NCBI RefSeq assembly: GCF_029223255.1
Contig: NZ_JARHUC010000005.1
Coordinates: forward strand, 124,001-188,000
Source of the DNA: Albimonas marina
GTDB lineage: Bacteria > Pseudomonadota > Alphaproteobacteria > Rhodobacterales > Rhodobacteraceae
DNA: 64,000 nt
Direction: 5' to 3'
Each line of letters starts with the position of its first letter. Positions within the stretch are counted from its first letter, which is position 1. The notes beneath the pieces were generated by a model. The model saw only the letters and a program-made list of their open reading frames with translations. It was not told the origin of the DNA and made no database searches. The position numbers and the translations under genes were made by a program. Positions 1 through 64,000 of this stretch are shown here, one piece after another.

Positions 1-1319
1 AGGGGCGTGGTCAGCTCGTCCTGGACGCCGTTGAACCACTTGTCCTGGCTCTTGAACAGGAACTTCCACTCGCCGAAACGCAGGCCGTGGAAGGTGGTCT
101 CGGTGAAGAAGAAGAACTCCTTGCGGTTGCTCGGGCCCTGTCCGGTGATCATCGGCGTCTGGTCGTAGCCGTCGAGGTGCACCCGGTAGGACTTGCCGCC
201 GATCTCGGCGCCGTCGAGCAGATCCTCCTTCAGGCCGGGCTGGCCGAGCTGGGACATGATGGTGGGGATCCAGTCCTCCATCGTCATCAGCTCGCCGGTG
301 GTCTCGCCCGCCGGGACCACGCCGGGCCACTTGACCATCATCGGCACCTTGAAGCCGCCCTCGTAGCCGCCGACGCCCTTCTCGCCGCGGAACGGCTGGT
401 TGCCGCCGTCGGGCCAGGAGTTCGACGCCGCGCCGTTGTCGGTCGAGAACATCACCATCGTGTTGTCGGCGATGCCGAGCTCGTCGAGCAGCGCCAGCAG
501 CTCGCCCACGTCGTCGTCGAGCTCGACCATGCCGTCGGCGTAGACGTTTCCGGTGCCGGTGATGCCGTCGTAGTGGTCGTCGAGGTTGGTGCGGTAGTGC
601 ATCCGGGTGGTGTTGTGCCACACGAAGAACGGCTCGCCGGCCTGCGCCGCCTCGGTGATGAAGCGCTTGGACTCCTCCAGCACGTCCTGGTCGAGGTGGC
701 GCTGCACCTCGGCGCCGAAGCCGCCCAGCTCCTCGATCCGCTGTTCGCCGCCGTCGGGGGCGGCGAAGGAATGGATGATCCCGCGCTGGGCGAGCCCGGC
801 CTCGGCGAAGGCCTCGGCGGGGTAGTCGGCCTGCTCGGGATATTCGCCCGCGTTGAGGTGGTAGAGGATGCCGAAGAACTCGTCGAAGCCGTGGGCGGTG
901 GGCAGGTGCTCGTCCCGGTCGCCCAGGTGGTTCTTGCCGAACTGGCCGGTGCGGTAGCCCAGCGGCTTGAGGAACTCGGCCAGCGTCGGGTCCTCGGCCG
1001 AGAGGCCCTGCGGCGCGCCGGGCAGGCCGACGGTCGCGAGGCCCACCCGAAGCGGGTACTGGCCGGTGATGAAGGCGGCGCGGCCCGCGGTGCAGGAGGC
1101 CTGCGCGTAGTGGTCCATGAACAGCATCCCCTCTTCGGCGATGCGGTCGATGTTGGGCGTTTCGCAGCACATCATGCCGCGATGGTAGGCCGAGATGTTC
1201 CACATCCCGACGTCGTCGCCCCAGATGACGAGGATGTTGGGGCGCTGCGCGTCCTGGGCCGAGGCCCCGGCCGCGATCGCCGCGGCGGCGAATGCGCCGA
1301 GTGCGAATATCCTGAACAA
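1..1319 (-). CDS. Arylsulfatase, partial (C-terminus beyond left edge)
   Basis: A formylglycine-dependent sulfatase that would hydrolyse sulfate esters, probably in the periplasm. The visible 439 codons begin with a short hydrophobic leader ending near 'AGASA' (residues 17-21), then the N-terminal sulfatase strand 'RPNILVIWGDD' with the metal-binding Asp pair. The core motif CTAGR follows at residues 76-80, where Cys76 would be converted to formylglycine (C-x-A-x-R). Further in are 'GQFGKNHLG', 'FFVWHNTTRMH' and 'MFSTDNGA', which fit the alkaline-phosphatase-like sulfatase fold. The start is TTG at 1319: an in-frame TAA lies upstream, no ATG or GTG lies between, and GGGAGGGG sits just before it. 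The gene runs off the left end of the window. The family is certain; the substrate cannot be read. Confidence 0.93.
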   Translation of the reverse strand, partial: MFRIFALGAFAAAAIAAGASAQDAQRPNILVIWGDDVGMWNISAYHRGMMCCETPNIDRIAEEGMLFMDHYAQASCTAGRAAFITGQYPLRVGLATVGLPGAPQGLSAEDPTLAEFLKPLGYRTGQFGKNHLGDRDEHLPTAHGFDEFFGILYHLNAGEYPEQADYPAEAFAEAGLAQRGIIHSFAAPDGGEQRIEELGGFGAEVQRHLDQDVLEESKRFITEAAQAGEPFFVWHNTTRMHYRTNLDDHYDGITGTGNVYADGMVELDDDVGELLALLDELGIADNTMVMFSTDNGAASNSWPDGGNQPFRGEKGVGGYEGGFKVPMMVKWPGVVPAGETTGELMTMEDWIPTIMSQLGQPGLKEDLLDGAEIGGKSYRVHLDGYDQTPMITGQGPSNRKEFFFFTETTFHGLRFGEWKFLFKSQDKWFNGVQDELTTP

Positions 1320-1564
1320 TGTCCCCTCCCGTCGGGTTCGTGGCTGGTTGCGGAAACTTTACCATCGGCCCGCCGGCCTCTGGGTGAACTTGCCTTGAGG
1401 TTGAGGGGCGCGCCGGGCCGTCCGGCCGGGTCCGCCGCGGGGGCGCGGGGCGGACGGCGCCCCGGCGGACGAGCGCCCGGGTTCGCGGCGCGGCGGCGGG
1501 GGACGCGGGGGGATTTCCGTGCCAGACTGCGCCCGGCTTCGGTCGCGTGAGGAGGGCGTGGCGT

Positions 1565-2041
1565 ATGACGCAGGACGGAACGGCGCGCGGCGCCCGGCTG
1601 GGCTGGCTGGGCTTCGCGCTGGGGGCGGCGGCGCTCGTCCTCGGGATCGTGGTCTTCTGGGCGGGGCCCTTCGCGCCGCAGCCGAGCGCGGGCGTCGGGC
1701 TGGGGGAGCTCGCGGCCGAGATCGCGAAATCCGCGGCCCGCTCGGTCGCGGGACGGCCGCAGCCGGCGCCCGAGGCGCCGGTGCGCGACCTGGACGATTT
1801 TCTCGCGATCGGGGTGGGGCTGCTGGCGGGGCTGGCGATCGTCGCCGGCGTCGCGGCGCTGGCGCGGCGCGAGCCGAAGGCGGCGGCGCTGTCGGGCGTC
1901 GCGCTGGGCGGGCTGGCCGTGGGGTTCCAGCTTTTCACGTGGACGGTGATGCTGGTCGTGGGCGCGCTGGTGATCGCGACGCTCGTCTACGCGCTGCGCG
2001 ACGCCTTCGGCGACATCTTCGGCGGGCTGTTCGACGGCTGA
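1565..2041 (+). CDS. Small multi-pass membrane protein, unknown function
   Basis: I do not recognise this protein (158 residues from the chosen start). It has three or four hydrophobic stretches: residues about 12-32 ('LGFALGAAALVLGIVVFW'), about 78-100, and a long one near 110-150 that could be two helices. The segment between the first two is amphipathic and Pro/Ala-rich. ATG at 1565 is preferred over GTG at 1547 because AGGAGGG ends 8 bases before it. It stands alone, divergent from the sulfatase and convergent with mscL. Codon use matches the neighbours, so I consider it a real gene; no function can be inferred. Confidence 0.7.
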   Translation: MTQDGTARGARLGWLGFALGAAALVLGIVVFWAGPFAPQPSAGVGLGELAAEIAKSAARSVAGRPQPAPEAPVRDLDDFLAIGVGLLAGLAIVAGVAALARREPKAAALSGVALGGLAVGFQLFTWTVMLVVGALVIATLVYALRDAFGDIFGGLFDG

Positions 2042-2102
2042 ACCGGGGCGGCGGCGGCCTCCCCGCCCAGTAGGAGGGACGCCCTATCCTCCCTCAAGGG
2101 GA
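2042..2102. terminator. Candidate terminator hairpin between convergent genes
   Basis: Just after the small membrane protein the sequence holds GGAGG, about ten bases, then CCTCC, and CCTCAAGGGG. These are short stems without a T tract, so this is a weak terminator candidate for the convergent pair. Confidence 0.3.
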
Positions 2103-2177
2103 GACGTCTTGTCCGCCCCACCGGAGCGACGTCTGATCCGCCCCGCAGGGGCGACGTCTGATCCGCCCCGCAGGGGC
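2103..2177. repeat. Three 25-bp tandem repeats with internal palindrome
   Basis: Three head-to-tail 25-bp units start at 2103, 2128 and 2153. The second and third are identical; the first is degenerate. Each unit starts GACGTCT and contains the small palindrome CCCCGCAGGGG. A related CCCCGCCCGCAGGGCGG follows at about 2180. The array fills the gap between the convergent membrane-protein gene and mscL, so it may act as a REP-like or terminator element. Confidence 0.85.
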
Positions 2178-2227
2178 GAGCCCCGCCCGCAGGGCGGCCT
2201 GCGCGACGGCGCCGCGGCGCCCTGGCC

Positions 2228-2665
2228 TCAGGCCGAGCGCTCCTTGAGCAGGTCGCGGATCTCGGACAGCAGCTTCACGTCCGCGGGGGGCTCGGGCTCG
2301 CCCGGGGGGGTGGTGTCGGCGGTGGGGGGCTCGAGCTCCTTCTTCAGGCGGTTGATCGCCCGCACCACGAAGAACAGCACCCAGGCCACGATCAGGAAGC
2401 TGATGCAGGCGTTGATGAAGACGCCGTAGGTGATGACGGCGAGCCCGTCCTCCTTGGCCTGCGTGGCCGAGGCGACCTCCTGCCCCGAGAGGTTGAGGTA
2501 GAGGCCCGAGAAGTCGATGCCGCCCGTGAAGATCCCCAGGATCGGGTTCACGATGTCGTCGACGAAGCTCTTCACGATGGTGGTGAAGGCGGCGCCGATG
2601 ACGATGCCGACGCCCATGTCCACCACGTTGCCCTTGACGGCGAATTCCTTGAATTCCTTCAGCAT
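2228..2665 (-). CDS. mscL: Large-conductance mechanosensitive channel MscL
   Basis: Forms the pentameric inner-membrane channel that opens under hypo-osmotic stress. The 145-residue product starts 'MLKEFKEFAVKGNVVDMGVG', the amphipathic N-terminal helix and first half of TM1 typical of MscL. 'FTTIVKSFVDDIVNPILG' completes TM1, a periplasmic loop follows, then TM2 ('FINACISFLIVAWVLFFVV', about residues 83-101) and a charged C-terminal helix ending 'LLSEIRDLLKERSA'. The length is typical of the family. The start is set by AGGGGAG upstream of ATG at 2665. It is a single gene, convergent with the small membrane protein. Confidence 0.97.
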   Translation of the reverse strand: MLKEFKEFAVKGNVVDMGVGIVIGAAFTTIVKSFVDDIVNPILGIFTGGIDFSGLYLNLSGQEVASATQAKEDGLAVITYGVFINACISFLIVAWVLFFVVRAINRLKKELEPPTADTTPPGEPEPPADVKLLSEIRDLLKERSA

Positions 2666-2923
2666 CCCAACGCTCCCCTGCCAAACGCGCGTGAACGCGA
2701 GGCTACGCCGGGGCGGCGGCGTGGACAATTCGTTTATCTGCGCGGGATTGCGTTTGGCGAAGGCGGCCACAGGTGAAGGGAACGCGGCCTGCGCCGTGGA
2801 GACGCCCTCCCCCGGGCCCGCGCGCCTGCGCGGGGGCGCCGCGGAGGGCGCCTCGATCCTCCTTCGCCGGCCGCGCTCCGCGGTCGGGCTTCCTCTCGCC
2901 AGCCGACACGAAAGGCGCCCCCC

Positions 2924-3625
2924 ATGGCCGATCTCTCCGCCTTCCCGATCACCCGGAAATGGCCCGCGCAGGATCCCTCGCGGCTGCAGCTCTACTCCCT
3001 GCCCACGCCCAACGGCATCAAGGTGGGCGCGATGCTGGAGGAGACGGGCCTGCCCTATGAGGCGCACCTGGTCAGCTTCGGGACCGACGACCAGATGAGC
3101 CCGGAGTTCCTGTCCTTGAACCCCAACAACAAGATCCCCGCGATCCTGGACCCGGACGGGCCCGAGGGGCCGATGGGGCTGTGGGAGTCGGGGGCGATCC
3201 TGGTCTACCTGGCCGACAAGACCGGCAAGCTGATGCCCCAGGCGCCCGCCGCGCGCTACGAGACGCTGCAGTGGCTGATGTTCCAGATGGGGGGCGTGGG
3301 GCCGATGTTCGGCCAGTTCGGCCACTTCTTCAAGTTCGCCGCCGAGAAGGTGAGCGACCCCTACCCCGAGACCCGCTACGCCGACGAGAGCCGCCGCCTG
3401 CTGGGCGTGCTGGAGGGGCGCCTGGCGGGGCGCGACTTCATCATGGGCGCGGACTACACCATCGCCGACGTCGCGACCTGGCCCTGGGTGCGCACCCTGG
3501 GCGGGTTCTACGAGGCGGGCGAGCGGCTGGGCCTGGACGACTTCCCCAACGTGGGCGCCTGGCTCGACCGCTGCCTGGCGCGCCCCGCCTCCCAGACCGC
3601 GCTGAACGTGCCGGCGCGGGACTGA
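2924..3625 (+). CDS. Glutathione S-transferase, YfcG/nu-class-like
   Basis: A cytosolic thioredoxin-fold GST of 233 residues. The N-terminal domain carries TPNG (28-31), at the place where YfcG and YghU have the TPNG-type glutathione-binding loop, then NPNNKIPAI (66-74) with the cis-proline, and ESGAI (88-92), the gamma-glutamyl binding pair. From about residue 105 an all-helical GST domain follows, with 'YTIADVATWPWV' as the usual N-capping box. Nu-class members act as disulfide-bond oxidoreductases and organic-peroxide reductases; that role here is inferred from family. It stands alone, with long GC-rich spacers on both sides. ATG 2924 is the only start ahead of the conserved strand. Confidence 0.93.
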   Translation: MADLSAFPITRKWPAQDPSRLQLYSLPTPNGIKVGAMLEETGLPYEAHLVSFGTDDQMSPEFLSLNPNNKIPAILDPDGPEGPMGLWESGAILVYLADKTGKLMPQAPAARYETLQWLMFQMGGVGPMFGQFGHFFKFAAEKVSDPYPETRYADESRRLLGVLEGRLAGRDFIMGADYTIADVATWPWVRTLGGFYEAGERLGLDDFPNVGAWLDRCLARPASQTALNVPARD

Positions 3626-4031
3626 GGCCGCGACGAGGGCGGGGGGTCCGGGGCGCAGGTCGCGTCCCGGGCCCCCCGCCTGCCCTGCCGCGTCGCCCGC
3701 CGCCTGCGCCGCGCCGGATGATCCCCCGTCCCCCGCCGCCGCGACGGCTGGGGCGCGGGGGCGCCGGGCGACGCCTCCCCAAGCCCGCCCGCAGGGCGCC
3801 TCCGTCCCCGCGTTCCCGCCTCCGAGCGCGAGGCCTCCCCGGGCGCGGGCGGGCGCCGGACGAGGCGCCGCCGAGAAGCGAGGCGGGACGGGCTGCGGGA
3901 CGGCGGGACCAAGCCCGCCCGGAGCCGCCAGGCGATACGAGGTCATCGGCCTGCGCCGCGCGGTCGCCGTTGACGGCGGGCGTCGGGGCGTGGACGGTTG
4001 GGGCCCGTCCTCTCCCCCTGCCGGTGAGCCC
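3626..4031. other. GC-rich spacer without recognisable gene
   Basis: About 400 bases of C/G-rich, low-complexity DNA between the GST and the aminotransferase. Open frames exist on both strands but are rich in Arg, Pro and Gly with no domain. I see no clear promoter or terminator. Confidence 0.6.
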
Positions 4032-5390
4032 ATGCCCGACGCCGCCCCCTCCGCCGCCCGCCCGCCCTCGCGCCTGTTCTTCCAGAGCCGGGTGCGCCGG
4101 CCCCGCATGGCCAAGGCCGAAGGGGTCTACGTCTGGGACCAGGAGGGGAACCGCTATCTCGACGGATCCTCCGGGGCGATGGTGTCGAACATCGGCCATT
4201 CGGACCCCCGCGTGCTGGACGCGATGCGCCGGCAGATGGAGCAGGGGACCTTCGGCTACCGCATGCATTTCGAGACCGACGCCGCCGAGCGGCTGGCCGA
4301 CATGACCTGCGCGCTGGCGCCGGAGGGGTTCGAGAAGGTGTTCTTCGTCTCCGGCGGATCCGAGGCGGTGGAGGGGGCGATCAAGCTCGCCCGGCAATGG
4401 GCCTGGGTCACCGGCCAGCGGGAGCGCTGGAAGGTGATCTCCCGCGCGCCGTCCTACCACGGCTCGACGCTCGGGGCGCTGGCGTTGTCGGGCTACCGGC
4501 CGCTGACCGAGCCGTTCGAGGCGATGATGAAGCCCATGCCCAAGGTCCCCGCCCCGCGGGCCTGGCTGGACGGGCTGGCGCTGGACGATCCGGAGACGGG
4601 CGCGCATTACGCCCGGATGCTGGAGGAGAAGATCCTGGAGGAAGGGCCCGAGACGGTGCTCGCCTTCATCCAGGAGCCGGTCGGCGGCGCCTCGACCGGG
4701 GCGCTGGTGCCGCCGGCGGGCTACATGGAGGCGGTGCGCGAGATCTGCGACCGCCACGGGGTGCTGCTGATCCACGACGAGGTGATGTCGGGGGGCGGGC
4801 GCACCGGCAAGTTCTGGGGCGGCGACAACTGGGCCGCGGCGCCGGACCTGATCGCCGTCTCCAAGGGCTACGGCGCGGGCTACGCGCCGCTGGGCGCGGT
4901 GACCGCCCATGACCGCATCGTGCAGCCGGTGCTGGCGGGGGGCGGCTTCCCGCACGGGCATACCTATGCCGGCAATCCGCTGGCCTGCGCCGCGGGGGTG
5001 GCGGTGCTGGAGGTGATCGAGCAGGACGGGCTGCTCGACAACGCCGCGACCATCGGGGCGGCGCTGAAGGGGCGGCTCGAGGCGCTGGCCCAGCGCTTCC
5101 CCTTCATCGGCGACGTGCGCGGGATCGGGCTGCTGCTGGCCTTCGAGCTCGTCTCCGACCGCGAGACGCGCACGCCGCTGCCCAAGGACCTGAACGCCTT
5201 CGAGCGTCTGGTGGATCTGGCCTATGCCGAGGGTCTGATCATCTACTCGCGCCGCTCGCGCGGGACGGAGGGCGACCATTTCCTGGTCTGCCCGCCGATG
5301 ACGTCGACGCCCGACCATGTCGACGAGATCGTCGAGAAGCTGACCACGGCCCTGACCCGCTTCGCCGAGGAAGCCGGGCTCGGGGCCTGA
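4032..5390 (+). CDS. Class III PLP-dependent aminotransferase
   Basis: A fold-type I omega-aminotransferase, 452 residues from ATG 4032; a GTG at 3990 would add 14. Visible landmarks are the PLP-phosphate turn SGGSEAVE (107-114), HDE (248-250) whose Asp pairs with the pyridine nitrogen, and the Schiff-base lysine in AVSKGYGAGY (Lys278). Such enzymes move the amino group of a diamine, beta-amino acid or amine to a keto acid. The two genes behind it encode FAD amine/amino-acid oxidases, and the next starts only 9 bases after this stop, so an amine or amino-acid degradation pathway is likely. The specific substrate (for example a polyamine, taurine or beta-alanine) is not readable. Confidence 0.93.
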   Translation: MPDAAPSAARPPSRLFFQSRVRRPRMAKAEGVYVWDQEGNRYLDGSSGAMVSNIGHSDPRVLDAMRRQMEQGTFGYRMHFETDAAERLADMTCALAPEGFEKVFFVSGGSEAVEGAIKLARQWAWVTGQRERWKVISRAPSYHGSTLGALALSGYRPLTEPFEAMMKPMPKVPAPRAWLDGLALDDPETGAHYARMLEEKILEEGPETVLAFIQEPVGGASTGALVPPAGYMEAVREICDRHGVLLIHDEVMSGGGRTGKFWGGDNWAAAPDLIAVSKGYGAGYAPLGAVTAHDRIVQPVLAGGGFPHGHTYAGNPLACAAGVAVLEVIEQDGLLDNAATIGAALKGRLEALAQRFPFIGDVRGIGLLLAFELVSDRETRTPLPKDLNAFERLVDLAYAEGLIIYSRRSRGTEGDHFLVCPPMTSTPDHVDEIVEKLTTALTRFAEEAGLGA

Positions 5391-5399
5391 AAGGACGAC

Positions 5400-6515
5400 A
5401 TGACCGAGACCTCCGACATCCTGGTGATCGGCGCGGGCATCGCGGGCGTGGGCGCGGGCGCGATGGCCGCCGCCGCGGGCGCGCGCGTCTGCGTGCTCGA
5501 GGCCGAGGCGACGCCCGCCTATCACACAACCGGCCGCTCGGCCGCGATCTACATCCGCAACTACGGCGGGCCGGTGCTGCGGGCGGTGAACGACGCGGCG
5601 CACCCGGCCTTCATGGACCCCGAGGGCTTCTCGGGCGGCGCCATCGAGGGGGCGCTGCTGAGCCGCCGGGGCGTGCTGACCATCGCCACCGACGACGAGT
5701 TGGAGGGGCTGGAGGCCTCCTTCGCCGAGTCCAAGGGGCTGGAGCGGCTGACGGGGCCGGAGGCGGAGGCGCTGTTCCCCCTGCTGAAGAAGGGCCGGGT
5801 GGCGGCGGCGAGCCTGGAGCCCGACGCCTCGGACATCGACGTCGACCGCCTGTTCCAGGGGTTCGCGAGGATGCTGCGGCGCGCCGGGGGGCGGATCGTG
5901 ACCGGCGCCCGGGTCGGGAAGATCGAGCGGGTCGGGGACGTGTGGCGGGTGGAGACGCCGGCGGGCGTCTTCGAGGCGCCGGCGCTGGTGAACGCCGCGG
6001 GCGCCTGGGCGGACGAGGTGGCGGAGATGGCGGGGGCGAAGCGGCTGGGGATCGTGCCCAAGCGCCGCTCGGCCGCGATCCTGCCGCTGCCGGCGGGGGT
6101 CGATTCCTCGGCCTGGCCGCTGATCGATCCGGTGGCCTTCGACTGGTACGCCAAGCCCCAGTCGGGGTCGCTGATGGTCTCGCCCGCCGACGAGGATCCG
6201 GTGGCGCCGATGGACGCCTGGCCCGACGACATGGTGCTGGCCGAGGGGCTGGACCGCTTCGCCCAGGCGATGGATTACGAGGTGACGCGGGTCGAGCGCG
6301 CCTGGGCCGGCCTGCGCAGCTTCGCCCCGGACGAGACCCCGGTGGTGGGCTTCGCGCCGGAGACGGAGGGGTTCTTCTGGCTCGCCGGCCAGGGGGGGCA
6401 CGGGATCCAGACCTCGCCCGCGCTGTCCGCCCTGGCGGGCGCGCTGCTGACCGGAGGGGCCCCCGCGATGGACGCGGGCACGGTCGCCGCCCTCTCCCCC
6501 GCCCGCTTCGCCTGA
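5400..6515 (+). CDS. FAD-dependent amino-acid dehydrogenase (DauA/DAO family)
   Basis: A 371-residue flavoprotein of the D-amino-acid oxidase superfamily. The Rossmann motif GAGIAG is at residues 11-16, followed by a GD-type strand end 'VCVLEAEATP' and then HTTGRSAAIY, which closely matches the FAD-contacting segment of D-arginine dehydrogenase DauA. The C-terminal dinucleotide segment is 'GFFWLAGQGGHGIQTSPA'. It would deaminate an amino acid oxidatively, passing electrons to a quinone or other acceptor. It lies 9 bases after the aminotransferase on the same strand, so the two are almost surely co-transcribed. D-arginine or another basic or hydrophobic D-amino acid is a guess from family. Confidence 0.88.
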   Translation: MTETSDILVIGAGIAGVGAGAMAAAAGARVCVLEAEATPAYHTTGRSAAIYIRNYGGPVLRAVNDAAHPAFMDPEGFSGGAIEGALLSRRGVLTIATDDELEGLEASFAESKGLERLTGPEAEALFPLLKKGRVAAASLEPDASDIDVDRLFQGFARMLRRAGGRIVTGARVGKIERVGDVWRVETPAGVFEAPALVNAAGAWADEVAEMAGAKRLGIVPKRRSAAILPLPAGVDSSAWPLIDPVAFDWYAKPQSGSLMVSPADEDPVAPMDAWPDDMVLAEGLDRFAQAMDYEVTRVERAWAGLRSFAPDETPVVGFAPETEGFFWLAGQGGHGIQTSPALSALAGALLTGGAPAMDAGTVAALSPARFA

Positions 6516-6831
6516 GGCGGCCGCCGCCGGACCAGCGCAGGGGCCGGGCGGGCGCCGCTGCGGGTCCGGCCGGATCGGCGCCGGGGCGGCCCCCCTCCGG
6601 CATCGACTCGTCCGCCTCCGCCTCCGGGGGCTTCCGCCTCCGGCGCGGGGGCGGCGGACGCCGGCCCCGGGGGGAGAGGACCGGATCCGCCTCCGCCGGG
6701 CGGGCGCGACCGCCTCCCGCCCGGTCCTTCGTCTTCCGGGCGCCCGCCCTGCCCCGGCGCCCGGGCGCATCGTCCCGCCCGTCCGTTTCCGTCGACCTCT
6801 CACCCTCCCCTCCCGTCCCGAGACCCCTTCC
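6516..6831. other. GC-rich spacer within the oxidase gene group
   Basis: This 316-base spacer separates the two FAD oxidases. It holds short CTCCGC-type direct repeats near 6605-6635 and many small GC stems, but no coding frame with a domain and no T-rich terminator. Confidence 0.55.
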
Positions 6832-8124
6832 ATGATCCACGACGAACATCCCGCCATCGCCAACTCGCTGTGGACCGCCACGGCGCCGACCCCGCCCGAA
6901 CGGCCCGCGCTGGAGGGCGAGGTGGAGGCGGACGTGGTCGTCGTGGGGGGCGGGTTCTCGGGCCTCTCGGCGGCGCTGCATGCGGCGGAGGCGGGGCTCT
7001 CGGTCGTGGTGCTGGAGGCGATGACGCCGGGCTGGGGCGCCTCGGGGCGCAACGGCGGGCAGGTGAACCCCGGACTGAAGGAGGACCCCGAGGCGGTGGT
7101 CGCGCGCTTCGGCGAGGATATGGGCGGGCGCTTCGTGCGGCTGGCCGGCGACGACGCGGATTATCTCTTCGCGCTGGTCGAGCGGCTGGGGATCGACTGC
7201 GATCCGCAGCGCGGCGGCTTCGTGCAGACGGCGCTGAACGCCGCCGGGCTGGGGCCGCTGCGCGAGCGGGCGCGCCAGTGGCAGGCGCTGGACCGCCCCG
7301 TGCGCGCCATCGGGCGCGACGAGATCGCCGAGCTGCTGGGCTTCGACGCCTATGCCGGCGGCGTGGTGCATGAGACCGGGGGCACGGTGCAGCCGCTGAA
7401 GCTGGCGCTGGGGCTGGCGGCGGCGGCCGAGGCGGCGGGGGCGCGGATCTTCGCGCGCAGCCGGGCGACGGCGATCGAGCCCCAGGGCGAGCGCGTGGTG
7501 GTGCGCACCGCCGCGGGCTCGGCCACGGGCCGGCGGGCGCTGGTGTGCCTGAACGGCTACGGCGACGGGGTGCACGATCCGCTGCGCCGCTCGGTGGTGC
7601 CGGTGCGCTCGGTCCAGGTCGCGACCGAGGTGCTGCCGCGCAACCTGCGCGACACGCTGATGCCGAAGGGTCACCACGCCTCGGACACCCAGCGGCTGAC
7701 CACCTATTTCCGGCTGTCGCCGGAGGGGCGGTTCGTGATCGGGGGGCGGGGGCGCTTCGACGACGCGCGGGTGGGCGGGGACCAGGCGGCGCTGCGCGCC
7801 ATCGCCTGCCGGATGATCCCGGATCTCGCGGATTTCGCCTGGCCCTATGCGTGGGGCGGCTCGGTCGCGATGACGCTCGACCACTTCCCCCACCTGCACC
7901 TGCTGGCGCCGAACGTGCTGAGCTCGGGCGGGTTCAACGGCCGCGGCGTGGCGCTGACCACGGCCATGGGCCGGGTGCTGGCGGAATGGGCGGGCGGCAA
8001 GCCGGCCGAGGCGCTGGACGCCCCGGTCACGCCGCTGCGCCCGATCCCCTTCCACGGCCTGCGCGGCATCGGCATCTGGGCGACGATCCAGAAGTACAGG
8101 CTGATGGACCGGCTGGGGATCTGA
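6832..8124 (+). CDS. FAD-binding amine oxidase, PuuB/OrdL-like
   Basis: A 430-residue flavin oxidoreductase. The first 33 residues contain 'NSLWTATAP', as in PuuB (gamma-glutamylputrescine oxidase), followed by the FAD motif GGGFSG (39-44). 'GWGASGRNGGQVNPGL' (about 65-80) is the conserved segment of the OrdL/PuuB group, and the C-terminal 'GFNGRGVALTTAMG' contacts the flavin. It would oxidise a primary or secondary amine to an aldehyde, releasing amine and peroxide. With the aminotransferase and DauA-like enzyme upstream it suggests polyamine or amino-acid catabolism. No ribosome site stands out before ATG 6832. Confidence 0.88.
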   Translation: MIHDEHPAIANSLWTATAPTPPERPALEGEVEADVVVVGGGFSGLSAALHAAEAGLSVVVLEAMTPGWGASGRNGGQVNPGLKEDPEAVVARFGEDMGGRFVRLAGDDADYLFALVERLGIDCDPQRGGFVQTALNAAGLGPLRERARQWQALDRPVRAIGRDEIAELLGFDAYAGGVVHETGGTVQPLKLALGLAAAAEAAGARIFARSRATAIEPQGERVVVRTAAGSATGRRALVCLNGYGDGVHDPLRRSVVPVRSVQVATEVLPRNLRDTLMPKGHHASDTQRLTTYFRLSPEGRFVIGGRGRFDDARVGGDQAALRAIACRMIPDLADFAWPYAWGGSVAMTLDHFPHLHLLAPNVLSSGGFNGRGVALTTAMGRVLAEWAGGKPAEALDAPVTPLRPIPFHGLRGIGIWATIQKYRLMDRLGI

Positions 8125-8478
8125 GCCGCCGGCCGCGGAGGCGCCGCGTCGGCCGTCGCGCCCGTGGGCAGGCCCCGCCCGCGGCGCACGGCGGGCCATG
8201 GCGCCTGGGGCGAGGGGCTCCGGGCCCGGTCGGGGCGCCCGCGCCGGGGAGGGGCGGGGGCCTCCGCTTCCACGACGATGCCCCGCCGGGCGCCTTGCGC
8301 GGGACGCCCGCGCCCGGGACCCCGGGCGCCCTTGCCGCGCCCCGCCCGCCGATCCGCCCCCTGCCCGCCCGCGCCGACGCCGGCCCTGCGCCGCGGGCGG
8401 GCGGCCCCCGCGGGCGCGAGGCCCGACGCGGCGCCCGTCCGCCGCCATCGAAACCTTGCCTGCGGGGCCGTCCCGATT
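8125..8478. other. Long GC-rich spacer, nothing recognisable
   Basis: About 350 bases between the amine oxidase and the operator-like site of the acyl-CoA dehydrogenase operon. Only Arg/Pro/Gly-rich random frames are visible. Confidence 0.5.
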
Positions 8479-8492
8479 TAACCGGTTGGTTA
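8479..8492. promoter_or_regulatory. Operator-like palindrome TAACC-GGTT-GGTTA
   Basis: An AT-rich island in GC-rich DNA about 100 bases before the acyl-CoA dehydrogenase start. It has perfect 5-bp arms (TAACC/GGTTA) around GGTT, and AACCGGTT inside is itself a palindrome. The 9-mer TTGGTTAGT (8486-8494) recurs on the other strand at 44285-44293, in front of the second beta-oxidation operon. It is probably a TetR-type operator overlapping a promoter (inference). Confidence 0.5.
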
Positions 8493-8589
8493 GTCAGCAA
8501 CGCGCCGCGGGCGAATCTCCCGCGCGCGGCGCCCCCGATCCCCGGACGCAGAAGCCGCTGGGACGGGACAGCCCCTCGGGAGGAGGCTC

Positions 8590-9813
8590 ATGTTCATCAA
8601 CGCCCTCGCCCGCGACCCCTCGCTGGAGTCCTTCCGGCAGGAGGTTCGCGATTTCTGCGCCGCCAACATCGGGCCCGAGCTTCGCCGCAAGCTCGACCTG
8701 GGCCAGCACCTGACCAAGGACGAGTATAACGGCTGGCTCCAGGCGCTGGGCGAGAAGGGCTGGCTGGCGGGCAACTGGCCCAAGGAGGCCGGGGGCCTGG
8801 GCTGGTCCGCCGAGGAGGCCGCGATCTTCCGCGAGGAGACCGGGCGCGCCGGCGCGCCCTGGCTGGTGCCCTTCGGCGTCACCATGGTCGGGCCCGTCAT
8901 CTACACCTTCGGCACGCCCGAGCAGAAGGCCCGGCACCTGCCCGGGATCGTGAAGAACACCACCTGGTGGTGCCAGGGCTATTCCGAGCCGGGCTCGGGG
9001 TCGGATCTGGCGTCGCTCCGCACCCGCGCCGTGAAGGGCGTGGACGACGCGGGCGAGCACTACATGGTGACCGGCCAGAAGATCTGGACCACGCTCGCCC
9101 ACTGGGCCGACTGGTGCTTCTGCCTGGTGCGCACCGACCCCGACGCGAAGCCCCAGAAGGGCATCAGCTTCCTGCTGATCGACATGAAGACGCCCGGCAT
9201 CACCGTGCGCCCGATCATCACGCTCGACATGGGCCACCACGTCAACGAGGTGTTCTTCGACAACGTCCGGGTGCCCGCCGAGAACCTGATCGGCGAGGAG
9301 AACAAGGGCTGGGACTACGCCAAGTTCCTGCTGGCGAACGAGCGGGTGGGCGTGGCCGAACTGGGCTCGATGGTGCGCTACCTCGACCAGCTCAAGGGCG
9401 TTCTGGCCCAGACGATGGAGGGGGGCCGGCCCCTGTCCGACTCCCCCGAGTTCCAGCGCCGCGTAGCGGAGCTGGAGGTGCAGTACGCGACGCTCGAGGC
9501 GCTGGTCGCCGACCAGCACGCCGCCCACCAGTCGGCCGCCGACCAGCCCAGCCTGATCGGGGCCGCGGCGCTGAAGATCCGCGGCTCGGAGCTTCAGCAG
9601 GCGATCCTGCAGTGCATGACCGACGCGCTCGCGCGCCACGGCCTCGCCTACCAGGCCGACGCGCTGGTGGCGGGCTGGAACGGCGAGCTGATGGGCCCCG
9701 CCGAGATGGCCGGGATCCTGGCCGAGCACCTGCACCGCCGGGCCGCCACGATCTACGGGGGCAGCTCCGAGATCCAGCGCAACATCATCGCCAAGGGCAC
9801 CCTGGGGCTCTGA
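8590..9813 (+). CDS. Acyl-CoA dehydrogenase, large subunit type (PimC-like)
   Basis: An FAD enzyme that introduces the alpha-beta double bond into an acyl-CoA. The 407-residue protein shows the ACAD N-terminal helical domain, the beta-domain flavin segments 'WCQGYSEPGSGSDLASL' and 'GQKIWTTLAHWADW', and the C-terminal 'TIYGGSSEIQRNIIA'. The position where medium-chain enzymes have the catalytic Glu (before GT/GS) is Gly, as in long-chain and isovaleryl types that use another Glu. It is followed 11 bases later by a shorter ACAD. That pairing, and the sequence style, resemble the PimC/PimD dicarboxyl-CoA dehydrogenase, so an unusual or dicarboxylic acyl substrate is possible. GGGAGGAGG precedes ATG 8590. 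Confidence 0.92.
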   Translation: MFINALARDPSLESFRQEVRDFCAANIGPELRRKLDLGQHLTKDEYNGWLQALGEKGWLAGNWPKEAGGLGWSAEEAAIFREETGRAGAPWLVPFGVTMVGPVIYTFGTPEQKARHLPGIVKNTTWWCQGYSEPGSGSDLASLRTRAVKGVDDAGEHYMVTGQKIWTTLAHWADWCFCLVRTDPDAKPQKGISFLLIDMKTPGITVRPIITLDMGHHVNEVFFDNVRVPAENLIGEENKGWDYAKFLLANERVGVAELGSMVRYLDQLKGVLAQTMEGGRPLSDSPEFQRRVAELEVQYATLEALVADQHAAHQSAADQPSLIGAAALKIRGSELQQAILQCMTDALARHGLAYQADALVAGWNGELMGPAEMAGILAEHLHRRAATIYGGSSEIQRNIIAKGTLGL

Positions 9814-9824
9814 GGGAGGGGACC

Positions 9825-10997
9825 ATGACCGCATTCTCCACCGAGGAGCGCCAGCTCCTGTCCGAGTCCGCCGAGGCCTGGTTCAAGGACCGCTACGGCC
9901 CCGAACATTCCAAGAAACTGACCCGCGAGACCGAGGACGGGTTCGGCCGCGAGGAATGGAAGACCTACGCCGAGATGGGCTGGCTGGGCCTGGCGATGCC
10001 CGAGGACGCCGGCGGCTCCGACGGCGGGCTGACGGAGCTGTCGATCCTGCTGGCCACCGCCGGCAAGCACCTGGCGGTCGAGCCGCTGCTCCCCACCCTG
10101 GTGCTGGGCGCCGGCGCGCTGGCGCAGATGGGCACGCCCGCCCAGCAGGAGACCCTTGGGAAGATCGCCGAGGGCGCCTGCCTGATGGCCTTCCTGCACG
10201 CCGAGCCCGCCTCGGGCTTCGCGCGCGACCATGTCGAGGCGGTGGCCTCCCGCTCGGGCGAGGGCTTCTCGCTGACCGGCGCCAAGACCTTCGCCATCGG
10301 CGCCCATGCGGCGGACCTGCTGGTGGTCTCGGCCCGGATCGGCGACGCCTCGGGCCCCGTGGGCCTGTTCCTGGTTCCGGGCAAGGCCGAGGGCGTGTCG
10401 CTGAACGCCTCGCCGGCCATGGACGGGCGCAAGGGCGCGGCGGCGACGTTCGAGGGCGTGTCGCTGGGCGCGGACGCCCTGCTGGGCGGGGCGGAGACCG
10501 ACCGGCTGGCGGCCATCGACGCCCTGCTCGACCGCGGCACGCTCGCGGCCTGCGCCGAGGCGGTGGGGGCGATGCATGCGGCCACGGCCACCACGCTCGA
10601 CTACCTCAAGCAGCGCAAGCAGTTCGGGCGCGCCCTGTCGGAGTTCCAGGTGATCCAGCACCGGCTCGTCGACATGAACATCCTGTGCGAGGAGACCCGC
10701 GCCGCCGTCCATTCCGCCCTGACCGCGGTGGACGAGGGCCGGGCCGACGCGCATCTGGCGGTGTGGCGGGCGAAGGTGCAATGCGCCCGCGCCTCGCGCT
10801 TCATCGGCGGGCAGGCGGTGCAGCTGCACGGCGGCATGGGCATGACCGACGAGCTGGCGGCGAGCCACTTCTACAAGCGCCTCTCGGTGACCGAGGCGCA
10901 GTTCGGCGACGGCGAATGGCACCTGCGCCGGCTGATCGCGGCGGGCGCCACGGCCCCCGCCTCGGCGGCGCTCGCCGCGGGCATGGCCGCGGGCTGA
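9825..10997 (+). CDS. Acyl-CoA dehydrogenase, small subunit type (PimD-like)
   Basis: A 390-residue ACAD paralogue that probably forms a heteromer with the preceding gene product. The N-terminal domain ('AEMGWLGLAMPEDAGG') and the C-terminal helices ('YLKQRKQFGRALSEFQVIQH', 'QLHGGMGMTDE') are clear. The mid-domain flavin loop 'GSGSD' is missing and the C-terminal 'YGGSSEI' segment is replaced by 'AQFGDGEWHLRRL'. Such degenerate partners are typical of two-gene ACADs. ATG 9825 follows GAGGGAGGGG. The gap of 11 bases to the large subunit supports co-transcription. The substrate is unknown. Confidence 0.9.
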   Translation: MTAFSTEERQLLSESAEAWFKDRYGPEHSKKLTRETEDGFGREEWKTYAEMGWLGLAMPEDAGGSDGGLTELSILLATAGKHLAVEPLLPTLVLGAGALAQMGTPAQQETLGKIAEGACLMAFLHAEPASGFARDHVEAVASRSGEGFSLTGAKTFAIGAHAADLLVVSARIGDASGPVGLFLVPGKAEGVSLNASPAMDGRKGAAATFEGVSLGADALLGGAETDRLAAIDALLDRGTLAACAEAVGAMHAATATTLDYLKQRKQFGRALSEFQVIQHRLVDMNILCEETRAAVHSALTAVDEGRADAHLAVWRAKVQCARASRFIGGQAVQLHGGMGMTDELAASHFYKRLSVTEAQFGDGEWHLRRLIAAGATAPASAALAAGMAAG

Positions 10998-11022
10998 TCC
11001 GCCCCTTCCCCCGAGCCTGACG

Positions 11023-11050
11023 CGCGGGCCGCCCATCGCGGCGGCCCGCG
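11023..11050. terminator. Perfect 11-bp GC hairpin after the ACAD pair
   Basis: CGCGGGCCGCC at 11023-11033 pairs with GGCGGCCCGCG at 11040-11050 across a 6-base loop. There is no T tract, so it is more likely an mRNA-stabilising or attenuating hairpin than a full terminator. Confidence 0.5.
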
Positions 11051-11079
11051 GCTTCCTCGCGCCCCGAAGGACCCTCGCG

Positions 11080-11928
11080 ATGACCGACGCCTACGAGACG
11101 ATCCGCTACGAGACCCCGGCGACGGGCGTGGCCCGCATCACCCTCGCCCGCCCCGAGATGCGCAACGCCCAGAACGAGACGCTGCTCTACGAGCTGGACG
11201 CGGCCTTCGACGCCGCCGCCCACGACCCGGCGGTGAAGGTGATCATCCTCGCGGGGGACGATCCGCATTTCTCCTCGGGCCACGACCTGAGCGGCGCCCG
11301 GGACATGACCCGCTTCACCCCCGTCACCTCCTGGGGCGGCGCCGCCGCGGAGGAGCCCGGCGTCGCCGGCCGCCAGGCGCGGGAGGAGGAGATCTACCTC
11401 GGCTTCTGCCGCCGCTGGCGGGATCTGCCGAAACCCACCATCGCGCAGGTGCAGGGCAAGGCCATCGCCGGGGGGCTGATGCTGGTCGCGGTGTGCGACC
11501 TGGTGGTGGCGAGCGAGGACGCGCAGTTCTCCGACCCCAGCGTCGCCTTCGGGGTGAACGGGGTCGAGTGGTTCTCCCACCCCTGGGACTTCGGCATCCG
11601 CAAGGCGAAGGAGATGCTGTTCACCGGCGCCGCCTTCTCCGCCGCCGAGGCCGAGCGGATGGGCTTCGTCAACAAGGTCGTCGCCCGCGACGCGCTGGAG
11701 GCGGAGACGCTGGCGCTGGCCGAGCGCATCGCCCAGCGGCCAGCCTTCGGCCTGCGGCTCGCCAAGCAGGCGATGAACCAGGCGCAGGACGCGCAGGGCT
11801 TCCAGACCGTGCAGGCGGCGGCGATGAGCCTCCACCAGATGGGCCACGCCCACAACCAGATCGTCCACGGCATGCTGGTCGACCCCAAGGGCGCCGAGAT
11901 CATCCGCCGGGAAGCCAAGGCGAAGTAG
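11080..11928 (+). CDS. Enoyl-CoA hydratase/isomerase family protein
   Basis: A 282-residue crotonase-fold protein that would act on the enoyl-CoA made by the dehydrogenase pair upstream. 'ARITLARPEMRNAQN' is the N-terminal strand. 'FSSGHDLSGA' carries the first oxyanion-hole region and 'KAIAGGLMLVAVCDLVVASE' the second. The usual GAGGTQ-like loop with the second catalytic acid is replaced by 'GVNGVEWFSHPWDFG', so the chemistry may not be simple hydration. ATG 11080 has AAGGA 8 bases upstream. It sits in the same orientation as the ACADs after an 82-base gap with a strong hairpin. Confidence 0.88.
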   Translation: MTDAYETIRYETPATGVARITLARPEMRNAQNETLLYELDAAFDAAAHDPAVKVIILAGDDPHFSSGHDLSGARDMTRFTPVTSWGGAAAEEPGVAGRQAREEEIYLGFCRRWRDLPKPTIAQVQGKAIAGGLMLVAVCDLVVASEDAQFSDPSVAFGVNGVEWFSHPWDFGIRKAKEMLFTGAAFSAAEAERMGFVNKVVARDALEAETLALAERIAQRPAFGLRLAKQAMNQAQDAQGFQTVQAAAMSLHQMGHAHNQIVHGMLVDPKGAEIIRREAKAK

Positions 11929-11934
11929 CGCCGC

Positions 11935-11990
11935 CGCGGCGGTTCCGACCGCCGCGCCTCGCAGCTTGGCGGCGGCTTTGGCCGCCAAGC
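11935..11990. promoter_or_regulatory. Two adjacent perfect stem-loops between crotonase genes
   Basis: The first hairpin pairs CGCGGCGGT (11935-11943) with ACCGCCGCG (11948-11956) around TCCG. The second pairs GCTTGGCGGC (11964-11973) with GCCGCCAAGC (11981-11990) around seven bases. Both are perfect; neither has a T tail. They may limit read-through into the second crotonase gene. Confidence 0.5.
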
Positions 11991-12075
11991 CTCGCCCCCT
12001 GGGCCCGCCTGCGCGCGCGCCGCGCCCCGGCGCGCCCCGCGACCGCCCTCCTCCTCTCCAGCGAAAGGCCCCGCC

Positions 12076-12909
12076 ATGCCCGTCTCCGGCCCCGACGTCC
12101 TTCTCGTCGACGATCCCCGCCCGAAGGTCCGCCGCCTGACCCTCAACCGCCCCGAGAAGCGCAACGCCCTGTCCAACGAGCTGCGCGGCCGGATCTTCGA
12201 GGAGCTGGAGCGCGCCGACCTCGACCCGGACGTCCACGTCACCGTGATCCGCGGCGCGGGCCCCAGCTTCTCGGCGGGCTACGACCTGTCGGCGGACAAC
12301 ACGCAAGGGCGGCCCTATCACACGGCCGCGGGCGGCAACGACTGGGCGCGCCACGTGGTCGAGGGCTGGTTCCGGGTCTGGGACCTGGCCAAGCCCGTGA
12401 TCGCCCAGGTGCACGGCCATTGCCTGGCGGGCGGGTCCGAGCTCGCGGCCGCCTGCGACGTGGTCTACGTGGCCGAGGACGCGCAGATCGGCTACCCGCC
12501 GACGCGGCTGATGTCGCCGCCGGACATGCAGTTCCACCCCTGGCTGCACGGGATGCGGCGGGCGATGGAGATGTACCTGACGGGCGACTCGATCTCGGGG
12601 CTCGAGGCGGTGTCGGACGGCTACGCCACCCGCGCCTTCCCGCTCGAGGCGCTGGAGGAGACGACGCTGGCCTTCGCCGAGCGCGCCGCCCTGGTGCCCC
12701 CGCAGATCCAGCAGTTCAACAAGCGCGCCGTGCACCGGCAGATGGAGGCGATGGGGATGCGCGCGGGCCTGCGGGCGGGAACCGAGATCCAGGCGCTGGC
12801 CTTCGCCTCGGAGGCGAGCCGCGCCTATCTCTCCCGCTTCCGCCGCGACGGCGCCAGCGTCGCCTCCCTGGTGCGCGAGCGCGACAAGCCCTTCGACCCC
12901 GACATCTGA
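12076..12909 (+). CDS. Enoyl-CoA hydratase/isomerase family protein
   Basis: A 277-residue crotonase-fold protein, last gene of the first acyl-CoA cluster. 'RRLTLNRPEKRNALSN' is the family's N-terminal strand, 'FSAGYDLSADN' the CoA-binding loop and 'GHCLAGGSELAAACDVVYVAE' the second oxyanion-hole segment. As in the preceding gene the loop that normally bears the second Glu is altered ('GYPPTRLMSPPDMQFHPWL'). The two may be paralogues with a shared, non-standard substrate. AAAGG lies 8 bases before ATG 12076. A large inverted repeat follows the stop. Confidence 0.88.
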   Translation: MPVSGPDVLLVDDPRPKVRRLTLNRPEKRNALSNELRGRIFEELERADLDPDVHVTVIRGAGPSFSAGYDLSADNTQGRPYHTAAGGNDWARHVVEGWFRVWDLAKPVIAQVHGHCLAGGSELAAACDVVYVAEDAQIGYPPTRLMSPPDMQFHPWLHGMRRAMEMYLTGDSISGLEAVSDGYATRAFPLEALEETTLAFAERAALVPPQIQQFNKRAVHRQMEAMGMRAGLRAGTEIQALAFASEASRAYLSRFRRDGASVASLVRERDKPFDPDI

Positions 12910-12963
12910 GCCCGCCGCCGCAGCACCAGGCGCCCCCGCGCGACGCCCGCAGGCCCGCGCGAA

Positions 12964-13127
12964 GCGCCTGTTCTTCGGAGCCGTCCGTCGCTGATGCCGT
13001 TAAGAGCGAGTCGGCGGGAGGGGTCAGGGATCGCGAAGCGACCCCGCGCAAGCGGGGCTTGTCCTTGACCCCTCCCGTCGACTCGCTCAGGCATCACCAG
13101 CGACGGACGGATCCGAAGGACAGGCGC
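12964..13127. repeat. 164-bp inverted repeat with ~67-bp arms (MITE-like or bidirectional terminator)
   Basis: The left arm (12964-13031) and right arm (13061-13127) are reverse complements over about 67 bases with a few mismatches and small indels. Both begin GCGCCTG, share CCGTCCGTCGCTG, then GAGCGAGTCG and CGGGAGGGGTCA. The 29-base centre folds into a second hairpin, CCCCGC-GCAA-GCGGGG (13042-13057), closed by a GNRA-type tetraloop. It lies between convergent genes. There is no transposase or obvious target duplication. It could be a MITE, a REP-like element, or a double-sided terminator. Confidence 0.85.
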
Positions 13128-13227
13128 GGCCCCTGTTCTTTGGTGAGCTCCCGAAGCGTCCTTCCGGGCGCGCAAGCGCCCCCGCGCAGCGGCCAGCCGA
13201 CGAGCCCCGCCTCGGAGGCCCCCCGTC

Positions 13228-15360
13228 TCAGCCCGCGCGCCGCACGATCAGCAGCGTGATGTCGTCCGACTGCTCCACGCCTTCCTCGAAGCTCTTCACC
13301 GTCTCCAGCATCGCCGCCGCCACCGCCTCGGGGTTCTGCCCGCCCAGCGGCGCGAGGCGTTCGACCAGGCGGTCCTCGCCGAACTGGTCGCCGCCGGCGT
13401 CGAAGGCCTCGGTCACGCCGTCGGTGTAGAGGACGAGGCTCTCGCCCGGGGCGAGGTCGAGGGCGAGCGTGGTGAACTCCAGCCCGTCGGCCACCGCCAC
13501 GGCCATGTCGCCGGTGGAGGGCACGAGGACCGCGCCGGCGGGACCGAGGCGCACCGGCGGCAGGTGGCCCGCGTTGACGATCTCGGCCCGGCCGGTGGCG
13601 GGGTCGAAGATGCCGAAGACCAGCGTCACGAACATCATGCGGTCGTTGTCGACGGCGAGCAGGTCGTTGAGCTGGCGCACGCATTGCGCGGGGTCGGGCT
13701 CGAAGAGAGCGATGGCCTTCAGCAGGGTGCGCGAGATCGCCATGAAGAAGGCCGCCGGCACGCCCTTGCCCGAGACGTCGGCGATCACGAAGACCAGCCG
13801 GCCGTCGGGCCGCTCGAAGAAGTCGTAGAAGTCGCCGCCGACCTCCTGCGCCGACTCCATCACCCCCTTCACCGCGTAGCCCGGCCGGTGGGCCATGTCC
13901 GCGGGCAGGACCGAGTGCTGGAGGTCGCGCGCGATCGCCAGCTCCTGCTGGAGGGAGGCGAGGCGGGTCTCGCGCACCAGCGCCTCGCGCAGGCGGGCGA
14001 CGAGTTCCGACAGGCGGCGGTGCTGGTCGACCACCCGGCCCGACATCTGCTGGAGGACCGCGGCGATGGGGCCGAGCTGGTCGTCCTCGCGGATCAGGCG
14101 GGCCATCGGGTCGGCGGGGGCCTCGGGCGCGGCGGGCTCGGGGGCGGGCGAGGCCTGCACCGGCGTCGGGCTTGCGGGCGCGCCGCCGCGGGTGGCGGCG
14201 ACGATGCGGCGGAGGTCGGCGAGCACCTCCTCGCGCGCGCCGGGCTCCAGCGTCTCGGCCAGCGCCTCCATCTGGCGGCGCACGAAGCGCTCCTGGCGGC
14301 GGCGCTGCAGCTCGCGCTGGCGGCGGGCGTCGTCGAGCGCGCGCAGGCTGCCGCGCAGGCGGGCGACGGCGGAGGCGATCTGGCCGATCTCGTCGTCGCC
14401 CCCGGCCGGCAGGCGGGCGGTCATGTCCCCGCGCGCCAGCGCGCCGAGCGTGCCGACCGCGCGTTGCAGGGGCGCGAAGCTGACCCGGAGATAGAGCCAC
14501 AGCCCCCCCACCGTCGCCAGCGCCACCGCCGCCATCACCACCAGCGTCGCGGCCGTCAGCCGGCCCAGCGCGCGCAGGCTGTCGGTGGCGTCCTGCACCG
14601 CCACCAGCAGCCCCGCCGTGCCCGAGGAGATGTCGGCGATGGGAATGGCGGTGACCGAGTAGAGCCGGTCGTCGAGCGGCGCCTGGCGCACCACGCCCTG
14701 GCGCTGGGGCAGCTCGACGCCCAGCGCGCGCCACAGGCGGGGGTCGGTGCCCTCGACCAGGCGGCCGCGGGTGGAGAGCAGGTAGCCCTCGGCCTGCATG
14801 GCCTGGGCGAAGTCCTGCAGGGGGCGGGCGGCGTTCACCCCCACCGCGATCACCGCGGGGGCGCCGTTCCAGGCCCCGAACTCGGCCGCCGAGATCACCC
14901 GGAACGCCCCCGGCGCGATCTGGCGCACGCCCCCCAGCGGGCGCCCGTTCAGGATCGCGCCGATGGTGGCGACGTCGAGCAGCGGCGGCGGCTCGGCCTG
15001 GGCGGCGGAGGCGTAGATCACCCGCCCCTGGGCGTCGAGGATCTGGAGGTCGGAGACCTCGTCCGCCATCAGCCGCGCGCGCATCAGGACCGAGCCGAGA
15101 CGGCGCAGGCGGGGGAGGTCGGCGGCGGCGGCGGCCTCCTGCACCGCGGCGTCGCCGGCGATGGCCTCGCGCAGCTCCGACAGGCGCAGGGTCTCGAGCT
15201 CGACGATCTTGCGCCACAGCGCGGCCTCGCCGGCGATGGCGACGCGGGTGTGGGGCTGGATGGCGAGGGACTCGCGCTGCAGGCCGATGGCGACGAGGGC
15301 GCCGAAGGCGAGCGCGAAGGCGAGGCTGACGATGATGGCGATGCGGGTGGAGAGAAGCAT
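13228..15360 (-). CDS. Membrane-bound SpoIIE/RsbU-type serine phosphatase with sensor and HAMP
   Basis: A 710-residue signalling protein. TM1 (about 8-26), a large periplasmic sensor (30-265) and TM2 (about 270-292) are followed by HAMP ('RVSFAPLQRAVGTLGALARG', about 293-345). A coiled-coil/linker region rich in Ala and Pro runs to about 480. The PP2C-SpoIIE domain (480-708) has all metal ligands: EVGGDFYD (506-513), DVSGKG (528-533), YTDGVTE (645-651), SDDITLL (698-704). It would dephosphorylate a STAS protein, such as the one at 25089-25427, upon a periplasmic signal. It is the last gene of a minus-strand operon and starts 3 bases after the HAMP-MFS gene ends. Confidence 0.95.
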   Translation of the reverse strand: MLLSTRIAIIVSLAFALAFGALVAIGLQRESLAIQPHTRVAIAGEAALWRKIVELETLRLSELREAIAGDAAVQEAAAAADLPRLRRLGSVLMRARLMADEVSDLQILDAQGRVIYASAAQAEPPPLLDVATIGAILNGRPLGGVRQIAPGAFRVISAAEFGAWNGAPAVIAVGVNAARPLQDFAQAMQAEGYLLSTRGRLVEGTDPRLWRALGVELPQRQGVVRQAPLDDRLYSVTAIPIADISSGTAGLLVAVQDATDSLRALGRLTAATLVVMAAVALATVGGLWLYLRVSFAPLQRAVGTLGALARGDMTARLPAGGDDEIGQIASAVARLRGSLRALDDARRQRELQRRRQERFVRRQMEALAETLEPGAREEVLADLRRIVAATRGGAPASPTPVQASPAPEPAAPEAPADPMARLIREDDQLGPIAAVLQQMSGRVVDQHRRLSELVARLREALVRETRLASLQQELAIARDLQHSVLPADMAHRPGYAVKGVMESAQEVGGDFYDFFERPDGRLVFVIADVSGKGVPAAFFMAISRTLLKAIALFEPDPAQCVRQLNDLLAVDNDRMMFVTLVFGIFDPATGRAEIVNAGHLPPVRLGPAGAVLVPSTGDMAVAVADGLEFTTLALDLAPGESLVLYTDGVTEAFDAGGDQFGEDRLVERLAPLGGQNPEAVAAAMLETVKSFEEGVEQSDDITLLIVRRAG

Positions 15361-15363
15361 GGC

Positions 15364-17550
15364 TCAGCCCTCCCGCCGGCGCAGGAGCAGGGCCGCAAGT
15401 AGGGCGAGGGCGGCGAAGACCAGCGTGGGCGCGCCCATCGGCGCCGCGAGCGCCCGGGCGAGGCCGGCGGCGGCGAGGCCCGCGGCCGCCCCCAGCGCAA
15501 GCGCGGCGAGCCCGCCGCGCCCGCCCCGCGCCGGCGCCGCCGCGCCCAGCGCCGCGCCCATGGCGAGGCTGGCGAGGAGGAGCGCGGCGAGGCTCGCCGC
15601 GGGGGAGGCGAGCGCCGCGGGGAGGTCGGCCGCGAGCATGGCGGGCGGCGCCGCGACGAGCTGCGCGAGCCCCGCGAGGCCCAGCGCCACGGCGCCGGCG
15701 GCGGTCGGCAGGCGCGGGGCGAGGAGGGCCGCGAGGCCGATCGCGGCCGCGAGGCCGCCTCCCGAGAGATAGTCGTCGTAGCCCGCCCCCAGCGGCAGCG
15801 CGACCAGCGCCGCGGCGGCGGCCGCCGCCGCCGCCATCGCCGCCAGCGCGCGCGTCGCCGGCGGCTCGGGCGCGTGCCGGGCGGGAGCCAGGCGGGCGGA
15901 GGGGGCGCCCGCGGCCAGCGCCGGCGTCGCCAGCAGCGCCGCGAGGCCGAGGGCGAGGAAGGCGGCGCGGCGACCGACCGCCTCGCCCAGCAGGCCGCCC
16001 AGCAGGGGGCCTGCGACGAGCGCCGCGAAGATCAGCAGGGCCCGCACCGCGCGCGGCGAGGCGGCGGGCGCGAAGGCCTTGGCCAGCGCCGCGCCCGCGA
16101 ACCCCGCGCCGAGGCCCGCGCCGAGGCGCAGCGCCGCGAAGAGCTCCCACGAGCGGCACCAGTAGGTGGCGGCGAGGCAGGCGCCGGTCAGCGCCAGCGC
16201 CAGCGCGCGCAGCAGCGCGACCCGGCCCGCCGCGCCCCGCCCGGCGAGGGCGCCGAGCAGCAGGGCCGCGAGCTCGATCAGCAGGGGGACCGCCGGTTGC
16301 CAGGCGGGCGAGGCCCACTCGGACCCGCGGTCGAGCGCGAAGTTCGCGACCAGCGGCGCCGCCCCCGTCCAGATCGCCAGCGTCAGCGCCAGCCGACAGG
16401 CGCCGGCGTCGGCGGCGGGGTCGAACGCGGGGGGGGCGGTCTCGGACGGCCGCGGCCCAAGCGCTGCGGGACCGGGGGCCGCGGCTTCGCGCACGGGCGG
16501 GCGGGACGCGGCCGGATCGTCGGCGTGCGGCTCGGCGAGGCTCGCCGAGACCACCGAGGCCGCGGCGGCCGGCGTGGCGGCCAGCAGCGCGGAGGGCATC
16601 GGCGCGGGGCGGGGTTGAGCGGATTGGGGCTGGGCCGGCTCGGGCGAGGGGAGCGACGGCTCGGCGGGAGATGAGACGGCCGGAGCGGCGGAGCCCGGCA
16701 CGGCGGCGCCCGGCGAGGCGAGGGCGCGGCGGGGGTCGAGCTCCTCCTCCTCCGTCGCGGGCAGGGTCCAGCGGGCGGCGACGGCGGCGAGCACCGGCTC
16801 GATCCGCCGGCCGAGGCTGCCGTCGAAGTCGATGGCGCGGATGGTGGCGGCGGCCTCCATCAGGCGCAGGCGCGCGGCCTGCACCCGCTCGACCTGGGCG
16901 CCCAGCGCCTCGGCGGCCTCGGCGAAGCGGCCGCGGGCGCCGGGGGGCGGGGCCTGCGCGAAATCGCCTTCGGCGGCGCGCTCGACCGCGCGGCGCAGGC
17001 GGCGGCGGGCGGGCGCCTGGGCGAGGCCGAGGAACCCCGCCGTCACCGCCCCCGCCGCGGCGCCGGCGAGCAGCGCGGTCAGCGTCAGCGCCGCGCGCAG
17101 GCGCGCCATCGCCTCGTCGAGCAGGGGCGAGGCGGCGGCGACCACCAGGGTCGCCTCGCCGGCGGCGCCGGAGATGGCGATGCGCTCGCCCTCCACCCGC
17201 TCGGCGGTGGCGGCGAGGGGGCGGCCGTCGGCGTCGAGCAGCGCCAGCGCCTGCACCTGGGGGGCGTCGCGGGCGATGCGCTCGAGATAGGGGGCGACGT
17301 CGGGCAGCCGCGCGAGCGGGATGCCGAGGTCGAGGGCGCGGGCGAACTGGCCGGCCACGGCCTGGCCCACCGCGACGGCGCCGGCCCGGGTGGAATCCGC
17401 GAGCGCGGGGACGGAGTAGGCGAGCCCCGCCCCCAGCATCAGCCGCCCCGCCAGCCCCACCGCGAGCGCGACCGCCAGCGCCACCACGAGCGCCGGCCCC
17501 CAGACCCGCCCGCGCGCCGCGCGCCCGGAGAGGAGGGCGGGCCGGCTCAT
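15364..17550 (-). CDS. Sensor-HAMP-MFS fusion protein, degenerate paralogue
   Basis: A 728-residue membrane protein of unusual build. TM1 (about 18-42), a periplasmic sensor (50-148) with DLGIPL (74-79) and DADG (106-109), TM2 (about 152-176), then a HAMP-like stretch with 'AVERAAEGDFAQ' (188-199) and helical residues to about 260. A Pro/Ala/Ser linker (265-380) follows, and about 390-724 is a multi-pass domain resembling MFS: RLGAGLGAG (475-483) as in TM4 and GPLLGGLLGE (514-523) as the motif C Gly-Pro-Gly-Gly of TM5. The motif A loop is degraded to 'LAGRGAAGR', so transport activity is doubtful. Its start overlaps the stop of an 82-codon frame (ATGA). A better preserved paralogue is at 19824-21839. 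Confidence 0.85.
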   Translation of the reverse strand: MSRPALLSGRAARGRVWGPALVVALAVALAVGLAGRLMLGAGLAYSVPALADSTRAGAVAVGQAVAGQFARALDLGIPLARLPDVAPYLERIARDAPQVQALALLDADGRPLAATAERVEGERIAISGAAGEATLVVAAASPLLDEAMARLRAALTLTALLAGAAAGAVTAGFLGLAQAPARRRLRRAVERAAEGDFAQAPPPGARGRFAEAAEALGAQVERVQAARLRLMEAAATIRAIDFDGSLGRRIEPVLAAVAARWTLPATEEEELDPRRALASPGAAVPGSAAPAVSSPAEPSLPSPEPAQPQSAQPRPAPMPSALLAATPAAAASVVSASLAEPHADDPAASRPPVREAAAPGPAALGPRPSETAPPAFDPAADAGACRLALTLAIWTGAAPLVANFALDRGSEWASPAWQPAVPLLIELAALLLGALAGRGAAGRVALLRALALALTGACLAATYWCRSWELFAALRLGAGLGAGFAGAALAKAFAPAASPRAVRALLIFAALVAGPLLGGLLGEAVGRRAAFLALGLAALLATPALAAGAPSARLAPARHAPEPPATRALAAMAAAAAAAAALVALPLGAGYDDYLSGGGLAAAIGLAALLAPRLPTAAGAVALGLAGLAQLVAAPPAMLAADLPAALASPAASLAALLLASLAMGAALGAAAPARGGRGGLAALALGAAAGLAAAGLARALAAPMGAPTLVFAALALLAALLLRRREG

Positions 17551-17795
17551 GCGCGCGCCTCGCCGGCGCGGGCCGGGCGGCGGGAGGGAGACGGGAGGAA
17601 GTCGAAGACCGGGCCGCAGGCGAGGAACGGTTGGCGGATGGGGTCCTGGTTGAATGCCACGGCCGGGCCGCTGGCGAGGGACTTGCGGAGGGCGGCGGCC
17701 GGGCGGCGGGCGAGGGGCAGGTTTCGGACGGGCGCCCGGTCGCGGGCGGAGGTCCGACAGGGGGCGTGGACCGGACGGGGCGCGGGTCGGGCCAT
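17547..17795 (-). CDS. Possible small protein (82 aa) wedged between sensor and HAMP-MFS genes
   Basis: I do not recognise this product. It is basic and Pro/Ala-rich, except for a segment near residues 45-68 containing 'AVAFNQDPIRQPFLACGPVF', which looks like genuine folded-protein sequence. The support is mostly positional. Its ATG lies 6 bases after the stop of the upstream sensor gene, and its TGA overlaps the ATG of the HAMP-MFS gene (ATGA), so it fits exactly into the operon. Third-position GC is a little lower than in the neighbours. It could be a small secreted or regulatory peptide, or a chance frame. Confidence 0.42.
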   Translation of the reverse strand: MARPAPRPVHAPCRTSARDRAPVRNLPLARRPAAALRKSLASGPAVAFNQDPIRQPFLACGPVFDFLPSPSRRPARAGEARA

Positions 17796-17801
17796 GCGCG
17801 C

Positions 17802-18542
17802 TCAGGCCTCGTCGGCCGCGAGGACCTCGGCCGCGGCGCGGTCGTGGTCGCGCACGGCGCGATCGGCGGCGGCGCGCACGCGGGCGGCGGCGGAGCCGGG
17901 GGCGGGCTCGACGGCGCCGGTCAGCCCCTCGATCAGGCGGCGCAGGTCGCGGGTGGTGCGGGAAAGGGCCCAGGCCACGGCGGCCAGCGCCAGGGCCAGC
18001 GCCAGCGGCGCGGCCCAGGCGGCGCGGGCGGCGAGCACCGCGGCCAGCCCCTCGGCATGGCGGGCGCGGGCGGCGTCGGAGATGGTGGCGGCGACGTAGC
18101 CCACCGGCTCGTCGAAATCGTTGCGCAGCGCCTCGCCCACCACGATGGCGCCCAGCTCCTCGACCCGCCAGCGGTCGTCGACCAGGCGGTAGGCGACGGC
18201 GCGCCGCCAGGCCTCGGGCACCGCCTCGCCGACCGCGCCGCGGTCGGTGTTGAACAGCGAGACGCCGGCGGGGGAGAAGACCTCGACCGCCAGCACCCGG
18301 TCGTCGGCGGCCTTGGCCTGCTCGACCAGGCCCTGGGCGACGCGCACGTCCGGCAGCGCGAGGCCGAGGCCCACGTTCGCCTCGATCGAGCCGCCGAGCT
18401 GGGCGAGGAGGAAGTCCATGTTCGCCTCGGCCGAGCGCAGGCCCAGCCGGTCCAGCCCGCCGAAGACCAGCGCCGCGGCGAGCGCCAGCGCGGCGGCCGT
18501 GACGCCCGCCAGGGCCAGGAGGATCCGGGAGCTGGGGGCCAT
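17802..18542 (-). CDS. Single periplasmic-sensor membrane protein with HAMP-like tail
   Basis: A 246-residue protein: TM1 (about 7-28), a periplasmic domain (29-165), TM2 (about 168-193) and a short cytoplasmic tail (194-246) with 'RTTRDLRRLIEGLTG', which looks like the first half of a HAMP. The sensor core has GLGLAL (58-63) and PAG (91-93). The two key glycines are 33 residues apart, the same spacing as in three neighbouring proteins. There is no kinase, cyclase or phosphatase output domain, so it must signal through a partner, presumably the HAMP-MFS or SpoIIE protein of the same operon. ATG 18542 is chosen as it directly precedes TM1; residues upstream in that frame are low-complexity. 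Confidence 0.8.
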   Translation of the reverse strand: MAPSSRILLALAGVTAAALALAAALVFGGLDRLGLRSAEANMDFLLAQLGGSIEANVGLGLALPDVRVAQGLVEQAKAADDRVLAVEVFSPAGVSLFNTDRGAVGEAVPEAWRRAVAYRLVDDRWRVEELGAIVVGEALRNDFDEPVGYVAATISDAARARHAEGLAAVLAARAAWAAPLALALALAAVAWALSRTTRDLRRLIEGLTGAVEPAPGSAAARVRAAADRAVRDHDRAAAEVLAADEA

Positions 18543-18973
18543 CGGGCGGGGGGTCTCGGGCGACGGGGGACGCGGGAATGGGCGGGCGGGACGGAACCGC
18601 GTCACGCTAGCCCGCGCCCCGGGGCCTGTCACCCGCCGAAATCGCGGAAGCGGCGGGAGGGGCGGGGATTTCCCGGGCGCGGGGGGAGGCCGGGCGGCGG
18701 GGCGCGGGGCGCGGCGCCGGCCCCCGGGCGGCGGCCGGGCCGGGCGCGGCGGGCGCCTCGCGCCGCGGGCGGAACGCCGGGGCCCGCGCGACGGTCGACG
18801 CGGCGCCTGCGGCAGCGACCGTCGCGCGAGCCGCCGGGGGGGCGCGGGCCGTGAGGGGGAGTGCATTTCCGGGCGGCGGGGCGGGGTGGGGCCTGTGCGC
18901 TGGGGAAGCGGCGTGGTAGCGTTTTCAAGCCGTTCCGGCCCTGTCGCAACGCCTGCTCCCGGCGGACCCCCCG
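18543..18973. other. Divergent promoter region of the sensory cluster
   Basis: About 430 bases between the two divergent sensor genes. Most is GC-rich low complexity. A strong stem-loop lies at 18785-18828 and a less GC-rich stretch, GTAGCGTTTTCAAGCC, near 18915-18930 is the best place for a promoter reading right. No coding frame is convincing. Confidence 0.5.
18785..18828. promoter_or_regulatory. 13-bp perfect inverted repeat in divergent region
   Basis: CGCGCGACGGTCG (18785-18797) is repeated inverted as CGACCGTCGCGCG (18816-18828) across 18 bases; allowing one mismatch the arms extend to GGC/GCC outside. It is placed between divergent operons, so it could be a shared operator or an RNA hairpin in the leftward leader. 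Confidence 0.5.
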
Positions 18974-19615
18974 ATGATTCGGCTCGCAGCCCGCACCCTT
19001 CCCGTCTTCGCCGCCATCATCGGCTTCGCCATGGCGCTGGCGGCCTACCTGAATTTCTCGGGCGTGCGCACCGCCTATCTCGACCTGGTGCGCGCCCGCG
19101 CCGACATGATCGCCACCGACATCGCCGCCGACGCCACCGCCGCCCAGGGCTTCGGCATCCGGCTGAGCGAGCAGCGCACGCTGGCCGAGCTGCTGGCCCG
19201 CCAGGCCGCGACCGACCCGCTGATCCTGTCGATCGACGTGACCGCCCCCGACGGGCGCATCCTGTTCTCGAGCGCCGCGACCCGCGTGGGCGAGACCGAG
19301 CCGCCGGAGGGCGAGGACCCCGCCTTCCGCCAGGCGCAGCCGGTGATCGGCGCGCTGGGCCAGCCGGCGGGGGAGGTGCTGGTGCGCCTCGACGACGCCG
19401 CGATGGACGCGACCGTGGCCGAGCTGCGCCGCGACGTGCTGTGGGGCGCGGCGCCCGCGGGCGCGGGCGCGGTGCTGACCGGCTGCCTGCTGGCGCTCGC
19501 CCTGCTCAGCCGCCTGCGCGCCAAGGCCCGCCGCGCCAGCGACGCCGAGCACGCGGACATGATCGCCCAGGCGGAGAACGAGATGGCCGGCCTGCGCCCG
19601 GGCGCGCGGCGGTGA
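18974..19615 (+). CDS. Single periplasmic-sensor membrane protein
   Basis: A 213-residue protein built like the divergently encoded sensor at 17802-18542: TM1 (about 10-27), a periplasmic domain (28-155), TM2 (about 160-179) and a short charged tail. GFGIRL (59-64) and APDG (91-94) place the two core glycines 33 residues apart. The fold is probably a small Cache/PAS-like ligand-binding domain (inference from size and topology). It lacks an output domain. A HAMP-MFS protein is encoded 208 bases downstream on the same strand, so the two likely work together. Confidence 0.82.
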   Translation: MIRLAARTLPVFAAIIGFAMALAAYLNFSGVRTAYLDLVRARADMIATDIAADATAAQGFGIRLSEQRTLAELLARQAATDPLILSIDVTAPDGRILFSSAATRVGETEPPEGEDPAFRQAQPVIGALGQPAGEVLVRLDDAAMDATVAELRRDVLWGAAPAGAGAVLTGCLLALALLSRLRAKARRASDAEHADMIAQAENEMAGLRPGARR

Positions 19616-19823
19616 GGGCCTCAGGCCGCGAGGGGCGGGACGAGGCGCAGGACGGGGACGGCCGGCGCCGGGGGACCGGCGCCGCGGCGACGCAGGACGG
19701 GAACCGGGGAGACGGGGGAGCGATGCGCGGGACGTGGGGAGCGGGGCGCGCGGCGCCGGACGCCGGAGCGGGCGCGGCGGGGAGCGGCGCGGCCTTGAGC
19801 AGCGCTGGGGGGAGCGGGGCGCG

Positions 19824-21839
19824 ATGAGGAGCCTTCGGGTCCGTCTCTCGGCCGCGCTGCTGGCGGCGCTGATGGTGGCGCTGGTCGCGATCTCCTTCGA
19901 GACGGTGCGCCGGGCGGAGGCCGTGCTCTCGCCCGAGATCGAGCGCAAGGCCGTCACGCTGGCGGACTCGAGCGCCGCCCTGATCGGCAAGGCGCTGGCG
20001 CTGGGCATCCCGGCGGAGAAGCTGCACGGGCTCGACGAGCACTTCGCGCGCCTCGTGGCGGCCAACGACGACGTGGCGTGGATCGCGCTCGAGGGACCGG
20101 ACGGCGCGCCGCTGCGGATCGTCTTCGCCGAGGGCGAGGAGCAGACCTCGGGCGGCGATCTCGTCTCGCGCCCGGTGCCGCGGGCGGGGCCGGACGCGCC
20201 GGCCTACACGGTGACCGTGGGGCTCGATCCCGCCTTTGCGCGGGAGGTGGTCTCGACGCTGTGGATCGACCTCGCCATCGTCATGTTCGTGACCGCGGTG
20301 GTGGCGCTTGAGCTGATCTACGTGGGCTTCGGCGACGGGCTCTACGCCGCCATCGAGGGGGTCGAGCGGCGGCTGCACAACATCTCCCGCGGGGACCTGC
20401 GCAGCCACCAGCCGGTGGAGGCGCGGGGCGAGTTCGGGGCGCTGGCCCGGGCGCTCGACGGGCGGATCGAGCGGGTGCACGCGGCCTACGCCCAGATCCG
20501 CGACCGCGCGGTCGAGAGCGGCGACCGCGCCGCGCGCCAGGCGCTGGAGATGCTGCAGGACCGCTTCGGCCTGGGCCAGATGCTGGGCGCGGGCGGCGCG
20601 GGCAAGGTGATGGCGGTGCGCGCGCCCCTCTTCGTCTTCATGCTGGCCGAGGAGCTGACCCGCCCCTTCCTGCCCGTGCATGTCCGCGCGCTGGCGCAGG
20701 CCGCGCAGGGCGAGGGCGCGCTGGCGGGGATGGACCCGGCCTTCGTCGCGGCCCTGCCGATGATGGCCTTCCTCGCCGTGGTCGCGATCTGCCAGCCGCT
20801 GCTGGGCGGGGTGACCGAGCGGATCGGGCGGCGGCGCTCGCTCGCCGTCGGGGGGGCGGTGGGGCTGGTGGGGTACGCGGCCTCGGCCTTCGCCGACGGG
20901 CTCGCGGTGTTCGCGGCGCTGCGGGCGCTGACGGGGTTCGGCTTCGCGATGGTGTTCGTGGGGGCGCAGGGCTACGTGATCGACGCGACGGAGCCGGCGC
21001 AGCGCTCCTCCGGCATGGCGGTGTTCATCTCGGCGATCCTGGTGGCGGGTGTCTGCGGGCCGCCCATCGGCGGCATCCTGGTGGACCGGGCGGGCGTGCC
21101 GGGGACCTTCCTGGTGGCCGGGCTCTTCGCGGGCCTGTCGCTGCTGCTGGCCTGGCTGGTGATGCCGAAGGCGGGGCCGGTGCGCGCGGGCGGACCGGCG
21201 ATCCGCTGGCGGGAGTTCGGGCGCGTTGTCGCCTCGCCCTCGCTCGCCGCCCTGTTCTTCCTGTGCGCGATGCCCGCGAAGATCATCCTGGTGGCCTTCT
21301 GCTTCTTCCTCGTGCCCCTGCAGCTCGAGGCGCTGGGCTCCACCCAGGCGGCGACGGGGCGGATGCTGATGATCTATCCCATCGTGATGGTGCTGCTGGT
21401 GCCGGCCTGCGCGAAGCTCGCCGACCGCTGGCAGGCGCGGGCGGGCTTCGTGGCGGCGGGCGGGCTGGTCGCCGGCGCCTCGGCCTTCGCGCTGGCGGGC
21501 GGCGGCGCGCAGGAGCCGGCGCGCATCGCCGTGATGCTGCTGGGGCTGGGGCTGGGACAGGCGATCTCGATCGCCGCGCTCTCGGGCCTGGTGGGGGACT
21601 ACGGGCGCCGGCACGCGCACGAGGTGACCGAGGGCTCGGTCTACGGCATCTTCCGGCTGGTGGAGCGCACGGGCAACGCCCTGGGGCCGCCGGTCGCGGG
21701 GGCGCTGCTGGGGCTTTACGGCTTCGCGGGCGCGGCGATGATCGTGGGGGGCGCGGTGATGGCCTGCGCCCTGGCCTTCGGGCTGGCCGCGCTGGCGCTG
21801 CGGCCGCGGGACCTGGAAGCCGACGGCGTGGAGGGCTGA
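19824..21839 (+). CDS. Sensor-HAMP-MFS fusion protein (transporter-receptor)
   Basis: A 671-residue protein joining a receptor to a transporter. TM1 (8-25), periplasmic sensor (30-143) with ALGIPA (59-64) and GPDG (91-94), TM2 (about 146-168), HAMP (168-222, 'RRLHNISRGDLRSHQPVEA'), then an alpha-helical linker to about 262. Residues 265-660 form a complete 12-TM MFS domain with motif A GGVTERIGRRRS (328-339), 'RALTGFGFAMVF' in TM4 and motif C with GPPIGG (412-417). ATG 19824 has GGGGGAG about 9 bases upstream. The binding-protein gene starts 3 bases after the stop. Periplasmic ligand binding could gate transport, or the MFS part could be a receptor. I know of no characterised member. Confidence 0.88.
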   Translation: MRSLRVRLSAALLAALMVALVAISFETVRRAEAVLSPEIERKAVTLADSSAALIGKALALGIPAEKLHGLDEHFARLVAANDDVAWIALEGPDGAPLRIVFAEGEEQTSGGDLVSRPVPRAGPDAPAYTVTVGLDPAFAREVVSTLWIDLAIVMFVTAVVALELIYVGFGDGLYAAIEGVERRLHNISRGDLRSHQPVEARGEFGALARALDGRIERVHAAYAQIRDRAVESGDRAARQALEMLQDRFGLGQMLGAGGAGKVMAVRAPLFVFMLAEELTRPFLPVHVRALAQAAQGEGALAGMDPAFVAALPMMAFLAVVAICQPLLGGVTERIGRRRSLAVGGAVGLVGYAASAFADGLAVFAALRALTGFGFAMVFVGAQGYVIDATEPAQRSSGMAVFISAILVAGVCGPPIGGILVDRAGVPGTFLVAGLFAGLSLLLAWLVMPKAGPVRAGGPAIRWREFGRVVASPSLAALFFLCAMPAKIILVAFCFFLVPLQLEALGSTQAATGRMLMIYPIVMVLLVPACAKLADRWQARAGFVAAGGLVAGASAFALAGGGAQEPARIAVMLLGLGLGQAISIAALSGLVGDYGRRHAHEVTEGSVYGIFRLVERTGNALGPPVAGALLGLYGFAGAAMIVGGAVMACALAFGLAALALRPRDLEADGVEG

Positions 21840-21842
21840 GCG

Positions 21843-22874
21843 ATGAGCGCGAACGATGCACCCGCGGGCCTGGGCCGGCGCGCCTTCCTGGGCGGCGCCG
21901 CGGGCCTGCTGGCCGCCGGCGCCGCCGGGCCGGGCCGGGCGCAGGCGCGGCCCTGGCGCATTTACCGCGTCACCTACCGCGGGCGCACCGAGGTCGAGGA
22001 CGGGTTCGACGACTACCTCGCCGCCAACGGCATCGCCGCCGAGTTCATCGAGCGCGACGCCGACCGCGACCCCGCCAAGCTCCCCGGCTTCGTCGAGGAG
22101 ATCCGCGCCGAGAAGCCGGACCTGGTGGTGACCTGGGGCACCTCGGTCACGCTGGGCATCGCGGGGCGCCACGACGACCCCGATCCCGCGGCGCATATCC
22201 ACGACATCCCGGTGGTCTTCGCCCTGGTCTCGGCCCCCGAGAAGTCGGGCCTGGTCGAGAGCAACGAGGCGCCGGCGCGCAACGTCACGGGCGCGGTGCA
22301 CATCGTGCCGCCCGAGACGCAGCTGCGCGCCATGCACTCCTACCGCCCGATCGAGAGCCTGGGCGTGCTCTACACCGCGTCCGAGGAGAACTCGGTCGCC
22401 ATCGTGGACGAGCTGCGCCGCCTGCGCGGGGAGATGGGCTTCGACCTGGTCGAGCGGCAGTTCCGCATCGACGGCGACGCCCGCCCCACGCCCGACGGGA
22501 TCGAGGAGCTGATCGCCGAGATCAAGGCGGCGGGGGCCAACTGGCTCTACCTGCTGCCGGACACCTTCCTCGGCACCCAGTACGACCGGGTGGTGCCGGC
22601 GGCGCTGGACCAGCGGCTGCCGACCTTCGGGGCGGCGGAGCTCGCGATCCGCAAGGGGGGCGCGCTGGTGGGGCTGATCTCGCGCTATTACTCGGTGGGG
22701 CAGCTCGCGGCCTCGAAGGCGGCGCGGGTGCTGCGCGACGGGGAGGATCCGGGGACCATCCCGATCGAGACGCTGAAGCGGTTCTCGCTGATCATCAATC
22801 TGCCGGTGGCCGAGGCGCTGGACCTGTATCCGCCCATCGAGATGCTGAATTACGCCGAGGTCCTGACGGGCTGA
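21843..22874 (+). CDS. Tat-exported solute-binding protein (PF04392-like)
   Basis: A 343-residue periplasmic binding protein. The N-terminus has a twin-arginine signal, GRRAFLGG (11-18), then a hydrophobic run and an AxA-like cleavage region (about 33-36). The mature part looks like the ABC_sub_bind family, two alpha/beta lobes: 'KPDLVVTWGTSVTLGIAG', 'DIPVVFALVSAPEKSGLV' and 'GALVGLISRYYSVGQLAA'. No ABC permease or ATPase gene is nearby; instead it follows the HAMP-MFS gene by 3 bases. It may present a ligand to the sensor-MFS protein. The ligand is unknown. Tat export implies folding in the cytoplasm, perhaps with a cofactor. Confidence 0.85.
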   Translation: MSANDAPAGLGRRAFLGGAAGLLAAGAAGPGRAQARPWRIYRVTYRGRTEVEDGFDDYLAANGIAAEFIERDADRDPAKLPGFVEEIRAEKPDLVVTWGTSVTLGIAGRHDDPDPAAHIHDIPVVFALVSAPEKSGLVESNEAPARNVTGAVHIVPPETQLRAMHSYRPIESLGVLYTASEENSVAIVDELRRLRGEMGFDLVERQFRIDGDARPTPDGIEELIAEIKAAGANWLYLLPDTFLGTQYDRVVPAALDQRLPTFGAAELAIRKGGALVGLISRYYSVGQLAASKAARVLRDGEDPGTIPIETLKRFSLIINLPVAEALDLYPPIEMLNYAEVLTG

Positions 22875-22976
22875 GGCCGCGGGGATACGGGCGGGGGGAT
22901 CCGGGCGCCGGCGGGGGGCGGCCGGGGATCGCCCCCCTGCCCTTTCGATCGCCCCCGATGCAGGAGAGACCGCGGG

Positions 22977-23732
22977 ATGAGCGCACCGGGCGACCAGAGG
23001 GGCCGCGAGGCGGCGACGCAGGACGCGCCGGGGCCGGGGGCGACGCAGGGCGCCTCCGCGGCGGCGCCGACGTTCCGCGCGCTGGGACCCGCGGACCTGG
23101 ACCGCGTCTACGCGGTGCATCTGCTGGCCATGGCCGCGGTGGGCGACCCGAAGCTGGTGAAGCCCGAGGACCGGGGGTTCTTCGAGCGGCTGCTGGGCGG
23201 CGAGGGCCGGCTGCTGGGCGCCTTCCGCGACGGGGAGCTGCTGGGCTACGGCGTGCTGCAGCTCCACCTGCCGCCGTCGGAGGATGCGCGGCCCTACCTC
23301 GGCATCCCGGCGGCGGAGGGGCTGGCGAAGCTCGCCGGGGCGGGGGTGCGTCCGGGGGACTGGGGGGCGGGGCTGCACGACCGGTTCATCGAATGGCGGG
23401 TGACGGAGGGGGCGCGGCTGGGGATCGAGCATCTCTACGCCACCGCGGCGCCCGGCAATCCGCGGAGCTGGGCGAACCTGATGGCCGGCGGCTTCGCGGT
23501 GCGCGCGCTGGAGGAGAAATACGGCGGCCACCTGCGCTACCTGATGTGGCGGCGCGCGGCGACGCCCGCCGCGACCGCGGCCGAGGCGCCCCCGCCCGAG
23601 GGCGCCGAGGGCCTGTGGCTGCCCGCCGAGGACGCCCCCGCCCAGCGCGCCGCGCTGGAGGCCGGGCGCCTGGGCCTGCGCTGGCGCCGCCGCCCCGACG
23701 GCGGCCGCGACCTGTGGTACGCCCGCCCATGA
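22977..23732 (+). CDS. GNAT-like acetyltransferase
   Basis: A 251-residue protein with a low-complexity N-terminus (1-32) and then an acetyltransferase-like fold. 'FRALGPADLDRVYAVHLLAM' starts it, 'LLGAFRDGELLGYGVLQLH' is the central strand, and 'HLYATAAPGNPRSWANLMAGGF' is the usual GNAT segment near the CoA site and helix 4. The C-terminal 50 residues are an extra charged region. The substrate is unknown. GGAGAG precedes ATG 22977. Its TGA overlaps the ATG of the alanine racemase gene, so the two are translationally coupled. Confidence 0.72.
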   Translation: MSAPGDQRGREAATQDAPGPGATQGASAAAPTFRALGPADLDRVYAVHLLAMAAVGDPKLVKPEDRGFFERLLGGEGRLLGAFRDGELLGYGVLQLHLPPSEDARPYLGIPAAEGLAKLAGAGVRPGDWGAGLHDRFIEWRVTEGARLGIEHLYATAAPGNPRSWANLMAGGFAVRALEEKYGGHLRYLMWRRAATPAATAAEAPPPEGAEGLWLPAEDAPAQRAALEAGRLGLRWRRRPDGGRDLWYARP

Positions 23733-25036
23733 GCCGAGCCGAGGATCCCGACGCCCGCGCGCTGGGCGGGAGCGAGGGCGCGCCCCCGGATCTCGGGCAT
23801 GGGTCCTCGCACGGCCCCTCCACGGAGAAGCCCGTCGACGCCCGCGAGGCCGCGGGGGCGGAGGGCGCCTCTGCGGGGACCGGCGGCGGGGAAGGCGGCC
23901 TCGGTCCGGCGCCGGCCCGATCCGGCGACGCGCCGCCGGCCGAGGCGGCGCGGCCGGAGATGCGCCCGGTGCTGACGGTCGATCTGGACGCGATCCGGGC
24001 GAACTGGGCGGCGTGCCTGCGGCTGGCGGGGGGCGGGGGCCTCTCGGCGGTGCTGAAGGCCGACGCCTACGGGCTGGGACTGGTCGCGGTGGCGCGGGCG
24101 CTGGACGGCGCCGGGTGCCGGGATTTCTGGGTCAACGACCTCGCCGAGGCCGCCCGCCTGCGCGCGGCCCTGCCCGGGGCGCGGGTCTTCTGCCTGATGG
24201 GGCTGGCAGGCGGCGCGCCGGCGGACTTCGCGGCGCTGCCGGCGATCCCGGCGCTGGTCTCGCCCCAGGAGGTCGCGCGCTGCGGCCGCCATGCCGCCGC
24301 CACGGGGGCGGCGATGGAGGTGGCGCTGCAGCTCGACACCGGGCTGGGACGGCTGGGACTGTCGGAGACGGAGGCGGAGCGGCTGGGGACCGAAGGGCTC
24401 GCGGGGCTCTCGGTCGTGGCGCTGGTCACGCATCTCGCGGCCTACAACCTGCCCGACGATCCGGGCAACGCCGCGCAGCGGGCGCGGCTGCGGCGGATGG
24501 CGGGGCGGCTGCCGAAGGCGGCGCTGAGCCTCTCGGCCTCCTCGGGGCTGTTCATGGGGCCGGAGTGGCGGCTGGACCTCGCCCGGGCGGGGAGCGCGCT
24601 GGTCGGCACCCAGACCTCGGTGCGCTTCCAGCCGGGGCTGCGGCCCTGCTATTCGCTGGCGGCCCCCGTGGTCGCGGTGACCGAGCATCCGGCGGGGCGG
24701 CGGCTGGGCTATCGCGGCGCGGGGGTGCTGGCGCGGCCCTCGCGCATCGCCACGGTGGCGGCGGGCTACGCCGACGGGCTGCCGCAGGCCTATGCGCAGG
24801 CCGGCCGGCCCCGCTTCGGCGAGGTCCCGGCCCCGGTGGTGGGGGGCGTCGCGATGAACCTCACGATGCTGGATGCGACCGACGCGCCCGAGGGCGCGGT
24901 CGGCCCCGGCGCGCAGGCGATCCTGCTCGACGCCCGCGCCCCGGTCGAGGCGCTGGCCGAGGCCATGGACTGCGCCCCCAACGTCCCCCTCGCCCAGATC
25001 GGCGCCGCGGTGCGCAAGGTCTACGTCGGGGGGTGA
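23729..25036 (+). CDS. alr: Alanine racemase with N-terminal extension
   Basis: A PLP enzyme that interconverts L- and D-alanine for peptidoglycan or D-alanine use. The 435-residue frame has about 75 extra low-complexity residues before 'RPVLTVDLDAIRANW'. VLKADAYGLG holds the PLP lysine (Lys110), and GYADG around Tyr347 matches the second catalytic region of Alr; 'VGGVAMNLTMLDAT' is the C-terminal beta-domain contact. The long extension is odd. Either it is real, or translation starts downstream, but no better start with a ribosome site is visible and the overlap with the GNAT stop (ATGA) favours 23729. Placement next to signalling genes is unusual for alr. Confidence 0.9.
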   Translation: MSRAEDPDARALGGSEGAPPDLGHGSSHGPSTEKPVDAREAAGAEGASAGTGGGEGGLGPAPARSGDAPPAEAARPEMRPVLTVDLDAIRANWAACLRLAGGGGLSAVLKADAYGLGLVAVARALDGAGCRDFWVNDLAEAARLRAALPGARVFCLMGLAGGAPADFAALPAIPALVSPQEVARCGRHAAATGAAMEVALQLDTGLGRLGLSETEAERLGTEGLAGLSVVALVTHLAAYNLPDDPGNAAQRARLRRMAGRLPKAALSLSASSGLFMGPEWRLDLARAGSALVGTQTSVRFQPGLRPCYSLAAPVVAVTEHPAGRRLGYRGAGVLARPSRIATVAAGYADGLPQAYAQAGRPRFGEVPAPVVGGVAMNLTMLDATDAPEGAVGPGAQAILLDARAPVEALAEAMDCAPNVPLAQIGAAVRKVYVGG

Positions 25037-25088
25037 GGACGGCCGGGCGAGGGACCGCCCCGCTCCGGAGGGTCGGCCGCGGAGCCGG

Positions 25089-25427
25089 TCAGCCGGCGGA
25101 GAGCTCGGCCAGCGCGGTGGGGGCGTCGGGCCAGATGCGGAACAGCTTGGCGAAGCCGGAGATGTCGAAGACCTCGCGCACCGGGGCGCTCATCCCGCAC
25201 AGGCCCAGCGCCACGCCGGTCGCCTTCGAGCGGCGCGCACCCAGCAGCAGCACCCGCAGGCCCGCCGAGGAGATGTAGGAGAGCGCGGCGAAGTCCACCA
25301 GCACCGGCTCGCTCCCGTCGAAGCGGGGCAGCAGCGCCTCCTCCAGCGCGCGGGCCGAGTTGCTGTCCACCCGCCCCACCGGGCGGATCACCGCGACCCC
25401 GCCCTCCGTCTCCGTCTGGATCTCCAC
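25089..25427 (-). CDS. STAS-domain anti-sigma factor antagonist (RsbV/SpoIIAA-like)
   Basis: A 112-residue single STAS domain. 'VAVIRPVGRVDSNSARALEE' is the first half, and YISSAGLRVLLLG carries the phosphorylation-site region, with Ser54 two residues before the conserved Gly as in RsbV and SpoIIAA. In partner switching the unphosphorylated form binds the anti-sigma kinase and frees its target. It is third and last in a minus-strand operon after a class III cyclase and a HATPase kinase, and the membrane SpoIIE phosphatase at 13228-15360 is an obvious candidate to reactivate it. No sigma factor gene is in the window. Confidence 0.93.
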   Translation of the reverse strand: MEIQTETEGGVAVIRPVGRVDSNSARALEEALLPRFDGSEPVLVDFAALSYISSAGLRVLLLGARRSKATGVALGLCGMSAPVREVFDISGFAKLFRIWPDAPTALAELSAG

Positions 25428-25462
25428 CGTCGCTCTCCCCTCTCCTGCGTCTCGTGCGTCGC

Positions 25463-25885
25463 CTAGCCGTCCAGCCGCTTGACCAGGGTCACCTCGTTGA
25501 TCCCGTCGCGGCGCGCGTAGGCGACCTCGTCCATCATCGACTGCACCAGGTGGATGCCCAGCCCCCCCACGGCGCGGTCGTCGAGCTCCGCGTCCACGTC
25601 GGGCGCCTCGGCCCCGGTGGGGTCGAAGGGGCGGGCGTCGTCGCGCACCACCGCCGTCGCCGCCCCGTCCGAGAGCGTGATCGAGACCTCGATCCGCCCC
25701 GTCGCGCCGTCCTCATAGCCGTAGCCGATGGTGTTGGTCAAAAGCTCGTCCAGCGACAGCGCCAGCGCGTGGGCGGCGCCCATCGGCAGGTCCTGCGCCT
25801 CGCAGAACGCCTCCACCGCCTCGGCCAGGCGCCCGACCTCGGCGAGATCGTTGGCCAGGACCAGGCGCAGGGCGGGCCCGCTCAT
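25463..25885 (-). CDS. Anti-sigma factor-type HATPase serine kinase (RsbW-like)
   Basis: A 140-residue GHKL ATPase of the RsbW/SpoIIAB type. The N box is ELLTN (47-51), a G1-like box is RDDARPFDP (81-89), and the glycine-rich G2 box is VGGLGIHLV (106-114). Such kinases phosphorylate a STAS antagonist and sequester a sigma factor or another partner. Its ATG at 25885 overlaps the stop of the cyclase gene (ATGA) and the STAS gene follows after 35 bases, so kinase and antagonist are an operon pair. The partner that is held by this kinase is not evident nearby. Confidence 0.92.
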   Translation of the reverse strand: MSGPALRLVLANDLAEVGRLAEAVEAFCEAQDLPMGAAHALALSLDELLTNTIGYGYEDGATGRIEVSITLSDGAATAVVRDDARPFDPTGAEAPDVDAELDDRAVGGLGIHLVQSMMDEVAYARRDGINEVTLVKRLDG

Positions 25886-27087
25886 CGCCGCGCCTCCGCG
25901 AGGGCGGGGGCGAGGGGGCGCACGCGGTAGACCGTCTCGCGGCCGAACTTCTTGGGCAGCTCCTTCTCGCCCACGTAGTCGACCGCGAAGGCGGGCGGCA
26001 CGGGGCGCCCGGTCAGGCGGGCCTCGTGCTCGGCCGCGTCCATCTCGGCGCGCAGCAGGGCAACGAAATGCTGGGAGGCGTAGATCTCCCCCGGCGCGGC
26101 CACCGCCTCGATCCGGGCCGCGCGGTTCACGTGGTGGCCGAAGATCATCGAGCGGCCGGTCAGCGGGTGCAGGCCGACGTAGACGGGGCCCGCGTGAAGC
26201 GCCACGCGGAAGCGGGGGCGGGCCTCGAGGCCGAAGCGCTCGAGCTCGAGCTCCGCCACGCCGGCGGTCAGCTCGGCCGCGTAGCCGGCGAGGTCGGTGG
26301 CGGTCTCGGCGGCGGCGTGGACCGCGTCGCCCCAGGTGTTGATCAGGATCGGGGCGGTCGCGCGCGCCTCGATGCGGGTCTGCACCTCGGCGAGGAAGTC
26401 CCACAGGAGCGGCACCTGCTCGTCGCGCAAGGTCGAGTAGGTGGCGAGGTCGGCGAAGAAGATCGCGCGCACCACCAGCGGGCTGGCGCCGAAGGCGAGC
26501 GCGCCGAGGTCGGGGTCGATGTCCGCCGGCGCGCCCGCGCGGGCGTCGCCGCGGGGATCGTCCAGGTCGATCAGGGACAGCCGCTCGATCTCGGGCCACT
26601 GGTCCATGAAGTCGGCGGGGGAGCCGGGCTCGGCCGGGGCCGAGGGGCTCCAGCAGGCCAGCAGGCGGGCGGCGCCGCCCCGGTTCTCGGCATGGAGGCG
26701 GGCGAGGCCCTGCAGGACCTGGTTGTTGAAGCGGAGCTGGATCTCGTCGCCGGCCAGGCGCTCCTCCCCCGAGGTTTCGAAGCGGGCGGCGGCGGCGCGC
26801 ACGGCCTCGAACCGGGCGAGGTGGCCGGGGCCGGCGGGGGCCACGTGCCATTGCGCGAAGTCGTCGGGCGCGCAGGGCAGGAACAGGTGCAGCTCGGCCC
26901 CGCGGGCGAGGGCCGCCTCGGCGAAGATCAGGCCGGGGCCGGCCGAGGGGCAGGTGTAGGCGACCGCGGCCTCGGGCGGGAAGGCGGCGGCGATCTCCTC
27001 GCGCAGGGCGGATTCGCAGGCGGGGGTCAGCCACGCCGGCTCGGCGGCGTAGGGGGCGGCGCACAGGATCACGGTCTCGGCGGTCAC
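25882..27087 (-). CDS. Class III adenylate/guanylate cyclase, soluble
   Basis: A 401-residue cytosolic protein. Residues 1-195 form an unrecognised N-terminal domain ('ELHLFLPCAPDDFAQWHVAP', 'GGAARLLACWSP'). Residues 205-385 are a class III cyclase domain with both metal-binding aspartates (Asp213 in FFADLATYS and Asp254 in TWGDAVHAA) and the transition-state residues Asn321 and Arg325 in NRAARIE, so it should be active. The start is taken as GTG 27087, 8 bases after GGGAGG; an upstream ATG at 27153 would add 22 residues. It is the first gene of the operon with an anti-sigma kinase and a STAS protein, linking a cyclic nucleotide to partner switching. Confidence 0.9.
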   Translation of the reverse strand: MTAETVILCAAPYAAEPAWLTPACESALREEIAAAFPPEAAVAYTCPSAGPGLIFAEAALARGAELHLFLPCAPDDFAQWHVAPAGPGHLARFEAVRAAAARFETSGEERLAGDEIQLRFNNQVLQGLARLHAENRGGAARLLACWSPSAPAEPGSPADFMDQWPEIERLSLIDLDDPRGDARAGAPADIDPDLGALAFGASPLVVRAIFFADLATYSTLRDEQVPLLWDFLAEVQTRIEARATAPILINTWGDAVHAAAETATDLAGYAAELTAGVAELELERFGLEARPRFRVALHAGPVYVGLHPLTGRSMIFGHHVNRAARIEAVAAPGEIYASQHFVALLRAEMDAAEHEARLTGRPVPPAFAVDYVGEKELPKKFGRETVYRVRPLAPALAEARR

Positions 27088-27418
27088 CGGCCGGTCCTCC
27101 CTCGCCTCACGCACGTCGGGGGGACTGTAGGGGGCGGCCGGGCGCGGGCGCAAGCGGCGAGCGGGGGAGAGGCGGGCGGGGGGGAGAGGCGGGGGCGGAC
27201 GGGGCGCGGCGAGGCGCGGGGTTGCGCCGGGCGGCGGGGGGAGCGATGACGTGGGGGTCGGCGCGGAGCCCCGCGCTCCCGTCCCGTCCCCCCTGCGCCC
27301 CGCGACCCCGCGTCGCCGGACGCGGCGGAGCGGAAGGGTCTAGAACCTTCCCTGCCGACAGGCAGGCGCGCCGCAGGGTCCCTGCCCCTTCCGCAGGCAA
27401 GAGCAAAGGAACACGATC
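27088..27418. other. Divergent intergenic region, cyclase and phosphatase genes
   Basis: About 330 bases. The left half is GC-rich low complexity; the right half holds palindromes at 27332-27351 and 27351-27366 and AAAGGAA before the phosphatase start. No gene is seen. Confidence 0.5.
27332..27366. promoter_or_regulatory. Palindromes upstream of the phosphatase gene
   Basis: GGAAGGGTCTAGAACCTTCC (27332-27351) is palindromic at 18 of 20 bases. It is followed directly by the perfect CCTGCC-GACA-GGCAGG (27351-27366). They lie about 60-90 bases before ATG 27419, where an operator would be expected. Confidence 0.4.
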
Positions 27419-28168
27419 ATGGCCAGTCTGCTGCACCCCGACGCGCCGAACTTCCGCTCCTTCTGCGGCCTGGAGCTGCCGGACGGCCGCCGGGTGCGCC
27501 AGAAGCGCTTCTACCGCTGCGCCTCGCCCCGCACCTTCGGCCCCGCGGGCCTGGAGGCGCTGGAGGCGCTGGACCCCTACGCGGTGATCGACCTGCGCGG
27601 GCGCGACGAGGCGGCGGCGAACGCCTACGTGCTGCCGGACTCGATCCGCGACCGCCGCGTGGCCCTGCCCATCGAGCCCAAGACCGGCGACCGCGTGCGC
27701 GAGCTGCACGAGGCCGGCAAGCTGGACCGCGAGAGCGCGCGCGAGGCGATGCGCGAGACCTACCGCTATTACGTCGAGGAGAACGCCGACGTCTTCCACG
27801 ACCTGCTGCGCCTGGCGCACGAGAGCGGCGGCCGCCCGATCGTGTGGCACTGCGCGGCGGGCAAGGACCGCACCGGCTTCGCGGGCGCGATGATCCTGGG
27901 CACGCTGGGCGCGGCGGAGGAGGCGGTGATGGCCGACTACCTCGCCACCAACGACCTGTGGGCGCCGCCGGCCAACTCCACCGTCAGCGCGGTGCCGGAG
28001 ATGGCGCGCGAGGCGCTGCGCCGGGTCGAGGCGGATTACCTGCAGACCGCGCTCGACGCGGTGGCGCGCCGCTACGGCTCGATGTTCGCCTTCGCGGCCG
28101 AGGCGCTGGGCGGCGAGGACCAGGTGGCGGTGTTCGTGACCGACGCGGTGGAGCCCGCCGCGGCCTGA
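27419..28168 (+). CDS. Tyrosine/serine protein phosphatase, Cys-based (PF13350-like)
   Basis: A 249-residue protein-tyrosine-phosphatase-fold enzyme. HCAAGKDRTG (144-153) is the P-loop, with Cys145 as nucleophile and Arg151 binding phosphate; the GKDRTG form is typical of the lipid/tyrosine phosphatase family that includes LipA and MptpB. 'YAVIDLRGRDEAAAN' earlier in the chain is the conserved Asp-Leu-Arg strand. There is no signal peptide. The substrate may be a protein or a phosphoinositide-like lipid. It is a single gene, divergent from the cyclase operon and closed by a perfect hairpin. Confidence 0.92.
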   Translation: MASLLHPDAPNFRSFCGLELPDGRRVRQKRFYRCASPRTFGPAGLEALEALDPYAVIDLRGRDEAAANAYVLPDSIRDRRVALPIEPKTGDRVRELHEAGKLDRESAREAMRETYRYYVEENADVFHDLLRLAHESGGRPIVWHCAAGKDRTGFAGAMILGTLGAAEEAVMADYLATNDLWAPPANSTVSAVPEMAREALRRVEADYLQTALDAVARRYGSMFAFAAEALGGEDQVAVFVTDAVEPAAA

Positions 28169-28191
28169 CGCCCGCCCGCCGACGCATCGAG

Positions 28192-28232
28192 ACCGCCGCC
28201 GCCGGGGCCCCGGCGGCGGCGGTTTGCGTTTC
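28192..28232. terminator. Strong bidirectional terminator
   Basis: A perfect 32-base palindrome (28192-28223, ACCGCCGCCGCC... to ...GGCGGT) is followed by TTGCGTTTCG. It lies between the convergent phosphatase and PfkB genes. Confidence 0.85.
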
Positions 28233-28243
28233 GGGGGCGGCGC

Positions 28244-29188
28244 TCAGAACCGCTCGCGCGTCACCTGCTCGAGCTTGGCGAGGGTTCCGTCGAGGGTGCA
28301 CAGGTCGGTGCCCGCGGTGGTGACCGCGTCGGCGGCGGCGGCGACGGCGAAGGCCAGCGCCTCGACGAAGGGGCGCCCGTCCGAGAGGCCGATGGCCAGC
28401 GCCGCCACGAAGCTGTCGCCGGCGCCGGTGGAGGACAGGACCTCGACCTTCGGGGGGGCGCAATGCCAGGCCTCGTCCGCGGTGGCGGCCCAGGCGCCGT
28501 CGCCGCCGAGGGTGACGATGGCGATCTCGGCCGCGCCCCGGTCGACGAGCTCGCGGGCCAGGCGCTCGGCCTCGGGGGGGCCGAACTCGGTCCAGCCCAT
28601 CAGCTCCATGCCCTCGTAATGGTCCATGCGCAGGACATGGGCGCCGGTGTTGGGCTGGGCGGCGACGGCCAGCGGGCGGCCGGAGGTGTCGACGATCACC
28701 CGCGCCCCGATGCGCCCGGCCAGCGCGCAGAGGCGGCGGGGGAAGTCCTCGGGCACGCCGGGGGGCTGGGAGCCGGAGAGGACCACCAGGTCGCCCGGGC
28801 GCATCGCCTGGGTGAGGGCGGCGAGGGCGCCCTGCCAGACCGGCTCCCCCCACGGCTCGCCGGGCAGGACGAAGCGATACTGGCCGCCGCTCTCGCGGTC
28901 GTGGACGGCGATGCTCTGCCGGGTGGGGACGCCGCAGTCGTGCCAGACGGCGGGCAGGCCCTCGGCCTCGAACAGCTGGCGGTAGGCGGGGCCGAGGGGG
29001 GCGCCGGTGCAGATGAAGGCCTCAGACGCGCCGCCCAGCTTGCGGATCGCGCGGCTGACGTTGGCGCCGCCGCCGCCGGGGTCCATCTGCGGCGGCTCGC
29101 ACCGCATCTTGTGGCCCTCCTCCAGCCGCTCGACCCCCGTGGTGAGGTCGAGCGCGGGGTTCAGGGTGACGGTCAGGATGCGGGACAT
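28244..29188 (-). CDS. PfkB-family sugar-phosphate kinase (1-phosphofructokinase type)
   Basis: A 314-residue ribokinase-fold enzyme. 'ILTVTLNPALDLTTGVERL' is the N-terminal signature of the FruK/PfkB/LacC group and 'DPGGGGANVSRAIRKLGG' the substrate-binding diglycine region. STGAGDSFVAAL near the C-terminus holds the catalytic Asp and anion hole. It would phosphorylate a sugar phosphate such as fructose-1-phosphate, fructose-6-phosphate or tagatose-6-phosphate. No PTS or fructose genes are near. It lies 91 bases downstream of the ugp-2H phosphoesterase operon on the same strand and may be co-transcribed. Confidence 0.92.
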   Translation of the reverse strand: MSRILTVTLNPALDLTTGVERLEEGHKMRCEPPQMDPGGGGANVSRAIRKLGGASEAFICTGAPLGPAYRQLFEAEGLPAVWHDCGVPTRQSIAVHDRESGGQYRFVLPGEPWGEPVWQGALAALTQAMRPGDLVVLSGSQPPGVPEDFPRRLCALAGRIGARVIVDTSGRPLAVAAQPNTGAHVLRMDHYEGMELMGWTEFGPPEAERLARELVDRGAAEIAIVTLGGDGAWAATADEAWHCAPPKVEVLSSTGAGDSFVAALAIGLSDGRPFVEALAFAVAAAADAVTTAGTDLCTLDGTLAKLEQVTRERF

Positions 29189-29279
29189 GCGCGCTCCGTT
29201 CGCTTGGCTGCGGCGCGGAGCCTAGCGGAGCGGAGGGGGCGGGCTGAACCCCCTGCGGCGACGCAGCATGGGCCGCGCG

Positions 29280-29986
29280 TCAGCCGAGGGTGAAGAGGGG
29301 GCGGAACTCGGTCATGTCGTCGAAGAGGCAGACCTCCGGCGGGCCGAGATCGAGGGCGGGGAGGGCGTCGAGCAGCGCGGCCTCCGCCTCGGCCAGGATG
29401 GCGTCGGCCGCGGCGGCCTCGTGGGGCGCGGGCCAGTCGATCAGGTAGGCGAGCGTGATGTGGAAGCGGTACTCGGCATGCCCCGGGCGGGCCGAGAGGC
29501 CGGTCGCCGCCGCCATCCGGTCGCGCAGCGCGCGCAGGCGCGCGTCCTCGGCCGGGGTCTCGCCGCGCAGCGCCACCCCCATGCCCGAGGGCGAGAGGGC
29601 GAGCCCGTCGAGCGCCATGCGGAATACGGGGGCGGTGTCGAGGGCGAAGCCGCGCAGCCGCTCGGTCGTCCGCGCGTCGGCGAGGCGGCCGTCGAGCGTG
29701 GGGTCGAGGTCCTGCGGCCAGGCGGCGCCGCGGCGGCCGTGCAGCAGGATGTCGAACATCGTCATGTGGAACGACGACGGCGGCAGCCAGGCCCAGAAAC
29801 GGGCGAGGCCCGCATCCTCCATCCGCGCGCGCACGGCGGCGAGCGCGGCGTTGGCGGCGGGGTCGCGGACGTGGGCGACGACGGTGCAGCCCGGGTCGGG
29901 CAGCGCGTGGCCGCGGGCGTCGAAGCGCAGGTCGAGATAGGTGGGCGGGGCCTCGCCCTGACGGGCGGCGATGGCGTCGGAGAGCC

Positions 29987-29990
<4 letters not shown>
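29280..29990 (-). CDS. 2H phosphoesterase (DUF1868-like) in the ugpQ position
   Basis: A 236-residue protein with two H-x-T motifs, FHMT (74-77) and FHIT (176-179), about 100 residues apart; they define the 2H phosphoesterase superfamily, whose members cleave cyclic phosphodiesters and related bonds. The rest matches the style of DUF1868 ('[16 protein letters not shown]', '[15 protein letters not shown]'). It starts with GTG overlapping the stop of ugpC (GTGA), so it is translationally coupled to the transporter. In E. coli the gene after ugpC is ugpQ, a glycerophosphodiester phosphodiesterase; this protein may fill that role with an unrelated fold. That is inference. Confidence 0.82.
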
Positions 29991-31107
<1,117 letters not shown>

Positions 31108-31111
<4 letters not shown>

Positions 31112-32025
31112 TTCTCGGTCTCCACCAGGCCCTTCACGAAGGCGCGCTGGAAGATCAGGACGATCAGCGCGGGCGGAAGCATGGCCAGGATCGCCATGGC
31201 CAGGGCCTTGTTGTACTCGGGGATGTTGGCGCCGATCCACACCTGGAGGATCTGGCGGATGCCGCGGACGATGGTGAACAGGCTCTCGTCCGTCGTCATC
31301 AGCGCGGGCCAGAGGTACTGGTTCCAGCCGACCACGAACATGATGATGAAGATCGCGGCGACCATGGTCTTCGACAGCGGGACCAGGATGTCGATGAAGA
31401 AGCGCACCGGGCCCGCGCCGTCGATGCGCGCGGCCTCCAGCAGTTCGTCCGGGACGGACTTGAAGAACTGGCGGAAGTAGAAGGTCGCGGTCGCCGAGGC
31501 GATCAGCGGCAGGATCATGCCGGTCCAGCTGTTCAGCAGGCCCATCGACTGCACCACCTCGTAGGAGGGCAGGATGCGCACCTCGAGCGGGAGCAGCAGG
31601 GTCGAGAAGATGATCCAGAAGGCGAGCGCGCCGAAGGGGATGCGGAAGTAGACGATGGCGTAGGCGGCCAGCATCGAGATCACGATCTTGCCCACCGCGA
31701 AGCCCAGGCCCAGCAGGACCGAGTTCCACAGCATCCGCACCCCGGTGATGTCGCCGGTGAAGCCGCCGCGGTCGAAGAGGACCGCGCCGTAGGTGTCGGC
31801 GAAATGCCCGCCATAGCCGAGCTGGAGGCCCTCGGAGTGGATCACGATCGGGTCGTAGGTCGAGGAGGCGAAGGCCACCAGCAGGGGCGCCGCCATCAGC
31901 AGCACGCCCAGGATCAGCACGACGTGGTGATAGAGCTGCACCCGGTCGCGGCGGCGTTTCGCGCCCGCCCTGGCGGCGGCGCGCGACCAGGAGTCGGCGA
32001 GGGCGGGATCGGTCGAGACGGTCAT
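31108..32025 (-). CDS. ugpE: ABC transporter permease, UgpE-like
   Basis: A 305-residue inner-membrane permease of the CUT1/MalG type with six predicted helices. The first is '[20 protein letters not shown]' (about 35-54). The EAA loop reads '[17 protein letters not shown]'. The long periplasmic loop after TM1 with '[20 protein letters not shown]' resembles UgpE. It pairs with UgpA, encoded 10 bases upstream. Confidence 0.93.
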
Positions 32026-32035
32026 GGATCTGTCC

Positions 32036-32917
32036 TCAGGCGTAGTGGACGCGCCGCTCGATCAGGCGGAACTGGACGACGGTCAGCAGGAACACCGCGA
32101 CCATCAGGATCACCGACTGCGCCGAGCTGCCGCCCAGGTCCTGCCCGCGGAAGCCGTCGAGGAAGACCTTGTAGACGAGGGTGACGGGGTTGTTGCCCGG
32201 CTCCCCCTTCAGCATCACGTCGACGAGGCCGAAGGTCTCGAACAGGGCGTAGGTGATGTTGATGATCAGCAGGAAGAAGCTGGTCGGGGCGAGCAGCGGG
32301 AACACCACCGTCCAGAAGCGCCGGATCGGGGAGCGGCAGTCGATCGAGGCGGCCTCCTTGAGGCTGTTGGGCACGCCCTGCAGGCCGGAGAGGAAGAAGA
32401 TGAAGTTCACCGGGATCTGCTTCCACGCGGCGACGGTCATCATCGCGATCGCGGTGTCGGTGTAGTCGAAGCCCACCCGCATGTCCCAGCCCAGCCAGCC
32501 CGCGAAGGTCTTCAGCGGGCCGATGTGCTGGTCGAAGAGCATCGAGCCCACCAGCCCCGCCACCGGGGGGGCGATGGCGTAGACCCACATCAGCGCCGTC
32601 TTGTAGCTCGACCGCCCCCGCAGCACCGCGTCGGCCGAAACCGCGAGCGCCAGCGCGACGGCGAGCGACACGAACGCCACCACGACGGTGAACAGCGCCG
32701 TGAACCAGGCGGCGCGCGCGTAGGAGGCGTTGGTGACCGCGTCCACGTAGTTGTCGACGCCCACGAAGGTGCGCGTGCCGAAGAACGGGTCCTCGATATG
32801 GAACGAGGAGATCGCCGCCTCGGCCGAGGGCCACAGGAAGAAGATCGCGACGATGGCCATCTGCGGCAGCAGCAGCAGGTACGGCGTCGGGGAGGGGCCG
32901 AAGAGGGCCTTCTTCAT
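32036..32917 (-). CDS. ugpA: ABC transporter permease, UgpA-like
   Basis: A 293-residue inner-membrane permease of the CUT1/MalF type. The N-terminus 'PTPYLLLLPQMAIVAIFFLW' gives TM1, 'SFHIEDPFFGTRTFVGVDNY' is the typical periplasmic stretch after it, and 'LKEAASIDCRSPIRRFWTVV' is the EAA loop that contacts UgpC. ATG 32917 is chosen; no strong ribosome site is visible, which may mean lower expression than the binding protein. It sits second in ugpBAEC order. Confidence 0.92.
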   Translation of the reverse strand: MKKALFGPSPTPYLLLLPQMAIVAIFFLWPSAEAAISSFHIEDPFFGTRTFVGVDNYVDAVTNASYARAAWFTALFTVVVAFVSLAVALALAVSADAVLRGRSSYKTALMWVYAIAPPVAGLVGSMLFDQHIGPLKTFAGWLGWDMRVGFDYTDTAIAMMTVAAWKQIPVNFIFFLSGLQGVPNSLKEAASIDCRSPIRRFWTVVFPLLAPTSFFLLIINITYALFETFGLVDVMLKGEPGNNPVTLVYKVFLDGFRGQDLGGSSAQSVILMVAVFLLTVVQFRLIERRVHYA

Positions 32918-33046
32918 GGGCTCGGGCTCGTCAGATCGAAGGGGGGCCGGGACGCGGGGATCGGCGCGGCGCGCCTGCGCCGCCGGGACCGGGATGCGCC
33001 GACCGTCCACGAAGGGGCCGGGATGGCGCGTCCCCGCAAGGTGGAG

Positions 33047-33073
33047 ACGGGGGCGCCGCGCGGGCGCCCCCGT
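33047..33073. terminator. Attenuator-like hairpin after ugpB
   Basis: ACGGGGGCGCC (33047-33057) pairs perfectly with GGCGCCCCCGT (33063-33073) around a 5-base loop. It lies between ugpB and ugpA, with no T tract on the minus strand, and so probably caps ugpB mRNA against decay or lowers read-through. Confidence 0.6.
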
Positions 33074-33092
33074 TCGGGGAGAGGGGCCGGGA

Positions 33093-34394
33093 TCAGCCCG
33101 AGGTCTTGGCGAAGCGCTCGAGGATCTTGTCGCCCTCGGCGTCGATCGTCTTCAGCGCGTCCTCGACCGAGGTCTCGCCGGAGAAGATCTTGCCCGTCTC
33201 GCGGTTGATGACGTCGCGGACCTGCGGGTAGAAGCCCAGGCGGTAGCCCTTGGTCCACTCGCCCGCCGGCAGCATCAGCTGCAGGATGCCGGTCTCGGCG
33301 GAGGGCTTCTCGTCGTAGTAGCCGTCGGCCTTGGCCATCTCGTAGGCGGCGGTGGTGATCGGCACGTAGCCGGTCTCGCGGTGCCACATGTACTGGACCT
33401 CGGGCGAGGTCAGGAACTCGAAGAACGCGGCGGTGGCCTTGTTCTCCTCGGCCGGATGGCCGGCCAGGGCGAACAGCGCGGCGCCGCCGATGAAGGTGGA
33501 CCCGCCCGCGCCCTCGACCGAACCCCAGTAGGGCAGGAAGGTCGAGGAGAACGGATGCTTCATCGACTGCTGCAGGCCGCCGAAGGAGCCCGAGGAGCCG
33601 ATCCACATCGCCACGTCGCCGTTCTCGAACGGCTGCTGGTTGTCGTTCCAGCCGGGGCCGTAGTAGCCGAACAGGCCCGCCTGCTGCCACTCGCGCAGCT
33701 TCTCGAAGTGATGCTGGATCTCAGGGGTCGAGGACAGCAGCAGCTCGACGCTCTGGGCGGAGTCGTAGCCGTTGTTCTGCGTGGCGAAGGGCAGGTTGTG
33801 GCGCGAGAAGAAGTTCTCGACGAAGATCCAGGGCATGTGGCTCTGGGCCAGCGGCACGTAGCCCGCGGCCTTGAGCTTCGGCGCGATCTGCTCGAACTCC
33901 TCCCAGGTCTTGGGGGCCTCGACGCCGGCTTTCTCCAAAGCCTCGGTGTTGTAGTAGAGGATCGGGGTCGAGGAGTTGAACGGCATGCCGATCATCTTGC
34001 CCGACGCGTCGGCGTACATGTAGCGCACGCCGTCGATGTAGTCGGTGACGTCGAAGCCGGCGCCGGCCTCGTTCAGCAGGTCCTCGGCGGGCAGCACCGC
34101 GCCCTTGGCGCCGATGATCGTGGCCGAGCCGGCGTCGAACACCTGCACGATGTTGGGCTGCTCGCCGGCGCGGAAGGCGGCGATGACGTTGGTCAGCGTC
34201 TCCTCGTAGCCGCCCTTGTAGACGGGCGTGATCTTGTACTCGGACTGGGAGGCGTTGAACTGGGTGGAGATCTCGTTGACCACCTCGCCCAGCTTGCCGC
34301 CCATGGCGTGCCACCAGGTGATTTCGGTCTGGGCCTGGGCGGCGGCGGCGGAGGCGGCCAGCGCGCCGGCGGCGAGCAGCGTCTTGCGGAACAT
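33093..34394 (-). CDS. ugpB: Glycerol-3-phosphate-type ABC transporter binding protein
   Basis: A 433-residue periplasmic protein with a Sec signal ('MFRKTLLAAGALAASAAAAQ', cleavage at AQA near residue 22). The mature N-terminus 'TEITWWHAMGGKLGEVVNEI' and 'NIVQVFDAGSATI' are characteristic of UgpB, as is 'KMIGMPFNSSTPILYYN'. It captures sn-glycerol-3-phosphate or glycerophosphodiesters and hands them to UgpAE. GAGGGATG precedes the start. It is first in the operon and is followed by a strong hairpin. Confidence 0.94.
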   Translation of the reverse strand: MFRKTLLAAGALAASAAAAQAQTEITWWHAMGGKLGEVVNEISTQFNASQSEYKITPVYKGGYEETLTNVIAAFRAGEQPNIVQVFDAGSATIIGAKGAVLPAEDLLNEAGAGFDVTDYIDGVRYMYADASGKMIGMPFNSSTPILYYNTEALEKAGVEAPKTWEEFEQIAPKLKAAGYVPLAQSHMPWIFVENFFSRHNLPFATQNNGYDSAQSVELLLSSTPEIQHHFEKLREWQQAGLFGYYGPGWNDNQQPFENGDVAMWIGSSGSFGGLQQSMKHPFSSTFLPYWGSVEGAGGSTFIGGAALFALAGHPAEENKATAAFFEFLTSPEVQYMWHRETGYVPITTAAYEMAKADGYYDEKPSAETGILQLMLPAGEWTKGYRLGFYPQVRDVINRETGKIFSGETSVEDALKTIDAEGDKILERFAKTSG

Positions 34395-34631
34395 GCGTCA
34401 TCCCTCGGTTGGACGTCGGGAGCCCGCGCATCCCGGAGGGGACCGCGGGCGAACCGGGGGCGATGCCTAGCGCCGGTCGATGTCGCGCCGATCACGGTTT
34501 CATGTCGTTTGCATTGCAATCAACCGGGGCGGCGGGGGTAGCGAGGGGGCCGCGCTCGGGCGCGTTAATCCTTTTTTAGGACGACTCGGCCAGACCTAAG
34601 CTTGGGGACTTGGGTTCGAGGAGTTTGGGTC
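34395..34631. promoter_or_regulatory. Divergent promoter region ugpB / GGDEF-EAL
   Basis: This gap has two AT-rich islands. TTGCATTGCAA (34509-34519) is a perfect 11-base palindrome, about 115 bases before ugpB and likely an operator for it. GTTAATCCTTTTTTAGG (about 34564-34580) probably belongs to the promoter of the GGDEF-EAL gene. A Pho box was looked for and not seen. Confidence 0.5.
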
Positions 34632-36335
34632 ATGCGGCTTCCGGCGCGCGCGATGGCGTTGGCATGCAGCGCGGAGGGCGTCTTCGCGATGTGCTGGCTG
34701 GCCGTCTACGTCCTGGCCAGCGAGCTGGACGCGATGGACCACGTCCTGACCCTGATGGAAGCGCATGAGGACTGGGAGCTCGACGAGCTCGTGCTCGGCT
34801 TCACCGTCGCCGGGGCGCTGGCGACGGCGACCCTGGTGCGGCGCGGCCTGAACCTGCGCCGGGCCGAGTTCGGACGCGACCGGGCCGAGGGGGAGGTCGC
34901 CTGGCTCGCCCGGCACGATCCGCTGACCGGCCTGTTCAACCGCCGCTTCGTCGACGAGATGATCGCGCGGGAGGGGGCCGAGCGGCGCCGGGCCCCCGAC
35001 CGCCGGACGGGGGAGCGGCCCTGGGGCGCGGGCGGCGACCGCCGCGATTCCGCGAGCCCGGGGGCGGACGGACTGGACCGGGGCGCCGTGCTGGCCCTGG
35101 ACCTCGACGGCTTCAAGCAGGTCAACGCATTGGTCGGCCACGACGGCGGCGACGCGCTGCTGCGCGAGACCGCGATGCGCCTGCGCGCGCTGGTCCCCGG
35201 CGGGGTGATCGCGCGGCTGGGCGGGGACGAGTTCGCGATCTTCGTCGACCGCGTCCAGGTGCCCGACGCGATGGCTCTGGGCGCGCGCATCTGCGCGGCC
35301 CTCGCCGAGCCGATGGAGGTGCCGGGCGGAACCGTGCGCGTGGGCGCCTCGGTCGGCGTGGCGCTGCTGCCGGAGGATGCGCGCAGCCCCGGCCCGGCGC
35401 TGGGCATGGCCGACGCCGCGCTCTACGCCGCCAAGGACGGCGGGCGCGGCCATACCGTGCGCTACCGCGCCGAGATGGGCGACGCGCTGACCCGACGCGC
35501 CGCGCTGGAGACCGGGCTGCGCCGCGCGCTGGCCCCCGGCGAGAAGGCGGCCGAGGACCCGGCGATCTCGCTGGTCTACCAGCCGATGTTCGACCTCGAG
35601 ACCGGGCGCCTGGCGGCGTTCGAGGCGCTGGCCCGCTGGACCGGCGCCGACGGGGCGCCCGCCGCTTCGCCCGAGGAATTCGTGCCGCTGGCCGAGGAGA
35701 CGGGCCAGATCATGCGCCTGTCCGAGCGGCTGCTGGCCGAGGCCTGCGCCGAGGCGACGCGATGGCCGGCGGAGGTGCGCCTGTCCTTCAACCTCTCGCC
35801 CGCCCAGATGGGCGACCCGGAGCTGGCGGGGCGCCTGCTCGCCACGCTCGAGGCCTCGGGCCTGCCCCCCGAGCGCCTGCAGGTCGAGGTGACCGAGACC
35901 GCGGTGATGCGCTGCCCGGACATGGGGGCGCTGATCCTCGACGGGCTGCGGGAGGCCGGGGTGCAGGTGGCGCTGGACGATTTCGGGGCGGGCTATTCCA
36001 GCCTCGCGCAGCTCGCCCGGCTCAGTTTCGACGCGATCAAGATCGACCGGGGCTTCGTCTCGCGCGCCGGCGACGAGGGCGACGGGGACGAGATCCTGGC
36101 GGCGGTGATGGGGCTTGCGCGCGGGCTGGGCGTGCGCGCCACGGCCGAGGGGATCGAGACCCAGGCCCAGCTCGCCCGCCTGCGGGACCTGGGCTGCGCC
36201 TGCGGCCAGGGCTACCTGCTCGGCCGCCCCGTGGAGGCGGAGGCGGCGATGGCCGTGATCGCCCGGGACCGCGACGGGACGGCGTGGGCCGCCCCGGCGC
36301 CCCCCTCCCCCGACGAAATCCGCCGCGCCGGCTGA
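34632..36335 (+). CDS. Membrane GGDEF-EAL cyclic-di-GMP enzyme
   Basis: A 567-residue protein with two N-terminal hydrophobic segments (about 7-30 and 53-70). The diguanylate cyclase domain (about 88-300) has an intact GGDEF at 197-201; no RxxD inhibitory site precedes it. The EAL domain (about 310-555) has E331-A-L, NLSP, 'EVTETA', DDFGAGYSS and 'AEGIET', all catalytic residues in place. Both synthesis and breakdown of cyclic-di-GMP are therefore possible; in such proteins one activity usually dominates. An Arg/Gly-rich insert (about 115-150) lies inside the GGDEF domain. ATG 34632 follows GAGGAG by 8 bases. Confidence 0.94.
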   Translation: MRLPARAMALACSAEGVFAMCWLAVYVLASELDAMDHVLTLMEAHEDWELDELVLGFTVAGALATATLVRRGLNLRRAEFGRDRAEGEVAWLARHDPLTGLFNRRFVDEMIAREGAERRRAPDRRTGERPWGAGGDRRDSASPGADGLDRGAVLALDLDGFKQVNALVGHDGGDALLRETAMRLRALVPGGVIARLGGDEFAIFVDRVQVPDAMALGARICAALAEPMEVPGGTVRVGASVGVALLPEDARSPGPALGMADAALYAAKDGGRGHTVRYRAEMGDALTRRAALETGLRRALAPGEKAAEDPAISLVYQPMFDLETGRLAAFEALARWTGADGAPAASPEEFVPLAEETGQIMRLSERLLAEACAEATRWPAEVRLSFNLSPAQMGDPELAGRLLATLEASGLPPERLQVEVTETAVMRCPDMGALILDGLREAGVQVALDDFGAGYSSLAQLARLSFDAIKIDRGFVSRAGDEGDGDEILAAVMGLARGLGVRATAEGIETQAQLARLRDLGCACGQGYLLGRPVEAEAAMAVIARDRDGTAWAAPAPPSPDEIRRAG

Positions 36336-36442
36336 GCCGACGCGGCGGGAAAGGCTTCGCCCGCAGGACCGGGCGCGGGACGGGGACGGCGGGCGGGGCG
36401 AGGCGCGAAGCGCGAGCGCCCGTCCGTCGCCCCGTCCGGGGA

Positions 36443-37564
<1,122 letters not shown>

Positions 37565-38344
37565 TCAGCGCGGCGCCATGCGGATGGCGCCGTCCAGGCG
37601 CACGTCCTCGGCGTTGAAGTAGCCGGTCTCGATCATGCACATGGCGAGCTTGGCGTACTCGTCCGGGTCGCCCAGCCGCGGGGGATGGGGGACCGAGGCC
37701 GAGAGCGCCGCCTTCACGTTGTCGGGCGCGCCCTGCAGGAGCGGCGTGTTGAAGATGCCCGGCAGGATCGTGTTGATCCGGATGCCCTCGGAGGCGAAGT
37801 CGCGCGCGATGGGCAGGGTCATCGCCACGATGGCGCCCTTGGAGGCGGAGTAGGCCACCTGGCCCATCTGCCCGTCCTCGGCCGCGACCGAGGCCGTCAT
37901 CACCATCGCGCCGCGGTCGCCGCAGTCCAGCTTCTCGACCTCGAGCATGCCGGCGGCGGAGCCGACGATGCAGCGGAAGGTGCCGATCTGGTTGACCTCG
38001 ATGATCTTCTTGTAGGCGTCGATCGGGAACTTCTTGATCTCGCCCGTCTTGCGGTCGCGCCCGACGGTCTTGATCGCGTTGCCGATGCCCGCGCAGTTCA
38101 CCAGGATCCGCTCCTGCCCCTGGGCGGAGCGGGCCTTGGCGAAGCCCTCGTCGACGGAGGAATCCGAGGTCACGTCGACCTGGCAGAAGGTCCCGCCGAT
38201 CTCCTTGGCGAGCGCCTCGCCCAGCTCGGCGTTCAGGTCGAACAGCGCGACCTTGGCGCCGGCGGCCGCCAGCCGCTTCGCGGTGGCCGCGCCCAGGCCG
38301 GAGGCGCCGCCGGTGACGACGGCGGAAAGTCCTTTGACATCCAT
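37565..38344 (-). CDS. SDR-type 3-hydroxyacyl-CoA dehydrogenase
   Basis: A 259-residue short-chain dehydrogenase resembling human HSD17B10-type 3-hydroxyacyl-CoA dehydrogenase. TGGASGLGAA (residues 11-20) binds NAD, 'VNCAGIG' is the central motif, and the catalytic set is the Ser in 'MTASVAA' with YSASK. The insert 'GNAIKTVGRDRKTGEIKKFP' is typical of that group. It would oxidise the 3-hydroxyacyl-CoA made by the hydratases of this operon. ATG 38344 lies 4 bases after the thiolase stop, so the two are coupled. Confidence 0.93.
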   Translation of the reverse strand: MDVKGLSAVVTGGASGLGAATAKRLAAAGAKVALFDLNAELGEALAKEIGGTFCQVDVTSDSSVDEGFAKARSAQGQERILVNCAGIGNAIKTVGRDRKTGEIKKFPIDAYKKIIEVNQIGTFRCIVGSAAGMLEVEKLDCGDRGAMVMTASVAAEDGQMGQVAYSASKGAIVAMTLPIARDFASEGIRINTILPGIFNTPLLQGAPDNVKAALSASVPHPPRLGDPDEYAKLAMCMIETGYFNAEDVRLDGAIRMAPR

Positions 38345-38348
38345 AATC

Positions 38349-39509
38349 TTACACAACCTCGATGATGGTCACGTTGGCGACGCCGCCGCCTTCGCACATG
38401 GTCTGCAGGCCCCATTTCTTGCCGCGCGCCTTCAGCGCGTGGATCAGGGTGGCCATCAGCTTGGTGCCCGAGGCGCCCAGCGGGTGGCCCAGCGCGATGG
38501 CGCCGCCGTTGACGTTCAGCTTCGCGTGGTCCGCGCCGACATGCTTCAGCCAGGCGAGGGGCACGGGCGCGAAGGCCTCGTTGACCTCGTAGAGGTCGAT
38601 GTCGTCGATCTTCATGCCGGCGCGCTTCAGGGCGCGGTCGGTGGCGTTCAGCGGCTCCTCGAGCATGATCACCGGGTCGCCGGCGGTCACGGTCAGGTTG
38701 TGGATCCGCGCGAGCGGGGTGAGACCGTGGGTCTTCACCGCCTCGGCCGAGGCCACCAGCACGCCCGACGAGCCGTCGCAGATCTGCGAGGCGTTGCCGG
38801 CGGTGATCACGCCGCCGTCGACCAGCGTCTTCAGGCCGGAGAGGCCCTCCATCGAGGCGTCGAGGCGCACGCCCTCGTCCTGGGTGTGGAACGAGCCGTC
38901 GGCCAGCTCCAGCGGCACGATCTCGTCCTTGAAGGCGCCGGCCTGGATGGCGGCCGCGGCGCGCTTGTGGGACTCGAGCGAGAAGGCGTCGAGCTGCTCG
39001 CGGGTGAAGCCGTGCTTCTGCGCGATCATCTCGGCGCCCGCGAACTGGGTGAAGGCGATGTTGGGGTACTTCTTGTCGAGACCCGGCGACTTGGCCGAGC
39101 CCGGCTCGAACGAGCGGGTGAAGCGGCCCGACGAGCCCATGGGCACGCGGGTCATCGACTCGACGCCCGCCGCGATCACCAGGTCCATCGAGCCGGACAT
39201 GACCGCCTGCGCGGCGAACTGGATCGCCTGCTGGGAGGAGCCGCACTGACGGTCGATCGAGACCGCGGGCACGTGCTCGGGCAGCTTCGAGGCGAGGACG
39301 GCGTTGCGGCCGATGTGCAGGCCCTGCTCGCCGACCTGGCCGACGCAGCCCATCACCACGTCCTCGATGGCGGCGGGATCGACGCCCGAGCGGTCGACGA
39401 CCGCGTTCAGCGACTGGGCGGCCAGATCGACGGGGTGCCAGTCGGCGACCTTGCCGCCGCGGCGGCCCCCGGCGGTGCGCACGGCGGCGCAGATATAGGC
39501 TTCAGCCAT
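38349..39509 (-). CDS. Acetyl-CoA acyltransferase (thiolase)
   Basis: A 386-residue thiolase that releases acetyl-CoA in the last beta-oxidation step. DRQCGSSQQA holds the acyl-accepting Cys (about residue 88), NEAFAPV the conserved Asn, GGAIALGHPLGASGTK the catalytic His, and 'QTMCEGGG' the second Cys near the C-terminus. The length is right for a degradative thiolase. It sits between the crotonase genes and the SDR dehydrogenase. GGAGGAAACC precedes the start. Confidence 0.95.
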   Translation of the reverse strand: MAEAYICAAVRTAGGRRGGKVADWHPVDLAAQSLNAVVDRSGVDPAAIEDVVMGCVGQVGEQGLHIGRNAVLASKLPEHVPAVSIDRQCGSSQQAIQFAAQAVMSGSMDLVIAAGVESMTRVPMGSSGRFTRSFEPGSAKSPGLDKKYPNIAFTQFAGAEMIAQKHGFTREQLDAFSLESHKRAAAAIQAGAFKDEIVPLELADGSFHTQDEGVRLDASMEGLSGLKTLVDGGVITAGNASQICDGSSGVLVASAEAVKTHGLTPLARIHNLTVTAGDPVIMLEEPLNATDRALKRAGMKIDDIDLYEVNEAFAPVPLAWLKHVGADHAKLNVNGGAIALGHPLGASGTKLMATLIHALKARGKKWGLQTMCEGGGVANVTIIEVV

Positions 39510-39547
39510 GGTTTCCTCCTGAGTCTTTGTTCGGTGTCGGGGCGGCG

Positions 39548-40327
39548 TCAGCCGCCGAACTTGGCCGCGCGCTTCTCGAGGAAGGCGGAGACGCCCTCGG
39601 CGAAGTCCTTCGAGCGGCCGGCGTCGCGCTGGTGGTCGCGCTCGGCCTGCAGCACCTCCGCGAAGGAGCCGTCGGCGGCGAACCAGGCCTGCTTGCGGAT
39701 CAGGCGCAGCGAGGGCTGGGGGCCCTTGGCGAGGCGCTGAGCGAGCTCCATGGCGGTCGCGTCGATCTGGTCGTCCTCGACCACCCGGTTGACGAGCCCC
39801 CAGGCGAGCGCCTGCTCGGCCGGGATCTTCTCGGCGAGGAGCATCATCTCCATGGCCCGCGCGCGGCCGGCGGCCCGGGTCAGCAGCCAGGTGGCGCCGC
39901 CGTCGGGAACGAGGCCGATGCGCGCGAAGGCGAGCATGAAATAGGCCGACTTGCCGGCCACGATCATGTCGGCCGCGAGCGAGATCGAGGAGCCGACGCC
40001 CGCCGCCGCCCCGCGCACCGCCGAGACGATGGGAACCTCGGAGTCGCGGATCGCCATCATCAGCGGGTTGAAGTTCTTCTCCAGCGTGGCGCCCGCGTCG
40101 GAATTCGGGTCGCCCGGCTGCACGGTGCCGCCCGAGAGGTTGGCGCCCGAGCAGAAGGCCCGCTCGCCCGAGGCCAGCAGGATCGCGCGGGAGGATTTGC
40201 CCGCGGCCTCGATCGCCTCCTTCATCTCGGTCGCGAGGTCCGAGGTGATGGCGTTCATGGTCTTGGGATCGTTGAGGCGGATGACGGCGACGTCGCCGTC
40301 TGTCTCAACCAGGAGCTTGTCGGACAT
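39548..40327 (-). CDS. Enoyl-CoA hydratase/isomerase, PaaG-like
   Basis: A 259-residue crotonase-fold enzyme. 'VAVIRLNDPKTMNAIT' is the N-terminal strand and 'FCSGANLSGG' the first CoA loop. 'FARIGLVPDGGATWLLTR' carries an Asp where PaaG and related isomerases have theirs, instead of the hydratase Glu. It may therefore isomerise or hydrate the double bond. It is 38 bases upstream of the thiolase. It is not part of a phenylacetate cluster, so the name PaaG only describes similarity. Confidence 0.9.
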   Translation of the reverse strand: MSDKLLVETDGDVAVIRLNDPKTMNAITSDLATEMKEAIEAAGKSSRAILLASGERAFCSGANLSGGTVQPGDPNSDAGATLEKNFNPLMMAIRDSEVPIVSAVRGAAAGVGSSISLAADMIVAGKSAYFMLAFARIGLVPDGGATWLLTRAAGRARAMEMMLLAEKIPAEQALAWGLVNRVVEDDQIDATAMELAQRLAKGPQPSLRLIRKQAWFAADGSFAEVLQAERDHQRDAGRSKDFAEGVSAFLEKRAAKFGG

Positions 40328-40381
40328 GGGTGTCTCCGGCTTGGTCCGGCGCGCGGGCCGCGAGGGCCCGCGCGGGATCGG

Positions 40382-41287
40382 TCAGCGGTACTCGGGCGTT
40401 TCCCAGAAGGGGAAGTAGTCGGGCATGTCCGTGGACACCTTGTCGGGGAAGTTCGGCGCGCGCTTCTCGAGGAAGCTCTGCACGCCCTCCTTCACGTCGG
40501 CCGACATGCCGCGAGAGGCGATGCCGCGGCTGTCGACGCGGTGGGCCATCATCGGATGCGGCTCGCCCAGCATCTTCCACATCATGTTGCGCGCGAGCGC
40601 CACGGCGACGGGGGAGGTGTTCTCCGACATCTCCTTCGCCAGCGCGCGCGCGGCGGGGAGCAGGTCCTCGGGCTCATGCTTGGAGCGCGCGAAGCCGGTC
40701 GCCAGCGCCTCGTCGGCGTCGAAGATGCGGCCGGTGGTGACCCACTCGACGGCGCGGGAGATGCCGACCACGCGGGGCAGGAACCACGAGGAGCAGGCCT
40801 CGGGCACGATGCCGCGCTTGGGGAAGACGAAGCCGACGCGCGCCTTGGTCGAGACCATGCGCACGTCCATGGGCAGCTGCATGGTGGCGCCGATGCCGAC
40901 CGCGGGGCCGTTGATCGCGCCGATCACCGGCTTGAGGCTGTCGAAGATGCGCAGCGTCACGCGGCCGCCGCCGTCGCGCAGCTCCTCGGCCGAGTAGTCG
41001 TTGGTGCCGTCGGGGTTCTTCTTGATGAAGTCGCCGGTGGTGAAGACCTTGGCGCCGTCGCCCTTGCCGCGCTCGAGATCGGCGCCGGCGCAGAAGCCGC
41101 GGCCCTCGCCGGTGACGATGACCACGCGCACCCGGTCGTCGGCGTCCGAGACGTCGAAGGCTTCGATCATCTCGTTCATCATGTCGCGGGTGAACGCGTT
41201 CAGCTTGTCCGGACGGTTCAGGTGGATCGTGAAGATCCCCTCGTCCAGGGTCGTGAAGATCGTCGAGTAGTCCTTGCGCTCCACCAT
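40382..41287 (-). CDS. Enoyl-CoA hydratase/isomerase family protein
   Basis: A 301-residue crotonase-fold enzyme, longer than usual by a C-terminal tail ending 'DMPDYFPFWETPEYR'. 'GIFTIHLNRPDKLNAFTRDM' is the family start, 'GFCAGADLERG' the first CoA loop, and 'FVFPKRGIVPEACSSWFLPR' carries a Glu at the acidic catalytic position. The insert with 'DFIKKNPDGTNDYSAEEL' is seen in some long-chain or branched substrates' hydratases. It lies 54 bases before the PaaG-like gene in the operon. Confidence 0.9.
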   Translation of the reverse strand: MVERKDYSTIFTTLDEGIFTIHLNRPDKLNAFTRDMMNEMIEAFDVSDADDRVRVVIVTGEGRGFCAGADLERGKGDGAKVFTTGDFIKKNPDGTNDYSAEELRDGGGRVTLRIFDSLKPVIGAINGPAVGIGATMQLPMDVRMVSTKARVGFVFPKRGIVPEACSSWFLPRVVGISRAVEWVTTGRIFDADEALATGFARSKHEPEDLLPAARALAKEMSENTSPVAVALARNMMWKMLGEPHPMMAHRVDSRGIASRGMSADVKEGVQSFLEKRAPNFPDKVSTDMPDYFPFWETPEYR

Positions 41288-41361
41288 GGGGGCGTCTCCT
41301 CCGGGGTTCTTTTGTCGTTGGCCGGGGGCGCCGGTTCACGCGCCCCCGGAGGCGGGGGCCC

Positions 41362-42933
41362 TCAGTGGACCTGGCGGTCCTGGCCTTCCCAGTAGGGCTT
41401 GCGCAGCTCCCGCTTCAGAAGCTTGCCGGACGCGTTGCGGGGCATCTCCTGGATCACGTCCACCGTCTTGGGGCACTTGAAATGCGCGAGCCGGGTGCGG
41501 ACGAAGTTGATCACGTCGACGGGGTCCAGCGTCTGGCCCTGCTTGACGGTGACCACGGCCTTCACCGCCTCGCCCCACTTGTCGTCGGGCACGCCGATGA
41601 CGGCGGCCTCGGAGATGGCGGGGTGGGCGTAGAGGGCGCTCTCGACCTCGGCCGGGTAGACGTTCTCGCCGCCCGACACGATCATGTCCTTGATGCGGTC
41701 GTGGATGTAGAGGTAGCCGTCCGCGTCCATGTAGCCGGCGTCGCCGGAGCGGACCCAGCCCTCGGCGTCCTTGGCCTTCGCGGTCGCCTCGGGGTTGTTG
41801 TAGTAGCCGGCCATGTTGTTGCCCGACAGGATCGCGATCTCGCCGATCTCGCCGACGGGCAGCTCGTTGCCGTCCGCGTCGATGATCTTGATCTTCGAGC
41901 CGGGCAGCGCCTTGCCGGCGGAGCTGAGGCGCTTGGGATCGCGGGAGCGGTGATCCTCGGGCGGCAGCAGGCTGATCGTGCCGGTCGTCTCGGTCATGCC
42001 GTAGCACTGGCAGAAGTCGCAGCCGAAGACGGTCAGGCACTCCTCCAGCAGAGGCACGGGCATGGGCGCCGCGCCGTAGGCGATGTTCTTCACGTGGGAG
42101 AAATCGGCGGCCTGCGCCTGGGGCGTGCGCACGATGAACTGCAGCGCGGCGGGCACCAGGAAGGCGTGGGAGACGCCGCGGTTGATGAACAGGTCCAGCG
42201 CCTCGAGCGGGTTGAACTCCCGCGTGATGATCGCCTTGGCGCAGTTCGCGAACGACAGGCACCACACGCCGATGCCGCCGATATGGGCGAAGGGCATGCA
42301 GACCAGCATGACCGCGTCGTCGTCCATGGTGTCGTAGTTCATGCCCGCCTCGGACATCAGCGTGCGCTGGCCGAGCAGGTTGGCATGGGTCAGCATCACG
42401 CCCTTGGGCAGGCCCGTGGTGCCGGAGGTGAACAGCACCAGGCAGGTGTCGTCGGGCTGGCCGAGGTCGCCCTTGAACTCCGGATCCTGCGCGTCGCGCC
42501 AATCGAAATAGGCGGGGAATGCCTCGGAGCCGCCCTCGGTCGCGATGATCGTCACGTCCTTGGGAAGCTGGTCGCGGATCTCCTCGACCGCGCTCAGGAA
42601 TTCGGGGCCGACGGCGAGCACGTCGGGGACGAAGCGCTCGAGGATCTGGCCGATCTCGGCAGGGGCGAGGCGCCAGTTCAGCGGGCCGAAGAAGCAGCCG
42701 GCCTTGCACGAGGCGATGAACAGCTCGAACGCCACGTCGGAGTTCTTGCCCCAGTAGGCGACGTTCTTGGCGCCCAGCGCCTGCAGCCCGTTCGCCGCCT
42801 GGTCGGTGTAGCGGTCGAACTGGGCGAAGGTGGTGACGCGGCCCTCGAATTCATGGACCATCACGTCGGGGCGGCGCTTCGCGTTGGAGCGGCACAGCGT
42901 GCCCATCGTCTTCAGCGCGGCGGGGTCGATCAT
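41362..42933 (-). CDS. Acyl-CoA synthetase (AMP-forming), FadD-like
   Basis: A 523-residue adenylate-forming ligase that activates a carboxylic acid to its CoA thioester. FTSGTTGLPKG is the ATP P-loop, CYGMTETTG the A5 motif, 'GWVRSGDAGYMDADGYLYI' the A7 segment, and 'NASGKLLKRELR' near the C-terminus holds the adenylation Lys. The chain preference cannot be read. ATG 42933 follows GGGAGGAG. It is second in the operon, after the acyl-CoA dehydrogenase and a repeat-bearing gap. Confidence 0.94.
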   Translation of the reverse strand: MIDPAALKTMGTLCRSNAKRRPDVMVHEFEGRVTTFAQFDRYTDQAANGLQALGAKNVAYWGKNSDVAFELFIASCKAGCFFGPLNWRLAPAEIGQILERFVPDVLAVGPEFLSAVEEIRDQLPKDVTIIATEGGSEAFPAYFDWRDAQDPEFKGDLGQPDDTCLVLFTSGTTGLPKGVMLTHANLLGQRTLMSEAGMNYDTMDDDAVMLVCMPFAHIGGIGVWCLSFANCAKAIITREFNPLEALDLFINRGVSHAFLVPAALQFIVRTPQAQAADFSHVKNIAYGAAPMPVPLLEECLTVFGCDFCQCYGMTETTGTISLLPPEDHRSRDPKRLSSAGKALPGSKIKIIDADGNELPVGEIGEIAILSGNNMAGYYNNPEATAKAKDAEGWVRSGDAGYMDADGYLYIHDRIKDMIVSGGENVYPAEVESALYAHPAISEAAVIGVPDDKWGEAVKAVVTVKQGQTLDPVDVINFVRTRLAHFKCPKTVDVIQEMPRNASGKLLKRELRKPYWEGQDRQVH

Positions 42934-43014
42934 TCCGTGGTCTCCTCCCTGAACGGGCGGCGGCCTGTGCCGGCCGCATCGCCCGGATTGTCGTGCGCCC
43001 TGCGGTCTTCGCGC

Positions 43015-43090
43015 CGCCGGGGCGGTCCCGGCGCACTCGACGTCGCCGGGGCGGTCCCGGCGCACTCGAGGTCGCCGGGGCGGGCCCGGA
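43015..43090. repeat. 29-bp tandem repeat (two and a half units)
   Basis: Units start at 43015, 43044 and 43073 with a 29-base period; each begins CGCCGGGGCGG and has an internal CCGGGGCGGTCCCGG stem. The first two are near identical and the third is cut short. It lies between the dehydrogenase and ligase genes of the operon. Confidence 0.8.
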
Positions 43091-43100
43091 TCGAGCGGGC

Positions 43101-44243
43101 TCAGATCGAGCGGGACACCAGTTCCTTCATGATCTCGGAGGTGCCGCCGTAGATCCGCTGCACGCGGGCGTCGCGCCACAGGCGGGCGATCGGATACTCG
43201 TTCATGTAGCCCGCGCCGCCGTGGAGCTGGAGGCAGGCGTCGACCATCTCCCACTGCATCTCGGTGTGCCAGAGCTTGGCGGCCGAGGCCTCGTAGGCGT
43301 CGAGCTTGCCCTCGACGTGACGCTTCAGCGCCCAGTCGACATGCGCCCAGCCGACCTGGAGCTTGGACTTCAGCGACGCCAGCGTGAAGCGGGTGTTCTG
43401 GAAGTCGAAGATGGTCTGCTTGAAGGCGGTGCGGCCCTTGGTGAACTTCACCGCCTCGTCGAAGGCCCGCTGCGCGCCGGCCTGGGCGGCGAGCGCGATC
43501 GACAGACGCTCCTGCGGCAGCTGGCTCATCAGGTAGACGAAGCCCTTGCCCTCTTCGCCGAGGCAGTTGGTGATCGGCACGCGGACGTCCTGGAAGAACA
43601 GCTCCGACGTGTCGGCCGAGTGCTGGCCGACCTTGTCGAGGTTGCGCCCGCGGGAGAAGCCCTCGCGGTCCGCCTCGACCAGGATCAGGGAGATGCCCTT
43701 GGCGCCCAGCGTCGGGTCGGTCTTGGCCACCACCACGATGAAGTCGGCGTTCTGGCCGTTGGTGATGTAAGTCTTCTGACCGTTGACGACGTAGTGGTTG
43801 CCGTCCTTCTTCGCGGTCGTCTTGACGCCCTGGAGGTCGGAGCCGGTGCCCGGCTCGGTCATCGCGATGGCGGAGATCGCCTCGCCCGTGACCATCTTGG
43901 GCAGCCACTTCTTCTTCTGCTCTTCCGAGCCGTACTCGACCAGGTAGTCGGCGACGATGTCGGACTGCAGCGTGAAGCCGGCCGACGAGCCGAGATAGGC
44001 GAGCTCCTCGGCGACCACGGCGTTGTAGCGGTAGTCGAGGCCCATGCCGCCGTAGGCTTCGGGCACGGTCGGGCACAGGAGGCCCGCCTCGCCGGCGGCG
44101 AGCCAGACCGAGCGGTCGACGATGCCGCTCTGCTCGAATTCGTCGAGACGCGGAGCCAGGTGGCGGTCGAAGACCTTGCGCACGGCGTCGCGGAACAGCC
44201 CGTGCTCCTCTTCGTAGACGTGGCGGTCCATGGCGTCGAGCAT
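43101..44243 (-). CDS. Acyl-CoA dehydrogenase
   Basis: A 380-residue FAD enzyme, first gene of the beta-oxidation operon. 'AIAMTEPGTGSDLQGVKTTA' is the flavin-binding signature, 'GQKTYITNGQNADFIVV' the beta-domain, and 'RIYGGTSEIMKELVSRSI' the C-terminus, where Gly replaces the medium-chain catalytic Glu. A Glu in 'RAFDEAVKF' (helix G) is the likely base, as in long-chain and isovaleryl types. It is preceded by an AT-rich operator-like site at 44281-44300 and a TetR gene. Confidence 0.94.
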   Translation of the reverse strand: MLDAMDRHVYEEEHGLFRDAVRKVFDRHLAPRLDEFEQSGIVDRSVWLAAGEAGLLCPTVPEAYGGMGLDYRYNAVVAEELAYLGSSAGFTLQSDIVADYLVEYGSEEQKKKWLPKMVTGEAISAIAMTEPGTGSDLQGVKTTAKKDGNHYVVNGQKTYITNGQNADFIVVVAKTDPTLGAKGISLILVEADREGFSRGRNLDKVGQHSADTSELFFQDVRVPITNCLGEEGKGFVYLMSQLPQERLSIALAAQAGAQRAFDEAVKFTKGRTAFKQTIFDFQNTRFTLASLKSKLQVGWAHVDWALKRHVEGKLDAYEASAAKLWHTEMQWEMVDACLQLHGGAGYMNEYPIARLWRDARVQRIYGGTSEIMKELVSRSI

Positions 44244-44280
44244 ATGATCCTCCCGATGGGCTTCAATCGGCCTTGGGGGT

Positions 44281-44300
44281 ATTAACTAACCAATTAACTT
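44281..44300. promoter_or_regulatory. Operator-like AT-rich site before the beta-oxidation operon
   Basis: ATTAACTAACCAATTAACTT is an AT island about 40 bases before the dehydrogenase start. TTAA flanks both ends of a 16-base imperfect palindrome. On the minus strand it contains TTGGTTAGT, the same 9-mer as the site at 8479-8494. TTAACTTG also recurs, reversed, next to the start of the adjacent tetR (45065-45072). It is probably the binding site of that TetR protein. Confidence 0.5.
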
Positions 44301-44422
44301 GGGCCGGACAAGCGGCTTGCAAGGCGCCGATCGTCACGGTTCCGGGCGGCCCGGAACGGCGCTCGCCGGCGCGGGGGACCGCGCCGGCGAGAGCGTTCGG
44401 CAGCCGTGAAACGCGGGGGCGC

Positions 44423-45022
44423 TCAGCGCTTTGCGAGCAGCCCGTCCATGATCAGCGTGATGGTGGTGTCGACGTAGGCGCGGCGCAGCTCGTCGTCGAT
44501 ATGGTCGATGCCGTGGACGTATTTCAGCACGAATCGCGCCGAGAAGATCTGGTCCGCGGACCCTATGGCGATGAAGTAGAACAGCCGCGAGTCGATGGGC
44601 TTGAATTCCCCCGCCGCCACGCCTTCGGAGATCATCCGCTCATAGGCGTGGGAGATCGGGGCGAGGTACTTCTCGGCGATGTCGCGCGCGATCTCGGCGT
44701 TCTCGTCGCGCATCGTCTTGATCAGCAGCCGCTGCAGGTAGGGGCAGCGAAAATACATGCGCACCAGGCCCGACAGGTGGTAGCGCATCTTCTTGGACGG
44801 GCTCATGTCCATCTCGACCAGCTCCGAGAGCTGGGTGATCGAGGCGCCCAGGTCCCGCTCGAGCAGGGCGAGCATCAGGCCGTTCTTGTTGCCGAAATAG
44901 TACTTCACCAGGGCCGAGTTGACCCCGGCCTCGGCGGCGATCTCGCTGATCGGCACGTTCAGCGTGTCGCGCCGCCGCATCAGCTCGCTGGCCGCCGTCA
45001 GCAGCAGGTCGCGGGTCGACAT
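44423..45022 (-). CDS. TetR-family regulator of acyl-CoA metabolism
   Basis: A 199-residue repressor from ATG 45022, which follows GAGGAAGG; ATG 45061 would add 13 residues. The helix-turn-helix (about 5-50) reads 'LLLTAASELMRRR...NVPISEIAAEAGVNSALVKYYF', and the remainder is the all-helical ligand-binding domain. It lies between the beta-oxidation operon, transcribed in the same direction, and the divergent TesB gene, so it likely controls both, responding to an acyl-CoA. It belongs with FadR/PsrA-like TetR regulators by context only. Confidence 0.9.
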   Translation of the reverse strand: MSTRDLLLTAASELMRRRDTLNVPISEIAAEAGVNSALVKYYFGNKNGLMLALLERDLGASITQLSELVEMDMSPSKKMRYHLSGLVRMYFRCPYLQRLLIKTMRDENAEIARDIAEKYLAPISHAYERMISEGVAAGEFKPIDSRLFYFIAIGSADQIFSARFVLKYVHGIDHIDDELRRAYVDTTITLIMDGLLAKR

Positions 45023-45064
45023 GCGTCCTTCCTCGGCCGCGGCGGCCGACTCGCTCTTCATCGC

Positions 45065-45090
45065 CAAGTTAAACTGTCCCTCGGTTCATT
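45065..45090. promoter_or_regulatory. Candidate autoregulatory site of tetR
   Basis: CAAGTTAAACTGTCCCTCGGTTCATT lies between tetR and the thioesterase gene. CAAGTTAA matches the minus strand of the operator-like site at 44294-44301. A second half, GGTTCATT, is a weak fit to an inverted arm. Confidence 0.35.
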
Positions 45091-45270
45091 TCCCGGACCT
45101 TAATCGCGGAGAGAACCGTTGTCACGCAGCGGTCGTCGGCCGGCCGGCCGGTCGGGCCGCGGCGTTCCTGCTGCGCCGCACCCATGGCGCCGCGTCGCGG
45201 CGCGGAGTAGTCTTGCGCGCGACAGGCGCGCGCCCCGCGCCGCCGCCCAGCCAGCGCCAGAGGAGCCGAC

Positions 45271-46176
45271 GTGTCCGAGCCCGACCCCCATGCCATCCCC
45301 GGACCCCAGCTCGTCTCGGAGCTGATCGACCTGCTGGACGTCGAGCGGCTGGAGATGAACCTGTTCCGCGGGCAGGTCGCCGAGGCGGACGAGGACTCGA
45401 TCCGCATCTACGGCGGCCACGTCATCGCCCAGGCGCTGATGGCCGCCTACAAGACGGTCGAGGGCATGGCCTGCCATTCGCTGCACGCCTACTTCATCCA
45501 CCCCGGCGACCCGGCGATCCCGGTGATCTACGAGGTGGACCGCGCCCGCGACGGCCGCAGCTTCGCCACCCGGCGGGTGATCGCGGTGCAGCACGGCCGG
45601 CAGATCTTCAACCTCGCCGCCTCCTTCCAGCGGCCTGAGGAGAGCTGGAGCCACCAGCACGACGCGCCCCAGACGCCCGGCCCCGACAGCGGCCTGCGCT
45701 CGCGCCACGAGATCCGCGAGGAGATCCGCCGGCGCACCGGCAAGCCCGAGACCCTGGGCCCGACCCACATCTACGCCATCGAGATGCGCGAGGTGGAGCC
45801 GCAGGACCTGCTGGAGCCCAAGGTCCTGTCGGATTTCAACCGCCTGTGGATGAAGCTCGCCGCCCCCGCGGACCAGCCGCCCGAGGTGCACCAGTGCCTG
45901 CTGGCCTACGCCTCCGACATGAACCTGCTGAGCTCGGGCACCCGGCGTCACGGCATCTCGTGGCGGCGCGGCGACGCGATGCAGGCCTCGCTGGACCACG
46001 CGATGTGGTTCCACAAGCCGGTCGATTTCAACGACTGGCTGCTCTACTCGATGGACAGCCCCTTCTCCGGCGGCGCCCGCAGCTTCAACCGCGGCCAGGT
46101 GTTCACCTCCTCGGGGGAGCTGGTGTGCTCGGTCGCCCAGGAAGGGCTTATGCGGCCGATGAAGAAGAAGGGCTGA
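45271..46176 (+). CDS. tesB: Acyl-CoA thioesterase II (TesB-like)
   Basis: A 301-residue double-hotdog thioesterase that hydrolyses acyl-CoA to free acid and CoA. 'FRGQVAEADEDSIRIYGGHV' opens the first hotdog. The second holds the triad: Asp in LAYASDMNLL, Ser in QASLDHAMWFHK (Thr in the E. coli enzyme), and Gln in 'VAQEGLMRP'. GTG 45271 follows GAGGAG. It is transcribed away from the TetR gene. It may drain CoA when acyl chains stall in beta-oxidation. Confidence 0.94.
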   Translation: MSEPDPHAIPGPQLVSELIDLLDVERLEMNLFRGQVAEADEDSIRIYGGHVIAQALMAAYKTVEGMACHSLHAYFIHPGDPAIPVIYEVDRARDGRSFATRRVIAVQHGRQIFNLAASFQRPEESWSHQHDAPQTPGPDSGLRSRHEIREEIRRRTGKPETLGPTHIYAIEMREVEPQDLLEPKVLSDFNRLWMKLAAPADQPPEVHQCLLAYASDMNLLSSGTRRHGISWRRGDAMQASLDHAMWFHKPVDFNDWLLYSMDSPFSGGARSFNRGQVFTSSGELVCSVAQEGLMRPMKKKG

Positions 46177-46193
46177 GGCGGCCTTTCGGAACG

Positions 46194-46231
46194 GAAACGG
46201 GCGGCCCCGCGGGGCCGCCCGTTTCGTTTTC
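46194..46231. terminator. Strong rho-independent terminator, bidirectional
   Basis: AAACGGGCGGCCCC (46195-46208) pairs perfectly with GGGGCCGCCCGTTT (46211-46224), followed by CGTTTT. It serves the convergent tesB and the dipeptide ABC operon. Confidence 0.93.
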
Positions 46232-46246
46232 AGCCTTCCGTCGTCC

Positions 46247-47203
46247 TCACCGCCCCCGGATCCGCGGGTCCAGCGCGTCGCGCAGCCCGTCGCCGATGTA
46301 GTTCACCGACAGCACCGTCAGCGAGATCGCGAGGCCGGGCCAGATCACCCGGTCGGGGGTCAGGGTCATGAAGTTCGCGCCGTCGTAGAGGAGCCGGCCC
46401 CAGGTGGGGAAGTCGGAGGGGAAGCCGAGGCCCAGGAACGACAGCGCGCTCTCGGTGATGATGGCGTTGGCGACGCCGAGCGTGGCGGAGACCATGATCG
46501 GGCTCAGCACGTTGGGCAGGATGTGGCGCAGGATGATGCGGCGGGACGGCGTGCCGATGGACTTGGCGGCGAGGACGAACTCCCGCTCCTTCAGGGCGAG
46601 GACGTCGCCGCGCACGATGCGGGCGGTCTGCATCCAGCTGGTGATGCCGATGACGAACACGATCAGGATGAAGATGCCGCTCTCGGGTCCGAAGGCCGTT
46701 CGCAGCATGTCGCGGAACAGCATGATGATGACCAGCAGCAGCGGCAGCAGCGGCAGGGCCAGGAACAGGTCGGTGAAGCGCATCAGGGGCCCGTCGAGCC
46801 GCTTGAAATAGCCCGACAGCACCCCGATCAGCGTGCCCACCAGCAGCGAGAGCAGCATGGCGGTGACGCCCACCGCGAGGCTGACCTGCCCGCCCGCGAT
46901 GATCTGGGCGAGCATGTCGCGGCCGAGGTTGTCGGTGCCCAGCGGATGCTCCCAGCTCATCAGCTGGTTCTTGGCGCGGATGTCGAGCTTCTGGGGGTCC
47001 ACGTCGTGGATGAAGGCGCCCAGCGTGCACAGCAGGATGATGAACAGGAACACCGCCATGCCCGCCAGCGCGCCGCGGTGAGAGGCGAACTGGCGCCACA
47101 CGTCCGCCCATTGCGAGCGGTGGCGCGGCATCTCGGGGGCGGCGACGAGGGCGGGGCCCCCTGCGGGGGTCGCGCCGCCGGCGGGGATCGGCTGGTCAGT
47201 CAT
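46247..47203 (-). CDS. dppC: Dipeptide/oligopeptide ABC transporter permease (DppC-like)
   Basis: A 318-residue permease with a soluble N-terminus (1-40) and six helices, the first 'GALAGMAVFLFIILLCTLGA'. 'HPLGTDNLGRDMLAQIIAGG' is the DppC/OppC signature after TM1, and 'VLAAKSIGTPSRRIILRHIL' is the EAA loop. Its ATG overlaps the end of dppB by 8 bases. It is the last gene of a five-gene operon. The substrate could be a peptide, nickel, opine or glutathione; the name gives family only. Confidence 0.93.
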   Translation of the reverse strand: MTDQPIPAGGATPAGGPALVAAPEMPRHRSQWADVWRQFASHRGALAGMAVFLFIILLCTLGAFIHDVDPQKLDIRAKNQLMSWEHPLGTDNLGRDMLAQIIAGGQVSLAVGVTAMLLSLLVGTLIGVLSGYFKRLDGPLMRFTDLFLALPLLPLLLVIIMLFRDMLRTAFGPESGIFILIVFVIGITSWMQTARIVRGDVLALKEREFVLAAKSIGTPSRRIILRHILPNVLSPIMVSATLGVANAIITESALSFLGLGFPSDFPTWGRLLYDGANFMTLTPDRVIWPGLAISLTVLSVNYIGDGLRDALDPRIRGR

Positions 47204-48206
47204 AGCGGATCCTCGGGTCCAGGATGCCGTAGAGCAGGTCGGCGATCAGGTTGAACAGCACGATCAGCACGGCGAAGATGAAGGTCAGGGTCTGGACGGT
47301 GGGAATGTCGCCGCCCTCGATGGCGCCGATCAGCAGCTGGCCCAGGCCGTTCACCTTGAAGATCTGCTCGGTGATGATCGCGCCGCCGAAGACCTGCGGC
47401 AGGTTCAGCGCCAGCACCGTCACCACCGGGATCAGCGAGTTGCGCATGACGTGGACGAGCACCACCACGCGCTCGGTCATGCCCTTGGCGCGCGCGGTGC
47501 GCACGTAGTCCTGCCCGAGGTTGTCGAGCATCGAGGCGCGCATGAACCGGCTGATCTGGGAGGCGTTGTAGAGGCCCAGCACCATCGTGGGCATGATCAT
47601 CTGCTTGATCTGGTAGACGAAGCTGTCCCAGTCCGTGACCTCGTGCGTGGTGTCGTAGATCGAGGGGAACCACTCGAGGTTCACCGAGAAGATCACGATG
47701 AACAGCAGGCCGGTGAAGAAGGTCGGGATCGAGAAGCCGACCATCGAGAACAGCGTGCCGAACTGGTCGAACCAGGAATATTGCCGGTAGGCCGAGATCA
47801 CCCCGATCGGGATCGCGATCAGCGCGCCGATCACGTAGCTCATGCCGACCACCCAGAGGGTCTGGGGCATGCGCTGGGCGATCAGGTCGACCACCGGAGA
47901 CCGCGTCTGCCACGACAGGACCCGCAGCCGGTCGCCGTCGCCGAAGCTCCAGCCCGTCCATTGCTCGATCAGGTTCAGGGGCTCGTTCACGAAGAACTGG
48001 ATCAGCCATTTCCAGTAGCGCACCGCGAAGGGCTCGCCGAGGCCGAGGCTGAGGCGGATCTTCTCGCGCACCTCCGGCGGGATGGTCAGCGGCAGCTGCG
48101 CCGTGGGGTCCGAGGGGGCGAGGTCGAGGATCGCGAAGATGATGAAGCTGATCGCCAGAAGCGCGGGGATCGCGAACGCGAGCCGTCTGAGGGTGTAGGT
48201 CAGCAT
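47196..48206 (-). CDS. dppB: Dipeptide/oligopeptide ABC transporter permease (DppB-like)
   Basis: A 336-residue permease. 'MLTYTLRRLAFAIPALLAIS' is the conserved start with TM1. The periplasmic segment (about 30-115) has an insert 'QFFVNEPLNLIEQWTGWSFG' longer than in E. coli DppB. 'DYVRTARAKGMTERVVVLVH' is the EAA loop, and the C-terminus ends 'ADLLYGILDPRIRYD'. It is 160 bases downstream of the binding-protein gene, behind a hairpin. Confidence 0.93.
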   Translation of the reverse strand: MLTYTLRRLAFAIPALLAISFIIFAILDLAPSDPTAQLPLTIPPEVREKIRLSLGLGEPFAVRYWKWLIQFFVNEPLNLIEQWTGWSFGDGDRLRVLSWQTRSPVVDLIAQRMPQTLWVVGMSYVIGALIAIPIGVISAYRQYSWFDQFGTLFSMVGFSIPTFFTGLLFIVIFSVNLEWFPSIYDTTHEVTDWDSFVYQIKQMIMPTMVLGLYNASQISRFMRASMLDNLGQDYVRTARAKGMTERVVVLVHVMRNSLIPVVTVLALNLPQVFGGAIITEQIFKVNGLGQLLIGAIEGGDIPTVQTLTFIFAVLIVLFNLIADLLYGILDPRIRYD

Positions 48207-48298
48207 GGGCGTCTCTGGGGCTCGGCCGGCGCGCGCAGGCGGGGCGACGGGGCGTCGGCCTGGGGGCGTGCGGCGGGGAGATCGGCGCGCGACGGAGA

Positions 48299-48325
48299 GC
48301 CGCCCCCCTGCAGGAGGGGGGCGGC
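48299..48325. terminator. Attenuator-like hairpin after the binding-protein gene
   Basis: GCCGCCCCCCT (48299-48309) pairs perfectly with AGGGGGGCGGC (48315-48325) around GCAGG. No T tract; it probably protects the binding-protein mRNA and reduces read-through into the permeases. Confidence 0.65.
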
Positions 48326-48366
48326 GGGGCGCGCGGGCGCGGCGGGCGCGCCCGGGCGCGGATCGC

Positions 48367-50076
48367 TCACTCGGCGCGGGTCCAGTCGGCGATGTTCCAC
48401 AGCTCGCTGTCCCACTCGTTCATCTTCACGCCCGAGAGCGTGACCGAATGGGCGGAGACGCCGCCGCGGTGGATCAGGGGGATGATCGCGCCGGACTCCA
48501 TGAGCATGTCGTTCATCTTGATCGCCAGTTCGGCGCGCTTCTCCAGCTCCGCCGTGCCGGCCATCTCGGCGACCAGCGCGTCATATTCCGACGAGCAGTA
48601 GCGGGGCATGTTCGCGCCCAGCCAGTTGGTCTTCGGCGACGGGATCTCCGAGCAGCGCCAGGAGGCCATGTAGGCTTCCGGGTCGGTGCCGTCGAAGTTG
48701 TTCGTGTACATCTCGATGTCGGCGTAGAACTTCTGGAACGTGTCCGGGCTGGACGGGTCGCCCCCGAAGAACACCGAGGCGGAGATGTTGCGAAGCTCCG
48801 TCTCCACCCCGATCTCGGACCACATCTGCTTGATCAGCGCCTGGGTGCCCTGGCGGACCGAGTTGGTCGAGGTCTGGAACAGGATCGACAGGCGCACGCC
48901 GTCCTTGGCGCGGACCCCGTCGGAGCCCATGGCGTAGCCGGCCTCGTCCAGCAGTTTGTTGGCCGCCTCGATGTCCTGGGTCTTGCACCAGTCGTTGTTC
49001 TTGGAGTTGTAGACCTCCGGCGCGGGCAGCACGTTGCAGGTCACCTGCCCCGCGGCGCCGTAGCCGGCCTCGACCAGGATCTCGCGGTCGATGGCGAGGC
49101 TGAGCGCCTTGGTGACGGCGGGATCGGTCAGGAACGGATGCGGCCCGCCCTCGGCGGTCGAGCGCTTGTCGCCCAGCGCCGGGTCGGGGTTGGTGAAGTT
49201 GGAATGCAGACGCTCGACCGAGGTGCCGAAGGCCGAGACGACCTTGCCCTTCCCGGCCGCGGCCATCTGGGTGAGGATCTCGGGCTCCACCTGCAGGTTC
49301 CAGGCGTAGTCGAACTCCCCGGTCTCGAGCACCGAGCGCGCGGCGGCCGCGGCGTCCCCGCCGCCCTTGAAGACGACCGTCGAGAAGGCGGGCTTGTCGG
49401 CCTCGCGGTAGTGGGGGTTGGGGGCGAAGACCACCACGTCGTTAGGCTTGAACTCCGAGACCACGAAGGGCCCGGTGCCGTGGGGGCCGAAGTTCGCCTC
49501 GGTGCACTCGGGGGCCTTGGCGCCCATGCAGTCGGCGAACTGGGCCTTCTGGATGATCGGCGACAGGGCGCCGACGAAGGGCCCGTAGGGGAAGGGCTTG
49601 GCGACCGCAAAGTTGACCTTGACGGTCAGCGGGTCGACGACCTCGACGCTCTCGACGTCGGTGAAGGCGGCGACCTGCTGGCAGCCGCCGGTCTCGTCCA
49701 TGCAGTAGGCGGCGGTGAAGGCCACGTCCTCGGCGGTGAAGTCGGTGCCGTCGGACCACTTGATGCCGGGCTTCAGCTTCCAGGTGATCGACTTGAGGTC
49801 TTCGGAGACGCCGCCGTTCTCCAGCGTGGGGATCTCGTCGACCAGCCAGGGGACCATGGTCCCGGTCTCGTCGTAGCGGGCCAGCGGCTCGAGCACGAGG
49901 GAAGAGCCCTCGACGTCCTTGGTGCCGCCCGACAGGAACGGGTTCAGGATCGAGACGGCCTGCCAGTAGATGATGTTGAGCTGGCCGTCGGCGCCGCGTT
50001 CGGCCTGCGCGGGCGCGGCCCCCGCGATCAGCGCCGCGGCGCAGGCTCCCGCGAGCAATCTGTGCATCGGTTTCAT
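48367..50076 (-). CDS. Peptide-type ABC transporter binding protein (family 5)
   Basis: A 569-residue periplasmic protein with a Sec signal ('MKPMHRLLAGACAAALIAGA', cleavage about AQA, residue 25). The mature domain is an SBP_bac_5 fold: 'SITWKLKPGIKWSDGTDFTA' is its hallmark segment, and 'ALSLAIDREILVEAGYG' the second lobe. It has several Cys pairs ('AYCMDETGGC', 'FADCMGAKAPEC'), more than usual, which may form disulfides. The ligand is not readable. It is encoded between the two ATPases and the two permeases. Confidence 0.93.
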   Translation of the reverse strand: MKPMHRLLAGACAAALIAGAAPAQAERGADGQLNIIYWQAVSILNPFLSGGTKDVEGSSLVLEPLARYDETGTMVPWLVDEIPTLENGGVSEDLKSITWKLKPGIKWSDGTDFTAEDVAFTAAYCMDETGGCQQVAAFTDVESVEVVDPLTVKVNFAVAKPFPYGPFVGALSPIIQKAQFADCMGAKAPECTEANFGPHGTGPFVVSEFKPNDVVVFAPNPHYREADKPAFSTVVFKGGGDAAAAARSVLETGEFDYAWNLQVEPEILTQMAAAGKGKVVSAFGTSVERLHSNFTNPDPALGDKRSTAEGGPHPFLTDPAVTKALSLAIDREILVEAGYGAAGQVTCNVLPAPEVYNSKNNDWCKTQDIEAANKLLDEAGYAMGSDGVRAKDGVRLSILFQTSTNSVRQGTQALIKQMWSEIGVETELRNISASVFFGGDPSSPDTFQKFYADIEMYTNNFDGTDPEAYMASWRCSEIPSPKTNWLGANMPRYCSSEYDALVAEMAGTAELEKRAELAIKMNDMLMESGAIIPLIHRGGVSAHSVTLSGVKMNEWDSELWNIADWTRAE

Positions 50077-50146
50077 GGTCTCTCGATCTCCCTGTTGGTG
50101 GAGGCGGCCCCGGATTTTTTGCCCGGGTGCCGCAGGTGGAGGCGGG

Positions 50147-51162
<1,016 letters not shown>

Positions 51163-51166
<4 letters not shown>

Positions 51167-52242
51167 GCGGGGTCCTCCCCTGCGTCGGGCGGGGGGGCGT
51201 CGGGCGGGGGCGCGTCGGCCTCGGGCGGGGTCCACCAGCAGGCGACCCGGTGGCCCGGGGCGCCGCCGGGCTCCAGCGCCGGATCGGCCGCGAGGCACTT
51301 GTCGAAGGCGTGCGGGCAGCGCGGCGCGAAGGAGCAGGCCGTGGGCCGCGCCATCAGCACCGGCGGCTGGCCGGGGATGGTGCGCAGGCGCTTGGGGCGG
51401 TCGCCCTCGAGGTGGGGCATCGTCTCGAGCAGGGCGCGCGTGTAGGGGTGGCGCGGATCCTCGAAGATGTCGAGGACGGCGCCCTCCTCCACGATGCGGC
51501 CGGCGTACATGACGGCGACGCGGTCGGCGATGCCCGCGATCACGCCGAGGTCGTGGGTGATCCACACGATCGCCGCGCCCAGCCGCTGGCGCAGGTCCTT
51601 CACCAGCTCGATGATCTGGGCCTGGATGGTGACGTCGAGCGCGGTGGTGGGCTCGTCCGCGATCACCACCGCCGGCTCGCAGGCGAGCGCGATGGCGATC
51701 ATCACCCGCTGGCGCATCCCCCCCGAGAACTGGTGGGGATAGTCGTTCAGCCGCGCCTCGGGGCTGGGGATGCCGACCATGGCCAGCAGCTCGGCCGCGC
51801 GCTTGCGGGCGGCGGACTTCGACAGGCCGAGGTGCGCGCGCAGCGGCTCCATGATCTGGAAGCCCACCGTGAACACGGGGTTGAGCGAGGTCATCGGGTC
51901 CTGGAAGACGAAGCCGATCTCGCCCCCCCTGAGCCTTCGCATGGCCTTGGGGGTCATCGCGGCCACGTCCTGGCCGCGGAATCGCACCGTGCCGCCCACG
52001 CGCCGGGCGGGCGGGCTCGGCAGCAGGTCGAGCGCGCCCATCATGGTGACGGACTTGCCAGAGCCGCTCTCGCCCACCACGCCCAGCAGCTCGCCGGGGC
52101 GCAGGTGGAAGCTGACGCCGTTCACCGCGTGAACGGCGCCGTCGCGGGTGTCGAAGACGGTCTCGAGGCGATCGACCTCGAGCACGGGCGCATCTTCGGC
52201 GCCCTGCGTCATGGCGGCGGTCGCCGGCGCGCCGTCAGCCAA
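51163..52242 (-). CDS. dppD: Dipeptide/oligopeptide ABC transporter ATPase (DppD-like)
   Basis: A 359-residue ATPase. Walker [10 protein letters not shown], '[18 protein letters not shown]', signature [15 protein letters not shown], Walker B '[14 protein letters not shown]' and a Cys-containing C-terminus '[15 protein letters not shown]'. The start is unusual: TTG 52242, with GGAG upstream, overlaps the stop of a 15-codon leader frame. An internal ATG at 52212 has no ribosome site. The Pro/Ala/Asp-rich tail (last 20 residues) is a repeat-like extension. Confidence 0.92.
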
Positions 52243-52282
52243 GGGCGCTCCGTTCCGCCGCGCAGGCGTCGGCCGTTCGCAT
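52235..52282 (-). CDS. Possible 15-codon leader peptide before dppD
   Basis: ATG 52282 starts a 15-residue frame ('[15 protein letters not shown]') whose TGA overlaps the first codons of dppD in another frame. AGGGAAGA precedes it at good spacing, better than that of dppD itself. Translation of the leader could therefore deliver ribosomes to the TTG start. It could also be chance. Confidence 0.35.
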   Translation of the reverse strand: MRTADACAAERSALG

Positions 52283-52319
52283 GGTTCTGTCTTCCCTGTC
52301 GGACCCAGTTTTTTCGGGT

Positions 52320-52396
52320 TCTGATTGAATCAGAGAATACCAATACGGCTGGCGCCGCAACGCAAAACGACGCGACGGGAGCGAATTATCGATAAT
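52320..52396. promoter_or_regulatory. Two palindromes in the divergent dppD-argE-like promoter
   Basis: TCTGATTGAATCAGA (52320-52334) has perfect 7-base arms around G, and ATTATCGATAAT (52385-52396) is a perfect 12-base palindrome. Both are AT-rich against the GC background, between the divergent ABC operon and deacetylase gene. They are likely operators for one or two regulators not encoded beside them. Confidence 0.55.
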
Positions 52397-52495
52397 CTTC
52401 AGCGGACCCTGCGTCACCCGCCTGCGGGCGCGCTTGACCGCGCGGGCGGGGGCGGCGCAGGCTGTCGCGCGCCCCCGCCCCCAGGAGCCCTCCGG

Positions 52496-53668
52496 ATGCC
52501 CCAGACCTACACCCCGCGCGAAATGCTGGCGAAGCTGGTGTCCTTCGACACCGTCAGCGCGAAATCGAACCTGGAGCTGGTGGGGTTCGTGAAGGACTAC
52601 CTCGAGGGGCATGGCGCGCGGGTGCACCTGATGCCCGACGAGACCGGCGAGAAGGCGGCGATTCTGGCCAACATCGGCCCCGAGGTTCCCGGCGGCACGG
52701 TCCTGTCGGGCCATACCGACGTGGTGCCGGTGGAGGGCCAGGCCTGGAGCACCGACCCGTTCCGGATGGTGGAGCGGGACGGCAAGCTCTTCGGCCGCGG
52801 GACCTGCGACATGAAGGGATTCGACGCGCTGGCCCTGTGCGCGGCGGCCGAGGCCGCGAAGGCCGGCGTGAAGCGCCCCCTCCAGATCGCGCTGAGCTTC
52901 GACGAGGAGCTGGGCTGCCGCGGCGCGCCGCCGCTGGTGGCGGAGATGCGCAAGGTCCTGCCCCCCGCCTCGGCCGTGATCGTGGGGGAGCCGACCTCGA
53001 TGGGCGTGGTCTCGACCCACAAGGGGGGCGCGGGCTTCACCACCTACGTCCACGGCTTCGAGGTGCATTCGAGCCAGGTGCACAAGGGCGTCTCGGCGGT
53101 GATGACGGCGGCCCGGCTGGTCACCTGGCTGGAGGACCGCATGGCCGAGAACCGCGCCAAGGCCGAGGCCGAGCCCTATGCCGAGGCGGCGGGGTTCGAG
53201 CCGCCCTGGACGACGCTGCACGTGGGCATCTTCCACGGCGGCACCGCGGGCAACATCACCGCGAAGGACGCCTGGTTCACCACCGACATCCGCGTGGTCC
53301 CGCCCGAGATCCCGGCCGACTGGGCGCGCCGCTACCAGGCGGAATGCGCCCGGCTGGAGGCGGAGATCCGCAGGATCCGCCCCGAGGCGCGCATCGACCC
53401 GCAGCCGCGCATCCCCGTCCCCCCCTGCCGGCGCGAGCAGAACGGCGAGGCCGAGCGCCTGGCCCGCACCATCACCGGCGACAACGCCGAGCGCGCGGTC
53501 GCCTTCGGCACCGAGGCGGGGTTCTTCCAGGAAGGCGGCTACTCGACCATCGTCTGCGGGCCCGGCGACATCGCTCAGGCCCACCAGCCCGACGAGTTCC
53601 TCTCGCTCGACCAGCTCCACAAGGGCGAGGCCTTCATGAAGCGGCTGGTGGAGATGCTGGCGGCCTGA
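52496..53668 (+). CDS. argE: M20-family deacetylase, ArgE-like
   Basis: A 390-residue metallohydrolase. [10 protein letters not shown] carries the first metal His and Asp, '[16 protein letters not shown]' the bridging Asp, 'FDEELGCRG' the Glu pair (general base and ligand), and 'VHSSQVHKG' the dimer-domain His. It would hydrolyse N-acetylornithine or a similar N-acyl amino acid. It is divergent from a peptide transporter operon, so the real substrate may be an imported N-acyl amino acid or peptide rather than an arginine-biosynthesis intermediate. ATG 52496 follows AGGAG by 9 bases. Confidence 0.92.
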
Positions 53669-53803
53669 GGCGGCGGCGCGACCGCTCCGGCCGCAGCCCC
53701 GGGACGCGCCGGCCTTCGCGCGCCCTCTTGGCGCCGCCCGGGGGGATCGGGGATCATGCGCCTGCGCGCCCGCGTACGAGGGGCGCCTCGCCCTGCGGAG
53801 CCC

Positions 53804-54628
53804 ATGACCGACGATCCCGACAAGACGACCGCCGCCGACGCCCCCTCCCCCAGCGCCGGCGGCGCCGAGGCCCCGGAGGCCGCCGCGCCCTCGGCCGCGG
53901 AGCGCACGCCCGCCCGCTCGGCCGCCTATGCGTTCAAGAAGGACCTGGTGCTGAAGACCGCGGCCTCGCTGTTCTTCCGCGACGGCTACACCCGCACCCG
54001 GATCGCCGACATCGCCGCGGCGCTGGGGGTGACGCCGCCCTTCATCTACTACCACTTCCCTTCGAAGCTGGACCTGCTGACGGCGATCTGCGCGCAGACC
54101 TCGGTGATGTCGGCCGACCTCGCCGAGGCGGCGCTGTCGCCCGAGGCCGGCCCCGACCCGCTGGTCCGCTTCCGCCGCTTCGTGCGCGCCATGTCCCAGA
54201 GGGTGATCGAGGAGCGGGAGTTCCTGTCGATCCTCTTCGTCGAGGGCAAGCACCTGCCCCCCGAGATCTTCGAGCGTCTGCGCGCCGACCGCCAGCGCTT
54301 CGCCCGCGCCCTGCACCAGCTGATGGAAGAGGGGCGCGCGGCGGGGGCGTTCCGCTACGAGAACGCCTCGATCGCCAACCAGACGGTCACCGGCATGGTC
54401 ACCTGGCCGTTCAACTGGTTCAGCCCCGACGGGCCCGAGAGCCCCGAGCAGGTCGCCGACCGGTTGGAGACGATGGTGCTCGCCGCGCTGGGCGTGCCGT
54501 GGGAGGTCGCCGCGGCGCGCGAGGACGACCCCGCCGGCCCGATGGGGCCCCAGGGTCCCGGGCCGTCGCGAAACGAGACGCTTGACGACTCGCGCCACGG
54601 AAATATGCTCGCCGCTAGCAAAACCTAA
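53804..54628 (+). CDS. TetR-family regulator of the acyl-CoA ligase/carboxylase operon
   Basis: A 274-residue repressor from ATG 53804; ATG 53756 would add 16 residues. After a low-complexity N-terminus (1-38), the HTH (about 45-90) reads 'LVLKTAASLFFRDGYTRTRI' and 'LGVTPPFIYYHFPSKLDLLT'. The remainder is a TetR ligand domain of the FadR/KstR2-like acyl-responsive kind ('AMSQRVIEEREFLSILFVEG'). It precedes the ligase gene by 222 bases on the same strand, and an operator-like site overlaps its stop codon. Confidence 0.9.
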   Translation: MTDDPDKTTAADAPSPSAGGAEAPEAAAPSAAERTPARSAAYAFKKDLVLKTAASLFFRDGYTRTRIADIAAALGVTPPFIYYHFPSKLDLLTAICAQTSVMSADLAEAALSPEAGPDPLVRFRRFVRAMSQRVIEEREFLSILFVEGKHLPPEIFERLRADRQRFARALHQLMEEGRAAGAFRYENASIANQTVTGMVTWPFNWFSPDGPESPEQVADRLETMVLAALGVPWEVAAAREDDPAGPMGPQGPGPSRNETLDDSRHGNMLAASKT

Positions 54629-54637
54629 TCGCGGTTA
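54626..54637. promoter_or_regulatory. Operator-like palindrome over the tetR stop
   Basis: TAATCGCGGTTA is palindromic at 10 of 12 positions and the TAA is the stop of tetR. It is upstream of the ligase-transporter operon, and its TAACCG half matches the site at 8479. Confidence 0.4.
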
Positions 54638-54850
54638 CGAAGACCGCGGGACAGAACGACGGCGGACGGGCGCATCGCGCCACGGCCCCGCGCCCCAGGG
54701 AGGAAGCCTCGACGTGACCGTCGACCCCGCCGCGCCATGCGGCGCCCTTTCCCGATATCTTGCCGGCCGGCGGGTAGTGACGCGCACGGCGCCTTCCGTC
54801 ATGCTCGCGCCCGAACCGTCCCGCGAGGGCGGACCGATGGGAGTATTTGA

Positions 54851-56431
54851 ATGACCGATCTCCGCGCTCGCGCCGGCCGCAACGGCATCGGCGACGGCCT
54901 GCGCCGCGCCGTGGCGCGCAACCCCAAGCGCGACGCCCTGATCTGGCGCGACCGCACCTGGACCTACGAGGAGATGGAGACCGCGGCCTTCCGCATCGCG
55001 ACCCATCTGCGCGACGCCGGCCTGAAGAAGGGCGACCGCGTCGCCGCCTTCGCGCGCAACTCCGACGCCTATTACCTGCTGTGGCTCGCCTGCGCGCAGT
55101 CCGGCCTGATCCACGTGCCCGCGAACTACGGCCTGACCGGGCCGGAGCTGAAGTACATCGTCGAGCAGTCGGGCTCCCGCGCGCTGATCTACGACCGGGC
55201 GCTGAAGGGCTCGATCGACGACATGGGGCCGGTCGCGGGGCTCGACTTCCTGTCGGCCTTCGACGGCGGCGACGAGATCGACATCATGGCCGCCGCCACC
55301 GGCGCCTTCGAGCCCGAGCGCGAGTGGGACGTGACCGACGAGGACTACGTCCAGATCCTCTACACCTCGGGCACCACCGGAAAGCCCAAGGGCGGGCTGA
55401 TGAAGCACCGCGCGCTGATGGCGGAGTTCTACTCCTGCATCCACGCGCTGGAGTATGTCGAGAGCGACCGCTGCCTGTGGTCCCTGCCCCTCTACCACTC
55501 GGGCCAGATCCACACCTTCTCGAACCCGCAGATCATGGTCGGCGCCACCTGCGCGCTGCTCGAGCAGCCCAAGCCCGAGGACGTGTTCCGCTGCATCGAG
55601 GAGAACCGGATCACCTCGTTCTTCGCGCCGCCGACGGTGTGGGTGGGGCTGCTGCGCCACCCCGGCTTCGATGCGCATGACCTGTCGAGCCTGAACAAGG
55701 TCTACTACGGCGCCTCGATCATGCCCGAGCCGATCCTGGTGGAGCTGCGCCGCCGCCTGAACGGCGCGCGCGTCTTCAACTGCTACGGCCAGTCGGAGAC
55801 GGGGCCGCTGGCGACCGTGCTGAAGCCCGAGGAGCATGACGGCCGCCTGACCTCGTGCGGCCGCCCGGTGCTGAACGTCGAGACCCGGGTGGTGGACGAG
55901 GACGACAACGACGTCCCCGTCGGCGAGACCGGCGAGATCGTGCACCGCACGCCCCACGTCATCACCGAGTACTGGGGCCGCGAGGACGCCACGGACGAGG
56001 CCTTCAAGAACGGCTGGTTCCACACCGGCGACATGGGCCGCTTCGACGAGGAGGGGTTCCTCTACGTCGTCGACCGGGTGAAGGACGTCATCAACACCGG
56101 CGGCGTGCTGGTCGCGAGCCGCGAGGTGGAGGACGTGCTGTTCACCCACGAAGCGGTCTTCGAGGTCGCCGTGGTCGGCCTGCCGGACGAGAAGTGGCTG
56201 GAGGCGATCGCCGCCTGCGTCGTGCTGAAGGAGGGCCACGCCCCCACCGAGGCCGAGCTGCTGGCGCACGCGAAGAAGAGCCTCGCCCACTACAAGATCC
56301 CCAAGCGCATCATCTTCGTCGAGGACCTGCCGAGGAACGCCTCGGGCAAGATCCTCAAGCGGGAGCTGCGCCGGGTCCATGGCGGGGAAGAGACCGCCGT
56401 CCACTCCGGCGCCGTCGCGCCGGCGGGCTGA
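54851..56431 (+). CDS. Acyl-CoA synthetase (AMP-forming)
   Basis: A 526-residue adenylate-forming ligase, first structural gene of the transport-carboxylase operon. YTSGTTGKPKGG is the ATP P-loop, 'CYGQSETGPLATVL' the A5 motif, 'GWFHTGDMGRFDEEGFLYVV' the A7-A8 region, and 'NASGKILKREL' holds the C-terminal catalytic Lys. It would activate the acid brought in by the Liv-type transporter. The acid is unknown; fatty, branched or aromatic acids are all possible. GGGAG lies 8 bases before ATG 54851. Confidence 0.94.
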   Translation: MTDLRARAGRNGIGDGLRRAVARNPKRDALIWRDRTWTYEEMETAAFRIATHLRDAGLKKGDRVAAFARNSDAYYLLWLACAQSGLIHVPANYGLTGPELKYIVEQSGSRALIYDRALKGSIDDMGPVAGLDFLSAFDGGDEIDIMAAATGAFEPEREWDVTDEDYVQILYTSGTTGKPKGGLMKHRALMAEFYSCIHALEYVESDRCLWSLPLYHSGQIHTFSNPQIMVGATCALLEQPKPEDVFRCIEENRITSFFAPPTVWVGLLRHPGFDAHDLSSLNKVYYGASIMPEPILVELRRRLNGARVFNCYGQSETGPLATVLKPEEHDGRLTSCGRPVLNVETRVVDEDDNDVPVGETGEIVHRTPHVITEYWGREDATDEAFKNGWFHTGDMGRFDEEGFLYVVDRVKDVINTGGVLVASREVEDVLFTHEAVFEVAVVGLPDEKWLEAIAACVVLKEGHAPTEAELLAHAKKSLAHYKIPKRIIFVEDLPRNASGKILKRELRRVHGGEETAVHSGAVAPAG

Positions 56432-56495
56432 CCGAAGGCCCCGCAAGAGGGCCGGTCCGAAACATCGATCCGAAACACCGGGAGGAAATCCGAAC

Positions 56496-57698
56496 ATGAA
56501 TCGTCGCATGATCCTGGGCGCGGCCGCGGCCGCGCTATCGCTGGGCGCCTGGTCGCCCGCCTTCGCGCAGGAGCCGATCCGCATCGGCGTGCTGGAGGAC
56601 ATGTCGGGCGTCTACGCCGACATCACCGGCGCGGGCTCGGTCGCGGGCGCCGAGCTCGCCATCGAGGACTTCGGCGGCACCGTGCTGGGCCGGCCGATCG
56701 AGCTGGTCACCGCCGACCACCAGAACAAGGCCGACGTCGGCGCCTCGATCGCGCGCAAGTGGTTCGACGTGGACGGGGTCGAGATGATCACGGGCCTGGG
56801 CAACTCCTCGGTGGCGCTGGCCGTGCGCGGCATCGCCTCCGAGAAGGGCAAGGTCGACATCTCCACCTCGGCGGGCACCAACGCGCTGACCGGGGCCAAC
56901 TGCTCGAAGACCGGGTTCCACTGGGTCTACAACACCTACGCGCTGTCGAAGACGATCGCGAAGTCGGTGGTCGAGGCGGGCGCCGACAGCATGTACATCG
57001 TCGCGGCCGACTACACCTTCGGCCAGGCGCTGGCCGACGACGCGCGCAAGTTCACCGAGGAAGCCGGCGGCAAGGTGCTGGGCCAGGTGAACGCGCCCCT
57101 GTCGACGGCGGACTACTCGTCCTTCATCCTGCAGGCGCAGTCCTCGGGCGCGAAGACCATCGGTCTCGCCATCGCCGGCGGCGACCTGGTGAACTTCATC
57201 AAGCAGGCCTCCGAGTTCGGCGTGACCGAGCAGGGCCAGGCGATGGCGGGCTTCATCATCTTCGTCAACGACATCAAGGCCCTGGGCCTGAACGCGGCGA
57301 AGGGCCTGTACCTGGCCGAGACCTTCTACTGGGACCAGGACGACGAGACCCGCGCCATGGCCAAGCGCTACGAGGCCAAGACCGGCGAGATGCCCAACGG
57401 CATGCAGGCGGGCGTCTACGGCTCGGTCCTGCATTACCTGAAGGCGGTCGAGGCCGCGGGCACGACCGACGGCGAGGCGGTGGCCGCCAAGATGAAGGAA
57501 ATGCCGGTCGAGGACTTCTACACCAAGGGCGCCAAGATCCGCGAGGACGGCCGGGTGATGCGGGACTTCTCGCTCTACCAGGTGAAGGCGCCGGGCGACT
57601 CCTCGGGCGACTGGGACATGCTGACCAGGATCGGCACCCTGCCCGAGGGCGAGGCGTTCCAGACGCTGGCCGAGGGCGGCTGCCCGCTGGTGCAGTGA
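56496..57698 (+). CDS. Branched-chain amino acid-type ABC binding protein
   Basis: A 400-residue periplasmic protein with a Sec signal ('MNRRMILGAAAAALSLGAWS', cleavage near AFA-Q, residue 25). The mature protein is a LivJ/UrtA-type type I binding fold: 'IRIGVLEDMSGVYADITGAG', 'ELAIEDFGGTVLGRPIELV', 'NSSVALAVRG' and 'NTYALSKTIAKSVVEAGADS'. Proteins of this group bind not only amino acids but also amides, aromatic acids and other carboxylates. Its place between an acyl-CoA ligase and a carboxylase argues for a carboxylate ligand. GGGAGGAAA precedes ATG 56496. Confidence 0.92.
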   Translation: MNRRMILGAAAAALSLGAWSPAFAQEPIRIGVLEDMSGVYADITGAGSVAGAELAIEDFGGTVLGRPIELVTADHQNKADVGASIARKWFDVDGVEMITGLGNSSVALAVRGIASEKGKVDISTSAGTNALTGANCSKTGFHWVYNTYALSKTIAKSVVEAGADSMYIVAADYTFGQALADDARKFTEEAGGKVLGQVNAPLSTADYSSFILQAQSSGAKTIGLAIAGGDLVNFIKQASEFGVTEQGQAMAGFIIFVNDIKALGLNAAKGLYLAETFYWDQDDETRAMAKRYEAKTGEMPNGMQAGVYGSVLHYLKAVEAAGTTDGEAVAAKMKEMPVEDFYTKGAKIREDGRVMRDFSLYQVKAPGDSSGDWDMLTRIGTLPEGEAFQTLAEGGCPLVQ

Positions 57699-57715
57699 TC
57701 CGCGCCTGACGTTCC

Positions 57716-57761
57716 GGGTCCGACGGACCCTGCGGGGGCGCGCCTGCGCGCGCCCCCCTTT
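57716..57761. terminator. Twin hairpins after the binding-protein gene
   Basis: GGGTCC-GAC-GGACCC (57716-57730) is followed by GGGGGCGCGC (57734-57743) pairing with GCGCGCCCCC (57748-57757) and CTTT. It is a partial terminator inside the operon, likely to give the binding protein excess over the downstream genes. Confidence 0.7.
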
Positions 57762-57824
57762 CCCTTCGCCCCCCGTTCCCAGCCTCCGTCCGACGGCCCT
57801 GCGCGCCGCCGGGCCGACGCGCCC

Positions 57825-60800
57825 ATGCGAGACGCCATGCCCATCCGCTCGATCCTGATCGCCAACCGTGGAGAGATCGCCATCCGCATCGCGCGGGCGG
57901 CCGCCGACCTGGGCCTGAAGGCTGTGGCGCTGGCCTCTGCCGACGACGCCGAGGCGCTTCACGCGCGCGCCGGCGACGCGGTGCGCGCCCTGCCCGGCAC
58001 GGGGCCGGCCGCCTATCTCGACATCGAGGCGGTGATCGCGGCGGCCCAGGCGGCGGGCTGCGACGCGGTGCATCCGGGTTATGGGTTCCTGTCCGAGAAC
58101 GCCGCCTTCGCCGCGCGCTGCGCCGAGGCGGGCCTGGTCTTCATCGGCCCCTCGCCCGAGGTGCTCTCGCGGCTGGGCGACAAGTCGGCCGCCCGGGCGC
58201 TGGCGGCCGAGCTCGACGTGCCGCTGCTGCCGGGGCTGGCGGGCGGCGCCTCCGAGGACGCGGTGCGCGCCTTCGTCGAGGCGAACGGGCCCACGATGAT
58301 CAAGGCGGTGGTCGGCGGCGGCGGGCGCGGGATGCGCGCGGTCGAGACGCCGGCGCAGGTGGCCGAGGCCTACGCCCGCTGCGCCTCCGAGGCCGCGGGC
58401 GCCTTCGGGGACGGCGCGCTCTACGCCGAGAAGCTGGTGAAGCGCGCCCGCCATATCGAGGTGCAGGTCATCGGCGACGGCGAGGCGGTGGTGCACGCGT
58501 GGGAGCGCGACTGCACCCTCCAGCGCCAGGGCCAGAAGCTGGTCGAGATCGCCCCCGCCCCCGACCTCGCCCCCGCCCTGCGCGAGGCGATCCTGTCCGC
58601 CGCCCTGCGGATCGCCGGCGCGGTGGGCTACCGAGGGCTCGGGACGTTCGAGTTCCTGGTGGACCTCGATGATCCCAAGAAGTTCCATTTCATGGAGGCG
58701 AACCCCCGCCTCCAGGTCGAGCATACGGTGACCGAGGAGGTGACCGGCCTCGACCTCGTCGCCACGCAGATCCTGCTGCTGGGGGGCGAGAGCCTCGCCT
58801 CGCTGGGCCTGAGCGAGCCGCCGGCGCTGCGCCCCGGCTACGCCGTGCAGCTGCGGGTGAACGCCGAGACGATGACGCCGACGGGCGAGAGCCGGCCGCA
58901 GGGCGGGACGCTGGCGCTCTACGAGCCCCCCACCGGCCCCGGCGTGCGCGTCGACGGCCAGGGCTTCGCGGGGATGAAGATCAACCCGCGCTTCGACAGC
59001 CTGCTGGCGAAGCTGATCGTGCGCTCGGCCGTGCCCGGCTTCCCCGCCGCGATCGCCCGCGCCGCCCGGGCGCTGGGAGAGTTCCGCATCGCCGGCGTGC
59101 AGACCAACGCGCCCTTCCTCGCCGGCCTGCTGGCCCGGCCGGAGGTGGCGCGCAACGAGGTCCATACGTCTTGGGTGAAGGAGATCGCGGGCGCCGTCAT
59201 CGCCGGGATGGCCGAGGCGCCCGCCGCCCTGCCCGCCGGCCTCGCCGCCGAGGCGGCGAAAGGGCCCGCGGCCGAGGGGCCGGAGGGAACCGCTCCCCTG
59301 CCCGCGCCCCTGACCGGCGTGCTCGCCTCGCTCGAGATCGCCGAGGGCGCCGCGGTGGCCGAGGGTCAGGCGGTGGCGATCCTCGAGGCCATGAAGATGG
59401 AGCACGTGGTGACGGCCGACGCCGCCGGCATCGTGCGCGCGCTCGCCGCCAAACCCGGCGAGGCGCTGGTCGAGGGCGATCCGATCCTGTGGATCGAGCC
59501 CTCCGACGCCGCCGGCGCCGCGGTGGTGGAGGCCGAGGAGATCGACCTCGACGCCATCCGCCCCGACCTCGCCGCCGTGATCGAGCGCCACGCCCGCGGA
59601 CTGGACGAGAACCGGCCCAAGGCGGTCGAGCGCCGACGCTCGCGCAACCAGCGCACGGCGCGGGAGAACCTCGACCAGCTCTGCGATCCGGGAAGCTTCA
59701 CCGAGTACGGGGCGCTGGCGCTCGCCGCCCAGCGCCAGCGGCGCTCGATGGAGGAGCTGATCGACATGGCCCCCGCCGACGGGCTGGTGGCGGGCATCGG
59801 CACGGTCAACGCCGACCTCTACGGGCCCGAGCGCACGCAGATCATGGCGATGGCCTACGACTTCACCGTGTTCGCCGGCACCCAAGGGTGGATGAACCAC
59901 AAGAAGAAGGACCGGCTGCTGGAGCTCGCCCACCGCCTGAAGCTGCCGCTGGTGCTTTACGGCGAGGGCGGCGGCGGGCGGCCGGGGGAGACCGACGGGC
60001 TGATGGTCCACGGCCTCGACACGCCCAGCTTCCGCCGCTTCGCGGACCTCTCGGGCGAGGTGCCGATGATCGCCGTGGTCTCGGGCTTCTGCTTCGCCGG
60101 CAACGCGGCGCTGGTGGGCTGCTGCGACGTGATCGTGGCCACGAAGAACGCCTGCATCGGCATGGGCGGCCCGGCGATGGTCGAGGGCGGGGGCCTGGGC
60201 GTCTATGCGCCCAACGAGATCGGCCCCGTCTCCACCCTCGCCCCCATCGGCGCCGTCGACCTGGTGGTCGAGGACGAGGAGGCGGCGACGGAGATGACGC
60301 GGCGCCTGCTCTCCTACGTCCAGGGCCCCGCGGCGCACTGGGAGGCCGCCGACCAGCGCCTGCTGCGCTGGAAGATCCCCGAGAACCGCCGCCGCGCCTA
60401 CGACGTGCGCGAGGTGATCGAGACGCTGGCCGACAAGGACAGCGTGATCGAGATGAAGCCGGACCACGCGCCGGGCATGGTCACCGCCCTGATCCGCATC
60501 GAGGGCCGGGCGATGGGCCTCGTGGCCAACGACACCCGCCACCTGGGCGGGGCGGTCGACGCCGAGGGCGCTCGCAAGTCGGGCGAGTTCCTCAAGCTCT
60601 GCGACCGCTGGGGCCTGCCGGTCCTGTCGCTCTGCGACACGCCGGGCTTCATGGTGGGGCCGGAGGCGGAGGCGGCGGGGCAGATGCGCGCCTCGGCGGC
60701 GCTGTTCACCATCGCCTCGAAGCTGACGGTGCCGCTGTTCACGGTGGTGCTGCGCAAGGGCTACGGGCTGGGCGCGCAGTCGATGGCCGCCGGCGGCTTC

Positions 60801-61106
60801 CACGCGCCCGTCTTCACCGTCGCCTGGCCGACGGGGGAGTTCGGGGGCATGGGTCTGGAGGGGGCCGTGCGGCTCGGCTACCGTCGCGAGATGGAGGCGA
60901 TCGAGGACCCCGAGGCGCGCGAGGCCTTCTACCAGGAGAAGCTCGCCCACCTCTACGAGGTCGGCAAGGCCACCACCATGGCGGGGTTCCTCGAGATCGA
61001 CGCGGTGATCGACCCCGCCGAGACCCGCGCCTGGGTGACGAACGGACTGCGCGCCGCGGCGGTCGAGGCGCGCGACTTCCACTGGCGCCCGGGGAGGGCC
61101 GGCTGA
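57825..61106 (+). CDS. Single-chain acyl-CoA carboxylase (BC-BCCP-CT)
   Basis: A 1093-residue biotin enzyme with all parts on one chain. Biotin carboxylase (about 5-455): 'ILIANRGEIAIRIARAA', the ATP loop 'VGGGGRGMRAV' and 'MEANPRLQVEHTVTEEV'. Biotin carrier (about 485-560): LEAMKMEHV with biotinyl Lys524. Carboxyltransferase N- and C-halves (about 580-1090): 'FAGNAALVGCCDVI' and 'LCDTPGFMVGPEAEA'. The order and length match the multi-domain long-chain acyl-CoA carboxylases described from Mycobacterium and Rhodopseudomonas. It would carboxylate the acyl-CoA made by the ligase. The start may be ATG 57825 or 57837. Confidence 0.93.
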   Translation: MRDAMPIRSILIANRGEIAIRIARAAADLGLKAVALASADDAEALHARAGDAVRALPGTGPAAYLDIEAVIAAAQAAGCDAVHPGYGFLSENAAFAARCAEAGLVFIGPSPEVLSRLGDKSAARALAAELDVPLLPGLAGGASEDAVRAFVEANGPTMIKAVVGGGGRGMRAVETPAQVAEAYARCASEAAGAFGDGALYAEKLVKRARHIEVQVIGDGEAVVHAWERDCTLQRQGQKLVEIAPAPDLAPALREAILSAALRIAGAVGYRGLGTFEFLVDLDDPKKFHFMEANPRLQVEHTVTEEVTGLDLVATQILLLGGESLASLGLSEPPALRPGYAVQLRVNAETMTPTGESRPQGGTLALYEPPTGPGVRVDGQGFAGMKINPRFDSLLAKLIVRSAVPGFPAAIARAARALGEFRIAGVQTNAPFLAGLLARPEVARNEVHTSWVKEIAGAVIAGMAEAPAALPAGLAAEAAKGPAAEGPEGTAPLPAPLTGVLASLEIAEGAAVAEGQAVAILEAMKMEHVVTADAAGIVRALAAKPGEALVEGDPILWIEPSDAAGAAVVEAEEIDLDAIRPDLAAVIERHARGLDENRPKAVERRRSRNQRTARENLDQLCDPGSFTEYGALALAAQRQRRSMEELIDMAPADGLVAGIGTVNADLYGPERTQIMAMAYDFTVFAGTQGWMNHKKKDRLLELAHRLKLPLVLYGEGGGGRPGETDGLMVHGLDTPSFRRFADLSGEVPMIAVVSGFCFAGNAALVGCCDVIVATKNACIGMGGPAMVEGGGLGVYAPNEIGPVSTLAPIGAVDLVVEDEEAATEMTRRLLSYVQGPAAHWEAADQRLLRWKIPENRRRAYDVREVIETLADKDSVIEMKPDHAPGMVTALIRIEGRAMGLVANDTRHLGGAVDAEGARKSGEFLKLCDRWGLPVLSLCDTPGFMVGPEAEAAGQMRASAALFTIASKLTVPLFTVVLRKGYGLGAQSMAAGGFHAPVFTVAWPTGEFGGMGLEGAVRLGYRREMEAIEDPEAREAFYQEKLAHLYEVGKATTMAGFLEIDAVIDPAETRAWVTNGLRAAAVEARDFHWRPGRAG

Positions 61107-61859
61107 ATGGACGCGATCCTCGACATCAAGGGGCTGACCAAGTCGTTCAAGGGCTTCAAGGCCGTGAACGACGTGGACCTGGCGGTGGAGCGCAACACGA
61201 TCCACGCGCTGATCGGGCCCAACGGGGCGGGCAAGACCACCTGCTTCAACCTGATCACCAAGTTCCTCGACCCGACCGAGGGGACCATCGTCTACGACGG
61301 GCACGACATCACCCGCGCCGCGCCGGCGGAAGTGGCGCGGATGGGGATGGTGCGCAGCTTCCAGATCTCGGCCACCTTCGCCCACATGAGCGTGCTGGAG
61401 AACGTGCGCATCGCGCTCCAGCGCCCGCGGGGCGACAGCTTCAGCTTCTGGAAGCCGGAGACGGCGCTCTCGGTCCTCGACGACCAGGCCATGGCGCTGC
61501 TGCGCGACGTGGGACTGGAGGGGGACGCGCGCCGGCAGGCGGCGGAGCTCTCCTACGGGCGCAAGCGGGCGCTGGAGCTGGCGACGACGCTGGCGCTCGA
61601 CCCCCGGCTGCTGCTGCTGGACGAGCCGACGTCGGGCATGGGGCGCGAGGACATCGCGATGACCGCCGAGCTGATCCGGCGCGCCGCGCAGAGCCGCACG
61701 GTGCTGATGGTGGAGCACAACCTCTCGGTCGTCGCGGACCTGTCGGACCGCATCACGGTGCTCGCCCGCGGCGAGGTGCTGGCCGAAGGGCCCTATGCCG
61801 ACGTCTCGAAGAACCCCGCCGTGATCGAGGCCTACATGGGGAGCGACGCCCATGCCTGA
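61107..61859 (+). CDS. livG: Branched-chain-type ABC transporter ATPase (LivG-like)
   Basis: A 250-residue ATPase. Walker A GPNGAGKTT, 'ARMGMVRSFQISATFAHMSV' with the Q-loop, signature LSYGRKRALELATTL (the variant usual in LivG) and Walker B 'LLLLDEPTSGMG'. The start codon directly follows the carboxylase stop (TGAATG), so transporter and carboxylase are co-translated from one mRNA. Confidence 0.94.
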   Translation: MDAILDIKGLTKSFKGFKAVNDVDLAVERNTIHALIGPNGAGKTTCFNLITKFLDPTEGTIVYDGHDITRAAPAEVARMGMVRSFQISATFAHMSVLENVRIALQRPRGDSFSFWKPETALSVLDDQAMALLRDVGLEGDARRQAAELSYGRKRALELATTLALDPRLLLLDEPTSGMGREDIAMTAELIRRAAQSRTVLMVEHNLSVVADLSDRITVLARGEVLAEGPYADVSKNPAVIEAYMGSDAHA

Positions 61860-62556
61860 GACGCTTCTGAAAGTGAGCGGCCTGCACGGCTGGTACGGCG
61901 AAAGCCACATCCTGCACGGCATGGAGTTCGAGGTCCGCAAGGGCGAGCTGGTGACCCTGCTGGGCCGCAACGGCGCGGGCAAGACCACCACGCTGAAGGC
62001 GATCATGGGGCTGCTGCGGCAGCGCAAGGGCTCGATCGTCTTCGACGGGACCGAGACCATCGGCCTCGCGCCGCACAGGATCGCCCGGCTGGGCGTGGCG
62101 CTGTGCCCGGAGGAGCGGGGCATCTTCTCGGCCCTGACGGTGAAGGAGAACCTCCACCTGCCCCCCGTCCTGCGCGAGGGCGGGATGAGCGACGAGGAGA
62201 TCGACCGGCTGTTCCCGCGGCTGAAGGAGCGGTGGGGCAACTCCGGCGCCAAGCTCTCGGGCGGGGAGCAGCAGATGCTGGCCATCGCGCGCATCCTGCG
62301 CACCGGCGCGCAGCTGGTGCTGCTGGACGAGCCGACCGAGGGCCTCGCCCCCGTCATCGTCCAGCAGATCCGCGACGCGCTGCTGGAGCTCAAGCGCCGC
62401 GGGCTGACGGTGCTGCTGGTGGAGCAGAACTTCCGCTTCGCCTCCACCGTCGCCGACCGCCATTACGTCGTCGAGCACGGGCACGTGGTCGACTCCATGA
62501 CCAGCGACGAGATCGCCGCCAACGCGGAGCGCCTCGAGGCGTTCCTGGGCGTCTGA
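61852..62556 (+). CDS. livF: Branched-chain-type ABC transporter ATPase (LivF-like)
   Basis: A 234-residue ATPase. Walker A GRNGAGKTT, 'LCPEERGIFSALTVKENLHL', signature LSGGEQQMLAIARIL and Walker B 'LVLLDEPTEGLAP'. Its start overlaps the end of livG by 8 bases. Confidence 0.95.
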   Translation: MPETLLKVSGLHGWYGESHILHGMEFEVRKGELVTLLGRNGAGKTTTLKAIMGLLRQRKGSIVFDGTETIGLAPHRIARLGVALCPEERGIFSALTVKENLHLPPVLREGGMSDEEIDRLFPRLKERWGNSGAKLSGGEQQMLAIARILRTGAQLVLLDEPTEGLAPVIVQQIRDALLELKRRGLTVLLVEQNFRFASTVADRHYVVEHGHVVDSMTSDEIAANAERLEAFLGV

Positions 62557-62572
62557 GGGGGAGAAGCGCGCC

Positions 62573-63454
62573 ATGATGGAGCTGATCGGAATCCCGCCGC
62601 AGGCCCTGTTCGGCCAGCTGATGCTGGGGCTGATCAACGGGTCGTTCTACGCGATGCTCAGCCTGGGCCTCGCGGTGATCTTCGGCCTCTTGAACGTCAT
62701 CAACTTCGCCCACGGGGCGCAGTACATGCTGGGCGCCTTCGTGGCCTGGATGCTGCTGAACTGGCTGGGCATTCCCTACTGGGGGGCGCTGGTGCTGGCG
62801 CCCATCGTGGTGGCCGCCACCGGCCTGGTGATCGAGCGCACGCTGCTGCGCCGGCTGCACGACCTCGACCACCTCTACGGCCTGCTGCTGACCTTCGGCC
62901 TGGCGCTGATCTTCGAGGGCGTCATGCGCTCGCAGTTCGGGGCGGCGGGCCTGCCCTACGGCAACCCGCTGCCGGGGGGCGTGAACCTCGGCTTCATGTA
63001 CCTGCCCTGGTATCGCGGCTGGATCATCGCGGCCTCGCTGGTGGTGTGCCTCGCCACCTGGTTCGTGATCGAGCGCACCAAGCTGGGCGCCTACCTGCGC
63101 GCGGCGACCGAGCGGCCGGAGATCGTGCAGAGCTTCGGGATCGACGTGCCGCGCATGATCACCCTGACCTACGCCTTCGGCGTGGGGCTGGCGGCGCTGG
63201 CCGGCGTGCTCGCCGCGCCCGCCTACCAGGTCAGCCCCAACATGGGCTCGAACCTCATCATCGTGGTGTTCGCGGTGGTGGTGATCGGGGGCATGGGCTC
63301 GATCATGGGGGCGATCGTCACCGGCTTCGGGCTGGGCGTCGTCGAGGGGCTGACCAAGGTGTTCTACCCCGAGGCCTCGAACACCGTGATCTTCGTCATC
63401 ATGGCGCTGGTGCTGATGGTGCGCCCCGCCGGCCTGTTCGGGACCGCGAAATGA
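62573..63454 (+). CDS. livH: Branched-chain-type ABC transporter permease (LivH-like)
   Basis: A 293-residue permease with about eight hydrophobic segments. 'LMLGLINGSFYAMLSLGLAV' is TM1-2, 'GLLNVINFAHGAQYMLGAFV' the conserved LivH signature, and 'FAVVVIGGMGSIMGAIVTGF' the C-terminal conserved region. ATG 62573 is followed by a second ATG at 62576; GGGGGAG upstream suits either. Confidence 0.94.
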   Translation: MMELIGIPPQALFGQLMLGLINGSFYAMLSLGLAVIFGLLNVINFAHGAQYMLGAFVAWMLLNWLGIPYWGALVLAPIVVAATGLVIERTLLRRLHDLDHLYGLLLTFGLALIFEGVMRSQFGAAGLPYGNPLPGGVNLGFMYLPWYRGWIIAASLVVCLATWFVIERTKLGAYLRAATERPEIVQSFGIDVPRMITLTYAFGVGLAALAGVLAAPAYQVSPNMGSNLIIVVFAVVVIGGMGSIMGAIVTGFGLGVVEGLTKVFYPEASNTVIFVIMALVLMVRPAGLFGTAK

Positions 63455-64000
63455 CCGCCGCAGCCATGACCCCCGCCCTCTCCGCCCCCGCCAAGCTCGC
63501 CATCGCGGCCGTCGTCGCCGTGGCGGTGGTGGCCGCGCCCTTCGGGTTCTACCCGGTGCTGCTGATGAAGGTGATGTGCTTCGCGCTGTTCGCCTGCGCC
63601 TTCAACCTGCTGCCGGGCTATGCGGGCCTGCTGAGCTTCGGGCACGCGATGTTCTTCGGCGGCGCCTCCTACATCTGCGCCTACGGGGTGAAGGAGATGG
63701 GGCTGCCGCCCGAGGTCGGCATCCTCGCCGGCACCGCCTTCGCAGCCCTGCTGGGGCTGGTCGCGGGCGCGCTCGCGATCCGCCGGCAGGGCATCTACTT
63801 CGCCATGGTCACCCTGGCGCTGGCGCAGATGTTCTACTTCTTCTGCCTCCAGGCGCCCTTCACCAACGGCGAGGACGGCATCCAGGGCGTGCCGCGCGGG
63901 CATTTCCTGGGGCTGATCGACCTGAACGACGACGTCTCGCTCTACTACGTCGTGGCGGTGATCTTCGTGGGCGGCGTGGCGCTGATCCACCGCATCGTGC
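63451..64000 (+). CDS. livM: Branched-chain-type ABC transporter permease (LivM-like), partial
   Basis: The first 183 codons of the second permease, cut by the right edge. After a leading helix ('LAIAAVVAVAVVAAPFGFYP'), 'FALFACAFNLLPGYAGLLSF' and 'GHAMFFGGASYICAYGV' are the LivM signature, with 'QGIYFAMVTLALAQMFYF' further in. ATG 63451 overlaps the livH stop (ATGA). Confidence 0.93.
   Translation, partial: MTAAAMTPALSAPAKLAIAAVVAVAVVAAPFGFYPVLLMKVMCFALFACAFNLLPGYAGLLSFGHAMFFGGASYICAYGVKEMGLPPEVGILAGTAFAALLGLVAGALAIRRQGIYFAMVTLALAQMFYFFCLQAPFTNGEDGIQGVPRGHFLGLIDLNDDVSLYYVVAVIFVGGVALIHRIV

Follow-up and report, generated by a model that had tools for sequence, protein, structure and literature searches.

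A Cache-like sensor–HAMP–MFS protein of Albimonas marina and its degenerate paralogue suggest a scarcely described link between sensing and transport

HAMP domains are known to act on kinases, cyclases, phosphatases and chemotaxis receptors. UhpC, the receptor that goes with the kinase UhpB, belongs to the MFS; neither it nor the DHA1-type H+ antiporters MdfA, NorA and VMAT2 are known to have a periplasmic sensor or a HAMP domain. In CbrA and CrbS a transporter and a signalling unit share one polypeptide (an SLC5 transporter fused to a histidine kinase), and the part of PMC8871633 available describes a debate over whether their signalling needs transport; the same part sets the receptor UhpC beside its signalling partner, UhpB. 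Titles and abstract openings on SiaABCD of Pseudomonas aeruginosa describe a partner switch and do not mention an MFS or PF04392 module alongside it. At the same depth (titles and abstract openings, open literature only), no HAMP-MFS fusion is announced, and exact phrases such as HAMP-MFS return 0 papers. Within the window (the whole 64,000-nucleotide stretch of A. marina DNA that was analysed), the protein termed senMFS1 shares with CbrA and CrbS the union of functions in one chain, but there the N-terminal transporter feeds the kinase, whereas in senMFS proteins a sensor-HAMP unit precedes the MFS part and no catalytic output is present. As with UhpC, the receptor lies beside a signalling partner, although the MFS part of senMFS1 is of the DHA1 exporter type, with MdfA, NorA and VMAT2 giving its best fold and profile matches. 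SiaA resembles the sensor-HAMP-phosphatase of the window, whose partners differ in being STAS and RsbW-like proteins.

All six genes that the first-pass annotation placed at 13228-22874 are present there (Table 1), but the cluster runs further, from the GNAT-like gene at 22977 through the cyclase-like gene to 27114. The gaps of 0-8 bases that it described hold at 15360/15364 and 21839/21843 (3 bases), whereas 251 bases separate sen1 from senMFS2 and 208 separate sen2 from senMFS1. The divergent layout is seen again in homologous loci L101-L108, L111 and L133. A Pfam scan found no match in sen1 or in sen2, and sen1 belongs to the sen family by definition, being one of the proteins from which that profile was built.

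Table 1. Features of the divergent sensor-MFS locus and adjoining genes in the window
Feature	Coordinates	Strand	Match or detail
Sensor-HAMP-SpoIIE (PP2C-type) phosphatase, SiaA-like	13228..15360	-	SpoIIE 1.4e-49, HAMP 36.6 bits
senMFS2, sensor / TM / HAMP remnant / degenerate MFS (putative pseudo-transporter), 728 aa	15364..17550	-	
sen1, output-less sensor, 246 aa, TM-periplasmic domain-TM	17802..18542	-	TM at aa 7, 175
Divergent intergenic region separating two operons	18543..18973	.	431 bases
sen2, output-less sensor, 213 aa, TM-periplasmic domain-TM	18974..19615	+	TM at aa 8, 160
senMFS1, Cache-like sensor / TM / HAMP / 12-TM DHA1-type MFS, 671 aa	19824..21839	+	
PF04392 periplasmic binding protein	21843..22874	+	ABC_sub_bind 5.5e-27
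GNAT-like acetyltransferase (family c2)	22977..23732	+	sub-threshold Acetyltransf_1
Alanine racemase	23729..25036	+	Ala_racemase_N 4.6e-42, _C 3.9e-21
STAS anti-anti-sigma-type protein	25089..25427	-	STAS 6.8e-18
RsbW-like HATPase_c_2 protein	25463..25885	-	HATPase_c_2 1.8e-25 (scanned within longer ORF)
Class III nucleotide cyclase-like protein	25882..27114	-	Guanylate_cyc 3.5e-8, 33.7 bits

The proposal that senMFS1 joins a sensor, a HAMP region and a transporter is borne out by a single unbroken polypeptide with an MFS_1 match (Pfam, 5.4e-34, aa 270-596), a HAMP-like unit and an AF2 model of pLDDT 86.0. MFS_1 was matched in all 39 homologues scanned. The best Foldseek folds are MdfA (E 7.8e-12), VMAT2 and NorA, all of them exporters, and exporters are among the best profile matches in the PDB, including 3wdo, which we take to be YajR. 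The sensor part is modelled as a long helix with four strands, its fold confidence being fair to good, and Pfam placed sCache_3_2 in 2 of the 39 homologues (best 3.5e-5, at 24.3 bits against a cut-off of 28.4). Across the 51 type-A rows, buried acidic and basic residues and the motif-C glycines are conserved, with E277 and R367 each kept in 50, K486 in 47, and R611, E614 and R615 in all 51. Such charged positions carry transport in the DHA1-type MFS family. Judged on these residues, senMFS1 is probably a working exporter-receptor, although the same charges are also compatible with a substrate-binding receptor.

Between TM2 and the MFS part, the evidence supports a HAMP-like unit in senMFS1, drawn from the AF2 model, profiles and alignment columns. 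The Pfam HAMP match (aa 180-212, E 0.005) reaches 17.5 bits, under the 25-bit gathering cut-off, which the homologues L077 (41.7 bits) and L080 (33.0) exceed; at E 0.01 the domain is found in only 8 of 39 homologues. The model, predicted as a monomer, gives a helix-connector-helix after the TM (helix 136-188, connector 189-202, helix 203-232), and the senMFS1 profile matches HAMP proteins of the PDB. Aligned by hhalign to a profile of the neighbouring HAMP-SpoIIE family, made from 11 proteins of the SpoIIE set plus L133, which is a cyclase, senMFS1 matches at aa 174-218 only (E 1.9e-4, probability 47%), and senMFS2 reaches a probability of 20%. The HAMP columns are filled (at least 50 residues) in 39/39 homologues. 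Of the Pro, GD and DExG-like columns that form the HAMP signature, P176 is kept in 21 of the 39, G190 in 35, D191 in 29 and G205 in 31.

The module formed by a short sensor, senMFS and a binding protein is carried by 59 non-redundant loci of Alpha-, Beta- and Gammaproteobacteria, counted as type-A anchors (profile E < 1e-90) with double-sensor, type-C and senMFS2 proteins excluded. A short output-less sensor lies directly 5' of senMFS in 57 of these; the other two are L086, with a 243-aa two-TM gene outside the sen profile, and one contig end. In 37 of the 57 the sensor and senMFS genes share 4 bases, with genes called by a codon-bias script (longest ORF as fallback in low-bias loci), which leaves start positions and some of the gaps approximate. 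Directly 3' of senMFS, 51/59 loci carry a PF04392 binding protein, the exceptions being contig ends (L088, L111, L119), loci with the binding-protein gene upstream (L051, L079) or divergent (L084, L085), and a split gene (L140). Because this three-gene order is conserved, it is strongly implied that the two halves of senMFS and their neighbours work together. Only L140 among the 59 reads as a split gene. L146, outside that set, is likewise in pieces. Split genes such as these two would favour an artefact of assembly or frame as the source of the fusion, but dozens of genomes that are not related to one another encode the protein in one unbroken ORF, which rules this out and leaves it next to no credence.

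The second fusion, senMFS2, is homologous to senMFS1 over its full length (hhalign to the senMFS1 family, 99.9%, E 1.9e-33, 574 columns); its MFS half, however, is degenerate and its HAMP a remnant, and the Pfam scan matched neither. Its AF2 model (pLDDT 72.7, with a low-confidence linker at aa 266-371) matches MFS folds by Foldseek (NorA, E 2.7e-6). In the 11 senMFS2 rows, E277 and R611 each survive once and K486, R615 and E614 in none (one row has D at the last), while R367 is still kept in 10 and P413 in 11. These proteins form one group with support of 99 in a quick tree with long branches, and joins of that kind come with a warning from the program that they may be spurious. Shortened forms occur in L083 (502 aa), L123 (405 aa) and L125 (382 aa); since their leftover TM segments do not match the MFS part significantly, erosion of the MFS half is read from position and sensor homology. 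L084 and L085 have a sensor-HAMP unit fused to a sensor-HAMP-SpoIIE protein and no MFS, and the unit scores slightly better with the senMFS2 profile (1.2e-32 and 1.4e-29, respectively) than with that of senMFS1 (5.5e-26 and 6.1e-27). By their residues, the two fusions are not equivalent: the first keeps those for transport and the second appears to be a pseudo-transporter. Given this loss of charges and the shortened relatives, the locus would hold one receptor that probably still works as an exporter and another whose transporter half is a relic, next to the SiaA-like HAMP-SpoIIE phosphatase and a STAS/RsbW switch.

The SpoIIE phosphatase of the first-pass annotation is confirmed and is the only protein in the genome with a SpoIIE match. 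Against the SiaA family (NF038263) it scores 57.8 bits, below the 700-bit equivalog cut-off. L133 has a dCache-HAMP-Guanylate_cyc protein in its place, and in L071 a homologue of the class III cyclase-like protein is fused to an RsbW-like domain. Counted with few-member profiles in a 10-kb radius within the examined sequence, where misses are possible, SpoIIE lies near the module in 20/59 loci, an abhydrolase with a histidine phosphatase in 9/59 (a hybrid-kinase homologue being present in 7 of the 9) and type VI secretion genes in 13/59. Around the second copy of the module in A. marina (contig C4), no SpoIIE, STAS or RsbW homologues were found within the 18.5 kb examined.

The module sits inside type VI clusters in Vibrio, Marinomonas and some alphaproteobacteria. 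A type VI link was rejected for the A. marina genome itself, which has no TssB (PF05591) match. At the genome level within the class, TssB is present in 9/34 sensor-MFS genomes and 60/351 others, no strong association, the comparison drawing on two 385-genome lists taken as the same draw because their handles agree. In three of those nine (G310, G076, G051) both lie on one contig, ~12-24 kb apart. With no strong association overall and such proximity in three of the nine, the type VI link is local and clade-bound. The part of PMC5371669 available names, only as flanking genes at the left junction of VflT6SS1, an MFS transporter and a periplasmic component of ABC type.

These signalling and secretion neighbours raise the possibility that senMFS proteins are transceptors, in which the MFS half would detect substrate occupancy or flux, the HAMP and sensor dimer would inform partners such as HAMP-SpoIIE, hybrid kinases or type VI systems, and transport would be incidental. 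The lack of a cytoplasmic output domain in senMFS and the retention in senMFS2 of an MFS scaffold without transport residues are consistent with this. Nevertheless, it is rather unlikely: an MFS detector seems redundant where the sensor and binding protein are already periplasmic, the antiporter charges are near-invariant in the senMFS1 family, and signalling through HAMP from a membrane unit at the C-terminus back to a sensor at the N-terminus is not known to us. UhpC and CbrA offer precedents for a transceptor, as far as the available part of PMC8871633 goes.

The relatives outside the type-A set bear on the roles of the sensors and of HAMP. In 13 other loci (L037, L038, L090-L100) the MFS protein is extended N-terminally and no separate short sensor is present; the senMFS profile aligns with two sensor stretches in 12 of these and with a single one in L092. 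Two output-less sensors are indeed present in the window, as first described, but because these 13 loci, mostly double-sensor, have none separately, sen1 and sen2 are more plausibly partners of the fusions. A Pfam scan of the double-sensor proteins of L038, L090 and L093, which belong to a distant form of the fusion, found no HAMP, in most such proteins the senMFS profile skips from the sensor (to ~180) to the MFS part (from ~265), and the L038 alignment is gapped at the HAMP position. The fusion can thus exist without a HAMP match, and not every version requires a HAMP. In the type-C relatives (L087, L089; Azospirillum lipoferum, 505 aa) the match covers the MFS part only. Such MFS-only relatives, a divergent HAMP and its absence from double-sensor versions would suit a sensor-HAMP part that merely dimerises or localises a constitutive exporter, without gating. 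This is improbable, given that nearly all type-A loci retain a binding protein and a second sensor and that the sensor fold is predicted with some confidence.

The binding protein has its PF04392 match, while its assignment to the Tat route comes from reading the leader, GRRAFLGG, as twin-arginine-like, so that export is predicted. The genome has two PF04392 genes only, each directly 3' of a non-degenerate sensor-MFS gene, and no ABC permease or ATPase partners were recognised among the genes called at 11080-28168. Further along, at ~29987-34394, an ABC-like cassette that includes a separate binding protein was recognised solely by inspecting the sequence. The nearest NCBIfam entry is TrpX (NF041285), named as tryptophan-binding, at 94.4 bits against an equivalog cut-off of 390. 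By the same proximity counts, GNAT c2 is near the module in 19/59 loci and alanine racemase in 10/59; ATP-grasp, GCS2 and ligase families adjoin other variants. GNAT c2 matches GNAT structures of the PDB weakly (best E 0.0025). The racemase was considered as the only one of the genome and rejected as such, there being five Ala_racemase_N matches, one of which scores higher elsewhere. A secreted messenger could be built from these parts: neighbour enzymes (GNAT with alanine racemase or ATP-grasp, GCS2, a D-Ala-D-Ala-ligase-like protein) would make an amino-acid-derived molecule for the MFS to export and the binding protein and sensors to read back, which the TrpX-like binding protein would fit. 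However, no such enzyme turned up beside the beta or gamma modules in a profile search, and the racemase may be ordinary, making such a loop very improbable.

It is instead suggested that the short sensor pairs with the sensor half of senMFS1 in a periplasmic, Cache-like heteromer that would recognise either the binding protein or a ligand in free form, and that TM2 and HAMP would relay the change to the MFS half, which would act as a DHA1-type H+-coupled exporter so that transport of some molecule is the output. The paralogous sen1-senMFS2 pair would have retained the sensor and membrane scaffold, lost transport and, together with the sensor-HAMP-SpoIIE phosphatase, become a signalling-only receptor; the phosphatase may remove phosphate from the STAS protein, thereby switching its RsbW-like partner. 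This three-part receptor-transporter explanation, including the signalling-only degenerate copy, is held tentatively, its chances being put somewhat short of even. What the computations show are the order of domains, the conservation of the module, the residues kept or lost and the shortened forms. The seldom-matched HAMP, the double-sensor proteins with no HAMP match, the type-C relatives and the C4 copy with no SpoIIE, STAS or RsbW homologues in its 18.5 kb count against the explanation. The broader claim is held more tentatively still: a new class of signal transduction, in which a sensor-HAMP unit drives a secondary transporter as a ligand-gated H+ antiporter, deployed as a three-gene module in partner-switching, hybrid-kinase and type VI circuits, with the transporter stripped on more than one occasion to leave an ordinary receptor.

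If true, a Cache-HAMP-MFS protein conserved in three proteobacterial classes alongside its partner sensor and a binding protein would mean that periplasmic sensing controls transport directly, and the sensor-HAMP-transporter module suggests a little-described way to wire the one to the other. Given that an apparently active and a stripped form lie side by side, with shorter forms elsewhere, signalling by transport and signalling by shape become distinguishable by test within a single locus.

The first-pass annotation read the plus-strand protein senMFS1 (671 aa) as a sensor joined through HAMP to a major-facilitator (MFS) transporter, and this domain order is borne out. Pfam matched MFS_1 in senMFS1 at 5.4e-34 and HAMP at a sub-threshold 17.5 bits; HAMP passed the cut-off in the homologues L077 (41.7 bits, with MFS_1 and a sub-threshold sCache_3_2) and L080 (33.0 bits), and 39 homologues scanned one by one gave MFS_1 in 39, HAMP in 8 and sCache_3_2 in 2. 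All 39 aligned rows carry at least 50 residues in the HAMP columns. Searched against the PDB, the 39-homologue profile matched exporters in its MFS part (3wdo, presumably YajR, VMAT2, NorA, MdfA and EmrB) and, in its HAMP part, both a histidine kinase (9trk, 8.2e-6 at positions 195-258, where no stretch passed by itself) and the transducer of sensory rhodopsin II (2f95, 2.7e-4 at positions 180-268). Aligned by hhalign to the adjacent HAMP-SpoIIE family, it matched over the HAMP stretch only (aa 174-218, E 1.9e-4, probability 47%). The AF2 model of the single chain (mean pLDDT 86.0, pTM 0.80) has a long N-terminal helix and four strands (84-134), a TM2 continuous with the first HAMP helix (136-188), a connector, a second HAMP helix (203-232) and MFS helices beginning at 259; Foldseek ranked MdfA and VMAT2 at the top.

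In this 5.85 Mb genome two operons are transcribed divergently from a 431-base spacer. The genome has two PF04392 genes, each directly behind one of two non-degenerate sensor-MFS genes, and one SpoIIE gene, located in the sensor-MFS cluster. The closest named relative scanned is Albimonas pacifica (fusion protein 88% identical), and G001, a genome assigned to the window's genus, has the same identity. The alanine racemase gene adjoins the sensor module, and a higher-scoring racemase lies elsewhere in the genome; the tyrosine phosphatase family gene adjoins the cyclase gene in G001/L034 too. In the window the class III cyclase-like and RsbW-like genes are separate, with a 4-base overlap; in L071 (13298-15013) and L108 they form a single polypeptide, which makes a link between cyclase and partner switch probable.

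Features of the window and, by locus, enzyme genes beside homologous modules
Feature	Position	Strand	Remark
sensor-HAMP-SpoIIE	13228-15360	-	
senMFS2	15364-17550	-	
sen1, output-less sensor	17802-18542	-	
sen2, output-less sensor	18974-19615	+	
senMFS1	19824-21839	+	
PF04392 binding protein	21843-22874	+	
GNAT-like	22977-23732	+	
alanine racemase	23729-25036	+	
STAS, RsbW-like HATPase, class III cyclase-like proteins	25089-27114	-	
tyrosine phosphatase family protein	27419-28168		beside cyclase gene; Y_phosphatase3, 1.7e-49
neighbour enzymes (amide-forming / ketopantoate-type set)	L096:5262-6458; L093:9390-10955; L077:12132-13391; L075:6949-7917		

Short sensor, fusion and binding protein, noticed together in the window, recur together in most of 59 non-redundant loci. 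Searches of 61 relatives' genomes, 385 genomes of the class (match at 1e-30 in 34) and the genome_contigs collection (49 named loci) gave 70 anchors with a profile E below 1e-90, or 59 once those at least 95% identical were removed. The short sensor lies directly upstream in 57, overlapping the fusion gene by 4 bases in 37 (the other two: a contig end and a gene outside the profile), and a PF04392 gene directly downstream in 51, with a 4-base overlap in 18; the remaining eight are three contig ends, L051, L079, L084, L085 and L140. By record titles, hosts include Jiella, Mesorhizobium, Chelatococcus, Azospirillum, Terasakiella, Roseibium, Marivita, Ideonella, Rubrivivax, Vibrio and Marinomonas. 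The fusion gene is read in several pieces in L140 (about 9962-12080) and L146 (about 9179-12170), in the latter apparently with the short sensor.

SpoIIE lies near the module in 20/59 loci, and an abhydrolase with a histidine phosphatase in nine (betas), seven of which have a hybrid-kinase homologue (HisKA, HATPase, receiver and Hpt by Pfam in the one tested, L117). VgrG with TssB and TssC is near 13/59, and DUF6931 directly follows VgrG in both Pfam-checked loci, L134 (also PAAR, ImpA_N) and L143 (also Hcp). The module sits inside type VI clusters in L121, L128, L129, L130, L132, L134, L135, L137, L138, L140, L143, L144, L145 and L149 (Vibrio, Marinomonas and relatives; some alphas, Marivita and Roseibium), several of which carry VgrG, DUF6931, TssA/B/C and PAAR. 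ImpA_N and Hcp genes also lie in the Azospirillum locus L124, as does an Hcp gene in L076; a profile search of the window's own genome found no TssB. The genes of relatives that match in the MFS part only (L087, L089) share their loci with genes for a binding protein and a SpoIIE-family protein; that of L087 is a receiver-SpoIIE, and the L087 locus further encodes a HAMP chemoreceptor and a hybrid kinase. A 505-aa Azospirillum lipoferum protein that carries the plain annotation 'MFS transporter' likewise matches in its MFS part only; downstream of its gene come those for an abhydrolase, a histidine phosphatase and a chemotaxis receptor. Neighbouring enzymes vary by clade, often from amide-forming families (D-Ala-D-Ala-ligase-like, GCS2, ATP-grasp), with a ketopantoate hydroxymethyltransferase-like protein also among them; a common exported amino-acid derivative is conceivable.

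The second claimed fusion, senMFS2 (728 aa), stands in part: its homology to senMFS1 spans 574 columns, but the charged positions of its MFS half are nearly all gone. In 51 senMFS1-like rows these are near-invariant (E277 50, R367 50, K486 47, R611 51, E614 51, R615 51); 11 senMFS2 rows have E277 1, K486 0, R611 1, E614 0 (one D) and R615 0, with the scaffold kept (R367 10, P413 11, G416 8, G424 11), and the AF2 model still matches MFS folds by Foldseek. The motif AIDFDGSL (aa 239-246 of the window protein) lies just past the HAMP region in about 10/11 rows. In the tree the 13 senMFS2 rows cluster together with a support of 99, and senMFS2 operons, divergent or colinear, include a short sensor and a sensor-HAMP output protein; in L133 dCache-HAMP-Guanylate_cyc replaces SpoIIE as third gene. 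Shortened forms occur in other lineages, in L083 (502 aa, seven predicted TM helices), L123 (405 aa) and L125 (382 aa); the senMFS2 profile matches them over sensor and HAMP, and their remainder gave no significant profile match to the MFS part. In L084 and L085 the sensor-HAMP unit is fused directly to sensor-HAMP-SpoIIE, the MFS being absent (L084: Pfam HAMP, 45 bits, and SpoIIE). Given this charge loss and these shortened or MFS-less forms, the MFS half looks dispensable in operons ending with a catalytic receptor, and strictly kept in the binding-protein-coupled form.

Thirteen loci (L037, L038, L090-L100) have, instead of a separate short sensor, an N-terminally extended MFS protein in which the senMFS profile found the sensor part twice in 12/13; such natural fusions argue for a physical partnership of short sensor and senMFS. 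No HAMP was recognised between second sensor and MFS part in L038 and L090-L100 (Pfam scans of L038, L090 and L093; a senMFS profile that in most is unmatched over this stretch), so not every version requires HAMP, and the sensor there would act on the transporter directly via TM2. This absence counts towards a scaffold role, in which sensor-HAMP dimerises or localises a constitutive exporter with no gating. It is because of these relatives that the scaffold role, still unlikely, was given more weight, and that the preferred explanation and the gated-antiporter reading, both below, were given less. Directly downstream of the double-sensor gene, L038 (10581-12149) and L093-L095 carry a GCS2-like ligase (Pfam test in L093 only), with binding protein and SpoIIE nearby.

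The explanation preferred, at somewhat less than an even chance, is an exporter-receptor on the plus strand and a signalling-only receptor on the minus strand. The binding protein and a heteromer of Cache-like sensors would sense the ligand, the signal would be relayed via TM2 and HAMP, and the output would be DHA1-type export; in the minus-strand operon transport would have been lost and the receptor would pair with a SiaA-like phosphatase acting on the STAS protein. The computations show the order of the domains, the joint conservation of the genes, the missing transport residues, the shorter proteins and the exchange of the output domain; heteromer, ligand, substrate, phosphatase target and direction of coupling are proposals in this scheme. 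Nearly as likely is a transceptor whose MFS half is the detector, for which CbrA and UhpC, as presented in PMC8871633, offer a comparison.

Fusions of a transporter with a receptor are an established kind, and in the known examples the transporter lies upstream of a catalytic domain. This is the order of CbrA in PMC8871633; in senMFS1, by contrast, sensor-HAMP feeds a C-terminal MFS. In searches of open literature, no title or abstract opening pointed to a transporter fed by HAMP. It is possible, though less likely than not, that sensor-HAMP drives a ligand-gated H+ antiporter, within a three-gene module plugged into partner-switching, hybrid-kinase or type VI circuits and with the transporter stripped more than once. 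There is a fair chance that sensor-HAMP-MFS proteins reveal a class of effector new to sensor-HAMP receptors.
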